From Saccharicrinis aurantiacus (GTDB taxonomy: Bacteria; Bacteroidota; Bacteroidia; Bacteroidales; Marinilabiliaceae), in contig NZ_LYBV02000035.1 of the NCBI RefSeq assembly GCF_001660705.2, positions 186,001 to 250,000 of the forward strand: DNA of 64,000 bases, given 5' to 3'. Under the pieces are notes generated by a model. It was not told the DNA's origin, searched no databases, and saw only the letters and a list, made by a program, of their open reading frames with translations. The position numbers and the translations under genes were made by a program. Position 1 is the first letter of the stretch; each line of letters starts with the position of its first letter. Below, in pieces: positions 1-64,000 of the stretch.

Positions 1-159
1 GTATACCAAGAACCAATTAAGAATGTTTACTACTTTTTGACGCGCATTTTCACCAAATATGTTTAACGAAATAACCTGTAGTGCGTGAAAAATAACTAAT
101 AATAAGCCAAAGGCTAGATGACATAATGGGGTTAATAGATAATTTAGTAATGTTTTCAT
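1..159 (-). CDS. Lysophospholipid acyltransferase family protein, N-terminal part (cut by window edge)
   Basis: An open frame of 53 codons runs from an ATG at 159 off the left edge of the window. It begins MKTLLNYLLTPLCHLAFGLL and continues through LVIFHALQVISLNIFG. This hydrophobic leader with an LVIFHxxQVI segment is typical of the N-terminus of Bacteroidota 1-acyl-glycerol-3-phosphate acyltransferase (PlsC-like) proteins, which sit in the inner membrane and acylate lysophosphatidic acid. The catalytic HX4D motif would lie outside the window, so the family call rests on the leader only. It is transcribed in the same direction as the thioredoxin reductase gene but is separated from it by a hairpin terminator. 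Confidence 0.55.
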   Translation of the reverse strand, partial: MKTLLNYLLTPLCHLAFGLLLVIFHALQVISLNIFGENARQKVVNILNWFLVY

Positions 160-253
160 TGTTGGATATGCTTATTTATTTCGGTGGCAAAGAAAGATAA
201 AATACCGCAAAAATCCTTGAGAGGGAAGGGATATATATAGGTATAAAATAAAA

Positions 254-284
254 AAAGCACCTAGATAATCTATCTAGATGCTTT
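254..284 (-). terminator. Rho-independent terminator of trxB
   Basis: The arms 254-267 (AAAGCACCTAGATA) and 271-284 (TATCTAGATGCTTT) pair with one G-T wobble. Read on the minus strand, the hairpin is followed by a run of seven T and then ATTTT. It lies 27 bases past the trxB stop. Confidence 0.85.
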
Positions 285-310
285 CTGTTAATCGTTTGTA
301 TTATAATGAA

Positions 311-1309
311 TTATTGTTCACTTAAAAAGCGCTCAGCATCCATCGCAGCTTTACATCCTGAACCTGCAGCTGTAATTGCCTGACGGTATTGATTATCCAT
401 TACATCGCCACAAGCAAAAACACCCTCTACATTAGTTTTAGAAGTGTTAGCTTCGGTTTGAATATATCCTACATCATCAGTGTTGAGGTAATCTTTAAAG
501 ATATCAGAGTTTGGAGAGTGACCAATAGCTAAGAAAAATCCATCCATCTCAACTTTTACTTCCTTTTCATCTGCTTCACCTTTGTTTTTCACAAGAGTAG
601 CACCTTCAACCACTCCATTACCGAATAAACCTAAAGTTTGATGTTTCCATAGGATTTCAATATTTGGCGTATCAATAACGCGTTGCTGCATGACCTTAGA
701 AGCACGTAACTCGTCTCTTCTAACAATTAAATATACTTTTTCAGCTAAACCAGCCAAGTACATTGCTTCTTCAGCAGCAGTATCACCACCTCCTACAACA
801 CCAACAGTTTTGCCTCTATAAAAGAACCCATCACATGTTGCACAGGCAGAAACTCCTGAACCAGCATATTTTTGTTCATCTTCTAACCCAAGATATTTGG
901 CTGTTGCACCTGTAGCAATAATTACCGATTCAGCCTCAATAACTTTGTTTGCATCAACAGTAACTTTAAATGGACGCTGAGAAAAATCGGCTCCGCTGGC
1001 ATATCCAAAACGAATATCTGTACCAAAACGTGCAGCTTGTTCTTTTAAGTCTGTCATCATCTCAGGTCCTGTAATTCCTTTAGGGTATCCTGGGAAGTTT
1101 TCAACTTCTGTTGTAGTTGTTAATTGTCCACCAGGTTGCATGCCTTCGTACATCACGGGGCTTAAGTTAGCTCTGGCTGCATATATTGCAGCTGTATATC
1201 CTGCAGGACCCGATCCAATAATCAGTACTTTTACTTTTTCAGTTTCCATATCTTCTTTTATATTGTCACCTGGGGTTTCCAAGTTTTCTATTTTACCAAA
1301 TAATGCCAT
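311..1309 (-). CDS. trxB: Thioredoxin reductase (NADPH)
   Basis: This flavoenzyme transfers electrons from NADPH through FAD and a redox-active disulfide to thioredoxin in the cytoplasm. The protein has 332 residues, with the FAD dinucleotide motif GSGPAG near residues 32-37, the redox pair CATC at C156-C159 followed by DG, and the NADPH-binding GGGDTAAEEA near 173-182. A C-terminal GDV motif closes the FAD site. The first ATG gives about 20 extra residues before METEKVKVLIIGSGPAG; the ATG at 1249 would give the usual family length, so the true start may be there. It stands alone, with a strong terminator downstream. Confidence 0.95.
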   Translation of the reverse strand: MALFGKIENLETPGDNIKEDMETEKVKVLIIGSGPAGYTAAIYAARANLSPVMYEGMQPGGQLTTTTEVENFPGYPKGITGPEMMTDLKEQAARFGTDIRFGYASGADFSQRPFKVTVDANKVIEAESVIIATGATAKYLGLEDEQKYAGSGVSACATCDGFFYRGKTVGVVGGGDTAAEEAMYLAGLAEKVYLIVRRDELRASKVMQQRVIDTPNIEILWKHQTLGLFGNGVVEGATLVKNKGEADEKEVKVEMDGFFLAIGHSPNSDIFKDYLNTDDVGYIQTEANTSKTNVEGVFACGDVMDNQYRQAITAAGSGCKAAMDAERFLSEQ

Positions 1310-1459
1310 AATTTTAAGCTTACATCTATTTATTTAGACTGTTTTGAGTCAAAAATTATACCTTTTGCTTAAGAGTACAAAAAAAGCAAATTTTGTCATA
1401 ATAACAACTGACAAATTATCCTGTTCATCTACTTTGTTATAATATTTTTGTCTTAATGA

Positions 1460-2386
1460 TTATTCGTTTAATATTATTCTCATTTTTGAGACAGATAGTC
1501 CAGCAACAGCACCGATTCCACCATCTACATTAGAATAAATATTGCTTGGTTCGTAAAATATATTATTACGGTTAGCTTCTTCAGCAATGCTAGATCTGAG
1601 ATACGAATAGTATTCTTTGCTAATTGAATATAAATGAAACTCTAACTCAGTATTAATTGATCCATCTTCATTTGTTAATTCACTTTTAGGAATTGACAAT
1701 TTTAGCTCATAATCCATACCATCGATTAGTGCATCGTTAAAGCTTCCTTGATAATCGATACCTGCTAGCAAATCACTCTCGTTTTCTAGGTATATAAATA
1801 CAGGATCGTCTTTAATGTAGTTTATAGTATAGATGCTTGGGGAAGGTATATTATTTTTAAATGCATCAACCCTAAGTTGGTAATAATTTTGTTCGTATTT
1901 AGGGTCTGAAAAATGACAGATGAATTTATAGTTAACCTCATAAATGTCATCTTGTAATACTGTTTTAGAATTACCCTGTTCTAACTTAACTATTGGTGTA
2001 GCCTTTGGAATGGTTGTGTTTGAGCTTAGGCTATCTCCATCATTAGTAACTACTATTAGTTTGTAATTACTAGCAGTTTCACCCTTAATAGATGGGATTG
2101 TGAACCATTCTCTGTTTTGCGGGTACGGACTAGTAAAAATGAGTGTGTCGTTTATATAGGCATCTAGTTGTGCGTTATTTAAATAGCTAAAAGAATTATT
2201 GTCGAGTATATCAGTTGTAAGACTAAGATGAACTTTTAATATACTATCCGGCATTGGAAATGAAAACAGAACAGGTTTAGCCGGTTGGTTATTTACCTGA
2301 TAATCTAAACTTTTTTCGCAGGCACTAGATATCAGCACGAGAAGAATGAGCTTTAACCAATATATTATATACTTACTATTACACAT
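1460..2386 (-). CDS. DUF4249 lipoprotein, partner of the upstream TonB receptor
   Basis: A 308-residue predicted lipoprotein: a hydrophobic leader ends in SSAC with the lipidated cysteine at residue 23. The body matches the DUF4249 pattern known from Bacteroidota: an N-terminal stretch that begins by defining an acquired value (KPVLFSFPMPDS), a middle beta-rich part and a C-terminal NVDGGIGAVAG segment. DUF4249 proteins are regularly encoded directly after TonB-dependent receptors; their function is not known, but a surface-exposed ligand-capture role analogous to SusD is a reasonable inference. The gene starts 3 bases after the TonB receptor stop, so the two are co-transcribed. Confidence 0.8.
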   Translation of the reverse strand: MCNSKYIIYWLKLILLVLISSACEKSLDYQVNNQPAKPVLFSFPMPDSILKVHLSLTTDILDNNSFSYLNNAQLDAYINDTLIFTSPYPQNREWFTIPSIKGETASNYKLIVVTNDGDSLSSNTTIPKATPIVKLEQGNSKTVLQDDIYEVNYKFICHFSDPKYEQNYYQLRVDAFKNNIPSPSIYTINYIKDDPVFIYLENESDLLAGIDYQGSFNDALIDGMDYELKLSIPKSELTNEDGSINTELEFHLYSISKEYYSYLRSSIAEEANRNNIFYEPSNIYSNVDGGIGAVAGLSVSKMRIILNE

Positions 2387-2389
2387 AGT

Positions 2390-5032
2390 TTAAAATTTTA
2401 TGGTGTATCTAATGTAAGGTAGAGGAAATGGAAAAATACTCAGTTGGTTTAGTTGCCGATCGACCAAATTACCCTCAGAATCATAATTAGAATCGAAATA
2501 TAATGAGAAGGCATTTTGTCTACCATAAGCATTGTATAAACCCATACTCCAAGTTTGTTGTCCCCATCTAATTTCTTTGGTCATGTTAACACCAATGTCG
2601 AGGCGGTGGTAAACAGGCATTCTGTAGCCATGTATCTCGTCGATGTGTTCTGAGTAATCACCATTTTCAAGCGTTCCATTACTAGGTAATTGTGGTTTGT
2701 AATATTTTTGAGAAGGAAGTGTAACTGCGTTCCCCGAACTAAAGGCCCAGGTTGCAGAAATACTCATGCGAGGATTTATTTTATAGTTACTGTAAATCCC
2801 AACATCATGCCTTCTATCATTTAGCGTGGGGAAGTATTCACCTTTATTTAGTTCGCTAAATCTATTCATGGATTTAGACCAAGTATATCCGAACCAACCG
2901 GTTAGTTTATCGGTCTTTTTATGCACTAGAAACTCTATTCCGTGTGCATATCCATCACCAAAAATTGCACCTTCTTCAATAGATGAATAACTATTTTCGG
3001 GGTTAATCATTAAAAGTTGCTGATTATCTTTGTAATAAGTTTCTACAGTTAAGTCGAAACCATTTTGAATTTGCCAGGTTGAACTTAATGTATATTGATT
3101 AGAGTGCTGCGGTTTAATTTTATCTGTTACAGGGATCCAAATATCAGTTGGTAATGCAAGAGAGCCTGATGTAACCAAATGCATAAATTGCGTCATCCTT
3201 GAGAAAGAGGTTTTAAAAGCTAATTTGGGGGTGAGCAAGTAACGAGCAGAGAACCTTGGTTGTAATGAATGATAAGCTTGACTAGATGTGAAATAACTAG
3301 CAGAATGCAAGCCTACATTCATTTTTAGTTTTGGAGTTAAATGAAAATCATCTTCAACATATAAATAGAATTCATTACCATAAATATTATCGCCACCAAT
3401 AGTTGAATCAATCACTGTTTCAATATTCTGCACCCGTTTAACAATGTCAATTCCAGGTTTAAAAGTGTGATAAGTATAATTGCCACCAAATTTAATATGA
3501 TGGTTGTTATTTAAGAAGTAATCAAAATCTACTTTGCTCAACAAATCGGTAATGCCGCTATTATACTTTTGCTCATAATAATTCCAAGTATTGGTTTCTA
3601 TTTCATTTTGCTCAAATCCTATAAAGTAGCTGTATTGACTATAGGCAACTGTGATATTTGAGAATAGTTTACTGTTGTATAGTTTGTTCCACCTTAAAGC
3701 AGCCATTTGATTAATCCATCCTGAATTACTTTCATCATTAATATTTAAGGTTTCAGTACCTTCGGGAGGTTGATTTGGATTACGAACAGTGTTGTAATTG
3801 TATTTGGTGAAGAATTTATCTTTTCCGGCATAGAAGCTTGCATAAACTTTATTTTTTGGTGAGAATTCATGACTCAACTTTAGGTTTGTATCATAAAAAA
3901 AGAAGGAGGATTTAGCTTCTGAGCCACTTTGGAATAAGGATGAGAATAAATCAAAGTAAGACCTTCGTGCAGAGAAATTAAAGGTTGTTTTTTCTGATTT
4001 AATAGGGCCATCTAAAGCTATTTTTGATGAGATAGCACCTATGCTAGCTGTACCCTTTATCTTTTCTTTATTGCCATCTTTCATTCTAATATCTAGTACC
4101 GATGATAAACGGCCTCCGTACCTAGCCGGAAAACCCGCTTTTGTAATATTAACACTGTTAATGGCATCAGCATTAAAAATAGAGAAGAAACCTAATAGGT
4201 GAGATATATTATAAATGGGTACATCATCAAGAAGAAATAGATTTTGATCAGATCCACCACCTCTAACATAGAAACCATTTAAACCTTCGCTACCACTATT
4301 AATTCCGGGTAATAGTTGCAAGGATTTGATAACATCTACTTCGCCCATGAATAAAGGCATCTCGGTTATTTGCTCAATTGGTACAGTTATAGTGCTGCTT
4401 CTTGTAGTGTTTATTTCTTCAGCACTCATGTTCTGAATAACCTTCACTTCTTCGAGGTTGGAGTTTAGTTCTAAGAAAAAGTTTATTGTAGTATCTTTAT
4501 AGGCATTGATATGAATGTTTTTGGTTCTAAACCCAATAAATGAAGAGAGAATTGAAGTTTCCCCTTTGGGAATTTCAAAGCTATAATATCCAAAAGAATT
4601 ACTGCTTGTACCTAAAGTTTTATTATTGTGATATACCGAGGCTCCTATTAGAGCTTCTTTGCTTTTTCTGCTTTTTACAAATCCACTTACCCTAATGTTA
4701 TTACTTACTTCAGGAGGTGGTTTAGGTAGTAGAATAATTTTTCGAGATCTTATTTTATACTCTACTGGGCATTCAGCAAATATCTCCGATAAAAAATGGT
4801 CGATTGTATTGGTGCTTTCTGAGAGTATTATATTTTCACTTAAGCATATTTTATTACTGTAGCTAAAAAGAATTTCTGCTTGTAGTTCAATCTCTTGAAG
4901 TATTTCTTTTGCCGATCCTTCTGTTTTTGTTAATGTGATTTGCCGATTAAGTACATCTTGGGCATTGGTGTTTATGGATAAACACAATAGTATGATAAAC
5001 AGAAAGGTAGATGTAATCGGTTTTATGTGCAT
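2390..5032 (-). CDS. TonB-dependent receptor with N-terminal STN signalling domain
   Basis: An 880-residue outer-membrane receptor. The signal peptide covers about residues 1-24. An STN (secretin/TonB short N-terminal) domain follows at about 30-105, then a carboxypeptidase-regulatory-like beta domain at about 112-200 (RVSGFVKSRKSKEALIGASV), a plug domain at about 215-330 with the YVRGGGSDQNLFLLDD segment, and a beta-barrel ending in the aromatic YIRYTIKF. The STN domain is the part that contacts FecR-type anti-sigma factors, and a FecR gene and an ECF sigma gene lie directly upstream on the same strand. This suggests that ligand binding induces its own operon, as in FecA. The substrate cannot be told from sequence. 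Confidence 0.9.
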   Translation of the reverse strand: MHIKPITSTFLFIILLCLSINTNAQDVLNRQITLTKTEGSAKEILQEIELQAEILFSYSNKICLSENIILSESTNTIDHFLSEIFAECPVEYKIRSRKIILLPKPPPEVSNNIRVSGFVKSRKSKEALIGASVYHNNKTLGTSSNSFGYYSFEIPKGETSILSSFIGFRTKNIHINAYKDTTINFFLELNSNLEEVKVIQNMSAEEINTTRSSTITVPIEQITEMPLFMGEVDVIKSLQLLPGINSGSEGLNGFYVRGGGSDQNLFLLDDVPIYNISHLLGFFSIFNADAINSVNITKAGFPARYGGRLSSVLDIRMKDGNKEKIKGTASIGAISSKIALDGPIKSEKTTFNFSARRSYFDLFSSLFQSGSEAKSSFFFYDTNLKLSHEFSPKNKVYASFYAGKDKFFTKYNYNTVRNPNQPPEGTETLNINDESNSGWINQMAALRWNKLYNSKLFSNITVAYSQYSYFIGFEQNEIETNTWNYYEQKYNSGITDLLSKVDFDYFLNNNHHIKFGGNYTYHTFKPGIDIVKRVQNIETVIDSTIGGDNIYGNEFYLYVEDDFHLTPKLKMNVGLHSASYFTSSQAYHSLQPRFSARYLLTPKLAFKTSFSRMTQFMHLVTSGSLALPTDIWIPVTDKIKPQHSNQYTLSSTWQIQNGFDLTVETYYKDNQQLLMINPENSYSSIEEGAIFGDGYAHGIEFLVHKKTDKLTGWFGYTWSKSMNRFSELNKGEYFPTLNDRRHDVGIYSNYKINPRMSISATWAFSSGNAVTLPSQKYYKPQLPSNGTLENGDYSEHIDEIHGYRMPVYHRLDIGVNMTKEIRWGQQTWSMGLYNAYGRQNAFSLYFDSNYDSEGNLVDRQLNQLSIFPFPLPYIRYTIKF

Positions 5033-5071
5033 TAAAGTATTGACAAATAAAAACGCTATAAGAAAGCGAAT

Positions 5072-6046
5072 TTAATCAGAGATTGTCAAAACTTTACCAT
5101 TGAAAGTGAATTTTTTTCCGAAATGAATGTGTAATTCTTCAATAACTTCCTTAAGAGTTTGTTGATTAAACGAAGTAGTTATTTTAATATCCGACTTCTT
5201 TGCATTAAATTTTATCGATTTAATTTCAGGATAAGCCTTTTGCAATGATTTGCATATTTCACTTAATGTTGCCTCTTCAAATACAAGTTTCTGGGTAAGC
5301 CAATATATGTCGTTTGTTGTATTGTTATCTGCCTCGGTTAATTTACCATTATTATAAATGGCACTTTCACCTTTAGTAAGAATAAGACTATTGTTTTTAG
5401 GATCAGACACTTTTACCTTTCCTTTGGTTACCGATACTGTTGCAATATTACGTTTGTCGTTCACATTAAACTCTGTTCCTAATACTGAAACCAAAATATT
5501 ATCGGTTTTTACTGTGAAAGGCTTTTGTTTATTATGACTTACTTTAAAATAAGCTTCTCCGTTGAGTTTAATCTCACGAGAATCTGTTTGATTAAATTTT
5601 TTAAGGTATATAATTTTACTATTGCTATTTAGAATAATCTTGCTCGAATCGGGCAGCGTTATTTCTTTGGTATTTTGATCTGTGCTTGCAGTATCCCATC
5701 TTCCAAAACCGGGGGTAGTCCAATAAAGACCAACTCCTGTTAAAATAATTGCAGGTAGTAAAACGGCTGCAACTTTTGAAAAGAATCGGTAGGGGCGATT
5801 AATTTTAGGAGTTTTTTTGTTACTAAGTTTGGCTTTAACCTTGCACCAGTCCTCAGAAGCATTAATCTGCTGAAACAGCTTTAAACCGCAAGATCTTTCC
5901 CAAGTATCCACATATAACTTAAATTCCTTTTCATTCTCAGAATTCTCATTCTTCCAATGGTTAAGAATCTCAAGCTCTTTATCAGATATACTCTTTGAGA
6001 GGAAAGCTGCAATTAAATGCTCTATATTTAGTTCTGGTTTATTCAA
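5072..6046 (-). CDS. FecR-family anti-sigma factor
   Basis: A 324-residue inner-membrane regulator. About 90 cytoplasmic residues precede a single membrane segment at about 91-109 (KVAAVLLPAIILTGVGLYW). The periplasmic part contains the FecR domain (about 120-225, with SVLGTEFNVND and VTKGKVKV) and the C-terminal DUF4974 domain (about 250-320), which resembles the STN domain of receptors. Proteins of this family hold or activate an ECF sigma factor in response to a TonB receptor. It lies between the sigma gene and the STN receptor, which is the canonical order in Bacteroidota. Confidence 0.9.
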   Translation of the reverse strand: MNKPELNIEHLIAAFLSKSISDKELEILNHWKNENSENEKEFKLYVDTWERSCGLKLFQQINASEDWCKVKAKLSNKKTPKINRPYRFFSKVAAVLLPAIILTGVGLYWTTPGFGRWDTASTDQNTKEITLPDSSKIILNSNSKIIYLKKFNQTDSREIKLNGEAYFKVSHNKQKPFTVKTDNILVSVLGTEFNVNDKRNIATVSVTKGKVKVSDPKNNSLILTKGESAIYNNGKLTEADNNTTNDIYWLTQKLVFEEATLSEICKSLQKAYPEIKSIKFNAKKSDIKITTSFNQQTLKEVIEELHIHFGKKFTFNGKVLTISD

Positions 6047-6073
6047 TGTGTACTCCTTATAATATTGTAATTT

Positions 6074-6217
6074 TTAATGAAAATGCATCATGCTAAAAAA
6101 TTCTTCAGCATCTGAATTTTCAAGGCTATCGTTTACTTCTGCAGTCTTTTCTGATATTATCTCACCGTCTTCCTTATTGATAACTAATTCTGCAAATAAT
6201 TGTAATAAAAACTCCAT
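6074..6217 (-). CDS. Microprotein of 47 residues between ECF sigma and FecR genes (hypothetical)
   Basis: A short frame from an ATG at 6217 to TAA at 6074 encodes 47 residues. It starts MEFLLQLFAELVINKEDGE, continues with an acidic stretch (SEKTAEVNDSLENSDAEEFF) and ends SMMHFH. The start is hydrophobic and amphipathic, the rest strongly acidic, with no signal peptide. It sits in the same direction in the 279-base gap between the sigma factor and FecR genes, so it is probably part of that operon. I do not recognise the family. Its position suggests a modulator of the sigma/anti-sigma pair, but it may also be a non-translated gap. Confidence 0.5.
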   Translation of the reverse strand: MEFLLQLFAELVINKEDGEIISEKTAEVNDSLENSDAEEFFSMMHFH

Positions 6218-6325
6218 AAGATTTGATTTTTGTTTCTGTTAGACAATCCTAAAATATATAACACGTATAGAAATTGCAAAAAAATGCAATTACTTCAATT
6301 AATGGTTGAGCAATTAGCTCATAAT

Positions 6326-6904
6326 TTAAATAAAAATATGTAACACAAGCATTAGTATTTTAAGGTATGGAAGTAATTTTACCTTTAATTTTTTTAATGC
6401 GTTGCTAATTTGCGTTTCAACTGTTCTTTTAGAAATAGATAATTCATCCGCAATTTCTTGATTAGATTTACCCTGAAATCGGCTCATCTCAAAAATACGT
6501 TGGCATTGTTTAGGTAAGGTTTGAATTATATTATTTAATTGATTTTCGAGCTCGGTTTCTTCCAACAAATCATTAAAAACTTCTTCTTGTGCCTTTTTTT
6601 CAACGAATATTGAAGAGTGGTGCGTTCTAATTATTTTTTCTCTTTTAAGATGGTTTAAGCATTTATTTTTAACCGATTGATACAAATGCGCTTTTAAAGA
6701 AGTATGAATGTTAAGTTCGTTATGCTTTTCGAAGAAGTGAACAAGAACATCTTGTACAATGTCTTTGGCTAAATCTAAATCGCCAACAAGTTTGCATGCG
6801 AAAACTGATAATGGTTGATAATAAACCATAAATACGTGTTCAAATGCATCGGAAGACCCAGAGTGGATTTTATCAATTAATAACTTATCATCCATGTGAT
6901 GCAA
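6326..6904 (-). CDS. ECF RNA polymerase sigma factor (FecI/RpoE type)
   Basis: A 192-residue sigma-70 family factor of the extracytoplasmic type. Region 2 is seen at about residues 20-75 (ACKLVGDLDLAKDIVQDVLV) and region 4 at about 130-178 (LPKQCQRIFEMSRFQGKSNQ, then an EIADELSISKRTVETQI helix-turn-helix). Region 3 is absent, as expected for the ECF class. The first ATG gives MHHMDDKLL; the second Met, three residues on, is an equally possible start. The downstream microprotein, FecR and STN-TonB receptor make it the head of a cell-surface signalling operon. Confidence 0.92.
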   Translation of the reverse strand: MHHMDDKLLIDKIHSGSSDAFEHVFMVYYQPLSVFACKLVGDLDLAKDIVQDVLVHFFEKHNELNIHTSLKAHLYQSVKNKCLNHLKREKIIRTHHSSIFVEKKAQEEVFNDLLEETELENQLNNIIQTLPKQCQRIFEMSRFQGKSNQEIADELSISKRTVETQISNALKKLKVKLLPYLKILMLVLHIFI

Positions 6905-7150
6905 AACTATTAAAAAATGCTGTACACTATTGTAAAAAGTAGTTAAACGTGATAATTGTTATATGAGTGGTTATTTTTGCTACATGAAATAACAGAACTT
7001 TATTTATAATCTGCTTAATGTTTATGTGTGGTGAGCAACTCCTTTTCTTAACAGATTAAACTTTTTGTATATAGATTTAAAATTAATATAAAATGCGATA
7101 TTTTGTGTTGGCATAATTGTTGATATTTGAGCTGAAAAATACTATTTAAA

Positions 7151-7924
7151 ATGAAGACTTTAAAGATTAGCCTCCTATTTGTATGTATATCCCTTTTAAC
7201 ACAACAGGTTAGAGCATGGGGTAGCACAGGGCACAGAGCTATAGCAAAAATTGCATATCAACAACTTAGCGAAAAAACGAAAGCTGAAATTGAAGCGTTA
7301 TTGGGAAGTGATTATATTCCTATTGTTGCTAATTGGGCAGATGAAATACGTTCTGAAAAAGATAATAAACTGGGTAAACTTCCGCATTATGTAAATATGC
7401 CTTTAGATAAAGATTATCAGTCTTCGGAGAAAAATAGTAGTGGAGATATTGTTACTATTATTGAGGATATGAAGCAAACATTACAAAGCGATAACTCTTC
7501 TGTTGAGGATAAAATAATTGCTCTTAAGATGCTTGTTCATTTAGTTGGCGATGCACACCAACCGATGCACGTTGGCTTATCTGAAGATTTAGGAGGTAAT
7601 AAAGTAGAAGTAAATTGGTTTGGTAAAAAGACTAACCTTCATAAACTTTGGGACGAAGAAATAATTGATTATTCTCGCCTTAGTTATACTGAACTAGCCA
7701 CTTTTGCATGTCAATCTAATATCGAATCAAAATCTGATTTAAAGCTTTTAAATACGGTTGATTGGGTTAATGAAACACATGAGATAACACGCCAAATATA
7801 CAACTATCCTGGTGACAAAAATTATAGCTATGCCTATGTTCATCGTTTTAACCCTGTTGTGTTAGAACAAATACAAAAGGCAGGATATAGATTAGGTAAT
7901 TTATTAAATAGCTTACTAGAGTAA
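7151..7924 (+). CDS. S1/P1-type zinc nuclease, secreted
   Basis: A 257-residue protein with a signal peptide ending before WG at residues 23-24. In S1/P1 nucleases and phospholipase C relatives, the mature N-terminal Trp is itself a zinc ligand. Other metal-binding motifs are present: WGSTGHRAIAKIA, NWADEIR, LPHYVN, HLVGDAHQPMHVG and NLHKLWDEEII. The family hydrolyses single-stranded DNA or RNA and 3'-nucleotides. Exported bacterial members are thought to scavenge nucleic acid phosphate and nucleosides. The gene stands alone and converges on a TonB receptor gene with a shared hairpin between them. Confidence 0.92.
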   Translation: MKTLKISLLFVCISLLTQQVRAWGSTGHRAIAKIAYQQLSEKTKAEIEALLGSDYIPIVANWADEIRSEKDNKLGKLPHYVNMPLDKDYQSSEKNSSGDIVTIIEDMKQTLQSDNSSVEDKIIALKMLVHLVGDAHQPMHVGLSEDLGGNKVEVNWFGKKTNLHKLWDEEIIDYSRLSYTELATFACQSNIESKSDLKLLNTVDWVNETHEITRQIYNYPGDKNYSYAYVHRFNPVVLEQIQKAGYRLGNLLNSLLE

Positions 7925-7977
7925 ATCGCTTGTGATTAATATATCCATATAGGTAATTACAGAACTTACAAAAAAAG

Positions 7978-8009
7978 AAAGAGGGAATACGTATTCGAAT
8001 TCCCTCTTT
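7978..8009. terminator. Bidirectional terminator between convergent genes
   Basis: An 11-bp perfect stem, AAAGAGGGAAT (7978-7988) with ATTCCCTCTTT (7999-8009), separates the plus-strand nuclease gene from the minus-strand receptor gene. An A-run precedes it, giving a T-run for the minus strand. Confidence 0.8.
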
Positions 8010-8026
8010 ACTATTAGATTCATTTT

Positions 8027-10324
8027 TTAATGTAAGGTATATGTAATACCTGCTCCAAACATATTTCCTACTTGTCGAGGATAAACGGTTTGTAACTGAT
8101 TAACCGATTCTACAAATGGGGAAGAGAATACATCATTTCCGAAAATAAATACATTTAATGAATTGCTCATAAATGACCTATCTATTCGGAAATTAAACAC
8201 AGTTCTATTATCATTAGCTCCGGCTTCATTAACTGTTTTATTGCCTTGTTGGTATAGAGGTTCAAATCTTTCCATATCTTTTTGATATGGAGACTCGATT
8301 CCGCCAAATCGGTTTCTATATGCAGTTGCATATAATCCGGTTAAGGTAACTTTAAAGTCGTAAGGTAAGTCAATATATGCTTTTGCTCTGAATACATTTT
8401 CAGGTACTGTAGGGTATTCATTGTCATCAATTCTATCATCTTTGAAATCGTCAATTTCAAAGTCATCATTATTTTGATAATATAATTCATCAATATATAA
8501 TGAGTGAGATAACTCAAACAATAATTTACTATTGGCTTGATATTTAATAATAGATTCAGCACCCCAGTTATTACCTTTCATATAGTTACCGTAGTAAAAA
8601 GGCATTATATATAAGTCGTCGTAATGGTTAGATTGTGTTAATCCAAATCCAACAGGACTATTTATTAAGCCATTCTTAATCCATGTATAATATGCATTGG
8701 TTTCAAAGTGTAAATTATCGAGTATTTGCCACCTTACACCTAGTTCGGCAGTTCTGAAGCTTGATGGATCTGTATGAGATGAAGGTATAGCAGCAACACC
8801 TAAATCAGTGCTTGTTAAAATATTATTAAAATATTGTTGACCTTCCTCTGTTTGTAAATATTCATCAGTTATTCCCTGATCTTTTAAATAAACATAAAGT
8901 AACTCTGGAGACATAGATGCTCTAAACATGTTAAGTTCAATGTTTGTTTGATTATAGCCAGGCGTAGTGTATGATAGTGAATAGCCTCCCCAAGCAGTGA
9001 ATTTGTTATTTGGCATGTAAACCATCTTAGCCATTGGAGAGAAGTAATATTTACTATTTAGTAGAGAGAAGTTTTCAAATTTAGCACCAATATAAAGTGA
9101 GAGCTTATCATCCCAGAAAGTCATTTTATCTTGAGCAAAAAATGATGTAAGTGTCTCTGTATTCTCTTTGTCAGTAATACCTATTGAATGATCATGTGTA
9201 ATATTATTACTATCGTAATTTACCGATCTATAATTGACTCCAACAGATAAATTATTAAAGGCTAGTTTAAAATTATCTTGTATTTCAACATCTATAATAC
9301 CGTTATTGGTTGTAAAGCCACCTGCTGAAGGTTGATCAACATTTTGCTTATCTGTAGATACTCTTACAAATAAATTGTGATAATCAGAGAATTCATAATC
9401 CGCTCTTATATTTCCGATTAGGTGGCTGTTATTTCTTTCTCCAAAAAATGCTATATCTTCTGAAGATAGTTGAAATTCACCAGTTGAAGGATCAACATCA
9501 ATAACTGAACTTTCTATTGGAGAATAAGAATAATAATGATTTGATTGATATCCACTATAGTGAAACGCAGCAGATAAGTTTAATTTTTCGTTTGCTTTAT
9601 AGGCAAGGTTAAAACCGGCAGAATACGTTTTAGTTGTATTGTCATCTTCGGTATACTTACTACCTTCAAAATCAGAATAGGCTTGATCGTACCCTCCAAA
9701 ATGTTTGTAGTTTCCGTAATAAGCAATCTTTGTTCTTCCTCCAAATTGCTTTCCTCCGTTTACAGAACCTTCAGCATAGCTTGGCGATGCCATTTTTGCT
9801 GTAGCAGATATTGGAGTTAAGTTATCTGCATTTTTAGTTACAATACTTATTACACCTGTAGCAGAGTTAGCTCCATATATAGTACCACCTGAGCCTTTTA
9901 TAATTTCAATACGCTCAATCTGACTTAGCGGTAATTCAAAGTTGTCGTAGTTAAATGACGAGTACATTAAGTCGTTCATAGGTGTTCCATCTAAAAGAAC
10001 AAGTACTGATCCGCTGTAATCATTTCGCATAAAAGCAGAGGTGTTCATGTATTCATTCTGTACTCCCCAATAACCAGGTACTTCTCGAAGCAATTCTGTT
10101 AAGTTAGTTGCTGGAGATCTTTCAATATCAGTTGCAGTTATTACGTAAACAGAAGAGGGTAACCCTTTAATACTTTCCGATTTCTTTGAGGCTACAGAAA
10201 CCTCCATATTCATTAACTGTTCAAGGGAGAGGTCAAATAGGTCTTCGCTTTGCTCTTGAGCAAATACGCTTTGAGCAAGCGATAGTAGCATTAGTATTGC
10301 TACCATTAAATTGTTTTTTTTCAT
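8027..10324 (-). CDS. TonB-dependent receptor, paralogue 1
   Basis: A 765-residue outer-membrane receptor with a signal peptide at about residues 1-22. The mature N-terminus carries the DLSLEQLMNMEVSVASKK segment typical of siderophore/vitamin-type receptors, with no carboxypeptidase-like domain. The plug (about 50-165) includes SVLVLLDGTPMNDLMY and IERIEIIKGSGGTIYGANSA, followed by a beta-barrel ending GAGITYTLH. It is closely similar along its whole length to the receptor at 13068-15401. It is not SusC-like and has no SusD beside it. Its neighbours (DUF4861, KduI, GH2) suggest uptake of sugar oligomers or an associated metal or cofactor; this is inference. Confidence 0.88.
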   Translation of the reverse strand: MKKNNLMVAILMLLSLAQSVFAQEQSEDLFDLSLEQLMNMEVSVASKKSESIKGLPSSVYVITATDIERSPATNLTELLREVPGYWGVQNEYMNTSAFMRNDYSGSVLVLLDGTPMNDLMYSSFNYDNFELPLSQIERIEIIKGSGGTIYGANSATGVISIVTKNADNLTPISATAKMASPSYAEGSVNGGKQFGGRTKIAYYGNYKHFGGYDQAYSDFEGSKYTEDDNTTKTYSAGFNLAYKANEKLNLSAAFHYSGYQSNHYYSYSPIESSVIDVDPSTGEFQLSSEDIAFFGERNNSHLIGNIRADYEFSDYHNLFVRVSTDKQNVDQPSAGGFTTNNGIIDVEIQDNFKLAFNNLSVGVNYRSVNYDSNNITHDHSIGITDKENTETLTSFFAQDKMTFWDDKLSLYIGAKFENFSLLNSKYYFSPMAKMVYMPNNKFTAWGGYSLSYTTPGYNQTNIELNMFRASMSPELLYVYLKDQGITDEYLQTEEGQQYFNNILTSTDLGVAAIPSSHTDPSSFRTAELGVRWQILDNLHFETNAYYTWIKNGLINSPVGFGLTQSNHYDDLYIMPFYYGNYMKGNNWGAESIIKYQANSKLLFELSHSLYIDELYYQNNDDFEIDDFKDDRIDDNEYPTVPENVFRAKAYIDLPYDFKVTLTGLYATAYRNRFGGIESPYQKDMERFEPLYQQGNKTVNEAGANDNRTVFNFRIDRSFMSNSLNVFIFGNDVFSSPFVESVNQLQTVYPRQVGNMFGAGITYTLH

Positions 10325-10552
10325 TCCGTGTGTTAATTATTCGTTTTATTCGTAAAGTTGAGATATAAAGTTAAGTGTGTACTTGTTCTCAACTTGCAGC
10401 TGTTACGACATGATTAATGACAGGTTATGTATTTAACTATCATTAACGATTTTGTTTTTTGTTTTAACAATTGAATGATTATTCATACTATATTACAGGT
10501 TATTGATGTAAAAAGTGTTTTTTATTTGCTTAGTGTGTAGGTTGATAATAAC

Positions 10553-10601
10553 AAAAGCGAAGGAGGCTGTTTTGATAATCAAAACAGCCTCCTTCGCTTT
10601 T
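10553..10601. terminator. Strong hairpin terminator, 21-bp perfect stem
   Basis: Arms 10553-10573 and 10581-10601 are exact reverse complements around a 7-base loop (GATAATC). It lies 15 bases beyond the stop of the DUF4861 gene and upstream of the next receptor gene, so it should insulate the two. Confidence 0.85.
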
Positions 10602-10616
10602 TATTAATGACTTCGT

Positions 10617-11804
10617 TTAATCGAGTTTATATTTTAGTTGCTCCATAAAATATTCCTGTTTTTTAAACTTTGGGTCTTGTACTTCCCATCCAACATGGAA
10701 ACTAAATTCAGTTGGTTGTTCTAACTTTAAATGGGTACAGAAAGTATGCGTAATCCCGTTCCCTTTTTTAGGAGCAGGTTTATTTTTAATAAACACATTT
10801 TTATCTACAGTTATGGCCATTCCTAATATTTCATCTTCGTAACCTTGGTTGCCATGTGTCATGAATATATGGTTTATTTGGGTTTCATCAGCAATTAGTG
10901 GCAGATTGTGCAAATCTACAATACCTGTTACTAATTCCTCATCACCTTTCAGACCTTCAACCCATACTTTGCTTTTATAACCATACTCACCAGCATAAAT
11001 ACTGATTTGATGTTTTATGTTATAAACTCTATCTAATATTTGAACACCTTCATAATTTAATTCAAATATTGCTCTAACAGGGCCTTCGCAAATAAAACGA
11101 TAAGATCCTTCTTTACAAGGACCTACTCGGTATATAGAGTCGTTTATAGCAATTGCAATAGCACCTGCTCCAAGAGAATTTCCTACCTTCAGAATATCCA
11201 TTCCCCACCAATCTAAGGAGTGGTATTTTTGGCCTTTAATACCTACGCTATCCAATGCCATTTTAGAGGTTCTTTTACCAAAAATGTCGATTCCATTTCT
11301 TGCATCGTAATAGTTTCTGAAACCTACTATATCATTTTCCCAGGCAGGACCTTCCATCTGAAAAATTGGTTGAATTAACTTGCTCTCTGTAGAGTGCAAT
11401 CTTTTAGCACTAGTAATCTCATTAAAGGGAGCCTTCTTATTCCCGAATCTAATGTTGGTTCTTTGAGGAAATAAGGCGAGTTCATCAGATGTGGCAATTT
11501 TAAAATGGATTTGCTTTGTTTCGGAAGCATTGAGGTCGATTAAGAAAGTAATTTCGTCAATGTTTCCATCGTCGTTTATATCATCGTTTTGGGTTGCTAA
11601 AAAAACGCCATCAGAGTCAATAGCAATTATTTCATCTCCATTGGGATTGTTTAAATAATTTAAAGACTTATTAAAGCTCAAGGTAACTGCTTTATCTGTG
11701 ATAGGGTGGTTGTTGGTGTTTTTAACAGTTAGTGTTTGTGTTTTATCTGCGCAGCCATATAATATAACAGTGCATAATAATATTAAAAAGCTTATTATTC
11801 TCAT
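10617..11804 (-). CDS. DUF4861 domain lipoprotein
   Basis: A 395-residue predicted lipoprotein (leader ending LYGC, lipidated Cys at residue 18). The DUF4861 signature is visible: EGPAWENDIVGFRNYYDARN near 150-170, then DIFGKRTSKMALDSVG and YHSLDWWGMDILKVGNSLGA. An acidic DINDDGNIDE segment near 75-84 looks like a calcium-binding loop. The family is common in polysaccharide utilization loci for uronate-containing glycans, but no activity is firmly established to my knowledge. It follows kduI on the same strand by 74 bases, although a hairpin separates them. A role in handling uronate oligosaccharides is inferred from context. Confidence 0.8.
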   Translation of the reverse strand: MRIISFLILLCTVILYGCADKTQTLTVKNTNNHPITDKAVTLSFNKSLNYLNNPNGDEIIAIDSDGVFLATQNDDINDDGNIDEITFLIDLNASETKQIHFKIATSDELALFPQRTNIRFGNKKAPFNEITSAKRLHSTESKLIQPIFQMEGPAWENDIVGFRNYYDARNGIDIFGKRTSKMALDSVGIKGQKYHSLDWWGMDILKVGNSLGAGAIAIAINDSIYRVGPCKEGSYRFICEGPVRAIFELNYEGVQILDRVYNIKHQISIYAGEYGYKSKVWVEGLKGDEELVTGIVDLHNLPLIADETQINHIFMTHGNQGYEDEILGMAITVDKNVFIKNKPAPKKGNGITHTFCTHLKLEQPTEFSFHVGWEVQDPKFKKQEYFMEQLKYKLD

Positions 11805-11845
11805 TGGTTGTTGTTTTTAAGATTATAATTGACCGTTTAAAAAGA

Positions 11846-11871
11846 AAGCCAGTTACATAAATAACTGGCTT
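11846..11871 (-). terminator. Terminator of kduI
   Basis: AAGCCAGTTA (11846-11855) pairs with TAACTGGCTT (11862-11871). On the minus strand the hairpin is followed by TCTTTTTAAA. It lies 7 bases past the kduI stop. Confidence 0.75.
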
Positions 11872-11878
11872 AAATCTA

Positions 11879-12715
11879 TTATTTTAATTCATTAGGTTGG
11901 TGTGTGTCCATATCAGTATAGTCCATGTTTTCGCCTGCCATTCCCCAAATAAATATATAATTTGAGGTTCCTGCAGCACTGTGTATGCTCCAAGCAGGTG
12001 ATAATACAGCTTGTTCATTTTGCATCCAAATATGGCGTGTTTCATCGGGTTGACCCATAAAGTGACAAATAGCTTGTTGGTCTGGAACTTCAAAATAGAA
12101 GTAAGCTTCCATTCTTCTGTTATGCGTGTGAGCAGGCATGGTGTTCCATACGCTACCTGGTTTTAACTCAGTCATTCCCATTTGAAGCTGACAAGTTTCG
12201 ATAACTTCTTTTACTAATAGCTGGTTAATTTGTCGAGCATTAGATGTTTCTAAAGAACCTAATTGTAATACATTAGCATCCCCAAGGGTGATATGCTTTG
12301 ATGGCAATTCTTTATGAGCAGGAGAGGAGTTGATGTATAAGCGAGCAGGGTTTTTAGCATCTACCGATTCAAAAACAACATCTTCGGTTCCTTTACCTAA
12401 ATATAATGCTTCCTTATATTTTAAAGTATAACTTGTACCTCCTGCACTAATTTTAGCATCGCCACCAACGTTAATTACACCCAGTTCTCTTCGGTATAAG
12501 AAATAAGGAGCCTTTAACTCGTCATAAGCCTCTAGTACAATTGGTTCATCAGTAGGAACAGCACCACCAAGAATGTATCTATCGTAAAAAGAATAAACCA
12601 AGTTAATTTCTCCCGGAACCATTACCTTTTCAACTAAGAACTCTTTGCGAATACGGTTGGTATCATAACTTTTTACATCTTCTGGATGAACGGCATACCT
12701 TACTTCTAAACTCAT
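11879..12715 (-). CDS. kduI: 5-dehydro-4-deoxy-D-glucuronate isomerase
   Basis: A 278-residue cupin-type isomerase that converts 5-keto-4-deoxyuronate, released by lyases and unsaturated uronyl hydrolases, into 3-deoxy-D-glycero-2,5-hexodiulosonate. The zinc ligands fall at H196, H198, E203 and H245, the same numbering as in the E. coli enzyme, inside the segments [18 protein letters not shown] and AWSIHSAAG. The length is normal. KduD, the usual next enzyme and neighbour, is not present in the window. The gene is preceded by a LacI-type operator and a TAnnTTTG box, so induction by a uronate signal is likely. Confidence 0.95.
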
Positions 12716-12829
12716 AATAATATTTTTTTAAAAACTTGAATACTTAATTTTACACACGCTATTGCAATATAATATTTAAACTCTTAATTCTCTGTTACTA
12801 ATGAATATGCTCTGTAGTATGTAAGAAAA

Positions 12830-12843
12830 TACAAACGTTTGCA
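12830..12843. promoter_or_regulatory. LacI-family-type operator upstream of kduI
   Basis: The site TACAAACGTTTGCA contains the perfect 10-bp palindrome CAAACGTTTG (12832-12841). On the minus strand it reads TGCAAACGTTTGTA, one base off the LacI/GalR consensus TGNAANCGNTTNCA. It is immediately downstream of the TATATTTG box at 12844-12851 (minus strand), where a bound repressor would cover the transcription start. It is 115 bases upstream of the kduI start. Confidence 0.65.
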
Positions 12844-12851
12844 CAAATATA
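12844..12851 (-). promoter_or_regulatory. Putative -7 box of the kduI promoter (TATATTTG)
   Basis: On the minus strand, TATATTTG matches the Bacteroidota TAnnTTTG element exactly. No TTG was found at the standard -33 distance, so this is a partial promoter match. The rest of the 352-base gap (12716-13067) is AT-rich and shows no gene. Confidence 0.45.
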
Positions 12852-13017
12852 TAAAAGCGCAACATCTATCAGGCTATTGGAGTGATTTTTTTTTCAAAAT
12901 AAATAAAGATTGAGACTGACATAACCAAAATTCTCAATCAGCAAACATTTACTTTTTTAGTTGATTAGTTAATGAAAACTTTAGTTGGCTGGTGTTTAGG
13001 ATTATAGAATGAAAAAA

Positions 13018-13040
13018 GGCTGTCTCAAAATGAGACAGCC
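13018..13040 (-). terminator. Terminator of the second TonB receptor gene
   Basis: GGCTGTCTCA (13018-13027) and TGAGACAGCC (13031-13040) form a 10-bp perfect stem with a 3-base loop. On the minus strand a run of six T follows. Confidence 0.9.
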
Positions 13041-13067
13041 GCCATAAAAATATTTTAATTAAACTAC

Positions 13068-15401
13068 CTAAAGTGTATAATTAATTCCAAATCCATATAA
13101 TCTACCTATTTGTCTTGCATATCCTGTAACTAATTGGTTTGTAGATTCTACAAAGGGACTTGAACAAATGTCATTTCCATATAAATATAAATTTAACTTT
13201 TTATCATAAAGAAATTTATCAACTCTAAAGTTTAAAATAAACCTTTCATCTTGTTCACCAATCTTATTGGTACGAGAAACCACATCATATATTGGTTGGA
13301 ATCTTTCATTATCAGTTTCATAAGCAGATTCAACACCGCTAAATCGGTTAAAGTAAGCAGTTGCATATAATCCGGTTAAATTAACTCTAAAGTTTTTAGG
13401 AAGGTCAATGTATGTTTTTGCTCTAAAAACATGTTCCGGTACAGTTGGGTACTCTTCAAAGTCTATTCTGTAGTCACTTAATTCTGAAATAGAGAAATCA
13501 TCATTTTCTTGAAAATTTAGTTTGTCTTTAAAAAGTGAATGAGAGAACTCGAATAAGATTCCTTCTTTCGGTTGATATTTGACTATTGTCTCAGCACCCC
13601 AATTATTTCCTTTCATATAGTTTCCGTAATAATATGGGATTATTACTTCAGAAGGATTGGTAGGAGAGTTTATGTAGTCAAATCCATAGGGACTGTTTAC
13701 TACGCCATTTTCAAGATATGTGAAATATAAATTAGATTCAAAATATAACTTTTCTGAAACTTGAGCTCTAAATCCAAATTCAATATTTTTGAAACTAGCA
13801 GGTTCGGTATTGGTTGAACCAATTGCTGAAATACCAAAGTATCCAGGGAACTGCTGTGCCAATTCTTGAAATTCAGACATCTGTGAAACTTGTGCAATGA
13901 GGGCCTGGCCTTCCTGACTTTTTAGAAAAGAATGTTCTAGACCTTGGTCAAGTAGGTAACCAAAAACTGCTCCTTCAGGAGATTTAGCCTTGAACATGCT
14001 TAATTCAATATTTGTTTGGTTATACCCAGGCGTTGTATAAGATAATGAATATCCTCCCCAAAATGTTAGTTTGTTATTTGGCATATATACCATTTTTGCC
14101 ATTGGAGAGAAGTAGTAATCATTATTTATTAATGAAAAGTTTTCAAACTTGGCACCAATTATTAATGATAATTTATTGTTAAAGAATGACATCTTATCTT
14201 GAATAAAGAAAGCAGATAAACTCTCTGTATTTTGTTTATCTATATAATCTATTGAATGCTCGTAGAAGATATCTTTTATATCGTAATTAACACTTCTGTA
14301 GTTTATTCCAGTTGAAATGGTATTAAAACCTAGTGTGAAGTTATCTTGGATCTCTAAATCATAGATGCTATTGTTTGTTGTAAATCCTCCTGCAGATGGT
14401 TGATCCATTTTTTGACGATCTGTTGACAAGCGCACAAATAGGTTATGATTATCGGTAAAGGAATAATCTGCTTTAGCATTTGCTACAAGATGATTATTAT
14501 TTCTCTGACTATACCTGATTTCTTCTTCAGTTTCAAACATAGGGTTATCAAGTGAGCCATGTATGTATGCGTTTTCAACAGGTACATATACATTATAATT
14601 GTTTGAGTTGTACCCGCTATAGTGCACAGATGTTCCAATGTTTAGTTTATCATTAACTCTATACTTAGCGTTAAAACCAGCAGAATATGTTGTTGTAGTA
14701 TTATCATCTTCTGTAAATCGGCTCCCTTCAAATCCAGAATATTTCTGATCAAATCCATTAAAGTGCTTGTAGTTTCCGTAGTAGCTAACGGATACGTTAT
14801 TGCTTAGGTATTTACCTCCTCCAATTGCGGCTTCGGCATACCCAGGGTTGGCTATTTTTCCTTGGGCGTATAAAGGAGACAATGAATTAATATCTTTAGT
14901 GGTTATGCTGATAACACCTGAGGCTGAATTTGCGCCATATACTGTACCTCCAGAACCTTTTATTATTTCGATTCTATCAATTTGCATTAGAGGTATTTCA
15001 AAATTATCGTATGCAAAACTTGAATACATAATATCCGTCATTGGCGTTCCATCTAATAGAACCAATACAGAGCCTTCGTATGCATTTCTCATATATGCAT
15101 CAATATTTAAATATTCATTTTGCACGCCCCAATATCCTGGTACTTCCCTTAAAAGTTCAAATATATTTGTTGCTCCAGATCTTTCAATATCGCTTGACGA
15201 TATTACGTAGATAGAGGATGCAAGTTCTTTTATATTTTCTACCTTCTTGGAGGCAACTGTTACCTCTAAATTCATTAGTTCCTCTAGGGATAAGTGGAAT
15301 AGATCTTCTTGCAGGTCTTGAGCGGACACATTGTAAAAGCATAAATTGGTTAATAGGATAAATTTGAAAATTAATGTGTTAATGTTAGTATTAAATTTCA
15401 T
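13068..15401 (-). CDS. TonB-dependent receptor, paralogue 2
   Basis: A 777-residue outer-membrane receptor with a signal peptide at about residues 1-27, then HLSLEELMNLEVTVASKK, a plug with IDRIEIIKGSGGTVYGANSA and a beta-barrel ending GFGINYTL. It shares most residues with the receptor at 8027-10324, including long identical blocks such as REVPGYWGVQNEY and GSVLVLLDGTPM, so the two arose by duplication. Between the copies lie kduI and the DUF4861 gene. Differences cluster in mid-barrel, near EGAVFGYLLDQGLEHSFL, where ligand loops would be. It has its own terminator and 451 bases of upstream DNA. Confidence 0.88.
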   Translation of the reverse strand: MKFNTNINTLIFKFILLTNLCFYNVSAQDLQEDLFHLSLEELMNLEVTVASKKVENIKELASSIYVISSSDIERSGATNIFELLREVPGYWGVQNEYLNIDAYMRNAYEGSVLVLLDGTPMTDIMYSSFAYDNFEIPLMQIDRIEIIKGSGGTVYGANSASGVISITTKDINSLSPLYAQGKIANPGYAEAAIGGGKYLSNNVSVSYYGNYKHFNGFDQKYSGFEGSRFTEDDNTTTTYSAGFNAKYRVNDKLNIGTSVHYSGYNSNNYNVYVPVENAYIHGSLDNPMFETEEEIRYSQRNNNHLVANAKADYSFTDNHNLFVRLSTDRQKMDQPSAGGFTTNNSIYDLEIQDNFTLGFNTISTGINYRSVNYDIKDIFYEHSIDYIDKQNTESLSAFFIQDKMSFFNNKLSLIIGAKFENFSLINNDYYFSPMAKMVYMPNNKLTFWGGYSLSYTTPGYNQTNIELSMFKAKSPEGAVFGYLLDQGLEHSFLKSQEGQALIAQVSQMSEFQELAQQFPGYFGISAIGSTNTEPASFKNIEFGFRAQVSEKLYFESNLYFTYLENGVVNSPYGFDYINSPTNPSEVIIPYYYGNYMKGNNWGAETIVKYQPKEGILFEFSHSLFKDKLNFQENDDFSISELSDYRIDFEEYPTVPEHVFRAKTYIDLPKNFRVNLTGLYATAYFNRFSGVESAYETDNERFQPIYDVVSRTNKIGEQDERFILNFRVDKFLYDKKLNLYLYGNDICSSPFVESTNQLVTGYARQIGRLYGFGINYTL

Positions 15402-15780
15402 GTGTTTTTTTATGTTAATAGAATATTAATTTATTTAAATTCCTTAACGAATTTAGCGTGTGTCAGGTTGCTAATTTAACGTCCATTAACAATCTGTATG
15501 TCTTGGCAGTTAGTGACTTAGGAAGGGTACTAGCTGTTTTCTAAAATTGGTTTTGTTGGGTGTGAGTGTGCTCGTTATGAGTAATGAATACCCTTTTATA
15601 ACGTAACCGTATGAGTATTTTTGCGTGAGTTTATAGAAGTGTACTAGCTTTTCCTTAGTGAATATATGTTCGGGCGTTATGATAAATATAACACTCATGT
15701 ACCTTACGTTTATCTTTGAGAAGTTTCTGGTGATATTAAAAGAAATCAGTCTTAATTTTTATAGAAATAAGGCACAAAAA
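15402..15780. other. Intergenic region between receptor and GH2 genes
   Basis: This AT-rich stretch holds the upstream region of the receptor gene on the minus strand. A near-match to the -7 element (TAAATTCG on the minus strand, close to the start codon) is visible. No convincing gene or repeat is seen. Confidence 0.4.
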
Positions 15781-15809
15781 AAGACAGTCTGCATAAAGCA
15801 AACTGTCTT
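15781..15809 (-). terminator. Terminator of the GH2 gene
   Basis: AAGACAGTCTGC (15781-15792) pairs with GCAAACTGTCTT (15798-15809) with one mismatch. On the minus strand seven T follow. It lies 44 bases after the GH2 stop. Confidence 0.85.
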
Positions 15810-15852
15810 AAGTTTTTGACTAACAATAAATCTATTTGAAATAGAGTAGGTC

Positions 15853-19358
<3,506 letters not shown>

Positions 19359-20531
19359 ATGACAAGAATAACAAGTATCATTCTATTTTTTTGCATCAGT
19401 TTTGTAACAATTTCTGCTAAGCCTCCAAAACCACCTAAAGGTTACAGGTGGGTAATTAATGTGCAATTCTCCGATGAGTTTGATGGCAATGAATTAGATC
19501 AAAGCAAATGGATGAATGAATTTAATGGTGGATGGAAAGGCAGACAGCCTGCTTGGTTTAACCCTGAAGCCGTATCTGTATCTGATGGCAATTTGAAAAT
19601 TAAGAGTGGGGCTTTAAGCAAAACGAAAAAGTTTGGCAAAGCAGAATATACTATGTACGGAGGTGCTGTTTCGTCAATTACAAAAGAGGCTCATTTCGGG
19701 TATTATGAGTGTAAAGCCAAGGCATCAAAAATTGCTATGTCAACCACGTTTTGGATGTCGAATGATAAAGTGCTGTTTACCGAGAATGACGATTGCGAAA
19801 CAGATTCATACAGTCAAGAGCTCGATATTCAAGAAGCCGTTGGAGGAAGTACAACTTTTGAAAAATTCCGTAATGGGATGAATTCAAATACCCATTACAG
19901 ATATGTAAAGTGTGGAGAGAAAAAAGAAACTTTTATTTCAAAGGGATCTGATGTAAAACTAAAAAGCAACGTATACGATGCCTATCATATTTATGCTGCT
20001 TGGTGGAAAGACGCCCACGAAGTAACCTTTTATGCAAATGATGAGGAGTCGGAAACGGTTCAGTTTAGAACTGACATTTCAAAGAAACCTTTTGATAGAC
20101 CAATGCAAATAAACATGGTTACTGAAACCTACAACTGGCAGCCTGCACCAAGTGTAGCTGATTTAGAAAACCCAGAAATCAATACCGCTTATTACGATTG
20201 GGTTAGAAGTTATAGCCTAGTGCCAATTAATAAAAAAACAAAATGTAGCTACGCAGCCCAAGTTTTTGAAGCTAATGTTGAGGCTAAAACGCAATTGCAA
20301 GATGCTACTTTAAAATTAGATTATACCTACGAAGCTAATGAAGATTGTAAGCTGTATATCTCAGTGAAAAATGGAGATACTACACTTAAAAGCATAAAAC
20401 TTAAAGCCTATAAAGGTTTGGGGAACGATGAACTAGAGTTAAAGCTAAAATCATCATCAGCAAAGCAAGTAGCAATTAAACTAGTATCGAATTCAGGTAA
20501 GGTATTAATAGAAAAAGACTTTAATATTTAA
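19359..20531 (+). CDS. Glycoside hydrolase family 16 enzyme (agarase/porphyranase/carrageenase class)
   Basis: A 390-residue secreted protein with a signal peptide at about residues 1-20. The GH16 catalytic signature is ELDIQE at residues 154-159, giving E154 as nucleophile, D156 as helper and E159 as acid/base. N-terminal FSDEFDGNELDQSKWMNEF and VSVSDGNLKIKSG are typical of the marine galactanase branches. The catalytic domain ends near residue 285; about 100 C-terminal residues form a small beta-rich domain of unknown role. The exact specificity cannot be set from sequence, but the adjacent sulfatases favour a sulfated galactan. It starts an operon with the sulfatase 2 bases downstream. Confidence 0.88.
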   Translation: MTRITSIILFFCISFVTISAKPPKPPKGYRWVINVQFSDEFDGNELDQSKWMNEFNGGWKGRQPAWFNPEAVSVSDGNLKIKSGALSKTKKFGKAEYTMYGGAVSSITKEAHFGYYECKAKASKIAMSTTFWMSNDKVLFTENDDCETDSYSQELDIQEAVGGSTTFEKFRNGMNSNTHYRYVKCGEKKETFISKGSDVKLKSNVYDAYHIYAAWWKDAHEVTFYANDEESETVQFRTDISKKPFDRPMQINMVTETYNWQPAPSVADLENPEINTAYYDWVRSYSLVPINKKTKCSYAAQVFEANVEAKTQLQDATLKLDYTYEANEDCKLYISVKNGDTTLKSIKLKAYKGLGNDELELKLKSSSAKQVAIKLVSNSGKVLIEKDFNI

Positions 20532-20533
20532 CA

Positions 20534-22276
20534 ATGCTGAGAGCTATAACAATTGTTTTGGTTTTATTGTTGGCACTACCTCTTAGTGCAGGCAATAAGA
20601 AGAAGCCCAATGTGGTATTCATATTAATTGACGATTTGAGTCATTTGGGCGTTAGTGCCTACGGGTGTAATAAAGTTGGCTCTCTATTGGGGCGTTTTGA
20701 AGATACTGAGACATCTACGCCCAATATAGATAAGTTGGCCAACGATGGCATGCTGTGTAATAATGCTTTTGCCTATCCGCTTTGCGAGCCCACACGTATT
20801 GCTTTAATGAGTGGTAAGTATAATCAACGGAACTTCTTACGCTGTAAGTCGCAGCATAAATCGGATGTTACTTTTGGCGATGTTTTTCAAAAGAATGGCT
20901 ACAAAACGGGTATCTATGGCAAGTGGAAACAAACTCGCGGAACCAAAGAAATTCCTGCTAAGGACTATATATTTGAGTTTGGTTGGGACGACTTCTGTTG
21001 TTTTGATGTAATTACAGAAGGCAAACGATTCATTAATCCGAACTTAATTATCAATGGTGAGGTAAACGACTATCAAATGCGTACTGATTTAGATCCGGAA
21101 ACGGGTAGACGATGGTACGGTCCAGATATCTGCAACCGCAAGGCATTACAGTTTATCGATGATAATAAAGAAGATCCCTTCTTTTTATATTACCCCATGT
21201 TATTGGTGCACGATGAGCATCAGCCTACGCCGGCAACCATGCCTCATAGTGTGTTTGATACCTATAACGAAGGACGTAACGCCAAAACTACCAAAAAAGG
21301 AGACGACCATAAGTACTTTCCGGATATGATTGCATATATGGATATACTGATTGGTAGGGTAGTGGATAAGCTTGATGAGCACGGTTTAAGGGAGAATACC
21401 TTAATTGTGGTTATGGGCGATAATGGCACCAAAGAATCGTTCAAGCATATTTTGCCCAACGATTCTATTTACCCGGGACGTAAAGGTGGCACTAGCGATA
21501 ATGGTTTGCATGTGCCTTTGGTACTCAATTATCCGAAGCATATTAAAAAATCAGAGCGATACGATGGTATGATTGACATAACGGATATATACCCAACTAT
21601 TGCTGAGGCGGCCGGTATTGCCATACCAAAAAGCGACGAGTTAGATGGCATCAGTTTTTGGCCACAGATGCTAGGAGAGAAGGAAGAGGCACGAGAAGTA
21701 ATTTATACTTGGTACAATAATAATCAGCCTTATACCAGTGATGATGAGTTGCTAATTTATGCTTTTAATAAAGAGTTTAAACGTTATGCTCCATGCCCTG
21801 AGTATCCCGAAGGAAGGTTTTTTGATTTAAGGACTGATCCTTTAGAATTGGCAGGAGATAGGGTGTTTGAGCGCAGGTTTAAAATTAAATTGCACAGCGG
21901 ACTTGATGTAAGTAAACTAAGCAAGGAGCAACAAGAGGCCTACGACTATTTAGGTAGTGTAATTGATTCGTATGCCGAGGTTGATGTAAAAACTTTAGAG
22001 TTGAATGGCATAAAAAAACCATTAAACGTTGGGGAAACCATTAGCCTTAATTGCGAGGTGTCGCCACATAATGCCACTCGTAAAAATATTATTTATGAGT
22101 CGAGCGATGAATCTGTGGCAAGCATCAATAAGTTTGGCGAATTAAGCGCTTTGAAGAAAGGTGTGTGTACTATATCTGTATATTCGTGGAGCGATGCTTT
22201 TCCGGTAGCAGCTAATGCAAAGGTTACATATAGCAAAACTGGCATTTCCAATAGTATTACTATTGAGGTGAAGTAA
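20534..22276 (+). CDS. Family S1 sulfatase with C-terminal Ig-like domain
   Basis: A 580-residue exported sulfatase with a signal peptide at about residues 1-19. The formylglycine site is C84 in CEPTR (C-x-P-x-R). Metal-binding residues are seen in FILIDDLSH (about 29-37) and VMGDNGTKE (about 294-302). The family usually carries GKWHLG, but here it reads GIYGKWKQTRG. Residues about 485-580 form a bacterial Ig-like (Big_2) domain: LNGIKKPLNVGETISL, then YESSDESVASINKFGELSAL. It would remove sulfate esters from galactan oligosaccharides. It starts 2 bases after the GH16 stop, so the two are co-transcribed. Confidence 0.9.
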   Translation: MLRAITIVLVLLLALPLSAGNKKKPNVVFILIDDLSHLGVSAYGCNKVGSLLGRFEDTETSTPNIDKLANDGMLCNNAFAYPLCEPTRIALMSGKYNQRNFLRCKSQHKSDVTFGDVFQKNGYKTGIYGKWKQTRGTKEIPAKDYIFEFGWDDFCCFDVITEGKRFINPNLIINGEVNDYQMRTDLDPETGRRWYGPDICNRKALQFIDDNKEDPFFLYYPMLLVHDEHQPTPATMPHSVFDTYNEGRNAKTTKKGDDHKYFPDMIAYMDILIGRVVDKLDEHGLRENTLIVVMGDNGTKESFKHILPNDSIYPGRKGGTSDNGLHVPLVLNYPKHIKKSERYDGMIDITDIYPTIAEAAGIAIPKSDELDGISFWPQMLGEKEEAREVIYTWYNNNQPYTSDDELLIYAFNKEFKRYAPCPEYPEGRFFDLRTDPLELAGDRVFERRFKIKLHSGLDVSKLSKEQQEAYDYLGSVIDSYAEVDVKTLELNGIKKPLNVGETISLNCEVSPHNATRKNIIYESSDESVASINKFGELSALKKGVCTISVYSWSDAFPVAANAKVTYSKTGISNSITIEVK

Positions 22277-22298
22277 ATAAACATACAATTTAACTGGT

Positions 22299-22312
22299 AT
22301 ACTATTTAGTAT
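22299..22312. promoter_or_regulatory. 14-bp palindrome downstream of the first sulfatase gene
   Basis: ATACTATTTAGTAT consists of ATACTA and its exact reverse complement TAGTAT around TT. It lies 23 bases past the first sulfatase stop and upstream of the next sulfatase gene. It could be an operator; no T-run follows, so it is unlikely to be a terminator. Confidence 0.3.
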
Positions 22313-22414
22313 GCAGTAAAAATAAAACTATAATTAAATGAATCAATCATGATGAAGTTTTAAACATACAAGGCTCTGATAAAGAAGCTTTTTTTTAGGT
22401 TCTGTAAATAAGTC

Positions 22415-22442
22415 TTGTGTCTTGATACTTGTGTCTTGATAC
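22415..22442 (+). repeat. Tandem duplication of a 14-mer upstream of the second sulfatase
   Basis: TTGTGTCTTGATAC occurs twice in direct succession (22415-22428 and 22429-22442), ending 13 bases before the likely ATG at 22456. Confidence 0.8.
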
Positions 22443-22455
22443 TAATTTTAAACAC

Positions 22456-23958
22456 ATGAAAAATTACTTGTCAATATGTGCTTTGGCTGTTTTAGCAGCA
22501 TTCACATCGTGCCAACCAAAAACAGAAAAGGTGGTACTTCCTGAGAAACCAAATATTATATTTCTGTTTGCCGATGATCAGTGTCATAATACCATTAATG
22601 CACTAGGGAATAAAGAAGTAATAACACCTAATCTGGATAAAATGGTAGCCGAAGGGGTTACTTTTACCAATGCCTATAATATGGGTTCGTGGAGTGGTGC
22701 GGTTTGTTTGGCATCGCGTACCATGATGAATTCGGGTAAAAGTGTATGGCAAGCCAAAAACTATTTTAGTAAGAAAAGCGCGCCTGCTAAAACTTGGGGA
22801 CAACGTATGCAAGAGCAAGGCTACGAAACCTATATGACGGGTAAATGGCACGTACATACCCCTTCAAAACAAAGCTTTAATCATGTGGTGCACGAGCGTC
22901 CGGGTATGCCCAGTGATTTTTGGGATCATGCCACTATGGTTCAAAACTTTAAAGATTTAAAAGCAGGTAAATACAAAAGTTACCTAGAGTTTATGCCACA
23001 AGGCTATAACCGTCCGCTTAGTGTGGATGATCACTCGTGGTCGCCAACAGATTCTACCATGGGTGGTTTCTGGAAAGGCGGACAGCATTGGTCTGAAGTA
23101 TTACGCGACGATGCCATTCAGTTTATTGATGCAGCTTCAAAAAAGGACAATCCATTTTTTATGTACTTGGCATTTAACGCACCGCACGATCCACGTCAGG
23201 CACCACAAGAATACCAAGATATGTATAATGTGGATGATATATCAGTACCGGCTAGCTTTCAAGCTTTGTATCCCGACTGCGAGAAAATAGGAAACGGTCC
23301 TGCTTTGCGCGATGCTATGTTAGCACCATTCCCGCGTACCGAATTGGCAGCAAAAGTGCATACTAAAGAATACTATGCGAGTATCACGCATCTTGATGCT
23401 CAAATTGGTAAAATAATGGAAGCGCTTAAAAAGAGTGGTAAGGCCGATAATACCTATATTATTTATTCTGCCGATCATGGTTTAGCTGTTGGTAACCATG
23501 GTTTATTTGGCAAGCAAAATATGTACGATCATAGTATGCGTATGCCGTTTATAGTGCTAGGGCCTAAGTTGCCTAAAAACACTAAAGTAAATGCAGATAT
23601 CTACCTACAGGATGCCATGGCAACAGCATTAGATTTGGCTGGCTTTAAAAACGATGGTTCAGTATTCTTTAATAGTGTTGTGCCTCTACTAACAGGCGAA
23701 ACTAAAGAAAGCGTTTATCCTGCCATTTATGGATGTTATCTTGATTTACAAAGAATGATTCGTAAAGATGGATATAAACTAATTGTGTATCCCGAGGCGA
23801 ACACCATCAAGTTATTCGATTTAAATAGCGATCCACTAGAAATCAATAATATTGCTGATGCAAAGCCTGAAATGGTTAAAACAATGTTTGCCGAATTAGT
23901 AGAACTGCAAAAAGAGTATCACGATCACCTTGATTTAACGCAGGTGTTTCAATTCTAG
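22456..23958 (+). CDS. Family S1 sulfatase, lipoprotein
   Basis: A 500-residue sulfatase. An upstream in-frame TTG inside the 14-mer repeat would add nine residues, but the ATG at 22456 gives a proper lipoprotein leader (MKNYLSICALAVLAAFTSC, lipidated Cys 19). The formylglycine site is C84 in CLASR, the less common C-x-A-x-R form. Other active-site parts are NIIFLFADDQCHN (about 33-45), TGKWHVHTP and YIIYSADHGLAVGNHGLFGK. It is probably anchored in the outer membrane and cleaves sulfate from oligosaccharides. It follows the first sulfatase on the same strand after about 180 bases. Confidence 0.9.
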   Translation: MKNYLSICALAVLAAFTSCQPKTEKVVLPEKPNIIFLFADDQCHNTINALGNKEVITPNLDKMVAEGVTFTNAYNMGSWSGAVCLASRTMMNSGKSVWQAKNYFSKKSAPAKTWGQRMQEQGYETYMTGKWHVHTPSKQSFNHVVHERPGMPSDFWDHATMVQNFKDLKAGKYKSYLEFMPQGYNRPLSVDDHSWSPTDSTMGGFWKGGQHWSEVLRDDAIQFIDAASKKDNPFFMYLAFNAPHDPRQAPQEYQDMYNVDDISVPASFQALYPDCEKIGNGPALRDAMLAPFPRTELAAKVHTKEYYASITHLDAQIGKIMEALKKSGKADNTYIIYSADHGLAVGNHGLFGKQNMYDHSMRMPFIVLGPKLPKNTKVNADIYLQDAMATALDLAGFKNDGSVFFNSVVPLLTGETKESVYPAIYGCYLDLQRMIRKDGYKLIVYPEANTIKLFDLNSDPLEINNIADAKPEMVKTMFAELVELQKEYHDHLDLTQVFQF

Positions 23959-23963
23959 GGTAA

Positions 23964-23995
23964 GAAGGCAGAAGACAGAAGGCTGAAGGCAGAAG
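23964..23995 (+). repeat. Short GAAGGC/GAAGAC-type direct repeats
   Basis: A purine-rich run directly after the sulfatase stop contains GAAGGCA, GAAGACA, GAAGGCT and GAAGGCA units of seven bases in tandem. Confidence 0.7.
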
Positions 23996-24027
23996 TGTGA
24001 GAAAATATAGTGTAGCTATGGTTTTTA

Positions 24028-24204
24028 TTAAGCGCCTTGGAGAATGGCCTCTTTAAAAATGGCTTTTGTTTTATTTAAAGCTTTAGTAAGACCAAGAAGT
24101 TGAGAGTTTTGCTCGAAAATCACTTGGCCGCGCTTAAGCTTTAAATAAATAAGAAAGTTATTTGTAAAGCAGCCTTGATTTTCTTTTGCTTCTGTTTTCT
24201 TGCA
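24028..24204 (-). pseudogene. Possible gene-end remnant inside intergenic repeat DNA
   Basis: On the minus strand a frame without a start codon stays open for about 59 codons and ends with TAA at 24028-24030. It reads NQGCFTNNFLIYLKLKRG, then QVIFEQNSQLLGLTKALNKT. It overlaps a Bacteroidota-type intergenic repeat with the text GCAGCCTTGAT and an imperfect GGCAGGCAGG hairpin, which recurs near 35610. It may be a decayed gene end or simply a repeat with an open frame. The rest of the 406-base gap (23959-24364) shows no gene. Confidence 0.3.
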
Positions 24205-24364
24205 TCAAGGCAAGAAAATGAAGTCGGGCCTACCTGACGGCAGGCAGGTTTGGGATGAAATCCCAATACGTAATATTGTATATGACATAATAACTGTAAC
24301 AAATAAATTAAGTGGATAGGCTCATTATACTCTATCCTTAAAAAAAGTAATAAAAATTACTCTT

Positions 24365-26194
24365 ATGAATAAACTATCAATTCTATTCGCTTTTGTGGCA
24401 CTAGTAGCGCTACAAGCCTGTAATAGTAAACCCAAAGAAGCTGAGAAACCAGCAAAACCAAACGTAATAGTTGTAATTACCGATGACCAAGGTTACGGCG
24501 ATTTGGCCTGTAATGGCAACCCAATAATTCAAACACCACATATTGATAAATTCAATGGCGAGAGTGCCCGTTTTACCAACTTCCATGTGGGTACAACATG
24601 TGCACCAACTCGTGCCGGATTAATGACAGGGCGCAACGCCAACAGAGTAAATACATGGCACACCATTGGCGGCTGTTCTTTATTAAACGAAGAAGAGGTA
24701 ACCATTGCCGATGTATTTCAGCAAAATGGTTACGAAACAGCCATGGTAGGTAAATGGCACTTGGGCGATAATTACCCATTCCGTCCGCAAGATCGCGGGT
24801 TTACGCAAGCCTTTTATCATGGTGGCGGTGGAGTAGGACAAACGCCTGATTACTGGTTGAACGATTACATTGACGATACCTATTTCAGAAACGGTGTGCC
24901 TGAGCAAACCAAAGGACATTGTACCGATGTTTGGTTTAATGAAGCACAACGTTTTGTTGAAGCCCACCAAAAAGATCCTTTCTTTTTATACCTATCGTTA
25001 AATGCGCCACACGGACCTTATAATGTGCCCGAAAAGTATTTTAATATGTACAAAGATCGTACAGACTTGGCGCCACATCAAAAGCGTTTTTATGGTATGA
25101 TTACGCAAGTAGATGAGCAATTTGGTAAGCTCGATGCGAAACTGCAAGAATTGGGTATTGCTGATAATACCATTCTTATTTTTATGACTGACAACGGAAG
25201 TTCAGCCGCCTTAGCAGGAGGTAAAAAAGGGAAAAAGAATAAGGTAGCAGCAAAAACAACAGGCTATAATGCCGGATTACGTGGTATGAAAGGTAGCCAG
25301 TACGATGGCGGACACCGTGTGCCATTTATTATGCGTTGGCCTAAGGGTGGTATAAACAAAGGAACCGATATTAACGAACTAACCGCTCATGTTGATGTTC
25401 TGCCAACCTTATCAGAGCTTTGTGGATTAGAGCTACCCGCTACAAAACCATTAGATGGTATGTCGGTAGTGCCATTAATTACAGGCAAAAAATCAAATGC
25501 CGATTTTAACAAACGTATGTTGGTTACCGATACACAGCGTATTCAATGGCCAGTAAAAGGGCGTAACAGTTGTGTTATGACTAGCCAATGGCGTTTGGTT
25601 AATGGCGATGAGTTATATGATATTAATGCCGACCGCGGTCAAACCAATAATATTGCAGCCGATCATCCACAGATAGTTAAAGAAATGACTGCCTTTTACG
25701 ATCAATGGTGGGCTAGTGCGGTTAAGGATATGCGTTACGCTAAAATTAAATTGGGTAGCGATGCTGAAAACCCAATGCAAATTACCTGTCACGATATGCA
25801 TACCGATGCCGCTATTCCTTGGAACCAGAGCTATATACGTAAAGGTATTGAGCTAACAGATGGCTATTTATTATGCGATGTAACAAAAGCCGGTAAATAC
25901 AAATTTACAGTGGCACGTTACCCTAAAGAAAGTGGTTTGGCAATTGATGCTACCGTTGAAGATATAAAAGGATCAAAATGGTTCGATTATATTCCGGCAG
26001 GTAAATCCTTAAGTTTAAGCAAGCCATCTATTACCATTAACAATAAAGAATACCCTTGTAAGTTTAATGCCGACAGAACAGAAGCTATTGTTGAGCTAGA
26101 CTTACCTGCAGGCGAAATTAAATATTACGGAGAATTTACAAACGCTGAAAAACAACGCGTACGCGGATATTACTATACCGTAGAAAGATTATAA
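24365..26194 (+). CDS. Family S1 sulfatase (arylsulfatase A-like), lipoprotein
   Basis: A 609-residue sulfatase with a lipoprotein leader (VALQAC, lipidated Cys 19). The formylglycine site is C79 in CAPTR. Metal and substrate residues are visible in VVITDDQGYGDLACNGNP (about 36-53), MVGKWHLGDNYPFRPQDRGF and FMTDNGSSAALAGGKKGKK. The last ~160 residues (after about 450) form an extra beta-rich domain beginning near MRYAKIKLGSDAENPMQI. It is the third sulfatase in a row on this strand and the most canonical of the three. A hairpin terminator lies about 30 bases past the stop. Confidence 0.92.
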   Translation: MNKLSILFAFVALVALQACNSKPKEAEKPAKPNVIVVITDDQGYGDLACNGNPIIQTPHIDKFNGESARFTNFHVGTTCAPTRAGLMTGRNANRVNTWHTIGGCSLLNEEEVTIADVFQQNGYETAMVGKWHLGDNYPFRPQDRGFTQAFYHGGGGVGQTPDYWLNDYIDDTYFRNGVPEQTKGHCTDVWFNEAQRFVEAHQKDPFFLYLSLNAPHGPYNVPEKYFNMYKDRTDLAPHQKRFYGMITQVDEQFGKLDAKLQELGIADNTILIFMTDNGSSAALAGGKKGKKNKVAAKTTGYNAGLRGMKGSQYDGGHRVPFIMRWPKGGINKGTDINELTAHVDVLPTLSELCGLELPATKPLDGMSVVPLITGKKSNADFNKRMLVTDTQRIQWPVKGRNSCVMTSQWRLVNGDELYDINADRGQTNNIAADHPQIVKEMTAFYDQWWASAVKDMRYAKIKLGSDAENPMQITCHDMHTDAAIPWNQSYIRKGIELTDGYLLCDVTKAGKYKFTVARYPKESGLAIDATVEDIKGSKWFDYIPAGKSLSLSKPSITINNKEYPCKFNADRTEAIVELDLPAGEIKYYGEFTNAEKQRVRGYYYTVERL

Positions 26195-26222
26195 TGCTCT
26201 TTTAGAGTGATAAAATAAAAGA

Positions 26223-26442
26223 ATCCGAGCTGTCTGTATTGATGGCTCGGATTTTTTTATCCACAAAACCCCAAACAAATTCCATTACGGTATAGGGTAC
26301 TTGTACGGGCCAAGCCATCTTATTTAGTTTGAATACAAATTAACTTAAGTAATTAAAGCATAATATAATTTTTGCTAGCTTCACAAGCCGAATAAACACC
26401 ACTTATAAACTTATATTGACACCTTAGGTGAGTATACATAAC
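26223..26442 (+). repeat. Long intergenic repeat, copy A (starts with terminator hairpin)
   Basis: The copy begins with a terminator: ATCCGAGC (26223-26230) pairs with GCTCGGAT (26245-26252) and seven T follow. Past that it holds TATTTAGTTT, ACAAATTAACTTAAGTAA and TCACAAGCCGAA, in the same order and spacing as copy B at 35248-35461. I judge similarity to be roughly 80% by eye. It occupies most of the 385-base gap after the third sulfatase. Confidence 0.8.
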
Positions 26443-26579
26443 ATACGTTAGGATGATATACAGATATATGGTGAGTATATAAGTTATTTAGAAATAATTA
26501 AGAAATAAATTCGTGATCAATTGGAATTCTCTATTCCTATATATGAATAATTTAAATTAACTATATTTTAAACAATACA

Positions 26580-27551
26580 ATGAAAAAAAATAATTTACTT
26601 TTTGCTATTGTACTTTTAATCTCTTGTGAAGGAGATCAAGGCGAGACAGGTCCTATGGGATCAATTAGTTTAATAAATATTGAAAATGAAATAGCAGGAA
26701 ATAATTGCTCTTCAGGAGGATTCAAAATTGAAACAGGCGTTGATATCAACAACAATGGAGTTTTGGATGATAATGAGATTCAATCAACAGAATACATTTG
26801 TAATGGAAATAATGGTTCTGATGGAATGAAAAGCTTGGTTAACTTTACAGAAGAGTTAGCTGGCGATAATTGTTCTTCAGGTGGGTACAGAATTGATTTA
26901 GGTATTGATATCAACAATAATGGAGTTTTAGATGATAATGAGATTCAATCAACAGAATATATTTGCAATGGAAATAATGGTTCTGACGGAATGAGAAGTT
27001 TGATAAACTTTACAGAAGAGTTAGCTGGCGATATTTGTTCTTCAGGTGGGTACAGAATTGATTTAGGTATTGATATCAATAACAATGGTGTTTTGGATGA
27101 TAACGAGATACAATCAACAGAATATATTTGTAATGGAAATAGTGGTTCTGATGGGAATGTAGATAGACAGACTAGAATATATTTTAATGGCAGTGTAGGT
27201 ACAAGTTCAACGAATTGGGAAATTAGTCCACATGGATCTTTTCATCTATATGAATTTAATAAGTTAAATTATCCTGATGTTGATTCTATTACTTTTGTAC
27301 CTTCTTTGTATACATCCGAGCCCAATGTGAAATGTGAAGTTCGCATTTTTAATGTTACTGACAATGAGGAGGTATTAGGAACAGAATTAGAATCAAATAG
27401 TACTGGTTATGATTTTATTGAATCTGGCGATATTTATAACCTACTACCCGATAAGAAAGTAACCTTAGCTATTCAAATAAGAAGTGCGAAAGAGGGAACA
27501 TATGTATCAACAGGGGCGCATTCATATCTATTTATTTATAGAAGTAAATAA
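26580..27551 (+). CDS. Repeat-bearing lipoprotein with DUF7151-like units
   Basis: A 323-residue predicted lipoprotein (LLISC, lipidated Cys 16). A short collagen-like GDQGETGPMG leads into three tandem 55-residue units (165 bp each: 26661-26825, 26826-26990, 26991-27155). Each unit carries a Cys-Ser-Ser-Gly-Gly motif, a D-x-N-x-N-G loop (GIDINNNGVLDDNE) that looks like a calcium site, and a closing YICNGN with a second Cys. Units 2 and 3 are nearly identical in DNA, so the duplication is recent. The C-terminal ~130 residues are an unrecognised beta-rich domain. The function is unknown; a surface-exposed spacer or adhesive role is inferred. Confidence 0.75.
   Translation: MKKNNLLFAIVLLISCEGDQGETGPMGSISLINIENEIAGNNCSSGGFKIETGVDINNNGVLDDNEIQSTEYICNGNNGSDGMKSLVNFTEELAGDNCSSGGYRIDLGIDINNNGVLDDNEIQSTEYICNGNNGSDGMRSLINFTEELAGDICSSGGYRIDLGIDINNNGVLDDNEIQSTEYICNGNSGSDGNVDRQTRIYFNGSVGTSSTNWEISPHGSFHLYEFNKLNYPDVDSITFVPSLYTSEPNVKCEVRIFNVTDNEEVLGTELESNSTGYDFIESGDIYNLLPDKKVTLAIQIRSAKEGTYVSTGAHSYLFIYRSK
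26661..27155 (+). repeat. Three 165-bp in-frame tandem repeats
   Basis: Units start at 26661, 26826 and 26991. The latter two differ at only a few bases, the first is more diverged. All lie in frame inside the lipoprotein gene. Confidence 0.9.
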
Positions 27552-28025
27552 GAAACAATTTCTAACATTTTGTCATAAGTAATGGCAGGTGATGTGGTAA
27601 ATATCAAGTTTTGTAGCCTGCTCAAACTGCATAGCGGTTGTTGAGAACTGGATTGTATGTTGGTGGAAAAAAGATTTTAAATTCTTGGAATGGTATTGAG
27701 ATTGACAAAGCAGAGGTCTTGGAATATATGAAATGGTCTAGAAGTGAGGTCCCACCACCAGCCAATATTGATGAAAAAATTACGCACCCCAATAAATTGG
27801 AATAAACAATGATGGCGGTTTGATTTTGGAAGGCCTTATGGCGAAACCAGTTCCGCCAACGCTTTTCATTCTATTTGGACTAAAAACCTACAAATAAAAT
27901 AACAAGCTTTGGCTCGGCAGGATTTTGAAAATGGATTTGTGTTTTATCTTCATGCAGTTCATCCAATTAGCCGTTGAAGCTTACTAGCAAGTTGTACTTT
28001 AGTGAAACTTTCATATCTTTGTTTT
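27552..28025. other. Intergenic stretch with a possible decayed reading frame
   Basis: Nothing firmly assignable. A plus-strand frame without a start is open from 27635 to a stop at 27803-27805 and reads GLYVGGKKILNSWNGIEI, then DKAEVLEYMKWSRSEVPPP. The composition looks protein-like, but I do not recognise it. It may be the residue of a gene lost at this accessory site. Confidence 0.25.
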
Positions 28026-28373
28026 ATGGAATCCAGAAAGAAATATAGAACAGCTATTTTTTATAAGGATTATTTTGAGGAGTTTTTCATAAAACAGAAT
28101 GAAAAGATTCGAGCTAAAATAATTTGGACTCTAGAATTAATTGAAGAATTAGAAAGAGTACCCGAAAGTTATTTAAAGCACATTACTTCAACAGAAGGTT
28201 TGTATGAGATTCGGATAAAACTTGGCAATAATATTTTTAGAATATTTTGTTTTTTTGATCAAGGAAAATTAATAATTCTTGCCAATGGATTTCATAAAAA
28301 GACGCAAAAAACTCCTAAAAAGGAGATTGATAAGGCACTTAAAATTATGGAGGAATATAAAAATGAAAAATAA
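28026..28373 (+). CDS. higB: RelE/HigB-type toxin (Gp49-like)
   Basis: A 115-residue toxin of the phage-derived Gp49-like HigB group, a ribosome-dependent mRNA interferase. The ATG at 28026 (MESRKKYRTAIFYKDYFEEF) is chosen over an upstream alternative start because it gives the family's usual length. Family signs are ESYLKHITSTEGLYEIRIK, then the NNIFRIFCFFDQGKLIILANGF strand pair and KKTQKTPKKEIDKALKIMEEY. The antitoxin gene starts 11 bases before the toxin stop, the toxin-first order of higBA. Confidence 0.85.
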   Translation: MESRKKYRTAIFYKDYFEEFFIKQNEKIRAKIIWTLELIEELERVPESYLKHITSTEGLYEIRIKLGNNIFRIFCFFDQGKLIILANGFHKKTQKTPKKEIDKALKIMEEYKNEK

Positions 28374-28662
28374 AATAGGAATGACTCTTAATGAGTTTAA
28401 GGATAAGCATTACGGAGCCAAAGGTACAACGAAGCGAGATGAACTGGATGATGGGTTTGAAAATTTTAAGCTTGGAACTTTAATCCATGAGGCTCGATTA
28501 GAAAAGGGAATGACACAAGCAGAGTTAGCAGAAAAAGTAGGTACCACAAAATCGTACATTTCAAAAATTGAAAATAATGTAAAAGAGGTTAGGTTGTCAA
28601 CTTTACAAAAAATTGTACAAATTGGTCTGGGTGGACACCTTGATTTATCGATTAGATTATAA
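28363..28662 (+). CDS. higA: HigA-type antitoxin, XRE helix-turn-helix
   Basis: A 99-residue DNA-binding antitoxin. The start at 28363 (MKNKIGMTLNEF) overlaps the toxin end by 11 bases, which is typical of coupled toxin-antitoxin genes. The XRE-type helix-turn-helix spans about residues 40-90: LIHEARLEKGMTQAELAEKV, then GTTKSYISKIENNVKEVR. It should neutralise the toxin and repress the operon promoter. No palindrome was confirmed upstream. Confidence 0.88.
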   Translation: MKNKIGMTLNEFKDKHYGAKGTTKRDELDDGFENFKLGTLIHEARLEKGMTQAELAEKVGTTKSYISKIENNVKEVRLSTLQKIVQIGLGGHLDLSIRL

Positions 28663-29155
28663 TTGATATCAATCGCCTCCTAAACGTTTTTATATAATGT
28701 GCTGCACGACTAGTTTAGTATCGGCCTCAGCCAGTGAACCAAAAAACAGGATTGAAATGACGGTTAAAAATTGTTTTCTGTTTGAGCGCTTTGAGGCACG
28801 AAAAAGTGTGAGTTTAAAACAATTTCAGTCATGAAACCTAGTTTTTTGAGTGAAATGGGTGTAGTCGACGGTTTTTTTGTCTACTTTTTTGACTGTAGAA
28901 AAAAGTAGAAGCCTTCACGGCTTGAGTGAAAATTTAATTAGGACAACATTAAATTGATATAATATGAGTAAGGTTAGTGCGGTAAATCTCGTATTACTCA
29001 TGCACGAGCCATCACCCCTCCATTTACACAATTCTATTGGTTATATCTTATTCTTATGCCGAAATAGCATTGGAAGACAAACCACAGTTGTTAGAATCAT
29101 TGGGTAAGTTTGTAAAAAGCTAAAAGAAAGCCCAGTTTACAATAAAGCATTAATT
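28663..29155. other. Intergenic region with dispersed-repeat text and a possible 3' gene remnant
   Basis: The stretch contains an inverted repeat CTACTTTTTT/AAAAAAGTAG near 28890-28910 and the phrase AGGACAACATT, which recurs near 35687. A startless plus-strand frame from 28986 to a stop at 29121-29123 ends SYAEIALEDKPQLLESLGKF and then VKS. A strong plus-strand terminator follows directly, so this may be the last fragment of a deleted gene. Confidence 0.3.
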
Positions 29156-29194
29156 AATAGCCTATCCGTAATACTTCGGGTAGGCTATTTTTGC
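29156..29194 (+). terminator. Plus-strand terminator with no intact upstream gene
   Basis: AATAGCCTATCCG (29156-29168) pairs with CGGGTAGGCTATT (29177-29189) with one G-T pair, followed by a run of T. The nearest intact plus-strand gene ends about 500 bases upstream. Confidence 0.8.
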
Positions 29195-29204
29195 ATAAAA
29201 GCAA

Positions 29205-29235
29205 TAGAGGGCATCCAAAACATGGATACCCTCTA
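29205..29235 (-). terminator. Terminator of the beta-helix protein gene
   Basis: TAGAGGGCATCCA (29205-29217) pairs with TGGATACCCTCTA (29223-29235) with one mismatch. It lies 65 bases beyond the stop of the minus-strand gene. Confidence 0.75.
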
Positions 29236-29299
29236 CAAATTAACATGATGTATTTTATATCATTATCAGAAACCTGGTTATCATCCTTATAACTATCAA

Positions 29300-32095
29300 T
29301 TATAATTTTACAAAACGCGTTCCTACTCTAATCTCCTTATTCGATAATACTATAACATATATTCCTGCAGGTATTTCATCAACCATTATTGTTGATTTTA
29401 AACTTGCTGCTGGTAGGGTGCCATTATTAACAATAGCTCCTGAAGCATTGTATATGGTATAGTTCATATCACTCATACTCATCTCAGAAGCCTCTATAAA
29501 TATTTGTGCTCCATTTACCGGGTTAGGGTATAATCTCATGCCAGCGGCATATAAATCATCCACACTTGCATTTATGGCACACCCCTTCTCATCTACTTCT
29601 ACACCAGCTTCGGTATTTGGGCATTCATCCACATCATCCATAACACCATCGCTATCCGTTTCGGATGGATCAGGATTTGAAGAACAATAATCGCCCGGTA
29701 AGCCGTAACAACCAAGTCCTGCAGGCCCTAGTTCAGGGTCCCAATTAATACCAGTGGTCCATTCTGTTGCTCCATATTCGTATGCACCAGCATCAGGACT
29801 AGCTCCCACAAAACCATCGGTAAAACCATCTATTTCTCTTCCAAAATCTATGGGTTGCGTATTGGCTTTTAAAGTAAAGTCGCCAGCCTCTATATCTGTA
29901 AACGGATTTCCGCTTGAAATGGTCAGGTTATTTTGCTTATCCGATTGCTCTTCCCAATCCGATTTATCAGATAAATTATTCCACACATTCACATTGTAAA
30001 ATTGCGTTCCATCTTTATGCCATGCACCCATGGTTGCTGAACCATTCCAAAGGGTGTTGTTATAGATATTTAAATCTTTTCCATCCCAATTAATTTGGAT
30101 GTTTGTCCATTCGGTATTACTTACCACATTGTGGTGTACATCAAAAGCTTCAGCATCATTATCTAAATAAATACCAGCCGCTTTACCATGAGCTCCTGGC
30201 GCACCATAATTGTCGTGAAAATAGTTATGGTGGATCTCAACATATTGAGGGCCTCCGGTTGTATAATATAAAGCACAGTCATCTACAATACCGTTACCGT
30301 ACGAGATATCATTATAAGCATATTCAGCATTGGTGTGGTTTGCATTAATAATATCACGTCCGGCGTGGTGTAAAGTATTGTTTTTAACAATGGTATTCGA
30401 ACCACCTCGTAAACTAAGCACAGCATCGTAACATCCTAAAGTATTGAAGTGATGAACGTGGTTGTTTAGTATTTTATGCCCATTGCCCTCTGCTTTAATT
30501 CCATTACCCGCACCATAAGCAATTTCACATTGTTCAATGGTGTTGCTAGAACCAGTAATCATGATGCTTTGGCTGCCAGAGTTAAATCCTTGATCAACCA
30601 CCCCTCTGGTATGATTTCCAAACGTACTGGTTACTTGGTATATCAAATTGTTCGATGCCGATCCAGTAATATCAATTCTACCGCCAGTAACAGCTAGGTT
30701 TTTAATTTCAATATAACTTTTATTGTATAGGTTAATGGTTAGTTCACGTTTTCTCATGCTTATTTGACCATCTAACGGAACCGTTCCTCCATCTACTTGC
30801 AAATAAAGCGTCTTTGTACTTTCGTTAAAATACCATTCGTTATCAATATCAATAGCCTCTTTAATACCTTCTAAAAAGAAATAACCTAAGCTAGCAGGAT
30901 CATGCCAAGTACGAATCCAGTCTGGGCTTTTATTTAGTTCAAAATTAACTTGTGTTGAGGTGCTTGCCTTAATCCATGATTTCCAAGCTATCCAGCCGCC
31001 GCCACCTTTGTTACCGTAAAACCAGATAGAGCCACCATCTTCCCAATTATAAGAAGGGATGCCTTCATTATAAGTAAGGTAAGCATCGAATATTTCATCA
31101 GATCCGCTACCTCCGCTATTTCTAATTCCATTAGGGGTAGATATGTCGCCATCGATATCGTTAGGCCATCGGGCCAATGTCATTATTTGGTCATCATTGA
31201 AAACCATATTCTTTTGTCCCAAACTCCAATCTACTGTTGTTTTGTAGATGTTACCTTCGTCTAAACTCCAATCGCTAAGCGCTTGCATGGCCGAAATAAT
31301 TACCTTTTCGCCTGCCGCACCCTGATACACAATTGGGTTTGTACTAGTACCTGAGTTTTGAGGCGTTAATGTTTCCTCGTAAGTTCCCTCACCAATAGTT
31401 ACTACATCGCCGGCTTTTGCCAAAGAAGCAGCCTTAGTTATGGTTAAAAAAGGACTGTCTTCAGCTCCTGTATTGTTGTCATCACCCGTTTTGCTCACAA
31501 AGTAATTCTGTGGTGTTTCTGGTACCACCGCATCGTTGGTAGTTAACGAAAAATGATCGAAGTAGATAGTAGTCGCATTTCTAGCTAGGCTAAACGATAG
31601 GGCCAATTTGCTAAAATCAGGCTCTCCAGCTAAAGCTGATGGAGTAAAAACATACTCAAACCTGTGCCATGCTCCATCACCTTGGAATGTAATTGCCGGT
31701 TGGCTAAACGCAGTTCCCCATGCAGCACCATCCATGTTTGTATGCGAATAGATTGATAAATCAATGGATTCTTCGCTATCCGAATTACTTAATGCATAAA
31801 ATACCAAGGTGTATTCTGAACTAGTTGATAGGTTTAGGTTTTGTTGGCGAAAAAATACTTTACCAGCATCTACGTCTGCAGTTGGTATAGTTGCTTTGGC
31901 AGCTTTGCTACCATCTTGGGCATAATCTGCAGAACTTTCGGCAATTACAGTTGGTCCGCCCCACGAACCAATCACCCAATCGCTTAGGTCAGTTTCAAAA
32001 CTGGGATTATTTATTAAGTTTTGCCCCTTTGCTTGTACCAAAAAGCAGAGTAACAATATACTTAATATCGAAAATCGAGTAAAAATAGCATTCAT
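29300..32095 (-). CDS. Secreted right-handed beta-helix protein with CBM-like N-terminus and type IX sorting domain
   Basis: A 931-residue secreted protein. The signal peptide ends near residue 24. Residues about 26-190 resemble a CBM4/9-type jelly roll (NLINNPSFETDLSDWVIGSW). Residues about 200-760 form a parallel beta-helix starting NYFVSKTGDDNNTGAEDSPF, with many N/H-rich turns (NNTLHHAGRD, IHHNYFHDNYGAPGAHGKA). An acidic thrombospondin-3-like calcium segment (SETDSDGVMDDVDECPNTEA) follows near 815. The last ~75 residues (MRLYPNPVNG to RVGTRFVKL) are a type A type IX secretion sorting domain. It is probably a polysaccharide lyase or hydrolase of unknown specificity. Type IX secretion genes are not in the window. 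Confidence 0.85.
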   Translation of the reverse strand: MNAIFTRFSILSILLLCFLVQAKGQNLINNPSFETDLSDWVIGSWGGPTVIAESSADYAQDGSKAAKATIPTADVDAGKVFFRQQNLNLSTSSEYTLVFYALSNSDSEESIDLSIYSHTNMDGAAWGTAFSQPAITFQGDGAWHRFEYVFTPSALAGEPDFSKLALSFSLARNATTIYFDHFSLTTNDAVVPETPQNYFVSKTGDDNNTGAEDSPFLTITKAASLAKAGDVVTIGEGTYEETLTPQNSGTSTNPIVYQGAAGEKVIISAMQALSDWSLDEGNIYKTTVDWSLGQKNMVFNDDQIMTLARWPNDIDGDISTPNGIRNSGGSGSDEIFDAYLTYNEGIPSYNWEDGGSIWFYGNKGGGGWIAWKSWIKASTSTQVNFELNKSPDWIRTWHDPASLGYFFLEGIKEAIDIDNEWYFNESTKTLYLQVDGGTVPLDGQISMRKRELTINLYNKSYIEIKNLAVTGGRIDITGSASNNLIYQVTSTFGNHTRGVVDQGFNSGSQSIMITGSSNTIEQCEIAYGAGNGIKAEGNGHKILNNHVHHFNTLGCYDAVLSLRGGSNTIVKNNTLHHAGRDIINANHTNAEYAYNDISYGNGIVDDCALYYTTGGPQYVEIHHNYFHDNYGAPGAHGKAAGIYLDNDAEAFDVHHNVVSNTEWTNIQINWDGKDLNIYNNTLWNGSATMGAWHKDGTQFYNVNVWNNLSDKSDWEEQSDKQNNLTISSGNPFTDIEAGDFTLKANTQPIDFGREIDGFTDGFVGASPDAGAYEYGATEWTTGINWDPELGPAGLGCYGLPGDYCSSNPDPSETDSDGVMDDVDECPNTEAGVEVDEKGCAINASVDDLYAAGMRLYPNPVNGAQIFIEASEMSMSDMNYTIYNASGAIVNNGTLPAASLKSTIMVDEIPAGIYVIVLSNKEIRVGTRFVKL

Positions 32096-32633
32096 AAATT
32101 TTATTTTAGTTTTTAGATATGTGTTCTAATAGAGGGATGAAACTTAATGAGCTATTTGATATATTCTTTTCAGTATCCCCACTCTTTATGGTATTACTTG
32201 TAACACGCTAAAAATAGGGCATACTATACATCTTTAGGTAGTAGATTTTGCAAACAATAGCGGGGGGATAATAATTGCATTAGCTGATAATAAAGTCGAA
32301 ATGGAAGCTTTTTTTATGTAAAAAAAGACCAATTTTTTACGATGAATCCTTTGTGTATACTACCGTACACAGCACATTAGAATGTTGAATGATACCAATT
32401 ATTTGATGGGGTTTTTGGTATTATTACCTGTATTGAATTTAAAATAGCGGTAAGCCCAAATAGGGTATAAATCATCAGTGCCAGTTTTAGTATCGAATTT
32501 TTTTTGCAAGCTTATAAACTGAAATGTCGTCTATTTTCTTCTTTTAATAGATAAAATCCGCTTATCTGTATATTAAATAGCGCATCATTCTCAGGGTTTT
32601 GTAAATTTGGGTAAATGATATAAAAATTTTGAT
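32096..32633. promoter_or_regulatory. Divergent regulatory region upstream of the beta-helix gene and the redox operon
   Basis: This 538-base gap contains GCTAAAAATAGGG at 32207-32219 (shared with 19100-19112), a G-run in GCGGGGGGATAATAAT near 32259, and a -7 element for the redox operon at 32602-32609. No gene is credible here. Confidence 0.5.
32602..32609 (+). promoter_or_regulatory. Putative -7 element of the redox operon (TAAATTTG)
   Basis: TAAATTTG matches TAnnTTTG exactly, 24 bases before the ferredoxin ATG. No TTG is present at the expected -33 spacing. Confidence 0.4.
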
Positions 32634-32846
32634 ATGGCGATTAATAACATAAGTGGATGCATTGGTTGTGGCGTATGTGTTAAAACATGCCCTACAGATG
32701 TAATTCGATTAAATAGTAAGGGAAAAGCTGAAATTAAGTATCCAGAGGATTGTCAAATATGCCATTTGTGCAGAATGTACTGCCCTGTTGATGCTATTAC
32801 AATAACACCAGAAAAGTCAATACCAGTAATCGTATCATGGGGGTAA
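32634..32846 (+). CDS. Two-cluster 4Fe-4S ferredoxin-like protein
   Basis: A 70-residue protein with two complete cysteine sets: C9, C12, C15 and C19 (CIGCGVCVKTCP), and C40, C43, C46 and C50 (CQICHLCRMYCP). This arrangement binds two [4Fe-4S] clusters and resembles the small electron-transfer partner of AprA/fumarate-reductase-like flavoproteins. There is no signal peptide. The gene overlaps the next one by 10 bases and precedes the flavoprotein, so the three form an operon. It probably carries electrons between the membrane protein and the flavoprotein. Confidence 0.9.
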   Translation: MAINNISGCIGCGVCVKTCPTDVIRLNSKGKAEIKYPEDCQICHLCRMYCPVDAITITPEKSIPVIVSWG

Positions 32847-33484
32847 TTATGGAAAAAAGAGTAAAACAATTTATTTGGATATTCGCAATAGGTATTTTTA
32901 TTGTTGTCCCTGGCTTCACTTATTCATTAGGAGATTTCCCAAGAAGAAGCTTTTTAAAAGAGACGATATCATTACTAACACTGTTATCATTTTTTGTAAT
33001 GATACTAATGTTTTATCTATCAAGAATTAACCGAAGTACATTAAAGCCATTTAAAATGGCAAAGGTGCTTAAATGGCACAAAGCACTGGGATATATCTTT
33101 GTAGGGATACTAATATTTCATCCTTTTTTCGTTATCGTTCCACGTTATTTTGAAGCAGGAATATCACCTGGAGATGCGTTTTCAGAGATACTCTCTAACT
33201 TAGATAAACAAGGCTTGCTCTTTGGTTTAATCGCATGGAGCACGATGATATTACTTGGTGTTACTTCTTTTTTTAGAGATAAATTACCAATGACCTACAA
33301 AACCTGGCGAATAGTACATGGTATTCTTTCACTTGTATTTCTATTTCTAGCATCCCTTCATGTTATTCAAACGGGCCGACATATGAGTGCAGCATTTATT
33401 AGTTTAATTCTTTTGCTCTCGGGTATTGGTATTGCCATGCTAATAAGAAGATACATATTGGATTCAACTTCAGAAAAGTCATAA
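32837..33484 (+). CDS. Ferric-reductase-like transmembrane cytochrome b-type protein
   Basis: A 215-residue integral membrane protein with about six hydrophobic segments. Paired histidines sit in KWHKALGYIFVGILIFHPFF and again in IVHGILSLVFLFLASLHVIQ, the pattern of bis-haem ligands in the ferric reductase-like transmembrane domain. No NAD or FAD domain is attached, so the redox partner must be another subunit. The start may be MGVIMEK at 32837 or MEKRVKQ at 32849; the overlap with the ferredoxin gene suggests translational coupling. The flavoprotein gene follows after 3 bases. It probably passes electrons across the membrane to the partner flavoprotein. Confidence 0.8.
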   Translation: MGVIMEKRVKQFIWIFAIGIFIVVPGFTYSLGDFPRRSFLKETISLLTLLSFFVMILMFYLSRINRSTLKPFKMAKVLKWHKALGYIFVGILIFHPFFVIVPRYFEAGISPGDAFSEILSNLDKQGLLFGLIAWSTMILLGVTSFFRDKLPMTYKTWRIVHGILSLVFLFLASLHVIQTGRHMSAAFISLILLLSGIGIAMLIRRYILDSTSEKS

Positions 33485-33487
33485 ATC

Positions 33488-35215
33488 ATGGGGAATAATA
33501 TTAATAGAAGAGAGTTTATTAGTTTATCAGGAGGCTTTGCAGGAATGGCAGCCTTAGCTTCAATGGGTATTTCTGGTTGGGGTGATAATGAGGCAGAATT
33601 AACTGTTGACGAAATTGAAAGTAAACAACACTCCTGTGATGTACTTGTAATAGGCGGTGGTATGGCTGGGTTATTTGCAGCCATCAAGGCCCATGATGCA
33701 GGAGCTAAAGTGCTGTTTGTTTCAAAAGGGCGATTAGGTTCTTCAGGGCAAACTCCCTTTGCCAAAGGAATTTTTGAGTACGATCCTAAAAATGCCAAAT
33801 TAACAATAGATGAGTTTGTTGAGAAAGTGAGCTTATCGGCCATTGGTACAAATAATCGGGTATATACGCGCCAATTAGCAGAACATTCAAAAGCTCGTGT
33901 AGACGAACTACGTGAATGGGGCTTTTTTGAATCACCTTTATATAATAAGTCTTTTTCAAAACCTATTAATGAGCGGCAAATACCTCTAATGGAGCGTATC
34001 ACCATTACCAATTTGATAAAAGAAAACGGAAAAATAGCTGGTGCAGCCGGATTTAGCATAGATGAAAAAGAAGTGCATTTTTTTAATGCAAAAAGTGTCA
34101 TACTTTGTACAGGAGCCGGAGGTTTTAAACCCAATGGTTTCCCTATCTGTGATTTAACGCACGATGGAACAATTATGGCATATAATATTGGAGCCAAAGT
34201 AACCGGAAAAGAGTGGAACGATGGTCACCCAGCAAAAGAAAAGAATGCTGCTGCTAGTTTTGATGGATGGGGCGATATGTTTTTGCAGAAACCCAGTACA
34301 ACGGATATTAATATTCGACACGATTTAGGGGTGGATATGAATTACCAAGCCTATGTAGGTGGAGGTGGCTCCATGCGCATGGGACCTCAGGGCCCGAATG
34401 GAGGCGCATCTGTAAAAGGTGGACCACAGAGACCTGCAGGCCTAGATAACCAAATGCCAGGCGGGCAAGGTTCAAAACCCGAAGGCGGTAAACGTCCACC
34501 CAAAGGTAAGGAAGGAGGAGCCCCTCCTGGAATGAGCGGGGGAGTAGTTGGTGGATCGTCGGCCGGTATGTCTATACACAAATCGGAAGGTTTAGTACCT
34601 ATTAATGATAAATGTGAGTCAAATATCCCAGGTTTATATGCTGCAGGCGATGCCTTAGGATCTCATATGGCTGGTGGAATTTATACTCAAATAGGTTCAT
34701 CTTTAGCTGGCTCGGCTGTTCAGGGTGCCGTGGCAGGAGAAGCAGCGGCTGAATATTCAGGTAAAACAGAAATTCAAAAACTAAGCAAGAGTAAAATAAA
34801 TACGATCCAATCAGAAATTTTTGCTCCATTAAAAAGAGAATCAGGATATAGTCCTGCATGGGTAACCCAAACACTTCAAGGTATTATGATACCAAACTTT
34901 GTGCTTTATGTAAAAAAGGAAAGTATAATGCGTGCTGCTTTAGCTTATGTTGTAGAGTTACGAGAATCGCACTTACCATATTTAAGAGCAAAAGACTTGC
35001 ACGAACTAAGATTAGTGCACGAAACCCGCAATATGATAATAACTGCTGAAATGAAACTTAAAGCCTCACTAATGAGGAAAGAAAGCCGATGTAGTCACTA
35101 TCGAATGGATTATCCTGAAATTGATCATGAAAATTGGGATGCCTGGATTAATATTTTTAAAGGAGATAATGGGGAAATGCTTTTTGAGAAACAAGCATTT
35201 GATTCATGGAGTTAA
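33488..35215 (+). CDS. Tat-type FAD-dependent reductase, fumarate reductase/AprA-like, with Gly/Pro-rich insert
   Basis: A 575-residue flavoprotein. The N-terminus carries NRREFISLSGG, a twin-arginine export-type leader, so it probably acts outside the cytoplasm. The FAD dinucleotide motif GGGMAG is at residues 56-61, and the second FAD segment is GLYAAGDALGSHMAGGIYTQ near 381-400. The C-terminal RKESRCSHYRMDYPEIDHEN is shared with fumarate reductase and AprA flavosubunits. Residues about 289-361, where the substrate-capping domain would continue, are replaced by a low-complexity run rich in Gly and Pro (GGGGSMRMGPQGPNGG and so on). The electron acceptor is unknown. It is the last gene of the redox operon. 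Confidence 0.85.
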   Translation: MGNNINRREFISLSGGFAGMAALASMGISGWGDNEAELTVDEIESKQHSCDVLVIGGGMAGLFAAIKAHDAGAKVLFVSKGRLGSSGQTPFAKGIFEYDPKNAKLTIDEFVEKVSLSAIGTNNRVYTRQLAEHSKARVDELREWGFFESPLYNKSFSKPINERQIPLMERITITNLIKENGKIAGAAGFSIDEKEVHFFNAKSVILCTGAGGFKPNGFPICDLTHDGTIMAYNIGAKVTGKEWNDGHPAKEKNAAASFDGWGDMFLQKPSTTDINIRHDLGVDMNYQAYVGGGGSMRMGPQGPNGGASVKGGPQRPAGLDNQMPGGQGSKPEGGKRPPKGKEGGAPPGMSGGVVGGSSAGMSIHKSEGLVPINDKCESNIPGLYAAGDALGSHMAGGIYTQIGSSLAGSAVQGAVAGEAAAEYSGKTEIQKLSKSKINTIQSEIFAPLKRESGYSPAWVTQTLQGIMIPNFVLYVKKESIMRAALAYVVELRESHLPYLRAKDLHELRLVHETRNMIITAEMKLKASLMRKESRCSHYRMDYPEIDHENWDAWINIFKGDNGEMLFEKQAFDSWS

Positions 35216-35247
35216 TGAGAATTACATAGTAATTGCTTAGGATCCTT

Positions 35248-35461
35248 ATCCGAGTCGTCAGTATTGATGGCTCGGATTTTTTTTACCCCACAAAAACTCA
35301 AACAAATTCTATTAGCGAACAGCTTACTTGTAAGGGCTAAGCCATCTTATTTAGTTTGGATACAAATTAACTTAAGTAAATAAAACATAATTGAATTTTT
35401 GCTAGTTTCACAAGCCGAACAAACACTGGTTAAGAATATATTATCACTTTTGGTGAGGATA
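35248..35461 (+). repeat. Long intergenic repeat, copy B (starts with terminator hairpin)
   Basis: The copy begins with the terminator of the redox operon: ATCCGAG (35248-35254) pairs with CTCGGAT (35271-35277), followed by eight T. It then runs parallel to copy A at 26223-26442 (GCCATCTTATTTAGTTTGGA, TTAACTTAAGTAA, TTTCACAAGCCGAA). The rest of the gap to 35730 contains GCAGCCTTGAT and a GCCTGCC-type hairpin near 35630-35655 also found near 24165-24250, and TAGGACAACATT near 35685. Confidence 0.8.
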
Positions 35462-35730
35462 TAAGTAAATTATCGGATACAAAAATAGCACTGCAGATTG
35501 AAAGTATATTAAATGAAGCAATAGCGTCCTAAAGGATTTTTAAGTTTAAGGCTAAGCTGCTAATGAATAATTTGTTATTGTAAGGTGTTTTTTCGTAGGC
35601 TTGTATTTAAGCAGCCTTGATCTTTTTTGCCCTGCCTTTGCCGGCAGGCAGGCTTGGGCAAAGAGCTCAATAGATAATATTATTTAGGACAACATTGTAA
35701 ATGAAGCAATTATTAAAGCAAACCGTATAA

Positions 35731-36870
35731 ATGAGAAACCTATTTATAATAGCATTTGTGGTATTTGTATCAAAAGCAAATGCACAATTATCAGACCCAT
35801 TTGATATGATTCGTAATCCTATTAATTACGATTCTATAGTACATTTCATTAACGATAGTTCATCCTATAACAGCCCTCGATTAGAAGATGCATACCTTCA
35901 GAGCTTAGGTACATTGTATTCATTCATCGGTAATTATAATAAGGCTGAGGAGTTATTTATAATTAGGGATACCAAAAAGGGATATATACCAGAGCATAAA
36001 GAAGAACTACAATTGAAAGGTTTTGGTGTAAATCAGGATACTTTAGTAAAGCTTTACAAACAATATAACGTAGTAATGTTTAATGAAGCGCATCATATGC
36101 CACAGCATCGTGCTTTTTTATACTCACAGCTTGAGGTGTTGAAGGAATTGGGCTTTACACAATTAGCTTTAGAGGCATTAAATGATGAAGACACCGAAAT
36201 TAGTACGCGAGCATATCCGGTAAACAATAATCCAGAACTTATTACAGGCGTTTATATAAGTGAACCGGTTTACGGCAATTTGCTTAGGCATGCCATCGAG
36301 TTAGGATTTACACTTATCCCTTATGAAACTTTTAAGTTAAGACGAGAGAAGGGGCAGGCAAAAAACATATTTAGCCAGTATAACAAAGAGCAGGGTAAAT
36401 TATTAATTTTAGCTGGTTATGGTCACATTGAAGAGAAGTTTCCTATGATGGCGTATCATCTAAAAAAAATGTTGAACGAGGAACTTTTAAGTATTTGTCA
36501 GCATACAAAGTTCGATATTGAACCCGTATTTCCGAACTCCGATAATAAGGATTTCTATTTGCAAAAAGATCCCAATGAATGCTATGATTATTGTTTGTAC
36601 CATAAGCCTCTTTTGAGTGACTCTAACATTCCTTATTGGTATACTTGGATGAATTTTAAGCATGTCGATTTTGCTAATTTATATGATGAGGCAATAAACG
36701 GTTCATTTATAGTTCAATTGTTTAACCCAAATGAAGTATATGGTATTCCTATATACCAATACTTTAGCGAAGAATCTACAGAAATAAAGATTGCCTATCC
36801 TAAAAGTGATACTTATAAGCTAAAGATACTTAGTAAAGAAAAAACAGTGGAGAAGTTAGTTAATCTATAA
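35731..36870 (+). CDS. Erythromycin-esterase/ChaN-like secreted protein
   Basis: A 379-residue protein with a signal peptide ending at about residue 18 (SKANA). After a short helical part with a TPR-like pattern (LGTLYSFIGNYNKAEELF), the segment VVMFNEAHHMPQHRAFLYSQ matches the active-site strand of the erythromycin esterase/ChaN/TraB superfamily, with E119 and H122 in the places of the catalytic Glu and His. LALEALNDED and LILAGYGHIEEKFPMMAYHL also fit the fold. The true substrate is unknown and antibiotic resistance should not be assumed. A second, more diverged member lies at 41068-42306. Confidence 0.6.
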   Translation: MRNLFIIAFVVFVSKANAQLSDPFDMIRNPINYDSIVHFINDSSSYNSPRLEDAYLQSLGTLYSFIGNYNKAEELFIIRDTKKGYIPEHKEELQLKGFGVNQDTLVKLYKQYNVVMFNEAHHMPQHRAFLYSQLEVLKELGFTQLALEALNDEDTEISTRAYPVNNNPELITGVYISEPVYGNLLRHAIELGFTLIPYETFKLRREKGQAKNIFSQYNKEQGKLLILAGYGHIEEKFPMMAYHLKKMLNEELLSICQHTKFDIEPVFPNSDNKDFYLQKDPNECYDYCLYHKPLLSDSNIPYWYTWMNFKHVDFANLYDEAINGSFIVQLFNPNEVYGIPIYQYFSEESTEIKIAYPKSDTYKLKILSKEKTVEKLVNL

Positions 36871-36890
36871 ATAAGCAAAATGTAAAGTAT

Positions 36891-36976
36891 CAAATTATAA
36901 AAACTAAAAATCCATAATATAGTTATCGCGGTGGCAAGTATTGTAAAATGCTTCCTATTCTGCAATTTCTATTTAA
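36891..36976 (+). pseudogene. Duplicated 3' end of the short-chain dehydrogenase gene
   Basis: This 86-base segment matches 39361-39446, inside the dehydrogenase gene, with about five mismatches (around 94% identity). It corresponds to the coding region for QIIKTKNPKYSYRVGKDGK and the following residues. There is no start and no enzyme domain, so it is a gene-end fragment. The remaining bases to 37306 hold no recognisable gene. Confidence 0.85.
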
Positions 36977-37306
36977 AGGGTAAACAAGAAAAGCAAAAAT
37001 AGAGATAGTCAACTAAATAGCCCTTTGATTAGTTCTAGCATATATATCGGGTTTTTATATGGTTCATTCAGGTAATAGTTATACTGAAAACAACTATAAC
37101 TTATAATCAATAAATACTAATCATTTTGTATGAAGCAACGATAAATATTGCTTTGCTGAAGCCTAAAGTCATTCAAATTTTTATTTATGTTCAGGAAGTA
37201 TTATGTTTATACAAAAATGTTGGCTTCATAGTGTTTTATTTCATAAACTACCTACGCATTATACAGTCAACCCTAATTACTAAAAAAACAAATTGAATAT
37301 AGAAGA

Positions 37307-38599
37307 ATGGAAAATATTTTCTCAAAAAAAATGTCTGAAAAATCCGACATTGAATTGCAGCAAATTATAGACAATAAAGGTAGTTATCAGCAGGAAGCTT
37401 ATTTAGCAGCGATTTATGAACTTGAAAAAAGGCAGCTAGCAACTACTGATATTTTAAAGCAGAAAGACCTAATTCTTCATGAAACTGAAAAAGTAAGTGA
37501 AGAAGAGGAGGAAACGGTTGAAAAAAGAAAATCTTTTCTAGAAATCCTAGAAGCCTTAATACCTACAAACGACTATTTTATCACCCCTATTATAATTTAC
37601 TTAAATGTGCTGATTTATGTAATTATGGTCTTAAGAGATGTTCACCCTGTGCAACCAACGGTAGAGTCTTTAATAGTATGGGGAGGGAACGTGAAGGGGC
37701 TTACATTAATGGGGCAACAATGGAGATTATTATCGAATATTTTTCTTCATGGTGGTATTTTACATCTGTTATTTAATATGTATGCTTTGTTATACATTGG
37801 TAAAGAAATTGAAACCCAATTTGGAAAAAATAGATACTTATTTACTTACGTTGTAACCGGAATTTTTGCAAGTATTGCTAGTGTGTCCGTAAATGATAAT
37901 ATTGTTTCTGTAGGAGCATCAGGTGCCATATTTGGAATGTATGGCCTTTTAACTGTTCAGTTATTTACTAAAAATATTATAATACCAGATGAATCGCGGA
38001 AGAGTTTTATAACTAGTGTAGTATCCTTTATTGCGTATAATTTATTATATGGTTTTTCACAAGAAGGGATTGATAATGCCGCTCATTTTGGAGGATTGAT
38101 AGCTGGGCTTGCCTTAGGTGGTATTTATAGTCTGTCGTCATATAAATCTCGCTTGTCTAAAGGCATTTCAATTGCTACATCAGTTGTTTTATTGATACTT
38201 ATTTTTGTGCTTCCAAAGCTTATACCTAACAAGACTGGGGAATACCAAGTAGCCATGAATAAGTTTGCTTTGAACGAGGAGAAAGCCTTATGGATGCACC
38301 GTGAAGATTTATCTTACATACCAGAAAATAAGATCAAATACTATTGCGATAGACTTGATTCTGAAGGAGTAGCTTTATGGAATGAAAACATTGAAATCTT
38401 AGGTGCTTTATCGGAGTTGCCTCCTCATTTAGAAGAAAATATTTCTCTTCTAATTCAATATTGTAGAATGAGAAGTGAGGCTTGTGAAATAATGAAGCAT
38501 TTGCTTCTTTATAACCGACAAGAAGACCTAGATAAAGTGGATGCTATAAATCTTAAAATTGAAGAAATTATAAATACTCTTACCGCACTTAATCAATAA
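37307..38599 (+). CDS. Rhomboid-family intramembrane serine protease
   Basis: A 430-residue membrane protease. About 90 N-terminal residues are cytoplasmic and charged (a run of Glu near 65-69). Six or so membrane segments follow between about 92 and 305. The rhomboid marks are all present: HLLFN with H153 and N157, the catalytic S205 in GASGAIFG and the catalytic H260 in AAHFGGLIAGL. About 125 C-terminal residues after the membrane part are soluble and helical. It cleaves single-pass membrane proteins inside the bilayer; the target is unknown. The preceding gap is 436 bases, so it is probably transcribed on its own. Confidence 0.92.
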   Translation: MENIFSKKMSEKSDIELQQIIDNKGSYQQEAYLAAIYELEKRQLATTDILKQKDLILHETEKVSEEEEETVEKRKSFLEILEALIPTNDYFITPIIIYLNVLIYVIMVLRDVHPVQPTVESLIVWGGNVKGLTLMGQQWRLLSNIFLHGGILHLLFNMYALLYIGKEIETQFGKNRYLFTYVVTGIFASIASVSVNDNIVSVGASGAIFGMYGLLTVQLFTKNIIIPDESRKSFITSVVSFIAYNLLYGFSQEGIDNAAHFGGLIAGLALGGIYSLSSYKSRLSKGISIATSVVLLILIFVLPKLIPNKTGEYQVAMNKFALNEEKALWMHREDLSYIPENKIKYYCDRLDSEGVALWNENIEILGALSELPPHLEENISLLIQYCRMRSEACEIMKHLLLYNRQEDLDKVDAINLKIEEIINTLTALNQ

Positions 38600-38697
38600 T
38601 GGCAATTACTAATTCGTACTGTTTGTTTTTGGTTTAAAGCAGTTAATTGTTATTCTTTTAGAGTAAGCCACAGAGTACATTATTTAAAATTAAAGAA

Positions 38698-39495
38698 ATG
38701 AATATATTAATAACCGGGTCTACCTCAGGAATTGGCGAAGTAATTGCTCAACATTTGTTGCAAAATAAATACAATGTTATTGGTACAAGCCGAAACCCTG
38801 ATGGGATAAAAGCTAAATTGACATATCCATTATTAAAACTCGATATTACTTCCCAAGCATCCATAGATAATTGTATTAACGAATTAGAAGCCAAAGGTAT
38901 CTCGATAGATGTTTTAATTAATAATGCCGGAATCGGAGTTTGTGGTTCAATAGAAGAAACATCTGCTGATTTAGCACGAGAGCAATTGGAAACTAATTTT
39001 TGGGGAGCAGTAAACTTAACAAAAGCCATTTTGCCTCAAATGCGTAAAAATAAAAAGGGGAAAATTGTTTTTATAACTTCACTTGCCGGACTTATTGGAG
39101 TGCCGTATCAAGGATTTTATTCAGCATCTAAACATGCTTTAGAAGGCTTTTGTAAATCGCTTCGCCAGGAGGTAAAAGAATTCGGTATTTCCATCTCGTC
39201 CGTTGAACCGGGTTTCTTTAAAACCAATTTGCACAACTCGTTTAAGTATGCCCATCCAACTATTAACGATTATTCACAAAGCAGGGAAAAGGTATTGGGT
39301 GTATTTGCCCATTCAATTGAAAATGCACCAAAGCCAACTGCGATTGCAACAACAGTGCTGCAAATTATAAAAACTAAAAATCCAAAATATAGTTATCGCG
39401 TTGGCAAGGACGGTAAAATGCTTCCTATTCTGCAATTTCTATTTAATTCCTTGTTTGAAAAAGGAGCGCGTAATAAATTCAAACTCCCATCTTAA
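38698..39495 (+). CDS. Short-chain dehydrogenase/reductase
   Basis: A 265-residue NAD(P)-dependent oxidoreductase of the classical SDR type. The cofactor motif GSTSGIG is at residues 7-13, NNAG at 75-78, and the catalytic Ser-Tyr-Lys at S128, Y141 and K145 (YSASKHALEGF). The C-terminal region resembles SDRs acting on sterols, lipids or retinoid-type substrates, but no specific substrate can be given. It is followed 115 bases later by the TlpA-like gene. A partial copy of its 3' end is present at 36891-36976. Confidence 0.9.
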   Translation: MNILITGSTSGIGEVIAQHLLQNKYNVIGTSRNPDGIKAKLTYPLLKLDITSQASIDNCINELEAKGISIDVLINNAGIGVCGSIEETSADLAREQLETNFWGAVNLTKAILPQMRKNKKGKIVFITSLAGLIGVPYQGFYSASKHALEGFCKSLRQEVKEFGISISSVEPGFFKTNLHNSFKYAHPTINDYSQSREKVLGVFAHSIENAPKPTAIATTVLQIIKTKNPKYSYRVGKDGKMLPILQFLFNSLFEKGARNKFKLPS

Positions 39496-39610
39496 TGGGC
39501 AAATAATAAAAGCTATAATAGAGATGCTTACTAAATATTGTAAGCTGATTTGATGCATGAATCTTATAAAAAAACAGAATCGCATAATACTCTCAAATAA
39601 ACCTATATAG

Positions 39611-40966
39611 ATGAAAACAACCCTTCTATTCTTCGCCTCATTATTTATTATTGTTTCTTGCACAAACAATAAACAGGTCACAATTAGTGTAAAAGCAGAA
39701 TATACTGAAAGTGATACCTTAACCATAAGAGACTTAACATCCGATAAGGTATTGGCTAAATTTGCAAGCGACAATACAGGACTAACACATACCTTCAATA
39801 TTGACTATCCGATAGCAGGGGCACTAAGCTCAAAAGTTTTAGATCAGGGATATCTTTTGTATTTACATCCAAATAAAAACATTGAAATTACCATTACTAA
39901 TAACAAACAAATAAGTTCTAATAATGTCTGTGATTCTCTTCTGAATTATCTACATTTTAGTCAAAACGAATTTTTAGCCACGAATGGAGGTTTCGTATTT
40001 ACGACAAATAATAATGATTCAATAGCTGCACTTTTCGATCAATTCAGATTAAAAAGAGAAAAAGAAATTTATAGGTTTAAAAATAAGCTAACTAAAGATG
40101 AGATAGGCTTTTTAGAATATCAGAATTCTGCAAGAATCTACTCTTTTTTATTCTACTTTGGGAGAGTTGCAAAGCAGCTCGATTTAAAATCTAGTTATTA
40201 TAATTTTTGTAATAATATTCAGGGAGATAATAATTGGTGTAAAACGCTGCCTGATATTCTTATTTATAAATATGAAGTTGATTTTGTACGAGAGTATGAC
40301 TCGATAACTGATTTAAGTGCTTTTATTAAATACATAAAACTACATTGTAACAACAACGATTATTCAGACTTCTTTATTGCAACATATTTAGAAGGTTTAA
40401 TTTCACATCCATCCTATTGGCCCCAACATGATAAGTGCTTGAATGCAGAGGTCTTGAATGCATTAGTTGAATCGGAAAAGGATAATAAATACTTTTCAAT
40501 TATAAAGAAAACATCTGACTCTTATTTTCAATCACAGAAAGGGGAATACGCTTACAATTTTACAGCAATTGATAAACAGGGAAACAAAGTAGAACTATCG
40601 GATTTTAAAGGAAAAGTTGTTTTAATTGATGCGTGGGCAACATGGTGTGGCCCCTGTTTAAATCATAGACCAGCAATAAAAGATTTTGCCAAGAAATATC
40701 AAGACAATTCAAACGTGGCTATTCTAATGGTTTCAGTTGATGAAAAAAGAGAACGATGGTTAGATTTTGTAGAAAAAGACAACCCTAGCGGTAATGGGAT
40801 AGACCTTTATATAAAGAATGGCAGAGAAACTAAATTTGGAGATTCATTTAATGTAAAATCAATTCCAAGATATATATTGATTGATAAACAAGGCATCATC
40901 CATAATGCAAACATAGCTGAACCATCAATAATTTTGGAGGAAATGATTGAAAAATTACTGAAATAA
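39611..40966 (+). CDS. TlpA-like thioredoxin-domain lipoprotein
   Basis: A 451-residue lipoprotein (FIIVSC, lipidated Cys near residue 17). The first ~310 residues are a poorly conserved domain common in Bacteroidota TlpA-like proteins (VTISVKAEYTESDTLTIRDL). The C-terminal ~140 residues form a thioredoxin fold with WATWCGPC (C346-C349), VELSDFKGKVVLIDAWATW before it and the cis-Pro in KSIPRYILIDKQG. It probably reduces disulfides of envelope proteins from the periplasmic face. It sits between the dehydrogenase and the second esterase-like gene with gaps of about 100 bases, so one transcript is possible. Confidence 0.9.
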   Translation: MKTTLLFFASLFIIVSCTNNKQVTISVKAEYTESDTLTIRDLTSDKVLAKFASDNTGLTHTFNIDYPIAGALSSKVLDQGYLLYLHPNKNIEITITNNKQISSNNVCDSLLNYLHFSQNEFLATNGGFVFTTNNNDSIAALFDQFRLKREKEIYRFKNKLTKDEIGFLEYQNSARIYSFLFYFGRVAKQLDLKSSYYNFCNNIQGDNNWCKTLPDILIYKYEVDFVREYDSITDLSAFIKYIKLHCNNNDYSDFFIATYLEGLISHPSYWPQHDKCLNAEVLNALVESEKDNKYFSIIKKTSDSYFQSQKGEYAYNFTAIDKQGNKVELSDFKGKVVLIDAWATWCGPCLNHRPAIKDFAKKYQDNSNVAILMVSVDEKRERWLDFVEKDNPSGNGIDLYIKNGRETKFGDSFNVKSIPRYILIDKQGIIHNANIAEPSIILEEMIEKLLK

Positions 40967-41067
40967 AGAATAATGAGCTAACGCAGAATAGGTGAGATAA
41001 TAGCTGATGAAGTTATAAAATCGAACCTCGTTTTTCTAGCAATCTTTATAAAACCTAATAGAAAAGA

Positions 41068-42306
41068 ATGATAAAAACAAACTTTGTATTATTATGTCTA
41101 ATATTTGTTCAAACAGCTTTTGCGCAAGACAAAATTGATTATCTAACTAAAAATAGGATTGATTTAAGAAAAGAAAGTGCAGCTATAACAGAAACTGATT
41201 TTAATATCATAGGTTTTGGAGCGTTACACGGAAGTGCAAAAACCTATGATGCAGAGCTTAGTTTAATAAGTTCTCTGTTAGAGAAAAACCTTCTGGATTA
41301 TTATATTATTGAAACCAATTATAGTCAGGCATACTATTTTCAAAAGTATATTGAAACAGGCGATGAGGAATTATTAAAAGAGCTGATCCTTGCCTTTCAA
41401 ACTATAGTGTCTCAAGAAGGAACAGTAGAAACGTTTAATCATTGGAAAAACATCCGCAAATTGAATTTAAAGTATCCGAATAAATTCAAGGTTATTGGCT
41501 GTGATGTGGTTAACGAATATCGCTTTCCGATAAAACACATTTTATATCTCACAAAAGATTCTGATACTTGGAGCGAACGCGAAAAACTAAAGAAATTAAG
41601 CACTACAGTTGGTGTAGATTTCTCTATAAGCAATGAAGAGGTCAATCTTACTGTAGAATCATTTGTTCAAGATTATCTTGATAACAAGACGAAATACATT
41701 GAATTAATAACAGAGATTGACATTTTTGACCACGTTATAGGAAATATCAATTGCAATTTTGAGGCAGAAAGAGAAAGGGAGAAAATAATTTTTGAGAACT
41801 ATATGTTTATCAATAAAAGATTCAACTTATCTCATAAAAAGCAATTTGCGAAGTATGGTTATTTCCATATTCAAAAAGCACGTGAAGGAAATTATCCATC
41901 ATTTTTTACTCGATTAATAGAAAACAATGTTTACCAACGGGATAAGGTAATTACCATAATGGGATATTTAACCAAAAGCAAAGTGTTATGGGATAAAAAG
42001 AATGATAAAAGTGGAAACTATAAAACTTACACAACAAAAGCCGGTTTTGGTATTTCCGACTATTGGAAGGAATATTTTACAGGCATCAAAAACCTCAAAA
42101 AAACAAAACTTTCCGATTTAACTATGTACAAATTAAATGAGCAGAGTTCGCCGTATGCTTTAGGGGTAGATTTAGTTGAAATAAAAATGTTTCTTAAAGA
42201 TTACAACTCAACTCAGCTAAAAGGAAAAAACACGATAGAATTTATAGACTACGCCATATTAATTAGTAAATCAAAAGAACAAGTACCAATTGAAGAAATA
42301 AGATAG
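41068..42306 (+). CDS. Erythromycin-esterase-family protein, exported, with altered active-site motif
   Basis: A 412-residue protein with a signal peptide ending near residue 19 (QTAFA). The family pattern is clear: IIGFGALHGSAKTYDAELSL, YYIIETNYSQAYYFQKYIET, GDEELL, and FNHWKNIRKLNLKYPNKFKV followed by IGCDV. The usual G-E-x-x-H motif reads F-G-A-L-H: H54 is kept but the Glu is replaced by G51. This suggests altered or lost hydrolysis. The substrate is not known. The upstream member at 35731 keeps the Glu. The gene starts about 100 bases after the TlpA-like gene. Confidence 0.75.
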   Translation: MIKTNFVLLCLIFVQTAFAQDKIDYLTKNRIDLRKESAAITETDFNIIGFGALHGSAKTYDAELSLISSLLEKNLLDYYIIETNYSQAYYFQKYIETGDEELLKELILAFQTIVSQEGTVETFNHWKNIRKLNLKYPNKFKVIGCDVVNEYRFPIKHILYLTKDSDTWSEREKLKKLSTTVGVDFSISNEEVNLTVESFVQDYLDNKTKYIELITEIDIFDHVIGNINCNFEAEREREKIIFENYMFINKRFNLSHKKQFAKYGYFHIQKAREGNYPSFFTRLIENNVYQRDKVITIMGYLTKSKVLWDKKNDKSGNYKTYTTKAGFGISDYWKEYFTGIKNLKKTKLSDLTMYKLNEQSSPYALGVDLVEIKMFLKDYNSTQLKGKNTIEFIDYAILISKSKEQVPIEEIR

Positions 42307-42958
42307 TATCAAACTAATAGCGACCTAGAATAAATTAATAATTTTCAGCATTTATGTAACTAGGAGGATTGCAGCCAATTCTTACACGGATTATATCGGG
42401 CCATTTTTACCAGAATAGGCAATTTGTGGTATTGATAGCATAAGAATGATTCTTCCATTAAGTTAACTGAATAGTGCATAGCCTTACTTTAGCATCGCCG
42501 AAGCAAATAATATACTTGATGGGGTAAAGTAAGTATTAGATGATGCATTATTGCATCCAGATTACCGGTAATTCGCACCAGCTTGTATGTAATTTATATG
42601 GGATGGCTTGTAATGATAATTTGCTTACGCATAAATCACACGCGCTGGTGTGTACTTGGTATTAGTTGTTGCTCAGTTTGCATTGGATGGAGCTCAGTTT
42701 ACATTAGATCATGCGTGTTTTGTATTGGCGCTCGCCTTATAAACACTGGGTTTTAATAAAAAATGAGTGTTTGCTTCTTTTATTGAATATTGCTCGATAT
42801 CTATGATGTACCTAGTCAGTTTTCTGTTGCGTGCTTTTGGCAATACAGTAGAAAAAAGCTTTGCTGCACATCATTAATTCCTCACTCGTGCAATTCGCTT
42901 GCAAGCTGAAATAAGTACAATATATAATTGCGTTGGAGGTATGTTTCTTTATAAAAAA
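42307..42958. other. Long intergenic region upstream of the NtrC-type regulator
   Basis: No gene is recognised in this 724-base gap (42307-43030). Near its middle is a short array of 21-base units (42650-42730, listed separately); the regulator promoter lies at its end. Confidence 0.5.
42650..42730 (+). repeat. 21-bp periodic repeat array
   Basis: GCTCAGTTTGCATTGGAT (from 42671) recurs as GCTCAGTTTACATTAGAT (from 42692) and, more diverged, as GCGTGTTTTGTATTGGCG (from 42713); a weak copy starts at 42650. The spacing is exactly 21 bases. It also reads as a 7-residue repeat (AQFALDG, AQFTLDH, ACFVLAL) in an open frame without a start. Confidence 0.6.
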
Positions 42959-42988
42959 TTGTAAGACCATTTAATTGGCTTATTTTTG
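42959..42988 (+). promoter_or_regulatory. Bacteroidota-type promoter of the NtrC-like regulator
   Basis: TTG at 42959-42961, a 19-base spacer and TATTTTTG at 42981-42988 match the TTG-N19-TAnnTTTG consensus exactly. The regulator ATG is 43 bases further on. Confidence 0.75.
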
Positions 42989-43030
42989 TGGACAACTATC
43001 AGCATATCTCTTATTAAATTGTAGTGATAA

Positions 43031-44350
43031 ATGTATAAGGTACTTATTATTGATGATGACATTACACTTTGTACAATGTTAAACGCTTTGCTCACAAAGA
43101 ACGGTTATGAGGTACATTTTACCTACGAAGCTAAGGGTGTTTTAAAGTTGGTAGAGCAGCAGTTTTTTGATATAATATTAAGTGATATTCGCTTGCCCGA
43201 TGCCGACGGCATGGATCTTTTAAAGGCATTTAATAAAATAACGCCGCAATCTCAGGTAATTATGCTTACCAGTTATGCCAATTACAATACTGCAGTGCGT
43301 TCTATCAAAGAAGGGGCGTTTAGTTACATACCCAAACCATTTTCGCCATCGGAGGTATTAAGCTTAATAAAAGAAGCTATTGCCGATAAAAAAGTAATTG
43401 AACCAGTTGAAAATAAACTAAAACAAAATCCGAATTATATTGAAGGAACCAGTGCTGCCGCCCTGCAATTGGCAAAACACATTCAATTGGTTTCACCCAC
43501 TCAGATGTCTGTTTTAATTATCGGAAAAAGTGGAACAGGGAAGGAGTATATAGCCAAAAGTATTCATAAGCAAAGCACTAGAAGTGAGGAAGCTTTTATT
43601 GCTGTTGATTGCGGATCAATACCGAAGGAATTACTGGCATCGGAATTTTTTGGCCATGTTAAAGGGTCGTTTACAGGTGCCTACGAAGATAAAAAAGGCT
43701 ATTTTGAGCTGGCCAATAAGGGAACTTTATTTTTAGATGAGGTGGGTAATTTGCCTTATGATAGTCAAATTCAATTGCTACGAGTGCTGCAAGAACGACA
43801 AATAAAACCAGTAGGGGCCAGTAAGTGGATTAATGTTGATGTTCGTTTGGTAGCTGCTACCAATAACGATTTAAAGCAATCGATCAAAGAGGGCACTTTT
43901 CGCGAAGATTTATACCACCGCTTAAACGAATTTGATTTTGAAGTGCCTGCCTTATCGCAGCGTAGGGAAGATATTATGCAGTTTGCAAACTATTTTTTGT
44001 ACCGATCTAATAATTATTTAAACAAGGATATTAAGGGTTTTACCCCTGAAGTAGTTCAAGCCTTTGAGCAATACGAATGGCCCGGTAACCTGCGCGAATT
44101 AAAAAATGTGATTAAACGCGCCACCTTATTGGCTACAGATTCAGAAATTACCATGAATTTATTGCCAGCAGATTTTAGGCATCTAAAACCCGTTGACGAC
44201 TTTGTATTGAGTAATCCGGATACTGAAAAGGAAACAATAATAAAGGCGCTTAAGGCTTCTAATAACAATAAAAGTAAAGCAGCTCGTTTGCTAAATGTTG
44301 ATAGAAAAACCTTATATAATAAGCTAAAGCGCTTTGGTATTGATTTATAG
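43031..44350 (+). CDS. NtrC-family sigma-54-dependent response regulator
   Basis: A 439-residue transcription activator with three domains. The receiver (1-118) has phospho-acceptor D52 and the conserved K102. The AAA+ domain (about 135-365) has Walker A GKSGTGK (165-171), the sigma-54 contact loop GSFTGA (212-217) and LFLDEVGNLP as Walker B. The C-terminal Fis-type helix-turn-helix is at about 390-436 (NNKSKAARLLNVDRKTLYNK). Phosphorylation should activate RNA polymerase with sigma-54. The hybrid kinase gene converges on it, with the stops 20 bases apart, and is the obvious candidate sensor. Confidence 0.95.
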   Translation: MYKVLIIDDDITLCTMLNALLTKNGYEVHFTYEAKGVLKLVEQQFFDIILSDIRLPDADGMDLLKAFNKITPQSQVIMLTSYANYNTAVRSIKEGAFSYIPKPFSPSEVLSLIKEAIADKKVIEPVENKLKQNPNYIEGTSAAALQLAKHIQLVSPTQMSVLIIGKSGTGKEYIAKSIHKQSTRSEEAFIAVDCGSIPKELLASEFFGHVKGSFTGAYEDKKGYFELANKGTLFLDEVGNLPYDSQIQLLRVLQERQIKPVGASKWINVDVRLVAATNNDLKQSIKEGTFREDLYHRLNEFDFEVPALSQRREDIMQFANYFLYRSNNYLNKDIKGFTPEVVQAFEQYEWPGNLRELKNVIKRATLLATDSEITMNLLPADFRHLKPVDDFVLSNPDTEKETIIKALKASNNNKSKAARLLNVDRKTLYNKLKRFGIDL

Positions 44351-44370
44351 AAACCTTTGCAAAAGCCTCT

Positions 44371-46836
44371 TTATCTTGTAGCGTACTCAAGTTTTAGTGT
44401 GTCAATATATTCTTGCACCAATTTTAGTGTGTGTGTAGCTTTGGCATAGTAAGTTTTTTTATCGCTGTTTAGTAGCGACGAATCTTCTAGTTCTTCCAAC
44501 AAAATAGTAATATTACCCTGCTGTATTTGTCGGTAAATATTAAGCATTTTATGTGCTAAATTCACAATGGCTGCGCCATCATTGGTTGCAATGTATTTCT
44601 CAAGCATCTTTATATTCGCATCTTCACTCTCAAAAAACGATGTTATAATCATTGATTCGAGTTCCTGATTTCCTTCGGCAAAAGCCAATAGGCTTTTTAA
44701 ACTACCATTATCCGATTCGCTCATTTGCGACTGTTGCTCCGTAAATATTTTTAAGGCTTTGCTGATTGTATTTTTCAGTTCATTTGGTAAAAAGGGTTTG
44801 CGTATAACCGCAAAAAACTGATCGGGATCAAATAACGTACTATTCGTTTTAAGTCCTGTTGTTGCAATGGCAAGTATAGATGGATTACCCCTCGATTTTA
44901 ATTTCAGTAATAACTCATTTCCATTTAGTCCGGGCATTTGAATATCGGTAACCAAAACATCAAAACATTGAGGCGTATAATTATGAAGCGCTTCAATGGG
45001 GTTACTAAAGGCCTTTATAATCGCCCCTGTTTGGTTTAATGTTGCCGTCATCATCTCCAAAAGGGTTTGATCGTCGTCAACCAACCAAATAGTTTTGCCC
45101 TTTAAATCGTTAGAAATAGCTATGTTTTCATCTATTTTTGGCGCCTTTTTAAGATTAAAAGTAATGGTAAATTGGCTCCCTTTATTGGCTTCGCTTTCTA
45201 CCTTAATATCACCATCGAGTAGTTTAAGCAAATGTTTTGTTGTACTTAAACCAAGGCCCATTCCTTTTATGTTTGTATTGGCGGCCTTTCCGCGGTTAAA
45301 GGAGCTGAAAAGCGATTGCATATCTTCTTTGTTTATACCAAGGCCAGTATCAGAAACAACTACTTTAATGCCATCTGTTTTTTCTCCAACAGCATCAATT
45401 TTGGCGGTAATAGAAACACTTCCTTTGGGAGTATATTTTAGGGCATTTGATATAATGTTGTTTAATATTTGCTTTAATCTAATGGTATCGGCAAAATAAT
45501 TCTCCTCCTTTATGCCTTCAATATTGTAAGTGTAATCAAGGCCTTTCTTTTTAGCCTTGTGATGGTGTGTATTAAAAACCTCAGTAAGTAATGATTTTAA
45601 ATTTGTGTTGGTATTGTTTAGCTCTAGTTTGCCCTGTTCAAGTTTAGATAGGGTATGCAAATCTTCAATAAGCTGATGGATGTAAACCGATTCGTCGTTA
45701 ATTTTTTGTAAATATTTTTTATCCTTTTCGGAGTGCGTTTTTTCGCTTAAGATGTGTGCAAATCCCATAATGGAGCTTAAGGGCGATTTAATATCATGAC
45801 TTAAGCTGTGCATCATCATTTCCTTGTTTTTAAGCACTTCTTCAATGGTTGATTTGGCTTGCTCTAAGTCATTTTTATAGCGTTGGCTTTTGGTTATATC
45901 GCGGAATATGTTGATGATAAAAAACAAGATGATAAGGATGGCTATGGCAGCAAGTATGTAAATATTAATGAACGATTCATTTAGCTTCTCGCGTTGTTCT
46001 TCTATTTGTTGACTCGAAGAATCTAATTGCTCTTGTTTTATTTGATGAATCAGAGTGCTGATATCCGCTGAAATATCCTTATAGTTGTTGTAAATAATAT
46101 CTTTTTGAGCTTTTTGTTTTTCTTCAATGCTAACTATTTCACTTCTAAACTCCGAAATAATATCAATTAATAAATTGCCAATTGAGTCTTTAACATCTAC
46201 TTTATTTACCAAACTATCTAAAACCATCTGTTTCCTTATGGTTACCTGAAGTGTGGAGTCGTAAACGGTTTCAAGTGGTTTAGAACGTTTCCAAAAATTC
46301 CTTTTTGATACGGGAGTATAAGCGGTTTTTAGGTATACCGAATCGTATTGAACAGATGAGTTTTCGGTAATATTTATATTATAAGCCAGCGAGTCTTGTT
46401 CGGTATCTAAGCGCTCAATGGTTTTAAAGTATAAAGAATCTATACTGTTGGGCGATTGGTATAACGAAAGCTGTTTCAGCTGACTTTGTTTAATTATTAA
46501 GAGCATTTTTACGCTATCTAAATGTTGTGTTAATAGCGTATCTACAAATGTGCTTTGAAGCGAATCAATAGCATAAACTATGCTATCGGTTAACTTTTGT
46601 TGCTTTAATTCCTGACTTTTATTGAGCTTGTTATGCGGTGTTTTATTAATTGCTTCAGACTTGTAAAGTTGGTTTAAAATATCATTAACCTGACCAATTA
46701 CTTGTGTGGTAGAATTGTCCTTATCAAAGCTTTCGCGATAGGATAATATTTCTTGACGCACAAAGTATCCTGCCGAAATAATAAGAATTAGAAAGGTGAA
46801 ATAGGTAAAAAATATTTTAAATTTTAATTTAACCAT
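44371..46836 (-). CDS. Hybrid sensor histidine kinase with HisKA, HATPase, REC and HPt domains
   Basis: An 821-residue membrane kinase. One membrane segment is at about 8-24 and a second at about 290-310 (INIYILAAIAILIILFFIIN), enclosing a mostly helical extracytoplasmic sensor of unrecognised type. HisKA has phospho-accepting H347 (SLSHDIKSPLSS). The HATPase part is at about 455-570 (NNIISNALKYTPKG and GMGLGLS). A receiver follows with D631 (VTDIQMPG), and a C-terminal HPt domain has H762 (LAHKML). The receiver and HPt imply a multistep phosphorelay. It converges with the NtrC-type regulator gene, its likely output partner. Confidence 0.92.
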   Translation of the reverse strand: MVKLKFKIFFTYFTFLILIISAGYFVRQEILSYRESFDKDNSTTQVIGQVNDILNQLYKSEAINKTPHNKLNKSQELKQQKLTDSIVYAIDSLQSTFVDTLLTQHLDSVKMLLIIKQSQLKQLSLYQSPNSIDSLYFKTIERLDTEQDSLAYNINITENSSVQYDSVYLKTAYTPVSKRNFWKRSKPLETVYDSTLQVTIRKQMVLDSLVNKVDVKDSIGNLLIDIISEFRSEIVSIEEKQKAQKDIIYNNYKDISADISTLIHQIKQEQLDSSSQQIEEQREKLNESFINIYILAAIAILIILFFIINIFRDITKSQRYKNDLEQAKSTIEEVLKNKEMMMHSLSHDIKSPLSSIMGFAHILSEKTHSEKDKKYLQKINDESVYIHQLIEDLHTLSKLEQGKLELNNTNTNLKSLLTEVFNTHHHKAKKKGLDYTYNIEGIKEENYFADTIRLKQILNNIISNALKYTPKGSVSITAKIDAVGEKTDGIKVVVSDTGLGINKEDMQSLFSSFNRGKAANTNIKGMGLGLSTTKHLLKLLDGDIKVESEANKGSQFTITFNLKKAPKIDENIAISNDLKGKTIWLVDDDQTLLEMMTATLNQTGAIIKAFSNPIEALHNYTPQCFDVLVTDIQMPGLNGNELLLKLKSRGNPSILAIATTGLKTNSTLFDPDQFFAVIRKPFLPNELKNTISKALKIFTEQQSQMSESDNGSLKSLLAFAEGNQELESMIITSFFESEDANIKMLEKYIATNDGAAIVNLAHKMLNIYRQIQQGNITILLEELEDSSLLNSDKKTYYAKATHTLKLVQEYIDTLKLEYATR

Positions 46837-46969
46837 TGATTGTGTTTGTTGCTTATAGAGCTTTGGCTATGCTATTTGTAAAAATAGGCTTGTGTTTTGA
46901 GGCTTCAAGAGCTGCAAATTACAAGCATATGCGGCACAATTTAAACTGCTTCAGGAGAATAGCAAAAAT

Positions 46970-46998
46970 GTAGCCATTTATTTTATTTAAATGGCTAC
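46970..46998 (-). terminator. Terminator of the SusC/SusD operon
   Basis: GTAGCCATTTA (46970-46980) and TAAATGGCTAC (46988-46998) form an 11-bp perfect stem with a 7-base loop. On the minus strand ATTTTTG follows. It lies 39 bases past the SusD stop. Confidence 0.85.
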
Positions 46999-47036
46999 GA
47001 ATATACTTGTTTTCAATTTTAATAGAACTCCGCCTA

Positions 47037-48482
47037 TTAGTAACCTGGATTTTGAGCAATAGGATTCGTATTTAACTCTGCTCTAGGAATGGGTAAAATG
47101 GCTTTGTTGTGATTGAAATCAATTTCCGATATTTCGCCAAAAAAGTTATCGTGGTCTCTTACTAGTGTTTCGCCATCGCGCAGGGCATCAAAGTAATTAT
47201 GTCCTTCGCCCACTAATTCTTTACGGCGCTCATTCATAATCTGTACCAATGAATAATCATCCAAAGCATAATAATCTACTAGTTCTGTTCTTTTCTCCAC
47301 TAGTGTGTTCAGATACTCAAGCGATATTTGTTTTTTATTTGTTTTAAACGCTGCCTCGGCTGCTATTAAATGAACTTCGCTTAAACGAGCAATAATATGA
47401 TTGTTAACAGCCACATAATTGCTTCCATCTTTACCCGGATATTTTCCGAGATAAGCATCTTTAATGGCATCTGTTCTGCCAGAAAGAACAAAATCAGTAT
47501 TTATTTGCGCTCTTATGTCGGTATCAATCTCCTTAATTAGCGATAGGTAAGATGAGGATAAATGAAAGGCTCCATATCCATCACTTGGCGACATAACATA
47601 ACCCATCGATTCGCCACCTGCATTATTTTCAGATGTACTTACCAACTCAAAAATAGATTCTGAGGATAAACCAACCTTCCACGAATTTTCATAATCAGTG
47701 TAAGCAATTAGTTGGGCCTCGGTACTATCAATGATAGATTTAGCGATGTTGTATGCAAGTTCATCTTCACCCATATACAAGTATACACGTGCTAAAAGTG
47801 TGTTGGCAGCTTCTTGGGTAATGCGTCCGTTATGTTTTTCGTTTGCCAATAGCGAAATGGCTTCTTTAAAATCGCTAATGATTTGCTGATAACACTCCGC
47901 CACGCTGCTTCTACCTGGTTTTTCTGCAGGGTTTAATAATTCGGTAACAATCGGAACGCCTAATGAAGTTCCATTATCAGCCTTGTAAGCTTTACCAAAT
48001 AAGCGTGTTAAATCAAATAATGCCAATGCTCTTAAGGCATAGGCCTCACCAATATAGGAGTTGAGTGTTTCTTGCTCGCTTTCTGTTTTTATTTCAATGT
48101 TCTCTTTCTGATATAAAATACTGTTGGCTGCCTTAATAACCACGTAGGGTTGAGACCATAGGTCTGCAGATATATTATCGGCAGTGGACTGAAAACGGTA
48201 TTCGTTTGATGTGCGAACACCAATTGAAGTACTCATCATATCATTTGCTCTAACATCGCCAATCCAAAGCATTGTACCACCATAATAGTAATGATGTAAC
48301 ATGGCATTGTAGGCACCGTTAAGTGCATAATCAACATCCTTAACGGTTTGTAAAGCCCCTTCTGCTGGTAAGGAATCGGAGGGTTGCATATTGAGCCAAT
48401 CGTGACTGCACGAACTACATATTAGTGCTATTATAATTAGTGATTTTAGTTTTATTGATATGATATGATTTAATAATGTCAT
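47037..48482 (-). CDS. RagB/SusD-family outer-membrane lipoprotein
   Basis: A 481-residue nutrient-binding lipoprotein (ICSSC, lipidated Cys 25). The family is recognised from the N-terminal segment LNMQPSDSLPAEGALQTVKD, TPR-like helices (TLLARVYLYMGEDELAYNIA) and the C-terminal RRKELVGEGHNYFDALRDG and AILPIPRAELNTNPIAQNPG blocks. SusD proteins cap the SusC barrel and bind glycans or peptides at the cell surface. It follows the SusC gene after 65 bases and is co-transcribed with it. No enzyme gene is adjacent, so the substrate cannot be guessed. Confidence 0.93.
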   Translation of the reverse strand: MTLLNHIISIKLKSLIIIALICSSCSHDWLNMQPSDSLPAEGALQTVKDVDYALNGAYNAMLHHYYYGGTMLWIGDVRANDMMSTSIGVRTSNEYRFQSTADNISADLWSQPYVVIKAANSILYQKENIEIKTESEQETLNSYIGEAYALRALALFDLTRLFGKAYKADNGTSLGVPIVTELLNPAEKPGRSSVAECYQQIISDFKEAISLLANEKHNGRITQEAANTLLARVYLYMGEDELAYNIAKSIIDSTEAQLIAYTDYENSWKVGLSSESIFELVSTSENNAGGESMGYVMSPSDGYGAFHLSSSYLSLIKEIDTDIRAQINTDFVLSGRTDAIKDAYLGKYPGKDGSNYVAVNNHIIARLSEVHLIAAEAAFKTNKKQISLEYLNTLVEKRTELVDYYALDDYSLVQIMNERRKELVGEGHNYFDALRDGETLVRDHDNFFGEISEIDFNHNKAILPIPRAELNTNPIAQNPGY

Positions 48483-48547
48483 CTTAATCTGTTTTAAAGC
48501 AATTAACTTTCTGTTTTATGAACTCTTAGCGTAGGTGTTGTTTAAAC

Positions 48548-51500
48548 TTAAAAGTCTACTTGAATACCAAACGTATAGGTTTTCATTGGCGGCAAAGTCC
48601 AATCGTTAAGTCCATTAACTTTTACCTCCGGATCATAAATGTCATTGGCAGCCCAAGTCCATAAATTCATTCCGCTAAAGTATATTCTCACCCGATCCAT
48701 ATTGATGCTTCGCGTAAGTTGTTGCGGTAAAGTATAACCAAAGGTTAAGCTTTTTAAGCGTATAAAATCCGCTTTATGCATAAAGCGGGTAGAGGCTTCG
48801 CCCGATAAACTGGTGTTGCCATATACATAACGTGGTACATCAGTTATGTCACCAGGTTTTTGCCATCTGTCGGCGCCGCTTTCGCGGATGGGAACATACC
48901 AGTGTGCGCCATCATTTTCCGACTGATTTACACCACCTCTTGAGGGATCGGCCGCAGTTCTGTCGTAAGTATATCCGCCAATTCGGTAATTAAACATGGC
49001 TGATAAATCGAAGCCTTTAAGATGGAAGGTGTTGGTAATATTACCCTCTAATATAGGATCAGTTGAACCTACTATAACGGCATTGGCTTCGTTATAATTC
49101 TCTGTTAGTTCGCGACTAATTATATTGCCATGCTCATCTTGCGTATTTGTGTACCACTGAGCGTTTCCATTTTGAGGATTAACACCTACGTATTCGCGCA
49201 AGAATATTGAGTTAATAGAATATCCTTCGCGATAAATTTGAAAGTTAGGCCAAGGAATAACATCATCGTATAACTTAGTAATGGTGTTTTTTACTTGCCC
49301 CATTACTACGGAAGTAGTCCATTGAAAATTCTTATTGGTGATATTATCTGTACTAATGCCCAATTCCCAACCTTTGTTATTCATGCCTCCATAATTAACC
49401 AAGGTGTTTTTAAAACCTGTGGTGTGCGAAATGGGTACCGATAAAATTAAATCTTTGGTTTCTTTATTGAAGATATCGAACTCGATAGACATAAAATCCA
49501 GAATTCGGATATTGGTTCCAATATTTGCCGCATAGTTTTGTTCCCAACGTAAATTAGGATTGTTAATGCTACTATACATGCCACCAATATTGCCATTGTA
49601 ATTATTGCCAAATGAGTATAAACCCTGACTTGCATACCAGTTGTTAGGCAAGGTGCCATTTGTTCCGTATGACCCTCTGATGCGCCAATCGGTTAGCCAC
49701 GTGGCTGAACTTAGAAAGTTTTCTTTTGATAAGTGCCACGATCCAGAAACCGACCAGAAATTACCAAAACGATTGTTCTCGCTTAGGATGGAACTACCAT
49801 CGCTACGATAACTTGCGGATAAGTAATACTTATCGTCAAATACATAATTTACACGCGATAAATAAGAAATTAAGCCTCTTTCGTTTTCCGAACTACTGGC
49901 AGCAGTTACCTGTCCTGCATTTTTAATATGGTATAGCTCACTGTTGGGGAAATCTATCCCAGTCATGGAGCTTACTCTATCCGTAGTGTGCTCCACTTCA
50001 TACCCTGCTAAAACATTAATAGAATGCCTATCGTTAATGGTTTTATTGTAGGTTAAAATATTGGATGAGGTAATGGTTTGCCAATATTTACTATTCATTT
50101 GAGTTTTACCATTGGTTGCTCTACCATCGCGAGATTCGCTAGGATTGAATTGAGTAAAATCAGTAAATATTAAATCGATACCCAATGTACTTTTAAAGTT
50201 AAGGTTGGGCAGTAAATCGTAACTGGCATTTAAGCTAGATAAACTTCTTTTGGTAAGCGTTCGGTTAATATTATTTAATGATTGTTCGTAGGCAATATTA
50301 GGGTAACCATTGGGTAAATTTTCGTTGTAAGTACCATCAGTGTTATAAATGGGTAAAGTAGGACTTAAGAAAATATTCATGCCGTACACTGGGTTGGTAA
50401 AATAGCTAGTGCCATCGAGTATTCCGTTTTGCTCAGAGGCCGATAATGTGGTGTTTACTCCAAACGAAAGTTTATCGCTCACCTTATGGTTAATATTTAC
50501 TCTACCAGATAGTCTATCAAAATCAGAACGCTCAACAACACCCTCTTGTTTTAGGTAAGATATAGAGGTGAAGAATCGGGTTTTCTCATTTCCGCCACTT
50601 GCCGAAAAATCGATGTTTTGATTCACACCAACTCTAAAAAGTTCCGATTCCCAATCAGAATATCCTCCATTTGGGATAGGGGCAATGCCATCCAATGTTG
50701 GGCCGCTTATGCCAGAATTACCATTACCATCAACGTGGCTTGCTGCTTCTTCGTATGAATAGCCATTGTCGGTATAATAGTTAATTAATCCTTCACGTTT
50801 TATTTCTCTTTCAGTATCTCCATCTACTTGGCGTACCAAAGGCATTGCAAAATCAGAAAAACCATATTCTGTTTTCAGTTTAAACTGGGTTTTATTGTTT
50901 TGTCCTGTTTTGGTGGTAATTAATATAACGCCATTGGCAGCTCTCGATCCGTAAAGTGATGCTGCAGCCGCATCTTTTAGTACGGTTATGTTTTCAATAT
51001 CATCAGGATTAATAGAGCTCATAACATTGCTCGACATAGTGCTTGATCCCGATAAATCGCCACTTACCACAGGCACTCCATCAATTACATATAATGGTTC
51101 TTTCGAACTTGATATTGATCCGGTTCCTCTAATTCTCATGCTCATACCTGAACCAGGTTGCCCACTTGTATTGCCAACACTTAAACCTGCTACACGTCCT
51201 TGTAAGGCTTGAGAAACATCGGCCACAGGTAATTCAGTGAGTTCTTTCGAACTTAAACTAGCGGCACTACCCGTAAACGATCGTTTTGAAGTGGAGCCGT
51301 AGGCCACCACCATTATTTGTTCTAGTTCTGTCGTCTCCGACTTTAAGAATACCTTAAGGGGTTTATTGATGTTTTTCGCATCAATTTTAAACGATTGCGG
51401 AACATGTCCGATGTACGATACATCAATTAGAACAGGTAAATTGGATAACTCTAACTCAAAATTACCATCAAAATCGGTTTGTATTCCATCGTGTGTGCCA

Positions 51501-51682
51501 TTTATAACAACCGCGGCACCAACAATTTCTTCACCGGTATCATCCTTAACATTTCCTCTTAACTTTTGCCCCTGAGCTTGTGCTGAAATATTTACGGTAA
51601 GGCAGAGTATAATTAAAAGCATTAGTAAGATGCTTTTGTGTTGCTTTAATTTAATAGTGCTGCGAACGACGCTCAAATTCAT
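48548..51682 (-). CDS. SusC/RagA-family TonB-dependent transporter
   Basis: A 1044-residue outer-membrane transporter. A long basic stretch precedes the signal peptide core (about 18-34). A carboxypeptidase-regulatory-like domain follows at about 39-113 (LRGNVKDDTGEEIVGAAVVI), then the SusC-type plug with VVAYGSTSKRSFTGSAA, RVAGLSVGNTSGQPGSGMS and YVIDGVP, ending in a barrel of about 800 residues (QVDF). It has no STN domain, so it is not an anti-sigma-coupled receptor. Together with the SusD gene it imports an oligomeric substrate. The upstream gap to the TruC gene is 279 bases and divergent. Confidence 0.95.
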   Translation of the reverse strand: MNLSVVRSTIKLKQHKSILLMLLIILCLTVNISAQAQGQKLRGNVKDDTGEEIVGAAVVINGTHDGIQTDFDGNFELELSNLPVLIDVSYIGHVPQSFKIDAKNINKPLKVFLKSETTELEQIMVVAYGSTSKRSFTGSAASLSSKELTELPVADVSQALQGRVAGLSVGNTSGQPGSGMSMRIRGTGSISSSKEPLYVIDGVPVVSGDLSGSSTMSSNVMSSINPDDIENITVLKDAAAASLYGSRAANGVILITTKTGQNNKTQFKLKTEYGFSDFAMPLVRQVDGDTEREIKREGLINYYTDNGYSYEEAASHVDGNGNSGISGPTLDGIAPIPNGGYSDWESELFRVGVNQNIDFSASGGNEKTRFFTSISYLKQEGVVERSDFDRLSGRVNINHKVSDKLSFGVNTTLSASEQNGILDGTSYFTNPVYGMNIFLSPTLPIYNTDGTYNENLPNGYPNIAYEQSLNNINRTLTKRSLSSLNASYDLLPNLNFKSTLGIDLIFTDFTQFNPSESRDGRATNGKTQMNSKYWQTITSSNILTYNKTINDRHSINVLAGYEVEHTTDRVSSMTGIDFPNSELYHIKNAGQVTAASSSENERGLISYLSRVNYVFDDKYYLSASYRSDGSSILSENNRFGNFWSVSGSWHLSKENFLSSATWLTDWRIRGSYGTNGTLPNNWYASQGLYSFGNNYNGNIGGMYSSINNPNLRWEQNYAANIGTNIRILDFMSIEFDIFNKETKDLILSVPISHTTGFKNTLVNYGGMNNKGWELGISTDNITNKNFQWTTSVVMGQVKNTITKLYDDVIPWPNFQIYREGYSINSIFLREYVGVNPQNGNAQWYTNTQDEHGNIISRELTENYNEANAVIVGSTDPILEGNITNTFHLKGFDLSAMFNYRIGGYTYDRTAADPSRGGVNQSENDGAHWYVPIRESGADRWQKPGDITDVPRYVYGNTSLSGEASTRFMHKADFIRLKSLTFGYTLPQQLTRSINMDRVRIYFSGMNLWTWAANDIYDPEVKVNGLNDWTLPPMKTYTFGIQVDF

Positions 51683-51906
51683 GTTTTATTTTTTTTAGTT
51701 ATCTACTACTTGTTTAGCCTAAATAGTGCCATACTTCTTGCTTTAGGCCTAACTGATTGTAGTTTAGTTTTATGAAGTGTTTTTATTTGATTGACACTAT
51801 GTGGATGTTGTGGAATTTATTGTGCAATGTGTGGAATATTTCTACAGTTTTGTGGGGTGTTAGTGCTTTGTTATGAAATTAAATATTGTGCTATGTTCAT
51901 ATTGCA

Positions 51907-51937
51907 TTGCTTATGGAGATACATTACTATACATTTG
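51907..51937 (+). promoter_or_regulatory. Bacteroidota-type promoter of the pseudouridine synthase gene
   Basis: TTG at 51907-51909 is followed, after 20 bases, by TACATTTG at 51930-51937, a match to TTG-N19/20-TAnnTTTG. The ATG is at 51962. Confidence 0.7.
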
Positions 51938-51961
51938 CAAACTCATTTTCATTAATCTTTT

Positions 51962-52642
51962 ATGCTTCAAATTATATATCAAGATGAACATTTGGTGGTA
52001 ATAAATAAGCCGCATGGTTTATTAGTGCATCGCAGTCCCATTGCTGCCGATGCGGAGGAGTTTGCGGTACAGATGTTGCGCGATCAGATACAGCAGAAGG
52101 TATTTCCGGTTCATCGAATTGATAGAAAAACATCAGGTATTTTGGTTTTTGGTTTGAATGGAGAAATTGCCCGTCTGATTCAGGAGCAGCTCGAAGACCA
52201 TGCTACCAAGAAAACCTATTTAGCCATTGTAAGAGGGTATTTTCCTGATTCGCTTGAATTGGATTATCCCTTAACTAACGATACGGGTAAAGTACAAGAA
52301 GCACTAACTCATTTTAAATGTTTAAAACATACCGAGGTGGATGTGCCTTTCGGTAAGCATGCTACCTCGCGTTATTCCTTAATTGAGGCTTATCCCAAAA
52401 CAGGACGTATGCATCAAATCAGAAAGCACTTAAAACACCTGCGTCATCCTATTATTGGCGACAGACCGCATGGATGTAACAAGCAAAATCGTTTGTTTAA
52501 GGCGCAGTGGAATATGACTACCATGATGCTTCATGCTCAAAAGCTAAACTTAAGCCATCCCATAACAAATGAACCTTTGCACTTGGAGGCGCCTTTGTTT
52601 AGTACCTTTAAGGAAATGATTGATACATTAAAATTTGATTGA
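51962..52642 (+). CDS. truC: RluA-family tRNA pseudouridine synthase, TruC-like
   Basis: A 226-residue pseudouridine synthase. The catalytic aspartate is D54 in HRIDRKTSGIL, with the family motifs INKPHGLLVHR near 14-24 and PKTGRMHQIRKHLKHLRHPI near 150-170. The short length without an S4 domain, and the KPHGLLVHRS start, fit TruC, which forms pseudouridine at position 65 of tRNA. Another RluA-type specificity cannot be excluded. The nitroreductase gene follows after about 20 bases, probably on the same transcript. Confidence 0.88.
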   Translation: MLQIIYQDEHLVVINKPHGLLVHRSPIAADAEEFAVQMLRDQIQQKVFPVHRIDRKTSGILVFGLNGEIARLIQEQLEDHATKKTYLAIVRGYFPDSLELDYPLTNDTGKVQEALTHFKCLKHTEVDVPFGKHATSRYSLIEAYPKTGRMHQIRKHLKHLRHPIIGDRPHGCNKQNRLFKAQWNMTTMMLHAQKLNLSHPITNEPLHLEAPLFSTFKEMIDTLKFD

Positions 52643-52662
52643 ATAGATATAATATCCCCAAA

Positions 52663-53391
52663 ATGACAACGATAAATACTCCTTTTGAAGAAATAGTGCG
52701 ATCACGACGATCAATGCGTCGTTACGACCAAACAATATCTTACGATAAATCCATTGTAAAGAAGAGTCTAGAACTAGCTATGCTTTCGCCCAACAGCAGT
52801 AATATGCAATTGTGGGAGTTTTACCGAGTGACTTCTGATGAGGCCAAAAAGAACATTGCACATTTCTGTTTAGATCAGAATACAGCTAAAACAGCTAGCG
52901 AGTTGGTGGTTTTCGTGGCTCGCCCTGACCACGTTAAACGATCAATACAACACAATCTCGACTTAGTAAACGATGAAAATAGCTTTGAAAAAAAGAGTCA
53001 TCGCGAGCGCAGAAGAACTTATTATAGTAAAACCATGCCTATGTTTTACTCAAACGATTTCATGTTTATATTCAGCCTGCTGAAAAAGTTATTTGTTACC
53101 CTTATCGGGATGAAGAAACCAATGGTTCGTGAGGTTACTGCCATCAATAAAAAAGTAACCATCCACAAGAGTGTAGCTTTGGCAGCACAAACATTTATGT
53201 TGGCAGTAAAGTCTTATGGTTACGATACTTGTCCGCTTGAGGGCTTTGATTCCAAGCGTATAAAAAAGTATTTAGGCTTACCCAAAGCTGCAGAAATAAA
53301 TATGGTTATTACAGTGGGTAAAGGTACCGAAGAGGGCATTTGGTATCCGCAAAAGCGCTATGATTATGATATGGTTGTAAAAGAGGTTTAG
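52663..53391 (+). CDS. Nitroreductase-family FMN oxidoreductase
   Basis: A 242-residue flavoprotein. The ATG at 52663 (MTTINTPFEEIVRSRRSMRR) is preferred over an in-frame TTG at 52639 that overlaps the upstream stop. FMN-binding features are RSRRSMRRYD near 12-21, the LSPNSSNMQLWEFYRV block and, later, AAQTFMLAVKSYGYDTCPLE. The family reduces nitro compounds, quinones or flavins using NAD(P)H. Members of this size are common in Bacteroidota and their natural substrate is usually unknown. It follows the truC-like gene closely. Confidence 0.9.
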   Translation: MTTINTPFEEIVRSRRSMRRYDQTISYDKSIVKKSLELAMLSPNSSNMQLWEFYRVTSDEAKKNIAHFCLDQNTAKTASELVVFVARPDHVKRSIQHNLDLVNDENSFEKKSHRERRRTYYSKTMPMFYSNDFMFIFSLLKKLFVTLIGMKKPMVREVTAINKKVTIHKSVALAAQTFMLAVKSYGYDTCPLEGFDSKRIKKYLGLPKAAEINMVITVGKGTEEGIWYPQKRYDYDMVVKEV

Positions 53392-53396
53392 TATAA

Positions 53397-53440
53397 TTTA
53401 CGCATGGTGCAATTATCCTTTAGATTGCACCATGCGTAAA
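53397..53440. terminator. 17-bp perfect inverted repeat between convergent genes
   Basis: TTTACGCATGGTGCAAT (53397-53413) and ATTGCACCATGCGTAAA (53424-53440) are exact reverse complements around a 10-base loop. It starts 6 bases after the nitroreductase stop and its right arm lies inside the coding end of the VF530 gene. There is no clear T-run on either side, so it is an atypical bidirectional terminator or another kind of site. Confidence 0.65.
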
Positions 53441-53640
53441 TATAATTGTTCTACTTTTTCACGTGCCCAGGGAGTTCTTCTCAGAAACTTGAGGCTCGAT
53501 TTTATTGAGGGGTCAAAGTTGAAACATCTAATATTGATTACCGCACCAAGTTGATCCCAATCATATTCCTCAACCAATTGTTCTAGCATATCTGCTAATT
53601 TTACACCATGTAAAGGGTCCTTATTTGTATTTTTGCTCAT
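53413..53640 (-). CDS. VF530-family small DNA-binding protein (DUF2132)
   Basis: A 75-residue protein. The ATG at 53640 (MSKNTNKDPLHG) is preferred over an in-frame TTG three codons upstream. The family signature is clear: KDPLHGVKLADMLEQLVEEY, DWDQLGAVINIRCFNFDPSI and KSSLKFLRRTPWAREKVEQL. VF530 proteins are short helical proteins reported to bind DNA; their role is unknown. The stop codon and last residues are encoded within a 17-bp perfect inverted repeat. It is convergent with the nitroreductase gene. Confidence 0.92.
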   Translation of the reverse strand: MSKNTNKDPLHGVKLADMLEQLVEEYDWDQLGAVINIRCFNFDPSIKSSLKFLRRTPWAREKVEQLYLRMVQSKG

Positions 53641-53740
53641 AGTTGGCAATATAATAGATTTTATACAAGAGACAAGTACATACCGTAATCGGAGCTATGT
53701 TATTTGTCAATTATTCAAGCTTTCACGTTTAATTTAAATG

Positions 53741-55090
53741 CTAATTATTTAACATTAATAGGGTTTTTGTAATATCACCACTAAGTCTTAAAAGCTCATT
53801 TTCATTAAGCTTTACTGTATATAAGGCATCTAAATATCTGTTCGATGCTTCAGCATAGTTTGTTTGCATTTGTCTGAACTCTATAAAATCAGATCGCCCA
53901 ACTTTATACCTATCCAAGGCAATGGTGGCATTTTGCTCTGCAATTTTTCTATTGTCACTTTCAAGATCTACTAATATTAGGTTGTTTTGGTAGTTCTGGT
54001 AAGCCAAAATAATTTCGTTCTTAAGCTGTAATTCTCTTTCTTGCATTGCCAATAGGCTGTTTTCGTGTTCTATTTGTGCCACCTTTTTTCTGCGTTTTAC
54101 ATTGCTTCCATCATAAATATTCCATGATAGTGTAAAGGCATAAGACAGACCAAATTCTTTACTTAATGAGAGGTTGCCATAGGAGGCATCGGAGTACATA
54201 TATCCATAATCAGCAGCAAAGTTAAGAGCCGGAAACTGTTCTGCTTGCACCTTTTTTATGCCTAAATAGGCGATGTTTTGTTCGCGTTGTGCTACTAATA
54301 AAGATGGATTATTGAGGCTTGAACGCATAATCACATCTTGAAGGTTTATCAGCTCAAGCACCTTAAGTGAATCATTAGTATTGTACGATACATTTAAATC
54401 GGCTTCAACAGCTAGCATGTTCAGCAAAGTGATCTTTTGTTGTTTTACCAAATTCTCTTGTCTGATTAAAAGTGATTTATCTGCATTGTAATCCACTTGC
54501 GCAGCTAAGTGCTCTTGATACGAAGCTCTTCCGGCATCATATTTATCTTTCACAATCTTTTTTCGTTGATCCGATACTTCAAGCACTTCCTCTAATACTT
54601 TAAGTTTGGATTCTTCCACTACAATTGAATAATGCAAATCACTCACTGATGCCACAATATTATCAATGGCAATTTTAGCAGTAAATTCACCCATTTGCTC
54701 AAACTCATTTAATTGTTGTTTACTCACAAACATTCCCATGCCATCAAACAAAGTCCAGTTTAAACCGCCTCTTAGGTCAAAAACATCTCGCTTACCATCT
54801 TCAATAGTTCTGATCTCATCGCTATTAAAGAATTTTTGCTCCACATCTTTATGTGCTGAAGAGTATGAAGATTGAACACCAATGGTGGGTAAAAATCCGG
54901 CATTACCAAGGGTATTATTGGTTTTGTTAATCTCCATATTATTGTTGTTAATTCTGATGGAGAAGTTATTTTCTAGTGCTGTTGCAAGTACTACTTTTAA
55001 GTTTAAACTGTCATTTAAATCTTGTGCTAAAATAGGTGCACCAATAATAAATGATACTATTATTGTGCTTATTGTTTTATAAAGTTGCAT
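53741..55090 (-). CDS. TolC-family outer-membrane efflux protein
   Basis: A 449-residue outer-membrane channel protein with a signal peptide ending near residue 22 (GAPILA). It shows the two-fold helical repeat of the TolC family with long coiled-coil segments; a typical pattern is LKVVLATALENNFSIRINNN near the start and YKVGRSDFIEFRQMQTNYAE in the second half. It is the last gene of the efflux operon, 3 bases after the RND pump. It forms the exit duct of the tripartite pump. Confidence 0.92.
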   Translation of the reverse strand: MQLYKTISTIIVSFIIGAPILAQDLNDSLNLKVVLATALENNFSIRINNNNMEINKTNNTLGNAGFLPTIGVQSSYSSAHKDVEQKFFNSDEIRTIEDGKRDVFDLRGGLNWTLFDGMGMFVSKQQLNEFEQMGEFTAKIAIDNIVASVSDLHYSIVVEESKLKVLEEVLEVSDQRKKIVKDKYDAGRASYQEHLAAQVDYNADKSLLIRQENLVKQQKITLLNMLAVEADLNVSYNTNDSLKVLELINLQDVIMRSSLNNPSLLVAQREQNIAYLGIKKVQAEQFPALNFAADYGYMYSDASYGNLSLSKEFGLSYAFTLSWNIYDGSNVKRRKKVAQIEHENSLLAMQERELQLKNEIILAYQNYQNNLILVDLESDNRKIAEQNATIALDRYKVGRSDFIEFRQMQTNYAEASNRYLDALYTVKLNENELLRLSGDITKTLLMLNN

Positions 55091-55093
55091 AGT

Positions 55094-58000
55094 TTAATTT
55101 TTATCAGATTCTAGCTCTTCAACAAGCGCTGTTTTACTTGATAAATAAGTGTAAATAGACGGTACAATGTAAAGGGTTAAAAGAGATGCGAAAAACATAC
55201 CTCCAATAACTGCAATTCCCATAGCCTGGCGACTTGCAGCTCCTTCACCAGTTGCCATAGCTAAAGGTAGAGTACCAAATATTGTGGATAGAGCAGTCAT
55301 TAATATTGGACGAAATCGTGATGAAGCTGCTTCCATAATCGCCTGATTGCGGTGCATGCCCGATTGCTTTTTTTGGTTGGCAAATTCAACAATAAGAATA
55401 CCATTTTTAGTTACCAAGCCAATTAGCATGATGGCCCCAATTTGGCTAAATATATTCAGACTCTCATTAAATAACCACATAGACATTAAGGCACCAAAAA
55501 TAGCTAAAGGAACAGTTAATAGGATGATAAATGGATCTTTAAAACTCTCAAATTGTGCTGCCAAAACAAGGTAAATAAGGGCAATGGCAAATAAAAACGC
55601 AAATAGTAAACTATTTGAACTTTCCTTTAATTCTTGCGCATTACCACGTAGCTTGCTGCTAAACCTATCATTTAATACTTTATCCTTAACACGATCTAAT
55701 GCATTAATACCATCACCAAGCATATAACCATCGTTTAGGTTGGCTTTAACAACGGCCGATATAAAACGATCGTCGCGGAAGCGTTTGGGTATATCTGATG
55801 ATTCTTCGAGGTTAATAAAGTTATCTAATGAAATCAGGCGCCCTGTGGTTTGACTGCGAACATTAACGGCCTGTAAATCGTTGGGCGATGATCGTTTTTC
55901 TCTTTCAAGCTGACCAATTACTTCGTATTGGCGTCCTTCCATCAAAAAGTAATCGTAGCGCTGACCGCTTAAGCCCAATTGTAAGGTTTCGGAAATATCC
56001 ATTACTGAAACCCCTAAGGTTTTGGCTTTGTCTCTATCAATTGTAAGAAGCAACTCTGGTTTAGAGAAGCTTAAATCGGTATCCACATAGGAGAACTCTG
56101 GTTGTAAACGAGCCTCTTCTATAAAGTCAGGTGCTTTCTCCATTAAGTCATCTAGAGTAGGGGCTAATAGGATATACATGATATCTGCCCCTCCACGCAT
56201 TGAACCAATTGTTGGAGGCTGTACTACGGATGTTTTAGATCCTATTACGTTAGATAATCCCTTTTTTATTTTAGTTGCATATTCCGCTTGTGATACATCG
56301 CGTTTGGTAATATCAGCAAAGCGGATAGTTGTTCTCACTTGGTTGGTACCAGTTGAACCTGAACCAGGAGCTGTAGTCATAGTTACTGCATCGCGATCTT
56401 CTTCAGGAATTTGCTCTTGTACCATATTCCATAAGTCAAGGGCATACCTATCTGTCGACTCAAAGGTGGTTCCTTCTGCTCCCGTTGAGTTAACTCTTAA
56501 TTCACTTCTATCTTCTAGAGGAGCCAATTCTTCGGGTATTAAATTGTACAATTTTCCGATAAGAACCGTACAAATTATAATGATTGGAATGGCCAGCCAT
56601 TTGGCTTTCATAAAGGTTGTAAGCGATTTTGAATAGGCATTTGTGAGGGCTATAAAAAAGGGCTCAGTCCAACTATAAAACTTTGTTGGTGTTTCGCGTT
56701 TTCGTAATAGTTTAGTCGATAGCATAGGAGCTATTGATAAGGCAACAAAGGAGGAGATAATAACTGCACTTGTTAAAACAATAGAAAACTCGCGGAATAA
56801 ACGTCCTGCCATTCCATCCAAGAAAATGATTGGAAGAAAAACAGCTACCAAAGCAATGGTGGTTGCGATAACTGCAAAATAAATTTCTTTACTACCCTTT
56901 AGCCCAGCTTGCATTGGGTCTATTCCTTCTTCTATCTTTCCATAGATGTTTTCGAGTACAACAATGGCATCATCAACAACTAAACCAATAGCTAATACAA
57001 TGGCCAGTAGGCTAAGCACATTAATGGAAAAGCCAAATAAGTACATGACAAAGAATGTTCCGATTAAGGAAATAGGAATGGTTATTAATGGGATGATACT
57101 ACTTCGCCAATCGCGAAGAAATAAGAAAATAATAGCGGCCACTAATAAGAAAGCAATGAAAATACTATTTTTCACTTCCAATATTGATTTGCGAATATAG
57201 GTGGTGGCATCAAAGTCAATGTCTAATTTAATATCATCAGGAAGGTTGTTTCGTAATTCTGCTAAACGAAGGTAGAACTCATCTGCAACTTCAATACTAT
57301 TAGAGTTTGGCAAAGGAATTATATCAAGGCCTGTTGCCGGAATTCCATTTCTTCGAAGAATGGTGCGTTCGTTTTTTGCGCCGTAATCCACATGCGCTAC
57401 ATCTTCAAGTCGGATAAATTTATTGCCACTTTCTTTAAGAATTAAACGCTTAAAATCTTCGGGTGTATTTAACCTCCCTAAGGTTTTAATGGTAATTTCT
57501 ATGGCTTCACCTTCAATTGCCCCTGAAGGTAGCTCTACATTTTCGCGTTTAATGGCATCTCGTATATCTTTGGGCGTAAGTTTGTGACCGATTAATTTAT
57601 ACGGATCTATCCTGATACGCATCGCATAAAGTTGCTCACCAACGTTTTGCACCTCACTAACATCCTTTATGGTTTGTAGTTTTTCCTTAATTACATTATT
57701 GGCATAATGACTAAGGTCGAGCAAAGATCTTTCGGATGAGGAGATAGAAAGCGATAAAATAGCTACTGCTTCGTCATCAGCTTTTGCAACAGTAGGAGGG
57801 TCGCAATCAGAAGGCAACAAACGCACAGCTCCTGAAACCTTATCACGCACATCGTTGGTTGCTGTTTCTAAATCTACGTCAATATCAAACTCAATTTTCA
57901 CATAACTCATCCCTTCTTTGGTGAATGAAATTAAGTTTTTTACCCCTGATATTCCATTAACAGCTTCCTCAATGGGTTCGGTAATTTGCGATTCAACCAC

Positions 58001-58171
58001 TTGGGCATTCGCTCCATTGTAGTTGGTGCGAACGGTAACAACCGGTGAGTCTGTACTCGGATATTCTCTAACACCAAGAGATAAATAACCAACTACTCCA
58101 AATAGAATAATGGCAATTGAAAACACCGATGCTAAAACAGGGCGTTTTATACTTACTTCTGATAAACTCAT
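55094..58171 (-). CDS. RND-family efflux pump, inner-membrane subunit
   Basis: A 1025-residue proton-driven pump of the hydrophobe/amphiphile class (AcrB-like). The N-terminus is MSLSEVSIKRPVLASVFSIA. Membrane segments occur near 12-30, 330-480, 530-550 and 860-1010, twelve in all, with two large periplasmic loops between. The proton-relay aspartates lie in LAIGLVVDDAIVVLENIYGK in the fourth segment. The substrate range cannot be read from sequence; drugs, bile-type detergents or dyes are typical. It lies between the adaptor and TolC genes in the usual order. Confidence 0.95.
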   Translation of the reverse strand: MSLSEVSIKRPVLASVFSIAIILFGVVGYLSLGVREYPSTDSPVVTVRTNYNGANAQVVESQITEPIEEAVNGISGVKNLISFTKEGMSYVKIEFDIDVDLETATNDVRDKVSGAVRLLPSDCDPPTVAKADDEAVAILSLSISSSERSLLDLSHYANNVIKEKLQTIKDVSEVQNVGEQLYAMRIRIDPYKLIGHKLTPKDIRDAIKRENVELPSGAIEGEAIEITIKTLGRLNTPEDFKRLILKESGNKFIRLEDVAHVDYGAKNERTILRRNGIPATGLDIIPLPNSNSIEVADEFYLRLAELRNNLPDDIKLDIDFDATTYIRKSILEVKNSIFIAFLLVAAIIFLFLRDWRSSIIPLITIPISLIGTFFVMYLFGFSINVLSLLAIVLAIGLVVDDAIVVLENIYGKIEEGIDPMQAGLKGSKEIYFAVIATTIALVAVFLPIIFLDGMAGRLFREFSIVLTSAVIISSFVALSIAPMLSTKLLRKRETPTKFYSWTEPFFIALTNAYSKSLTTFMKAKWLAIPIIIICTVLIGKLYNLIPEELAPLEDRSELRVNSTGAEGTTFESTDRYALDLWNMVQEQIPEEDRDAVTMTTAPGSGSTGTNQVRTTIRFADITKRDVSQAEYATKIKKGLSNVIGSKTSVVQPPTIGSMRGGADIMYILLAPTLDDLMEKAPDFIEEARLQPEFSYVDTDLSFSKPELLLTIDRDKAKTLGVSVMDISETLQLGLSGQRYDYFLMEGRQYEVIGQLEREKRSSPNDLQAVNVRSQTTGRLISLDNFINLEESSDIPKRFRDDRFISAVVKANLNDGYMLGDGINALDRVKDKVLNDRFSSKLRGNAQELKESSNSLLFAFLFAIALIYLVLAAQFESFKDPFIILLTVPLAIFGALMSMWLFNESLNIFSQIGAIMLIGLVTKNGILIVEFANQKKQSGMHRNQAIMEAASSRFRPILMTALSTIFGTLPLAMATGEGAASRQAMGIAVIGGMFFASLLTLYIVPSIYTYLSSKTALVEELESDKN

Positions 58172-58190
58172 GTTTATAATTCGCTAAAGG

Positions 58191-59291
58191 TTAGTTTTTT
58201 GTATTGGCAATAAGGTTAGTGGGCTTTACTTTTATGCCTGATCTCAAAGCATCTATTCCTTTTACGATGAGTTGATCACCTTTTTCTAAACCACTTAAAA
58301 CTTGCACTTCGTTGGCGGTTCTAATCCCAATAGTTATGGTACGTTCAACAGCTTTCGAATCTTCTACTACAAAAACCTTGTGTCTGTTTAGTTCAGGAAT
58401 AACGGCACCTGTTGGAATCATAATAGCATCGGTATGACTAACGGTAACCATATCTATGATGGCAAATAATCCGGCAACTAGTTTTTGTTGTTTATTATCG
58501 GCTTTGGCCCTAGCTATTAAAGTTCCGGTTTCTTCGTCTAACTTTTTATCAACCGCATATATCTTAGCTTCAAAAGTTTCAGGTAAGGCATCTACGTTAA
58601 AATAGATTTTTGATCCTACTCCGAATTGCGATATATATTTAGAAGATACCCCAAACTCAAGTTTAATGGGAGAGTTATCGTACAGTGTAGCAATGCTTTT
58701 TGTACTTGCCGAATTTAGGAAGTCGCCAACACTAGCATTTCGTAATCCAATATGACCCGAAAAAGGGGCATAGATTTTTAGTTGCTCAATTTCGGCCTTT
58801 ATCTGTTCAATTTCAGCTTGTATATATTGAAGTTCAGCATCCGCAATATCATACTCTTCTTGACTAATAGCTCTTTTTTCAAGCAATATTTTTTGACGGT
58901 TCTCTGTTTCCAGATTCAATTTTAGTCGAGATTGACTTTTCTTAAGGTTGGCCTCAAGCAAGCTGGTATTCAACTTAGCCAATAGCTGACCTTTCTCAAC
59001 ATAGTCCCCTTCTTCAAAGTAGATATCCGTTAATATTCCTGAACCTTCAGGCTTCAAACTCACTTCTTCGTTCGAAAGCAGTGTTCCCGACATTTTAATT
59101 TTCTCTTCTAAAAACTGGTAGTGCACTTCTTTAACTTCAACAGTTATAGGTTTTTTCGAGTCGGGTTTAACAATTTGTGCAATGGTTTCGGCCTCATTAT
59201 TAAAGAATTTAAGCAAGTAAGGAAAGGCAATTATTAGTGCAGTAAGAAGAACTAAACTACCCAATAGGATTCGTTTTGTTTTTTTGTTCAT
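58191..59291 (-). CDS. RND efflux periplasmic adaptor (membrane fusion protein)
   Basis: A 366-residue adaptor that links pump and TolC. The N-terminal membrane anchor is at about 8-27. A split lipoyl domain flanks a helical hairpin: GSGILTDIYFEEGDYVEKGQ near 84-103 and then IYAPFSGHIGLRNASVGDFL near 170-190, with the coiled coil (EANLKKSQSRLKLNLETENR) between. A beta-barrel and a membrane-proximal domain follow. No lipobox is seen. It is the first gene of the operon, 19 bases before the pump gene, and its upstream region is divergent to the second TonB receptor. Confidence 0.93.
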   Translation of the reverse strand: MNKKTKRILLGSLVLLTALIIAFPYLLKFFNNEAETIAQIVKPDSKKPITVEVKEVHYQFLEEKIKMSGTLLSNEEVSLKPEGSGILTDIYFEEGDYVEKGQLLAKLNTSLLEANLKKSQSRLKLNLETENRQKILLEKRAISQEEYDIADAELQYIQAEIEQIKAEIEQLKIYAPFSGHIGLRNASVGDFLNSASTKSIATLYDNSPIKLEFGVSSKYISQFGVGSKIYFNVDALPETFEAKIYAVDKKLDEETGTLIARAKADNKQQKLVAGLFAIIDMVTVSHTDAIMIPTGAVIPELNRHKVFVVEDSKAVERTITIGIRTANEVQVLSGLEKGDQLIVKGIDALRSGIKVKPTNLIANTKN

Positions 59292-59579
59292 GGTATTTCT
59301 ATAATCGGTCTATTAACGGAAATGGATATTAATATTTGTGTTTTGCTTGCAAAAATAATGCCCTTTAGTTGCTGTATCCATTGTAAAATGTAAAAAAATC
59401 AGAAGTAGTATAGAATAAAAAGAGGATGTATGCCTAAATTAAAACTTGAGATCATAAAAACGGTACTTGGTCGGATATGAGTACCTATTTATACTAAAAA
59501 TATAAGGTTTGGTAGATACTTTCTAGGTTTTCTATTGAATAGTATATTTATTTGCGCTGTAATTATTGAAAAACGACAC

Positions 59580-61895
59580 ATGAACTCTATACTTAAACTA
59601 AAACTATTACTATTTATTAGCCTGATTTCCTGCGCTTCAATAGCCCAGCAGGTTACCTTTAGCGGAACAATACGTGATGCCAACACTGGCGAGGAACTTA
59701 TTGGTGCCACTGTTTTTGTTCAAGAAACTAGTGAAGGAGCTTCATCAAATACCTATGGATTCTATTCTTTATCGGTTAAACCGGGAGAATATACTATAAA
59801 AGCAGATTATTTAGGATATGCCGCTCAACAGATAAAGGTTAGTTTATTGAAAGATAAATTATTAAATATTGAGCTAAAGCCTGAGACCACTAGTATTGAT
59901 GAAATTAATATAGTTGGTACTAAAAGCGATAGAGATGTATCCTCAACAGATGTTGGTATGGAACGGATGCAAATGGCAGAGGTAAATAAGTTGCCTGTAC
60001 TATTTGGTGAGCGCGATGTATTTAAAAGTATGCAATTATTGCCTGGTATTTCTTCGGCGGGAGAAGGAGGGAGTGGAATTAACGTGAGAGGAGGAGCAAC
60101 GGATCAAAACCTTATTTTACTTGATGAGGCACCCGTTTATAGTGCATCCCATCTTTTAGGATTCTTTTCTGTTTTTAATTCTGATGCACTTAAGGATATG
60201 ACTGTTTACAAAGGAGGGATTCCTGCCCAATATGGTGGTAGGGCTTCCTCTGTGTTTGATATACAAATGAAAAACGGTAATACGAAAGAGATTAAGGGTT
60301 CAGGTGGAATTGGCTTAATATCGTCGCGTTTAACATTAGAAGGGCCAATTGCAGAAGATAAAGTATCGTTTATTGTGAGTGGTCGAAGAACTTATGCTGA
60401 TATTTTTGCCCCGCTGGCAACAGATGCCGAAGATACTAAACTATATTTTTACGATTTAAATGCAAAGCTCCGCTTTAAATTTTCAGATAAAGATCAGTTG
60501 TTCTTATCGGGTTATTTTGGTTCGGATAAATTTGGCTTTGAAGATATGGGTATGGATTGGGGCAATGCTACAGGTACTGCTCGTTGGAATCATATCTATA
60601 ATCCAAAGTTGTTTTCTAATACCTCTTTTATCTATAGTAATTATGCCTATAATTTTAAGGTAAATTCCGAGAGTTTTAATGATTTAAGAATGACTTCAGG
60701 TATTGTTGATTATAACCTGAAGCAAGATTTTACATGGTATCCTAATCCAAATAATACCTTAAAATTCGGTTTTAATGCAATACACCATAGTTTTGCACCA
60801 GGGGAATTGATAAGCGATGGTGAGTCAACCAACAATATAAAAGTTGATAGTAGGAAAGGGATAGAAACCGGATTTTACATATCCAACAAACAGAATATTA
60901 ATGCAAGGTTAAATGCCAGTTATGGATTGCGCTTTAGCTCTTTTTCTACAATAGGTGAATTTACTGATCGCGACTATGATGATGAGGGTAATATAATTGA
61001 TGAGCGGGTTTACGAAAAGGGAGATGTGGCTAGTACTTATTGGAATGTTGAGCCTCGTTTGGCATTAACTTATCTGCTAACGTCTAACACTTCGCTTAAG
61101 GCATCTTATAACTACAATACTCAATATATGCATCTGTTGGCCAATAGCACCACAGAGCAGCCAACAGATTATTGGGTTCCGGTAACACCCAATGTAAAAC
61201 CATTAAAAGTACATCAATATAGTGGTGGGTTATTTCATAATACCGAAAATGGCGTATGGGAAATGTCAACCGAAGTATACTATAAAAGCTTAAATGATTT
61301 AGTCGATTTTAAAAATGGAGCCGAAGTTATTTTAAACGAAAATTATGAAGCTGAATTGGTAAATGGTAAAGGCTATTCAAAAGGTGTTGAGTTTTTAGTA
61401 AGAAAAAATAAAGGTTTGTTTACAGGATGGTTTAGTTATACCTTATCACAAACTATGAATCAGTTCGATGAAATAAATAACGGAGAGTGGTTCTCGGCAC
61501 GTCACGATAAAACACACGATTTTTCTATAGTTGGCGCCTACCAACTGAGTAAACGAACTTCGTTATCGGCCACTTTTGTTTATAATACCGGAATTGCAGT
61601 AACCTTACCATATGGTGTTTATGAGGTGGATGGTAAAGTATTGCCTTTGTATTCAGATAGAAATGGCGGACGCATGCCCGATTATCATAGAATGGATGTT
61701 TCACTTAATGTGGATGGTAAAAAGCGAAAGCGTTTTCAATCGAGTTGGAACTTCAGCATCTATAATTTGTATGGAAGAGAAAATGCGTATTCCATTAGCT
61801 ACCGCGAGAGCGAAAGCAAACCAGGCTCACTTGAAGCAGTTCAGTATGCCCTATTTAAATTTGTACCATCAGTAACCTATAATTTCACCTTTTAG
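59580..61895 (+). CDS. TonB-dependent receptor with carboxypeptidase-like N-terminal domain
   Basis: A 771-residue outer-membrane receptor. The ATG at 59580 gives a clean signal peptide (MNSILKLKLLLFISLISCAS); an upstream in-frame TTG at 59535 is less likely. A carboxypeptidase-regulatory-like domain lies at about 24-100 (FSGTIRDANTGEELIGATVF), the plug at about 120-225 (INVRGGATDQNLILLDEAPV), and the barrel ends VTYNFTF. It is the same type as the receptor at 2390-5032 (shared HLLGFFS and PAQYGGR/PARYGGR blocks) but lacks the STN domain, in keeping with no sigma/anti-sigma genes nearby. A DUF4249 gene follows 11 bases later. Confidence 0.92.
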   Translation: MNSILKLKLLLFISLISCASIAQQVTFSGTIRDANTGEELIGATVFVQETSEGASSNTYGFYSLSVKPGEYTIKADYLGYAAQQIKVSLLKDKLLNIELKPETTSIDEINIVGTKSDRDVSSTDVGMERMQMAEVNKLPVLFGERDVFKSMQLLPGISSAGEGGSGINVRGGATDQNLILLDEAPVYSASHLLGFFSVFNSDALKDMTVYKGGIPAQYGGRASSVFDIQMKNGNTKEIKGSGGIGLISSRLTLEGPIAEDKVSFIVSGRRTYADIFAPLATDAEDTKLYFYDLNAKLRFKFSDKDQLFLSGYFGSDKFGFEDMGMDWGNATGTARWNHIYNPKLFSNTSFIYSNYAYNFKVNSESFNDLRMTSGIVDYNLKQDFTWYPNPNNTLKFGFNAIHHSFAPGELISDGESTNNIKVDSRKGIETGFYISNKQNINARLNASYGLRFSSFSTIGEFTDRDYDDEGNIIDERVYEKGDVASTYWNVEPRLALTYLLTSNTSLKASYNYNTQYMHLLANSTTEQPTDYWVPVTPNVKPLKVHQYSGGLFHNTENGVWEMSTEVYYKSLNDLVDFKNGAEVILNENYEAELVNGKGYSKGVEFLVRKNKGLFTGWFSYTLSQTMNQFDEINNGEWFSARHDKTHDFSIVGAYQLSKRTSLSATFVYNTGIAVTLPYGVYEVDGKVLPLYSDRNGGRMPDYHRMDVSLNVDGKKRKRFQSSWNFSIYNLYGRENAYSISYRESESKPGSLEAVQYALFKFVPSVTYNFTF

Positions 61896-61906
61896 TAGTT
61901 AATAAT

Positions 61907-62728
61907 ATGAAACGAGTATATAATTTTCAGAACTATATTATTGGGCTTCTTTTTATTTGCCTTTTTTCGGCATGTGAAAAAGTGATTCAATTGGATGTGC
62001 CTGATGGAGAGGCCAAAATAGTAATTGAAGGAATTATTGTAAACGAGAGTGCTGCTCAAGTAAAGGTTAGTCGCTCATTGCCTTATGATGAAGTCTTAGG
62101 AGATCACTTGATTGATGATGCAGTAGTTGTATTATCCACAAGTTATGGTGCTACTGAGCAGTTGAAATTAAAAAGCCCAGGTGTTTATCAAAGCCGCTCT
62201 ATTCTTGGTTTAGTGGGTGCTAGTTATACCTTATCAGTTACAGTTGACGAGGAAGAGTTTGTTGCCGAAAGTACCATGCCTAGAGTCACTCCAATTGATA
62301 CCATTTACGCTACTTATGATCCATTTCCTGAAGTATTTGACCGACCTGGAGATTACAAAGTAGACATTGATTTTAGCGATGATGGAGAAATAGAAAACTA
62401 TTACCGCTTAAAGGGGTATGTAAATAGAGAATTGCTTAATGATGCAGATGCATTTTTGGTGTTTGATGATCAACTATTTAATGGCTTCACGTTTACTATA
62501 GGTATGGTGGCCAACAGGTTTAATTTAACAGATACTGTAAATTATCAATTGTTATCAATAGATAAAGATACCTATTCTTATTATACGCAGTTGGGCGATA
62601 TCATCGGCGGAGGAAGTAGCAGCATCCCTTATAATCCTCAAGGCAACTTTAGTAATGATGCTGTTGGGTATTTCTCAGCTCAGAGTAGTGCCATTTCTTC
62701 AATAATTCTAGAAGCAGAAGAGGATTAG
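61907..62728 (+). CDS. DUF4249 lipoprotein, partner of the second receptor
   Basis: A 273-residue predicted lipoprotein (FSAC, lipidated Cys 23). The DUF4249 pattern is clear: EKVIQLDVPDGEAKIVIEGI, then VNESAAQVKVSRSLPYDEV and AVVVLSTSYGA, with the C-terminal GNFSNDAVGYFSAQSSAISS typical of the family. It directly follows a TonB receptor gene, the same arrangement as at 1460-5032. Its stop lies only one base from the stop of the convergent AraC-type gene. The function of the family is not known; a surface ligand-binding role is inferred. Confidence 0.82.
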   Translation: MKRVYNFQNYIIGLLFICLFSACEKVIQLDVPDGEAKIVIEGIIVNESAAQVKVSRSLPYDEVLGDHLIDDAVVVLSTSYGATEQLKLKSPGVYQSRSILGLVGASYTLSVTVDEEEFVAESTMPRVTPIDTIYATYDPFPEVFDRPGDYKVDIDFSDDGEIENYYRLKGYVNRELLNDADAFLVFDDQLFNGFTFTIGMVANRFNLTDTVNYQLLSIDKDTYSYYTQLGDIIGGGSSSIPYNPQGNFSNDAVGYFSAQSSAISSIILEAEED

Positions 62729-62729
62729 A

Positions 62730-63680
62730 TTATTGGCGTAATGATTTTGGGGAGTACCCAAATTGTTTTTTAAAGGCACTGCTTAGGTGATGGATGTGAC
62801 TAAACCCCAGGTCTATGCTAATTTCTGTAATAGTGCGACTAGAGTATTTGATTTGTCGGTGTGCTTCATCTAATCTATTCTGATTAAAGAATTGTAGTAT
62901 GGGCATATGAAAAACTTCCTTGAAAGCTCTCTGAAGGCTTGTCTCGCTCATGGCCATACTTTCGCAGAGTTCCTTAATGTTAGGAGATACAGAATAGTTG
63001 GATAATAATCGGTTTTTCAAATTAATTATTTTTTCTATTTCACCTTGCTTCTTATTTGAGGATACTCCATATTTTACGTCATCTAATTTAACCCTTAGAA
63101 TACCCAATATCTCAATTACTCGGGATAAGAATATGCTTCGCCGGAGTGTTTTATTATCCGAAACATCAAAAATAGTTCTTAAAGCATTTTCAATATCTGG
63201 GGTTATATTGAAATGCGTAAACCAAGGTTCTGGATTATTAAAGAGTTTCTTTAGTTCAAAATCTTTTTCACTTGCCATTAAATCAAAGCTACTGGCCGGT
63301 ATGCTTAAGGTAAGCCATCTAACTTTGGTGTTTTTATTTATTGTGAATTCCAGATTTTGTTGATTGTTGTATAATAAAATCTCATTTTGGCTTGTTTGAT
63401 CATAACCATCCACTTTAGTAGAAACACCCTCCTGAAAAATTCTTAATAAAACCCTGTTTTCAGAGTCGTTATTATTCACCTTAAAAAATACACCATCTTT
63501 GGAGTTAATCTCAGCAACAGTCAAATAACAATTTTTAAAATAGCTGTATGAAATTAAGTTAAACTTACCATTCGCATTATCAGCAAGGAGCTCTTCACCA
63601 TCCCACGAGCCATTTATCTGTTTGCTAAAAATGCTTAATACCCCTGTTAATATGCTTTCTTCGCCTCTAAATAGAATCAT
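62730..63680 (-). CDS. AraC-family transcriptional regulator
   Basis: A 316-residue regulator. The C-terminal ~100 residues carry two helix-turn-helix units (SPNIKELCESMAMSETSLQR and ITEISIDLGFSHIHHLSSAF) ending in KKQFGYSPKSLRQ, the AraC signature. The N-terminal ~200 residues are an unrecognised ligand or oligomerisation domain, resembling those of Bacteroidota regulators that respond to small molecules. It is convergent with the DUF4249 gene and divergent from the next gene, either of which could be a target. Confidence 0.9.
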   Translation of the reverse strand: MILFRGEESILTGVLSIFSKQINGSWDGEELLADNANGKFNLISYSYFKNCYLTVAEINSKDGVFFKVNNNDSENRVLLRIFQEGVSTKVDGYDQTSQNEILLYNNQQNLEFTINKNTKVRWLTLSIPASSFDLMASEKDFELKKLFNNPEPWFTHFNITPDIENALRTIFDVSDNKTLRRSIFLSRVIEILGILRVKLDDVKYGVSSNKKQGEIEKIINLKNRLLSNYSVSPNIKELCESMAMSETSLQRAFKEVFHMPILQFFNQNRLDEAHRQIKYSSRTITEISIDLGFSHIHHLSSAFKKQFGYSPKSLRQ

Positions 63681-63789
63681 GCTACTTCATCATTTTAAAC
63701 CACAGCCAATATATAATTTTAGCTGTTAAAAGTATTGTTTTGTGTAAGTTTTTAAAGGTTTCTTGTAAGTTTTCCTTTCGTTCAAAATG

Positions 63790-63797
63790 TAGTTTTG
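63790..63797 (+). promoter_or_regulatory. Putative -7 element (TAGTTTTG) for the gene at the right edge
   Basis: TAGTTTTG matches TAnnTTTG 62 bases before the next ATG. The nearest upstream TTG is 24 bases away, longer than the usual spacing. Confidence 0.35.
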
Positions 63798-63859
63798 TAT
63801 AAACAATAACGTAGTGTTAGGCAATAAAATTATTGCGAACAATTAATTTAAATATTTGA

Positions 63860-64000
63860 ATGATGAAGAAAGGAATAATAATATTGAGCATTTTAGTGAG
63901 TAGCTTTATGGGTGCAAGAGCTCAATCAACAGATGCTTATTTTGATTTAATTTATAGTGTGCTTAAAACTGAAAAGCGAGCTACAGTAACACAAGTAATG
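63860..64000 (+). CDS. Exported protein, N-terminal part (cut by window edge)
   Basis: An open frame of 47 codons runs off the right edge. It begins MMKKGIIILSILVSSFMGAR with a signal peptide probably cleaved after ARA (residue 21), then QSTDAYFDLIYSVLKTEKRA. The family cannot be told from this part. The gene is divergent from the AraC-type regulator, which often indicates regulation by it. Confidence 0.6.
   Translation, partial: MMKKGIIILSILVSSFMGARAQSTDAYFDLIYSVLKTEKRATVTQVM

Follow-up and report, generated by a model that had tools for sequence, protein, structure and literature searches.

Introduction

Several described systems share features with the three-gene unit that we report here. 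Like its flavoprotein, the periplasmic fumarate and urocanate reductases FccA and UrdA carry FAD_binding_2, are exported, and receive their electrons through the membrane. In MsrPQ, as in the unit, an exported oxidoreductase adjoins a PF01794 haem protein; MsrP is a molybdoenzyme. AprBA, the dissimilatory APS reductase, and 8a8o, the PAPS reductase of Methanothermococcus thermolithotrophicus, resemble the unit in joining an FAD-carrying alpha subunit of the fumarate-reductase family to a small beta subunit with two [4Fe-4S] clusters, as given in the available parts of PMC10322725 and PMC2211403. Within the available text of PMC2211403, the active site of AprA comprises Asn74, Trp234, Arg265, and His398, and its capping domain spans A262-A393. 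FccA/UrdA-type reductases use haem c or covalent FMN domains, according to the available sections of PMC8238504. Searches of an open-access library listed no paper on the ferredoxin-cytochrome-flavoprotein unit, nor any close homologue known as a respiratory reductase, a finding of the kind that would have told against the original prediction.

Results

In the window, a 64,000-nucleotide stretch of Saccharicrinis aurantiacus DNA, a ferredoxin, a PF01794 membrane cytochrome, and a Tat flavoprotein are encoded in that order on the + strand (Table 1). These genes had been called earlier as overlapping or nearly touching; our recheck found the ORF coordinates to be exact and confirmed the Fer4, PF01794, and FAD_binding_2 domains. 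The membrane-protein gene shares 10 nt with the ferredoxin gene, with a second possible ATG at 32849, and the flavoprotein gene begins 3 nt past the membrane-protein stop. Hairpin-type terminator sites number 6 in the region vs 2.1 in shuffles, and the sole + strand site likely marks the end of the three-gene unit. No RNA element around the trio reached the gathering score within 26000-42000. A viral origin of the unit was rejected, as no relative is encoded by viral contigs of the scanned collection, and the search for a second flavoprotein copy in the same genome gave nothing beyond a distant 611-aa frame.

Table 1. Features of the three-gene unit, in positions of the window.
Feature	Position	Strand	Basis
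2x[4Fe-4S] ferredoxin, leaderless, 70 aa	32634..32846	+	ORF; Pfam Fer4/Fer4_7
Ferredoxin cluster motif 1, CxxCxxCxxxCP, aa 9-20	32658..32693	+	translation
Ferredoxin cluster motif 2, CxxCxxCxxxCP, aa 40-51	32751..32786	+	translation
PF01794 membrane cytochrome, stand-alone, MsrQ-like, 215 aa	32837..33484	+	Pfam 3.4e-13
Tat-type FAD flavoprotein, AprA/SdhA/FrdA superfamily, 575 aa	33488..35215	+	Pfam, NCBIfam, fold matches
Twin-arginine leader region, aa 1-30, RR = aa 7-8	33488..33577	+	RRxF-type motif
Pro/Gly-rich stretch, predicted disordered, in capping-domain region, aa ~300-356	34385..34555	+	model pLDDT, alignment
Intrinsic-terminator-like hairpin + T tail	35248..35277	+	13 pairs

A survey of the three-gene order, proposed with the original prediction, found ferredoxin-cytochrome-flavoprotein in 67 of 83 homologous loci from ~10 phyla (genome-contig loci being the best 80 of 143 confirmed); because the order is kept in so many loci, the arrangement is not due to chance. 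In 8 of the 83, all gammaproteobacterial, a long PF01794 protein precedes the ferredoxin and the flavoprotein; in 5, ferredoxin and flavoprotein stand together but no PF01794 partner was detected; in 1, the ferredoxin was not detected; and 2 are interrupted by a contig end. The 82-locus set used below holds the loci that passed our filter, which excluded L004 and L005; flanks are short in L003 and L006, and contig ends truncate some others. The carriers are mostly marine and span many unrelated bacteria, sulfate reducers and Campylobacterota included.

The ferredoxin (Pfam Fer4, E 7.2e-12) has its cluster cysteines at C9/C12/C15/C19 and C40/C43/C46/C50 and resembles the ferredoxin segment of AprB and of the PAPS-reductase beta subunit. 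Its residues 1-58 align to residues 1-58 of 8a8o_C (E 1.2e-8), which is not the best match, polyferredoxins scoring above it. The C-terminus is PEKSIPVIVSWG, and the penultimate residue is Trp in all 82 ferredoxin ORFs (genome-contig loci again the best 80 of 143). The window's ferredoxin has no leader. In 73 of the 82 ORFs, there is no in-frame ATG between the preceding stop and the aligned start (GTG/TTG not counted), and RR occurs in the upstream frame of 6 of the 82, none judged leader-like.

Ferric_reduct (PF01794) is the only family found in the window's membrane protein (50.1 bits vs a cut-off of 28). Its putative b-haem ligand pairs are His81/His95 and His161/His175, and all four His are present in 70 of 70 aligned short-type cytochromes (window included, long NOX-type excluded; genome-contig loci from the best 80 of 143). 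Two bis-His sites together with PF01794 over its cut-off place this protein with MsrQ and NOX. Among the 8 long NOX-type proteins, the two given a Pfam scan (L070 and L085) have FAD- and NAD-binding domains, and the remaining six align to L070 at 44-65% identity over almost the full length; in these loci, the ferredoxin gene lies immediately upstream of the flavoprotein gene. A NapH-like Fer4_5 protein is encoded close to the flavoprotein in 2 of the 5 loci without PF01794 (L064 and L071); in the other three (L042, L062, and L083), no PF01794 partner was detected and a NapH-like gene was also not seen by eye. The relative from Ilyobacter polytropus (Fusobacteriota) combines a NapH-like protein with FMN_bind, a ferredoxin, three flavoproteins, only the third of which has an RR leader, and TatA-TatC-TatA. 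A TatC gene lies <=10 nt downstream of the flavoprotein in three spirochaete loci that group together (L056, L059, and L064; Pfam scan done for L064 and L056).

The flavoprotein matches FAD_binding_2 (4.5e-22) and, at its C-terminus, Succ_DH_flav_C (8e-11). Its leader reads NRREF, and an RRxF-type motif is found in 79 of the 83 flavoprotein ORFs (the window's plus those of 82 loci); a pattern search gave 78 of these, and L042 is the other. Of the remaining four, L025 reads SGRQF, with one Arg missing, L043 has no leader in frame, and L015 and L038 have no N-terminus as read. By its leader, the flavoprotein would be a Tat substrate, and its export is predicted. Its fold is PAPS/APS-reductase-like, the top PDB match being the alpha subunit of the 8a8o PAPS reductase (E 1.8e-23; Z 32.9). 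With the AprA model TIGR02061, it scores 81.2 bits, below the cut-off of 641.75, whereas two AprA proteins of a Desulfosarcina carrier reach 945.9 and 851.1 bits; with the NCBIfam Sdh/Frd models, it is below every cut-off. For residue comparison, 59 of 84 sequences were aligned, picked for diversity and intactness (L015, L025, L038, and L042 among those excluded). F96, counted off the alignment, falls at the AprA active-site Asn74 and is Phe in 59 of 59 rows; the alignments do not reach the stretches holding AprA Trp234, Arg265, and His398, and hhalign to AprA covered the C-terminal part only.

In the flavoprotein model, pLDDT is <50 at residues 300-306 and 322-349, within the capping-domain region. 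A Pro/Gly core part of 31-89 aa is present in all 59 rows, with a mean P+G of 45% (lowest row 28%) vs 15% elsewhere. Judged from this model, which is not a structure, the capping region is of roughly similar length to that of AprA, Pro/Gly-rich, and partly below pLDDT 50. Since the capping region and the tested residues are changed, we assign the flavoprotein to neither the APS nor the fumarate class. Pro/Gly segments common to the flavoprotein and its neighbours were found in 46 of 974 neighbour vs 5 of 376 background ORFs (p 0.002 at a score limit of 7 with PP; p 0.0002-0.03 over eight settings), and the same-genome counts were 11/134 vs 13/376, 5 vs 5, and 2 vs 0 (p 0.03, 0.14, and 0.07); this sharing is suggestive only.

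Recurrent neighbours of the unit in other genomes are cell-surface and sensor genes. In Bacteroidota, the flavoprotein is often inside a cell-surface cluster with CotH, VTC, DUF4956, and Lcl_C. Within ~8 kb, 25 of the 82 loci (genome-contig loci the best 80 of 143) have a CotH match and 23 an Lcl_C match, and the available flanks gave no CotH in 57 and no Lcl_C in 59; the neighbour profiles were built from the same loci, and a few ORFs match two profiles. Genome-wide, CotH gives 1-3 matches in each of the 11 genomes, out of 17, that have any, and Lcl_C has 2-10 domain matches in the 13 of 16 having any; these genomes were chosen after the neighbours had been seen, so that adjacency in them is a biased rate. 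In the genome of the window itself, the trio has no surface cluster next to it. DUF4956 occurs far more often than the flavoprotein, at 27 vs 2 of 41 relatives and 68 vs 3 of 296 (own genome included in both). An obligate partnership with the CotH cluster was rejected: DUF4956 occurs without the flavoprotein in 25 of the 41 relatives, and one genome (G102) has the flavoprotein and is not among the 68 DUF4956 matches. The CotH/Lcl_C surface context of the unit is optional.

Discussion

From gene order, cofactor motifs, leader, variants, and neighbours, all observed in sequence, we infer a complex, co-export, a direction of electron flow, a donor, and a substrate site. An AprA/PAPSR-fold FAD subunit is encoded with a 2x[4Fe-4S] subunit, as in AprBA-like pairs, and the two may form a physical complex: Ferredoxin and flavoprotein would fold in the cytoplasm and pair there with FAD and two [4Fe-4S] clusters, and the pair would exit via Tat on the flavoprotein leader. 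Two b haems of the PF01794 protein would take electrons through the membrane, from quinol in most species and from NAD(P)H where the protein is NOX-type. Beyond the haems, the path would run through the ferredoxin and FAD to a substrate outside. Because the region that makes the active-site cap in relatives consists here in part of a flexible loop rich in Pro and Gly, the site is expected to be open or partner-gated, and its substrate may be bulky or bound to the surface. For several Bacteroidota, the unit would serve as an optional accessory of a cell-surface/envelope cluster. We are largely confident that the unit is an exported AprBA-like reductase, and the full scheme, in which an extracytoplasmic reductase is served by a dedicated electron supply, is probable; for a role linked to the envelope or surface rather than to energy metabolism, the balance is even. 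The original prediction is upheld in part: its trans-membrane chain to an exported AprA/Frd-like flavoprotein gains from the NOX-type and NapH variants and from the tat genes beside the flavoprotein.

One alternative is a classic anaerobic respiratory reductase, in which the cytochrome would drain the quinol pool onto a small soluble periplasmic acceptor such as fumarate, urocanate, a cinnamate- or acrylate-type acid, or a sulfur oxyanion. We regard this as possible but doubtful. The flavoprotein does belong to the FccA/UrdA/FrdA superfamily, sulfate reducers and Campylobacterota are among the carriers, and H247 and H364, present in 59 of 59 rows, align to His of Sdh1 7d6v that are presumably substrate residues. 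However, T400 (Thr in 58 of 59 rows) stands in place of the Arg of the 7d6v NRxGG motif, which we take to be carboxylate-binding in SdhA; because of this replacement and the altered capping region, dicarboxylate-type substrates appear less likely. Many carriers also belong to marine flavobacterial and roseobacter genera that we take to be aerobic, and the recurrence of surface and sensor genes as neighbours fits a respiratory role poorly.

An MsrPQ-like role in envelope redox maintenance or metal stress, repairing oxidised surface proteins or reducing metal ions or oxidants at the surface, is a tentative suggestion that we think unlikely. It would suit the PF01794 partner, as in MsrPQ, and the small Gly/Pro-rich secreted-type helical proteins encoded in 17 of the 82 loci; a Spy/ZraP fold for these was rejected, however, the helical model having no significant PDB match. 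Metal_resist matches to the small protein of L010 and to a protein near the L042 unit both stay below threshold (17.2 and 18.5 bits vs 29.2), and the only LTXXQ protein over threshold belongs to a CotH cluster that lacks the trio (L121). Two-component or ECF sigma genes adjoin some loci, but such regulators are common everywhere. SCO1 and YHYH are encoded near the unit in L119, and YHYH occurs in 7 of 19 genomes; by comparison of positions, its distance to the flavoprotein is ~9 kb in one genome and ~2 kb in another.

A ferredoxin that stays inside and passes cytoplasmic electrons to the membrane cytochrome, with the flavoprotein alone exported, is improbable. The missing leader would agree with it, as would a gene that precedes the cytochrome gene, not adjoining the flavoprotein gene, in 67 of the 83 loci; yet an inside ferredoxin would be superfluous with a NOX-type partner, where its gene directly precedes the flavoprotein gene, and it stays with the flavoprotein both in loci without PF01794 and in Ilyobacter, where FMN_bind is expected outside. 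The AprB-like pairing among fold relatives also speaks for an outside location, which we consider quite likely. Because the leaderless ferredoxin stays beside a Tat flavoprotein and NOX-type or NapH/FMN_bind proteins occur in the variants, it would leave together with the flavoprotein via Tat. The original prediction had offered co-export and action inside as options; with tat genes in three spirochaete loci and in Ilyobacter, the first is strengthened and the second recedes.

The same variants suggest outward electron flow, which we hold to be likely, a direction drawn from analogy and from the NOX and NapH forms. We give little weight to the reverse chain, an extracytoplasmic dehydrogenase that would oxidise a surface substrate and pass the electrons by way of ferredoxin and haems to quinone: The superfamily includes dehydrogenases as well as reductases, and an NAD(P)H domain is missing from the short cytochrome, but outward flow is likelier because the NOX-type variants carry an NAD(P)H-type domain. 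That the unit is a dedicated redox modifier of exported material at the cell surface, an AprA-like flavoenzyme with a Pro/Gly-rich docking loop in place of its active-site cap that acts on macromolecules of the CotH/VTC/DUF4956/Lcl_C cluster via an exported iron-sulfur relay, is improbable, and would if true mean a new class of extracytoplasmic redox modification.

The altered capping region and the repeated CotH/Lcl_C setting offer a way into a widespread surface cluster on which, DUF4956 included, we found little in print. Similar units occur in ~10 phyla, and their membrane partners are interchangeable among MsrQ-like, NOX-like, and NapH-like proteins.

Compared with MsrPQ, the unit has FAD and a ferredoxin instead of the MsrP molybdoenzyme. 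From AprBA and the 8a8o PAPS reductase, its best fold match, it differs by a Tat-type leader and a dedicated membrane cytochrome, by a capping region that is Pro/Gly-rich and partly disordered in its model, and by an invariant Phe at the Asn74 position. AprB wraps AprA by a beta-sheet and a tail, whereas the unit's ferredoxin lacks both and consists of the ferredoxin segment only, at 70 aa vs 148 aa for AprB (PMC2211403, available text); the electron-relaying Trp of AprB/PAPSR is not at the aligned place. In the MsrQ-like and NapH-like extracytosolic systems with FMN_bind/ApbE (Meheust 2021, PMC8238504; Huang 2024, PMC11334425), the place of the unit's ferredoxin as carrier is taken by flavin, and the available portions of both papers do not describe the unit's combination. 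FMN_bind, expected in or beside a flavinylated reductase, was seen among the scanned proteins only in the Ilyobacter relative; a Pfam scan of the window's three proteins and of two neighbours gave no match to it, which sets the unit apart from the UrdA type. Unlike in FccA and UrdA, neither haem c nor a covalent FMN domain was found in the unit, which has Succ_DH_flav_C as in SdhA/AprA. If our reading is right, a co-exported [4Fe-4S] ferredoxin would be a third wiring of exported fumarate-reductase-family enzymes, besides haem c and covalent FMN.

Gene organization and distribution

The ferredoxin, the PF01794 membrane cytochrome and the Tat-type flavoprotein lie where the original prediction placed them, and a Pfam scan backs the family assignment of each. 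The predicted close packing also holds: the first two genes overlap by 10 nt, and 3 nt separate the cytochrome stop from the flavoprotein ATG. The genes closest to the trio look unrelated to it: that of a secreted protein runs divergently, and the downstream neighbour has a weak, sub-threshold Pfam match to ChaN. Sulfatase-like genes and a DUF7151 gene also occur in the window (see the table).

Features of the window and of homologous loci (L)
Region	Coordinates	Strand	Feature
Window	20534-22276	+	Sulfatase-like gene 1 of three consecutive (20534-26194); clusters with gene 3
Window	22429-23958	+	Sulfatase-like gene 2; clusters with gene 3
Window	24365-26194	+	Sulfatase-like gene 3; PF00884, 5.5e-59
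Window	26580-27551	+	323 aa; three DUF7151 stretches (9.2e-58)
Window	29300-32095	-	Secreted protein, 931 aa; CBM_4_9, beta helix, Por secretion tail (Pfam)
Window	32634-32846	+	Ferredoxin
Window	32837-33484	+	Cytochrome
Window	33488-35215	+	Flavoprotein
Window	35248-35277		Terminator-like hairpin, 3' of flavoprotein gene
L116 (own genome, contig C32)	8046-13978		VTC-DUF4956-DUF2490-CotH-LytS-LytTR, small Gly/Pro protein
L007	15135-16247		Histidine-kinase-type protein
L037	1190-2278		Histidine-kinase-type protein
L065	2379-3902		Histidine-kinase-type protein (Pfam)
L079	10741-12231		Histidine-kinase-type protein (Pfam)
L117 (own genome)	9591-12191		Sulfatase-type gene adjoining tandem Lcl_C gene (by eye)
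L120	10036-12744		Sulfatase-type gene adjoining tandem Lcl_C gene (Pfam)
L075	4638-10948		Trio between sulfatase-type and tandem Lcl_C genes
L119	2587-4049		Two short genes behind an ECF sigma factor gene (Pfam); no family for the second short gene
L121	1087-2663		Two short genes behind an ECF sigma factor gene; second short gene above the LTXXQ cut-off

The occurrence of the flavoprotein in Bacteroidota is patchy: with the window's own genome counted, it is encoded in 3 of 296 sample genomes and 2 of 41 close relatives, and in one of eight other genus members. Scanning named genomes, we confirmed 143 loci and retrieved the best 80; record titles place these 80 mostly in marine genera, and the carriers are Bacteroidota, sulfate reducers, vibrios and relatives, roseobacters, Campylobacterota, spirochaetes, Calditrichota, Planctomycetota and others. 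Phylum labels cluster on a quick tree, where ten labels need 14 changes (minimum 9; shuffled mean 31.7).

The original prediction had proposed a survey of the three-gene order, and ferredoxin, short cytochrome and flavoprotein follow one another in 67 of 83 loci (L003-L086 without L005). A long PF01794 protein precedes ferredoxin and flavoprotein in eight; five have only a ferredoxin near the flavoprotein, one has no detected ferredoxin, and two are cut by a contig end. L005 (G062:C46), from the same genome as L004, is a broken second flavoprotein copy with two stop codons. The standard trio on a Paracoccus seriniphilus plasmid is annotated generically in PLSDB/RefSeq ("4Fe-4S dicluster domain-containing protein", "ferric reductase-like transmembrane domain-containing protein", "FAD-binding protein"). 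No paper on the combination was found by title or abstract start among the matches listed from an open-access library, which leaves most subscription journals outside.

Cofactor motifs and membrane partners

Four histidines, in two pairs with 14-residue spacing, are kept in 70/70 short cytochromes, as expected if these bind two b haems. Among 82 ferredoxin ORFs, 69 have eight cysteines, 12 have nine and one cut ORF has four; tryptophan is the second-last residue in all 82. An RRxF-type motif is present in 79 of 83 flavoproteins; the leader reads SGRQF in L025, and L043 has none in frame.

Both long PF01794 proteins scanned (L070 and L085, two of the eight) have FAD- and NAD-binding domains, and the other six align to almost the entire length of L070. 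Of the five loci in which no PF01794 partner was detected, L064 and L071 have a NapH-like Fer4_5 protein nearby. In L056, L059 and L064, a TatC gene comes directly after that of the flavoprotein. An Ilyobacter polytropus plasmid carries a distant relative (41% identity), in a locus encoding a NapH-like protein with FMN_bind, a small secreted-type protein of no clear family, a ferredoxin, three flavoproteins and TatA-TatC-TatA; of the three flavoproteins, the third alone begins with a twin-arginine leader.

Fold and active site of the flavoprotein

The AlphaFold model (pLDDT 77, pTM 0.83) best matches PAPS reductase alpha (Foldseek E 1.8e-23; Z 32.9 over 448 residues); E. coli fumarate reductase comes next at Z 30-32, ahead of AprA at Z 28.4. 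H247 and H364 align to substrate-site histidines of Sdh1 (7d6v), and T400 takes the position of the arginine in its NRxGG motif, a carboxylate-binding residue. Whereas AprA has Asn74, the aligned position here is F96, phenylalanine in 59/59 rows. Passages of PMC2211403 give residues 262-393 as the AprA capping domain and place the substrate channel between it and the FAD domain. The equivalent here is partly unstructured in the model, and in 59/59 rows has a Pro/Gly-rich core of 31-89 aa (median 43) with mean P+G of 45% (lowest row 28%; 15% in the rest of the protein). By eye, all three Ilyobacter flavoproteins share this core.

A surface cluster near the trio

Within about 8 kb in 82 loci, we counted CotH (25), Lcl_C (23), a LytS-type kinase (17), a small Gly/Pro protein (17), VTC (13), DUF4956 (13) and DUF2490 (11); 36 LytTR-profile matches were set aside, as general response regulators are among them. 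Lcl_C neighbours extend to roseobacters, desulfobacteria, Campylobacterota and spirochaetes. In a congener (G298), a single strand carries Lcl_C, two small Gly/Pro proteins, VTC, DUF4956, DUF2490, CotH, the trio, LytS and LytTR; in the window's own genome, a cluster of this kind lies without the trio on a different contig. Since DUF4956 is far commoner than the flavoprotein, the trio is an optional accessory of this cluster. PMC7112168 describes CotH, a polyphosphate polymerase and DUF4956 accompanying Pel exopolysaccharide genes in streptococci and clostridia, and PMC11162425 describes binding of Legionella Lcl to sulphated glycosaminoglycans. Because of these associations and the neighbour counts, we favour a surface role for the trio, a reading to which we give about an even chance.

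In loci from Campylobacterota and Desulfobacterota (L031, L045, L033, L049, L050, L055), small proteins with PPP-rich stretches and no obvious leader are encoded close to the trio; Pfam finds EF-hands in that of L050 and no family in that of L033. Histidine-kinase-type proteins near the trio in L007, L037, L065 and L079 have Pro/Gly-rich stretches like the flavoprotein loop, sulfatase-type genes adjoin tandem Lcl_C genes in L117 and L120, and an ECF sigma factor gene with two short genes stands ahead of the surface cluster in L119 and L121.

Proposed mechanism

The most economical reading of the sequences is that electrons would pass outward across the membrane to an exported, AprBA-like ferredoxin-flavoprotein pair. 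The ferredoxin gene accompanies the flavoprotein gene despite changes of membrane partner, and the ferredoxin is leaderless; this suggests that it may be exported by hitch-hiking with the flavoprotein. In PMC8238504, flavinylated enzymes outside the cytosol are described as receiving their electrons from membrane proteins of two types, NapH-like and MsrQ-like, the latter belonging to PF01794 and in many cases carrying an NAD-binding domain; PMC11334425 describes MsrQ-like cytochromes in this role. Membrane partners of these two types occur here with a ferredoxin-flavoprotein pair.
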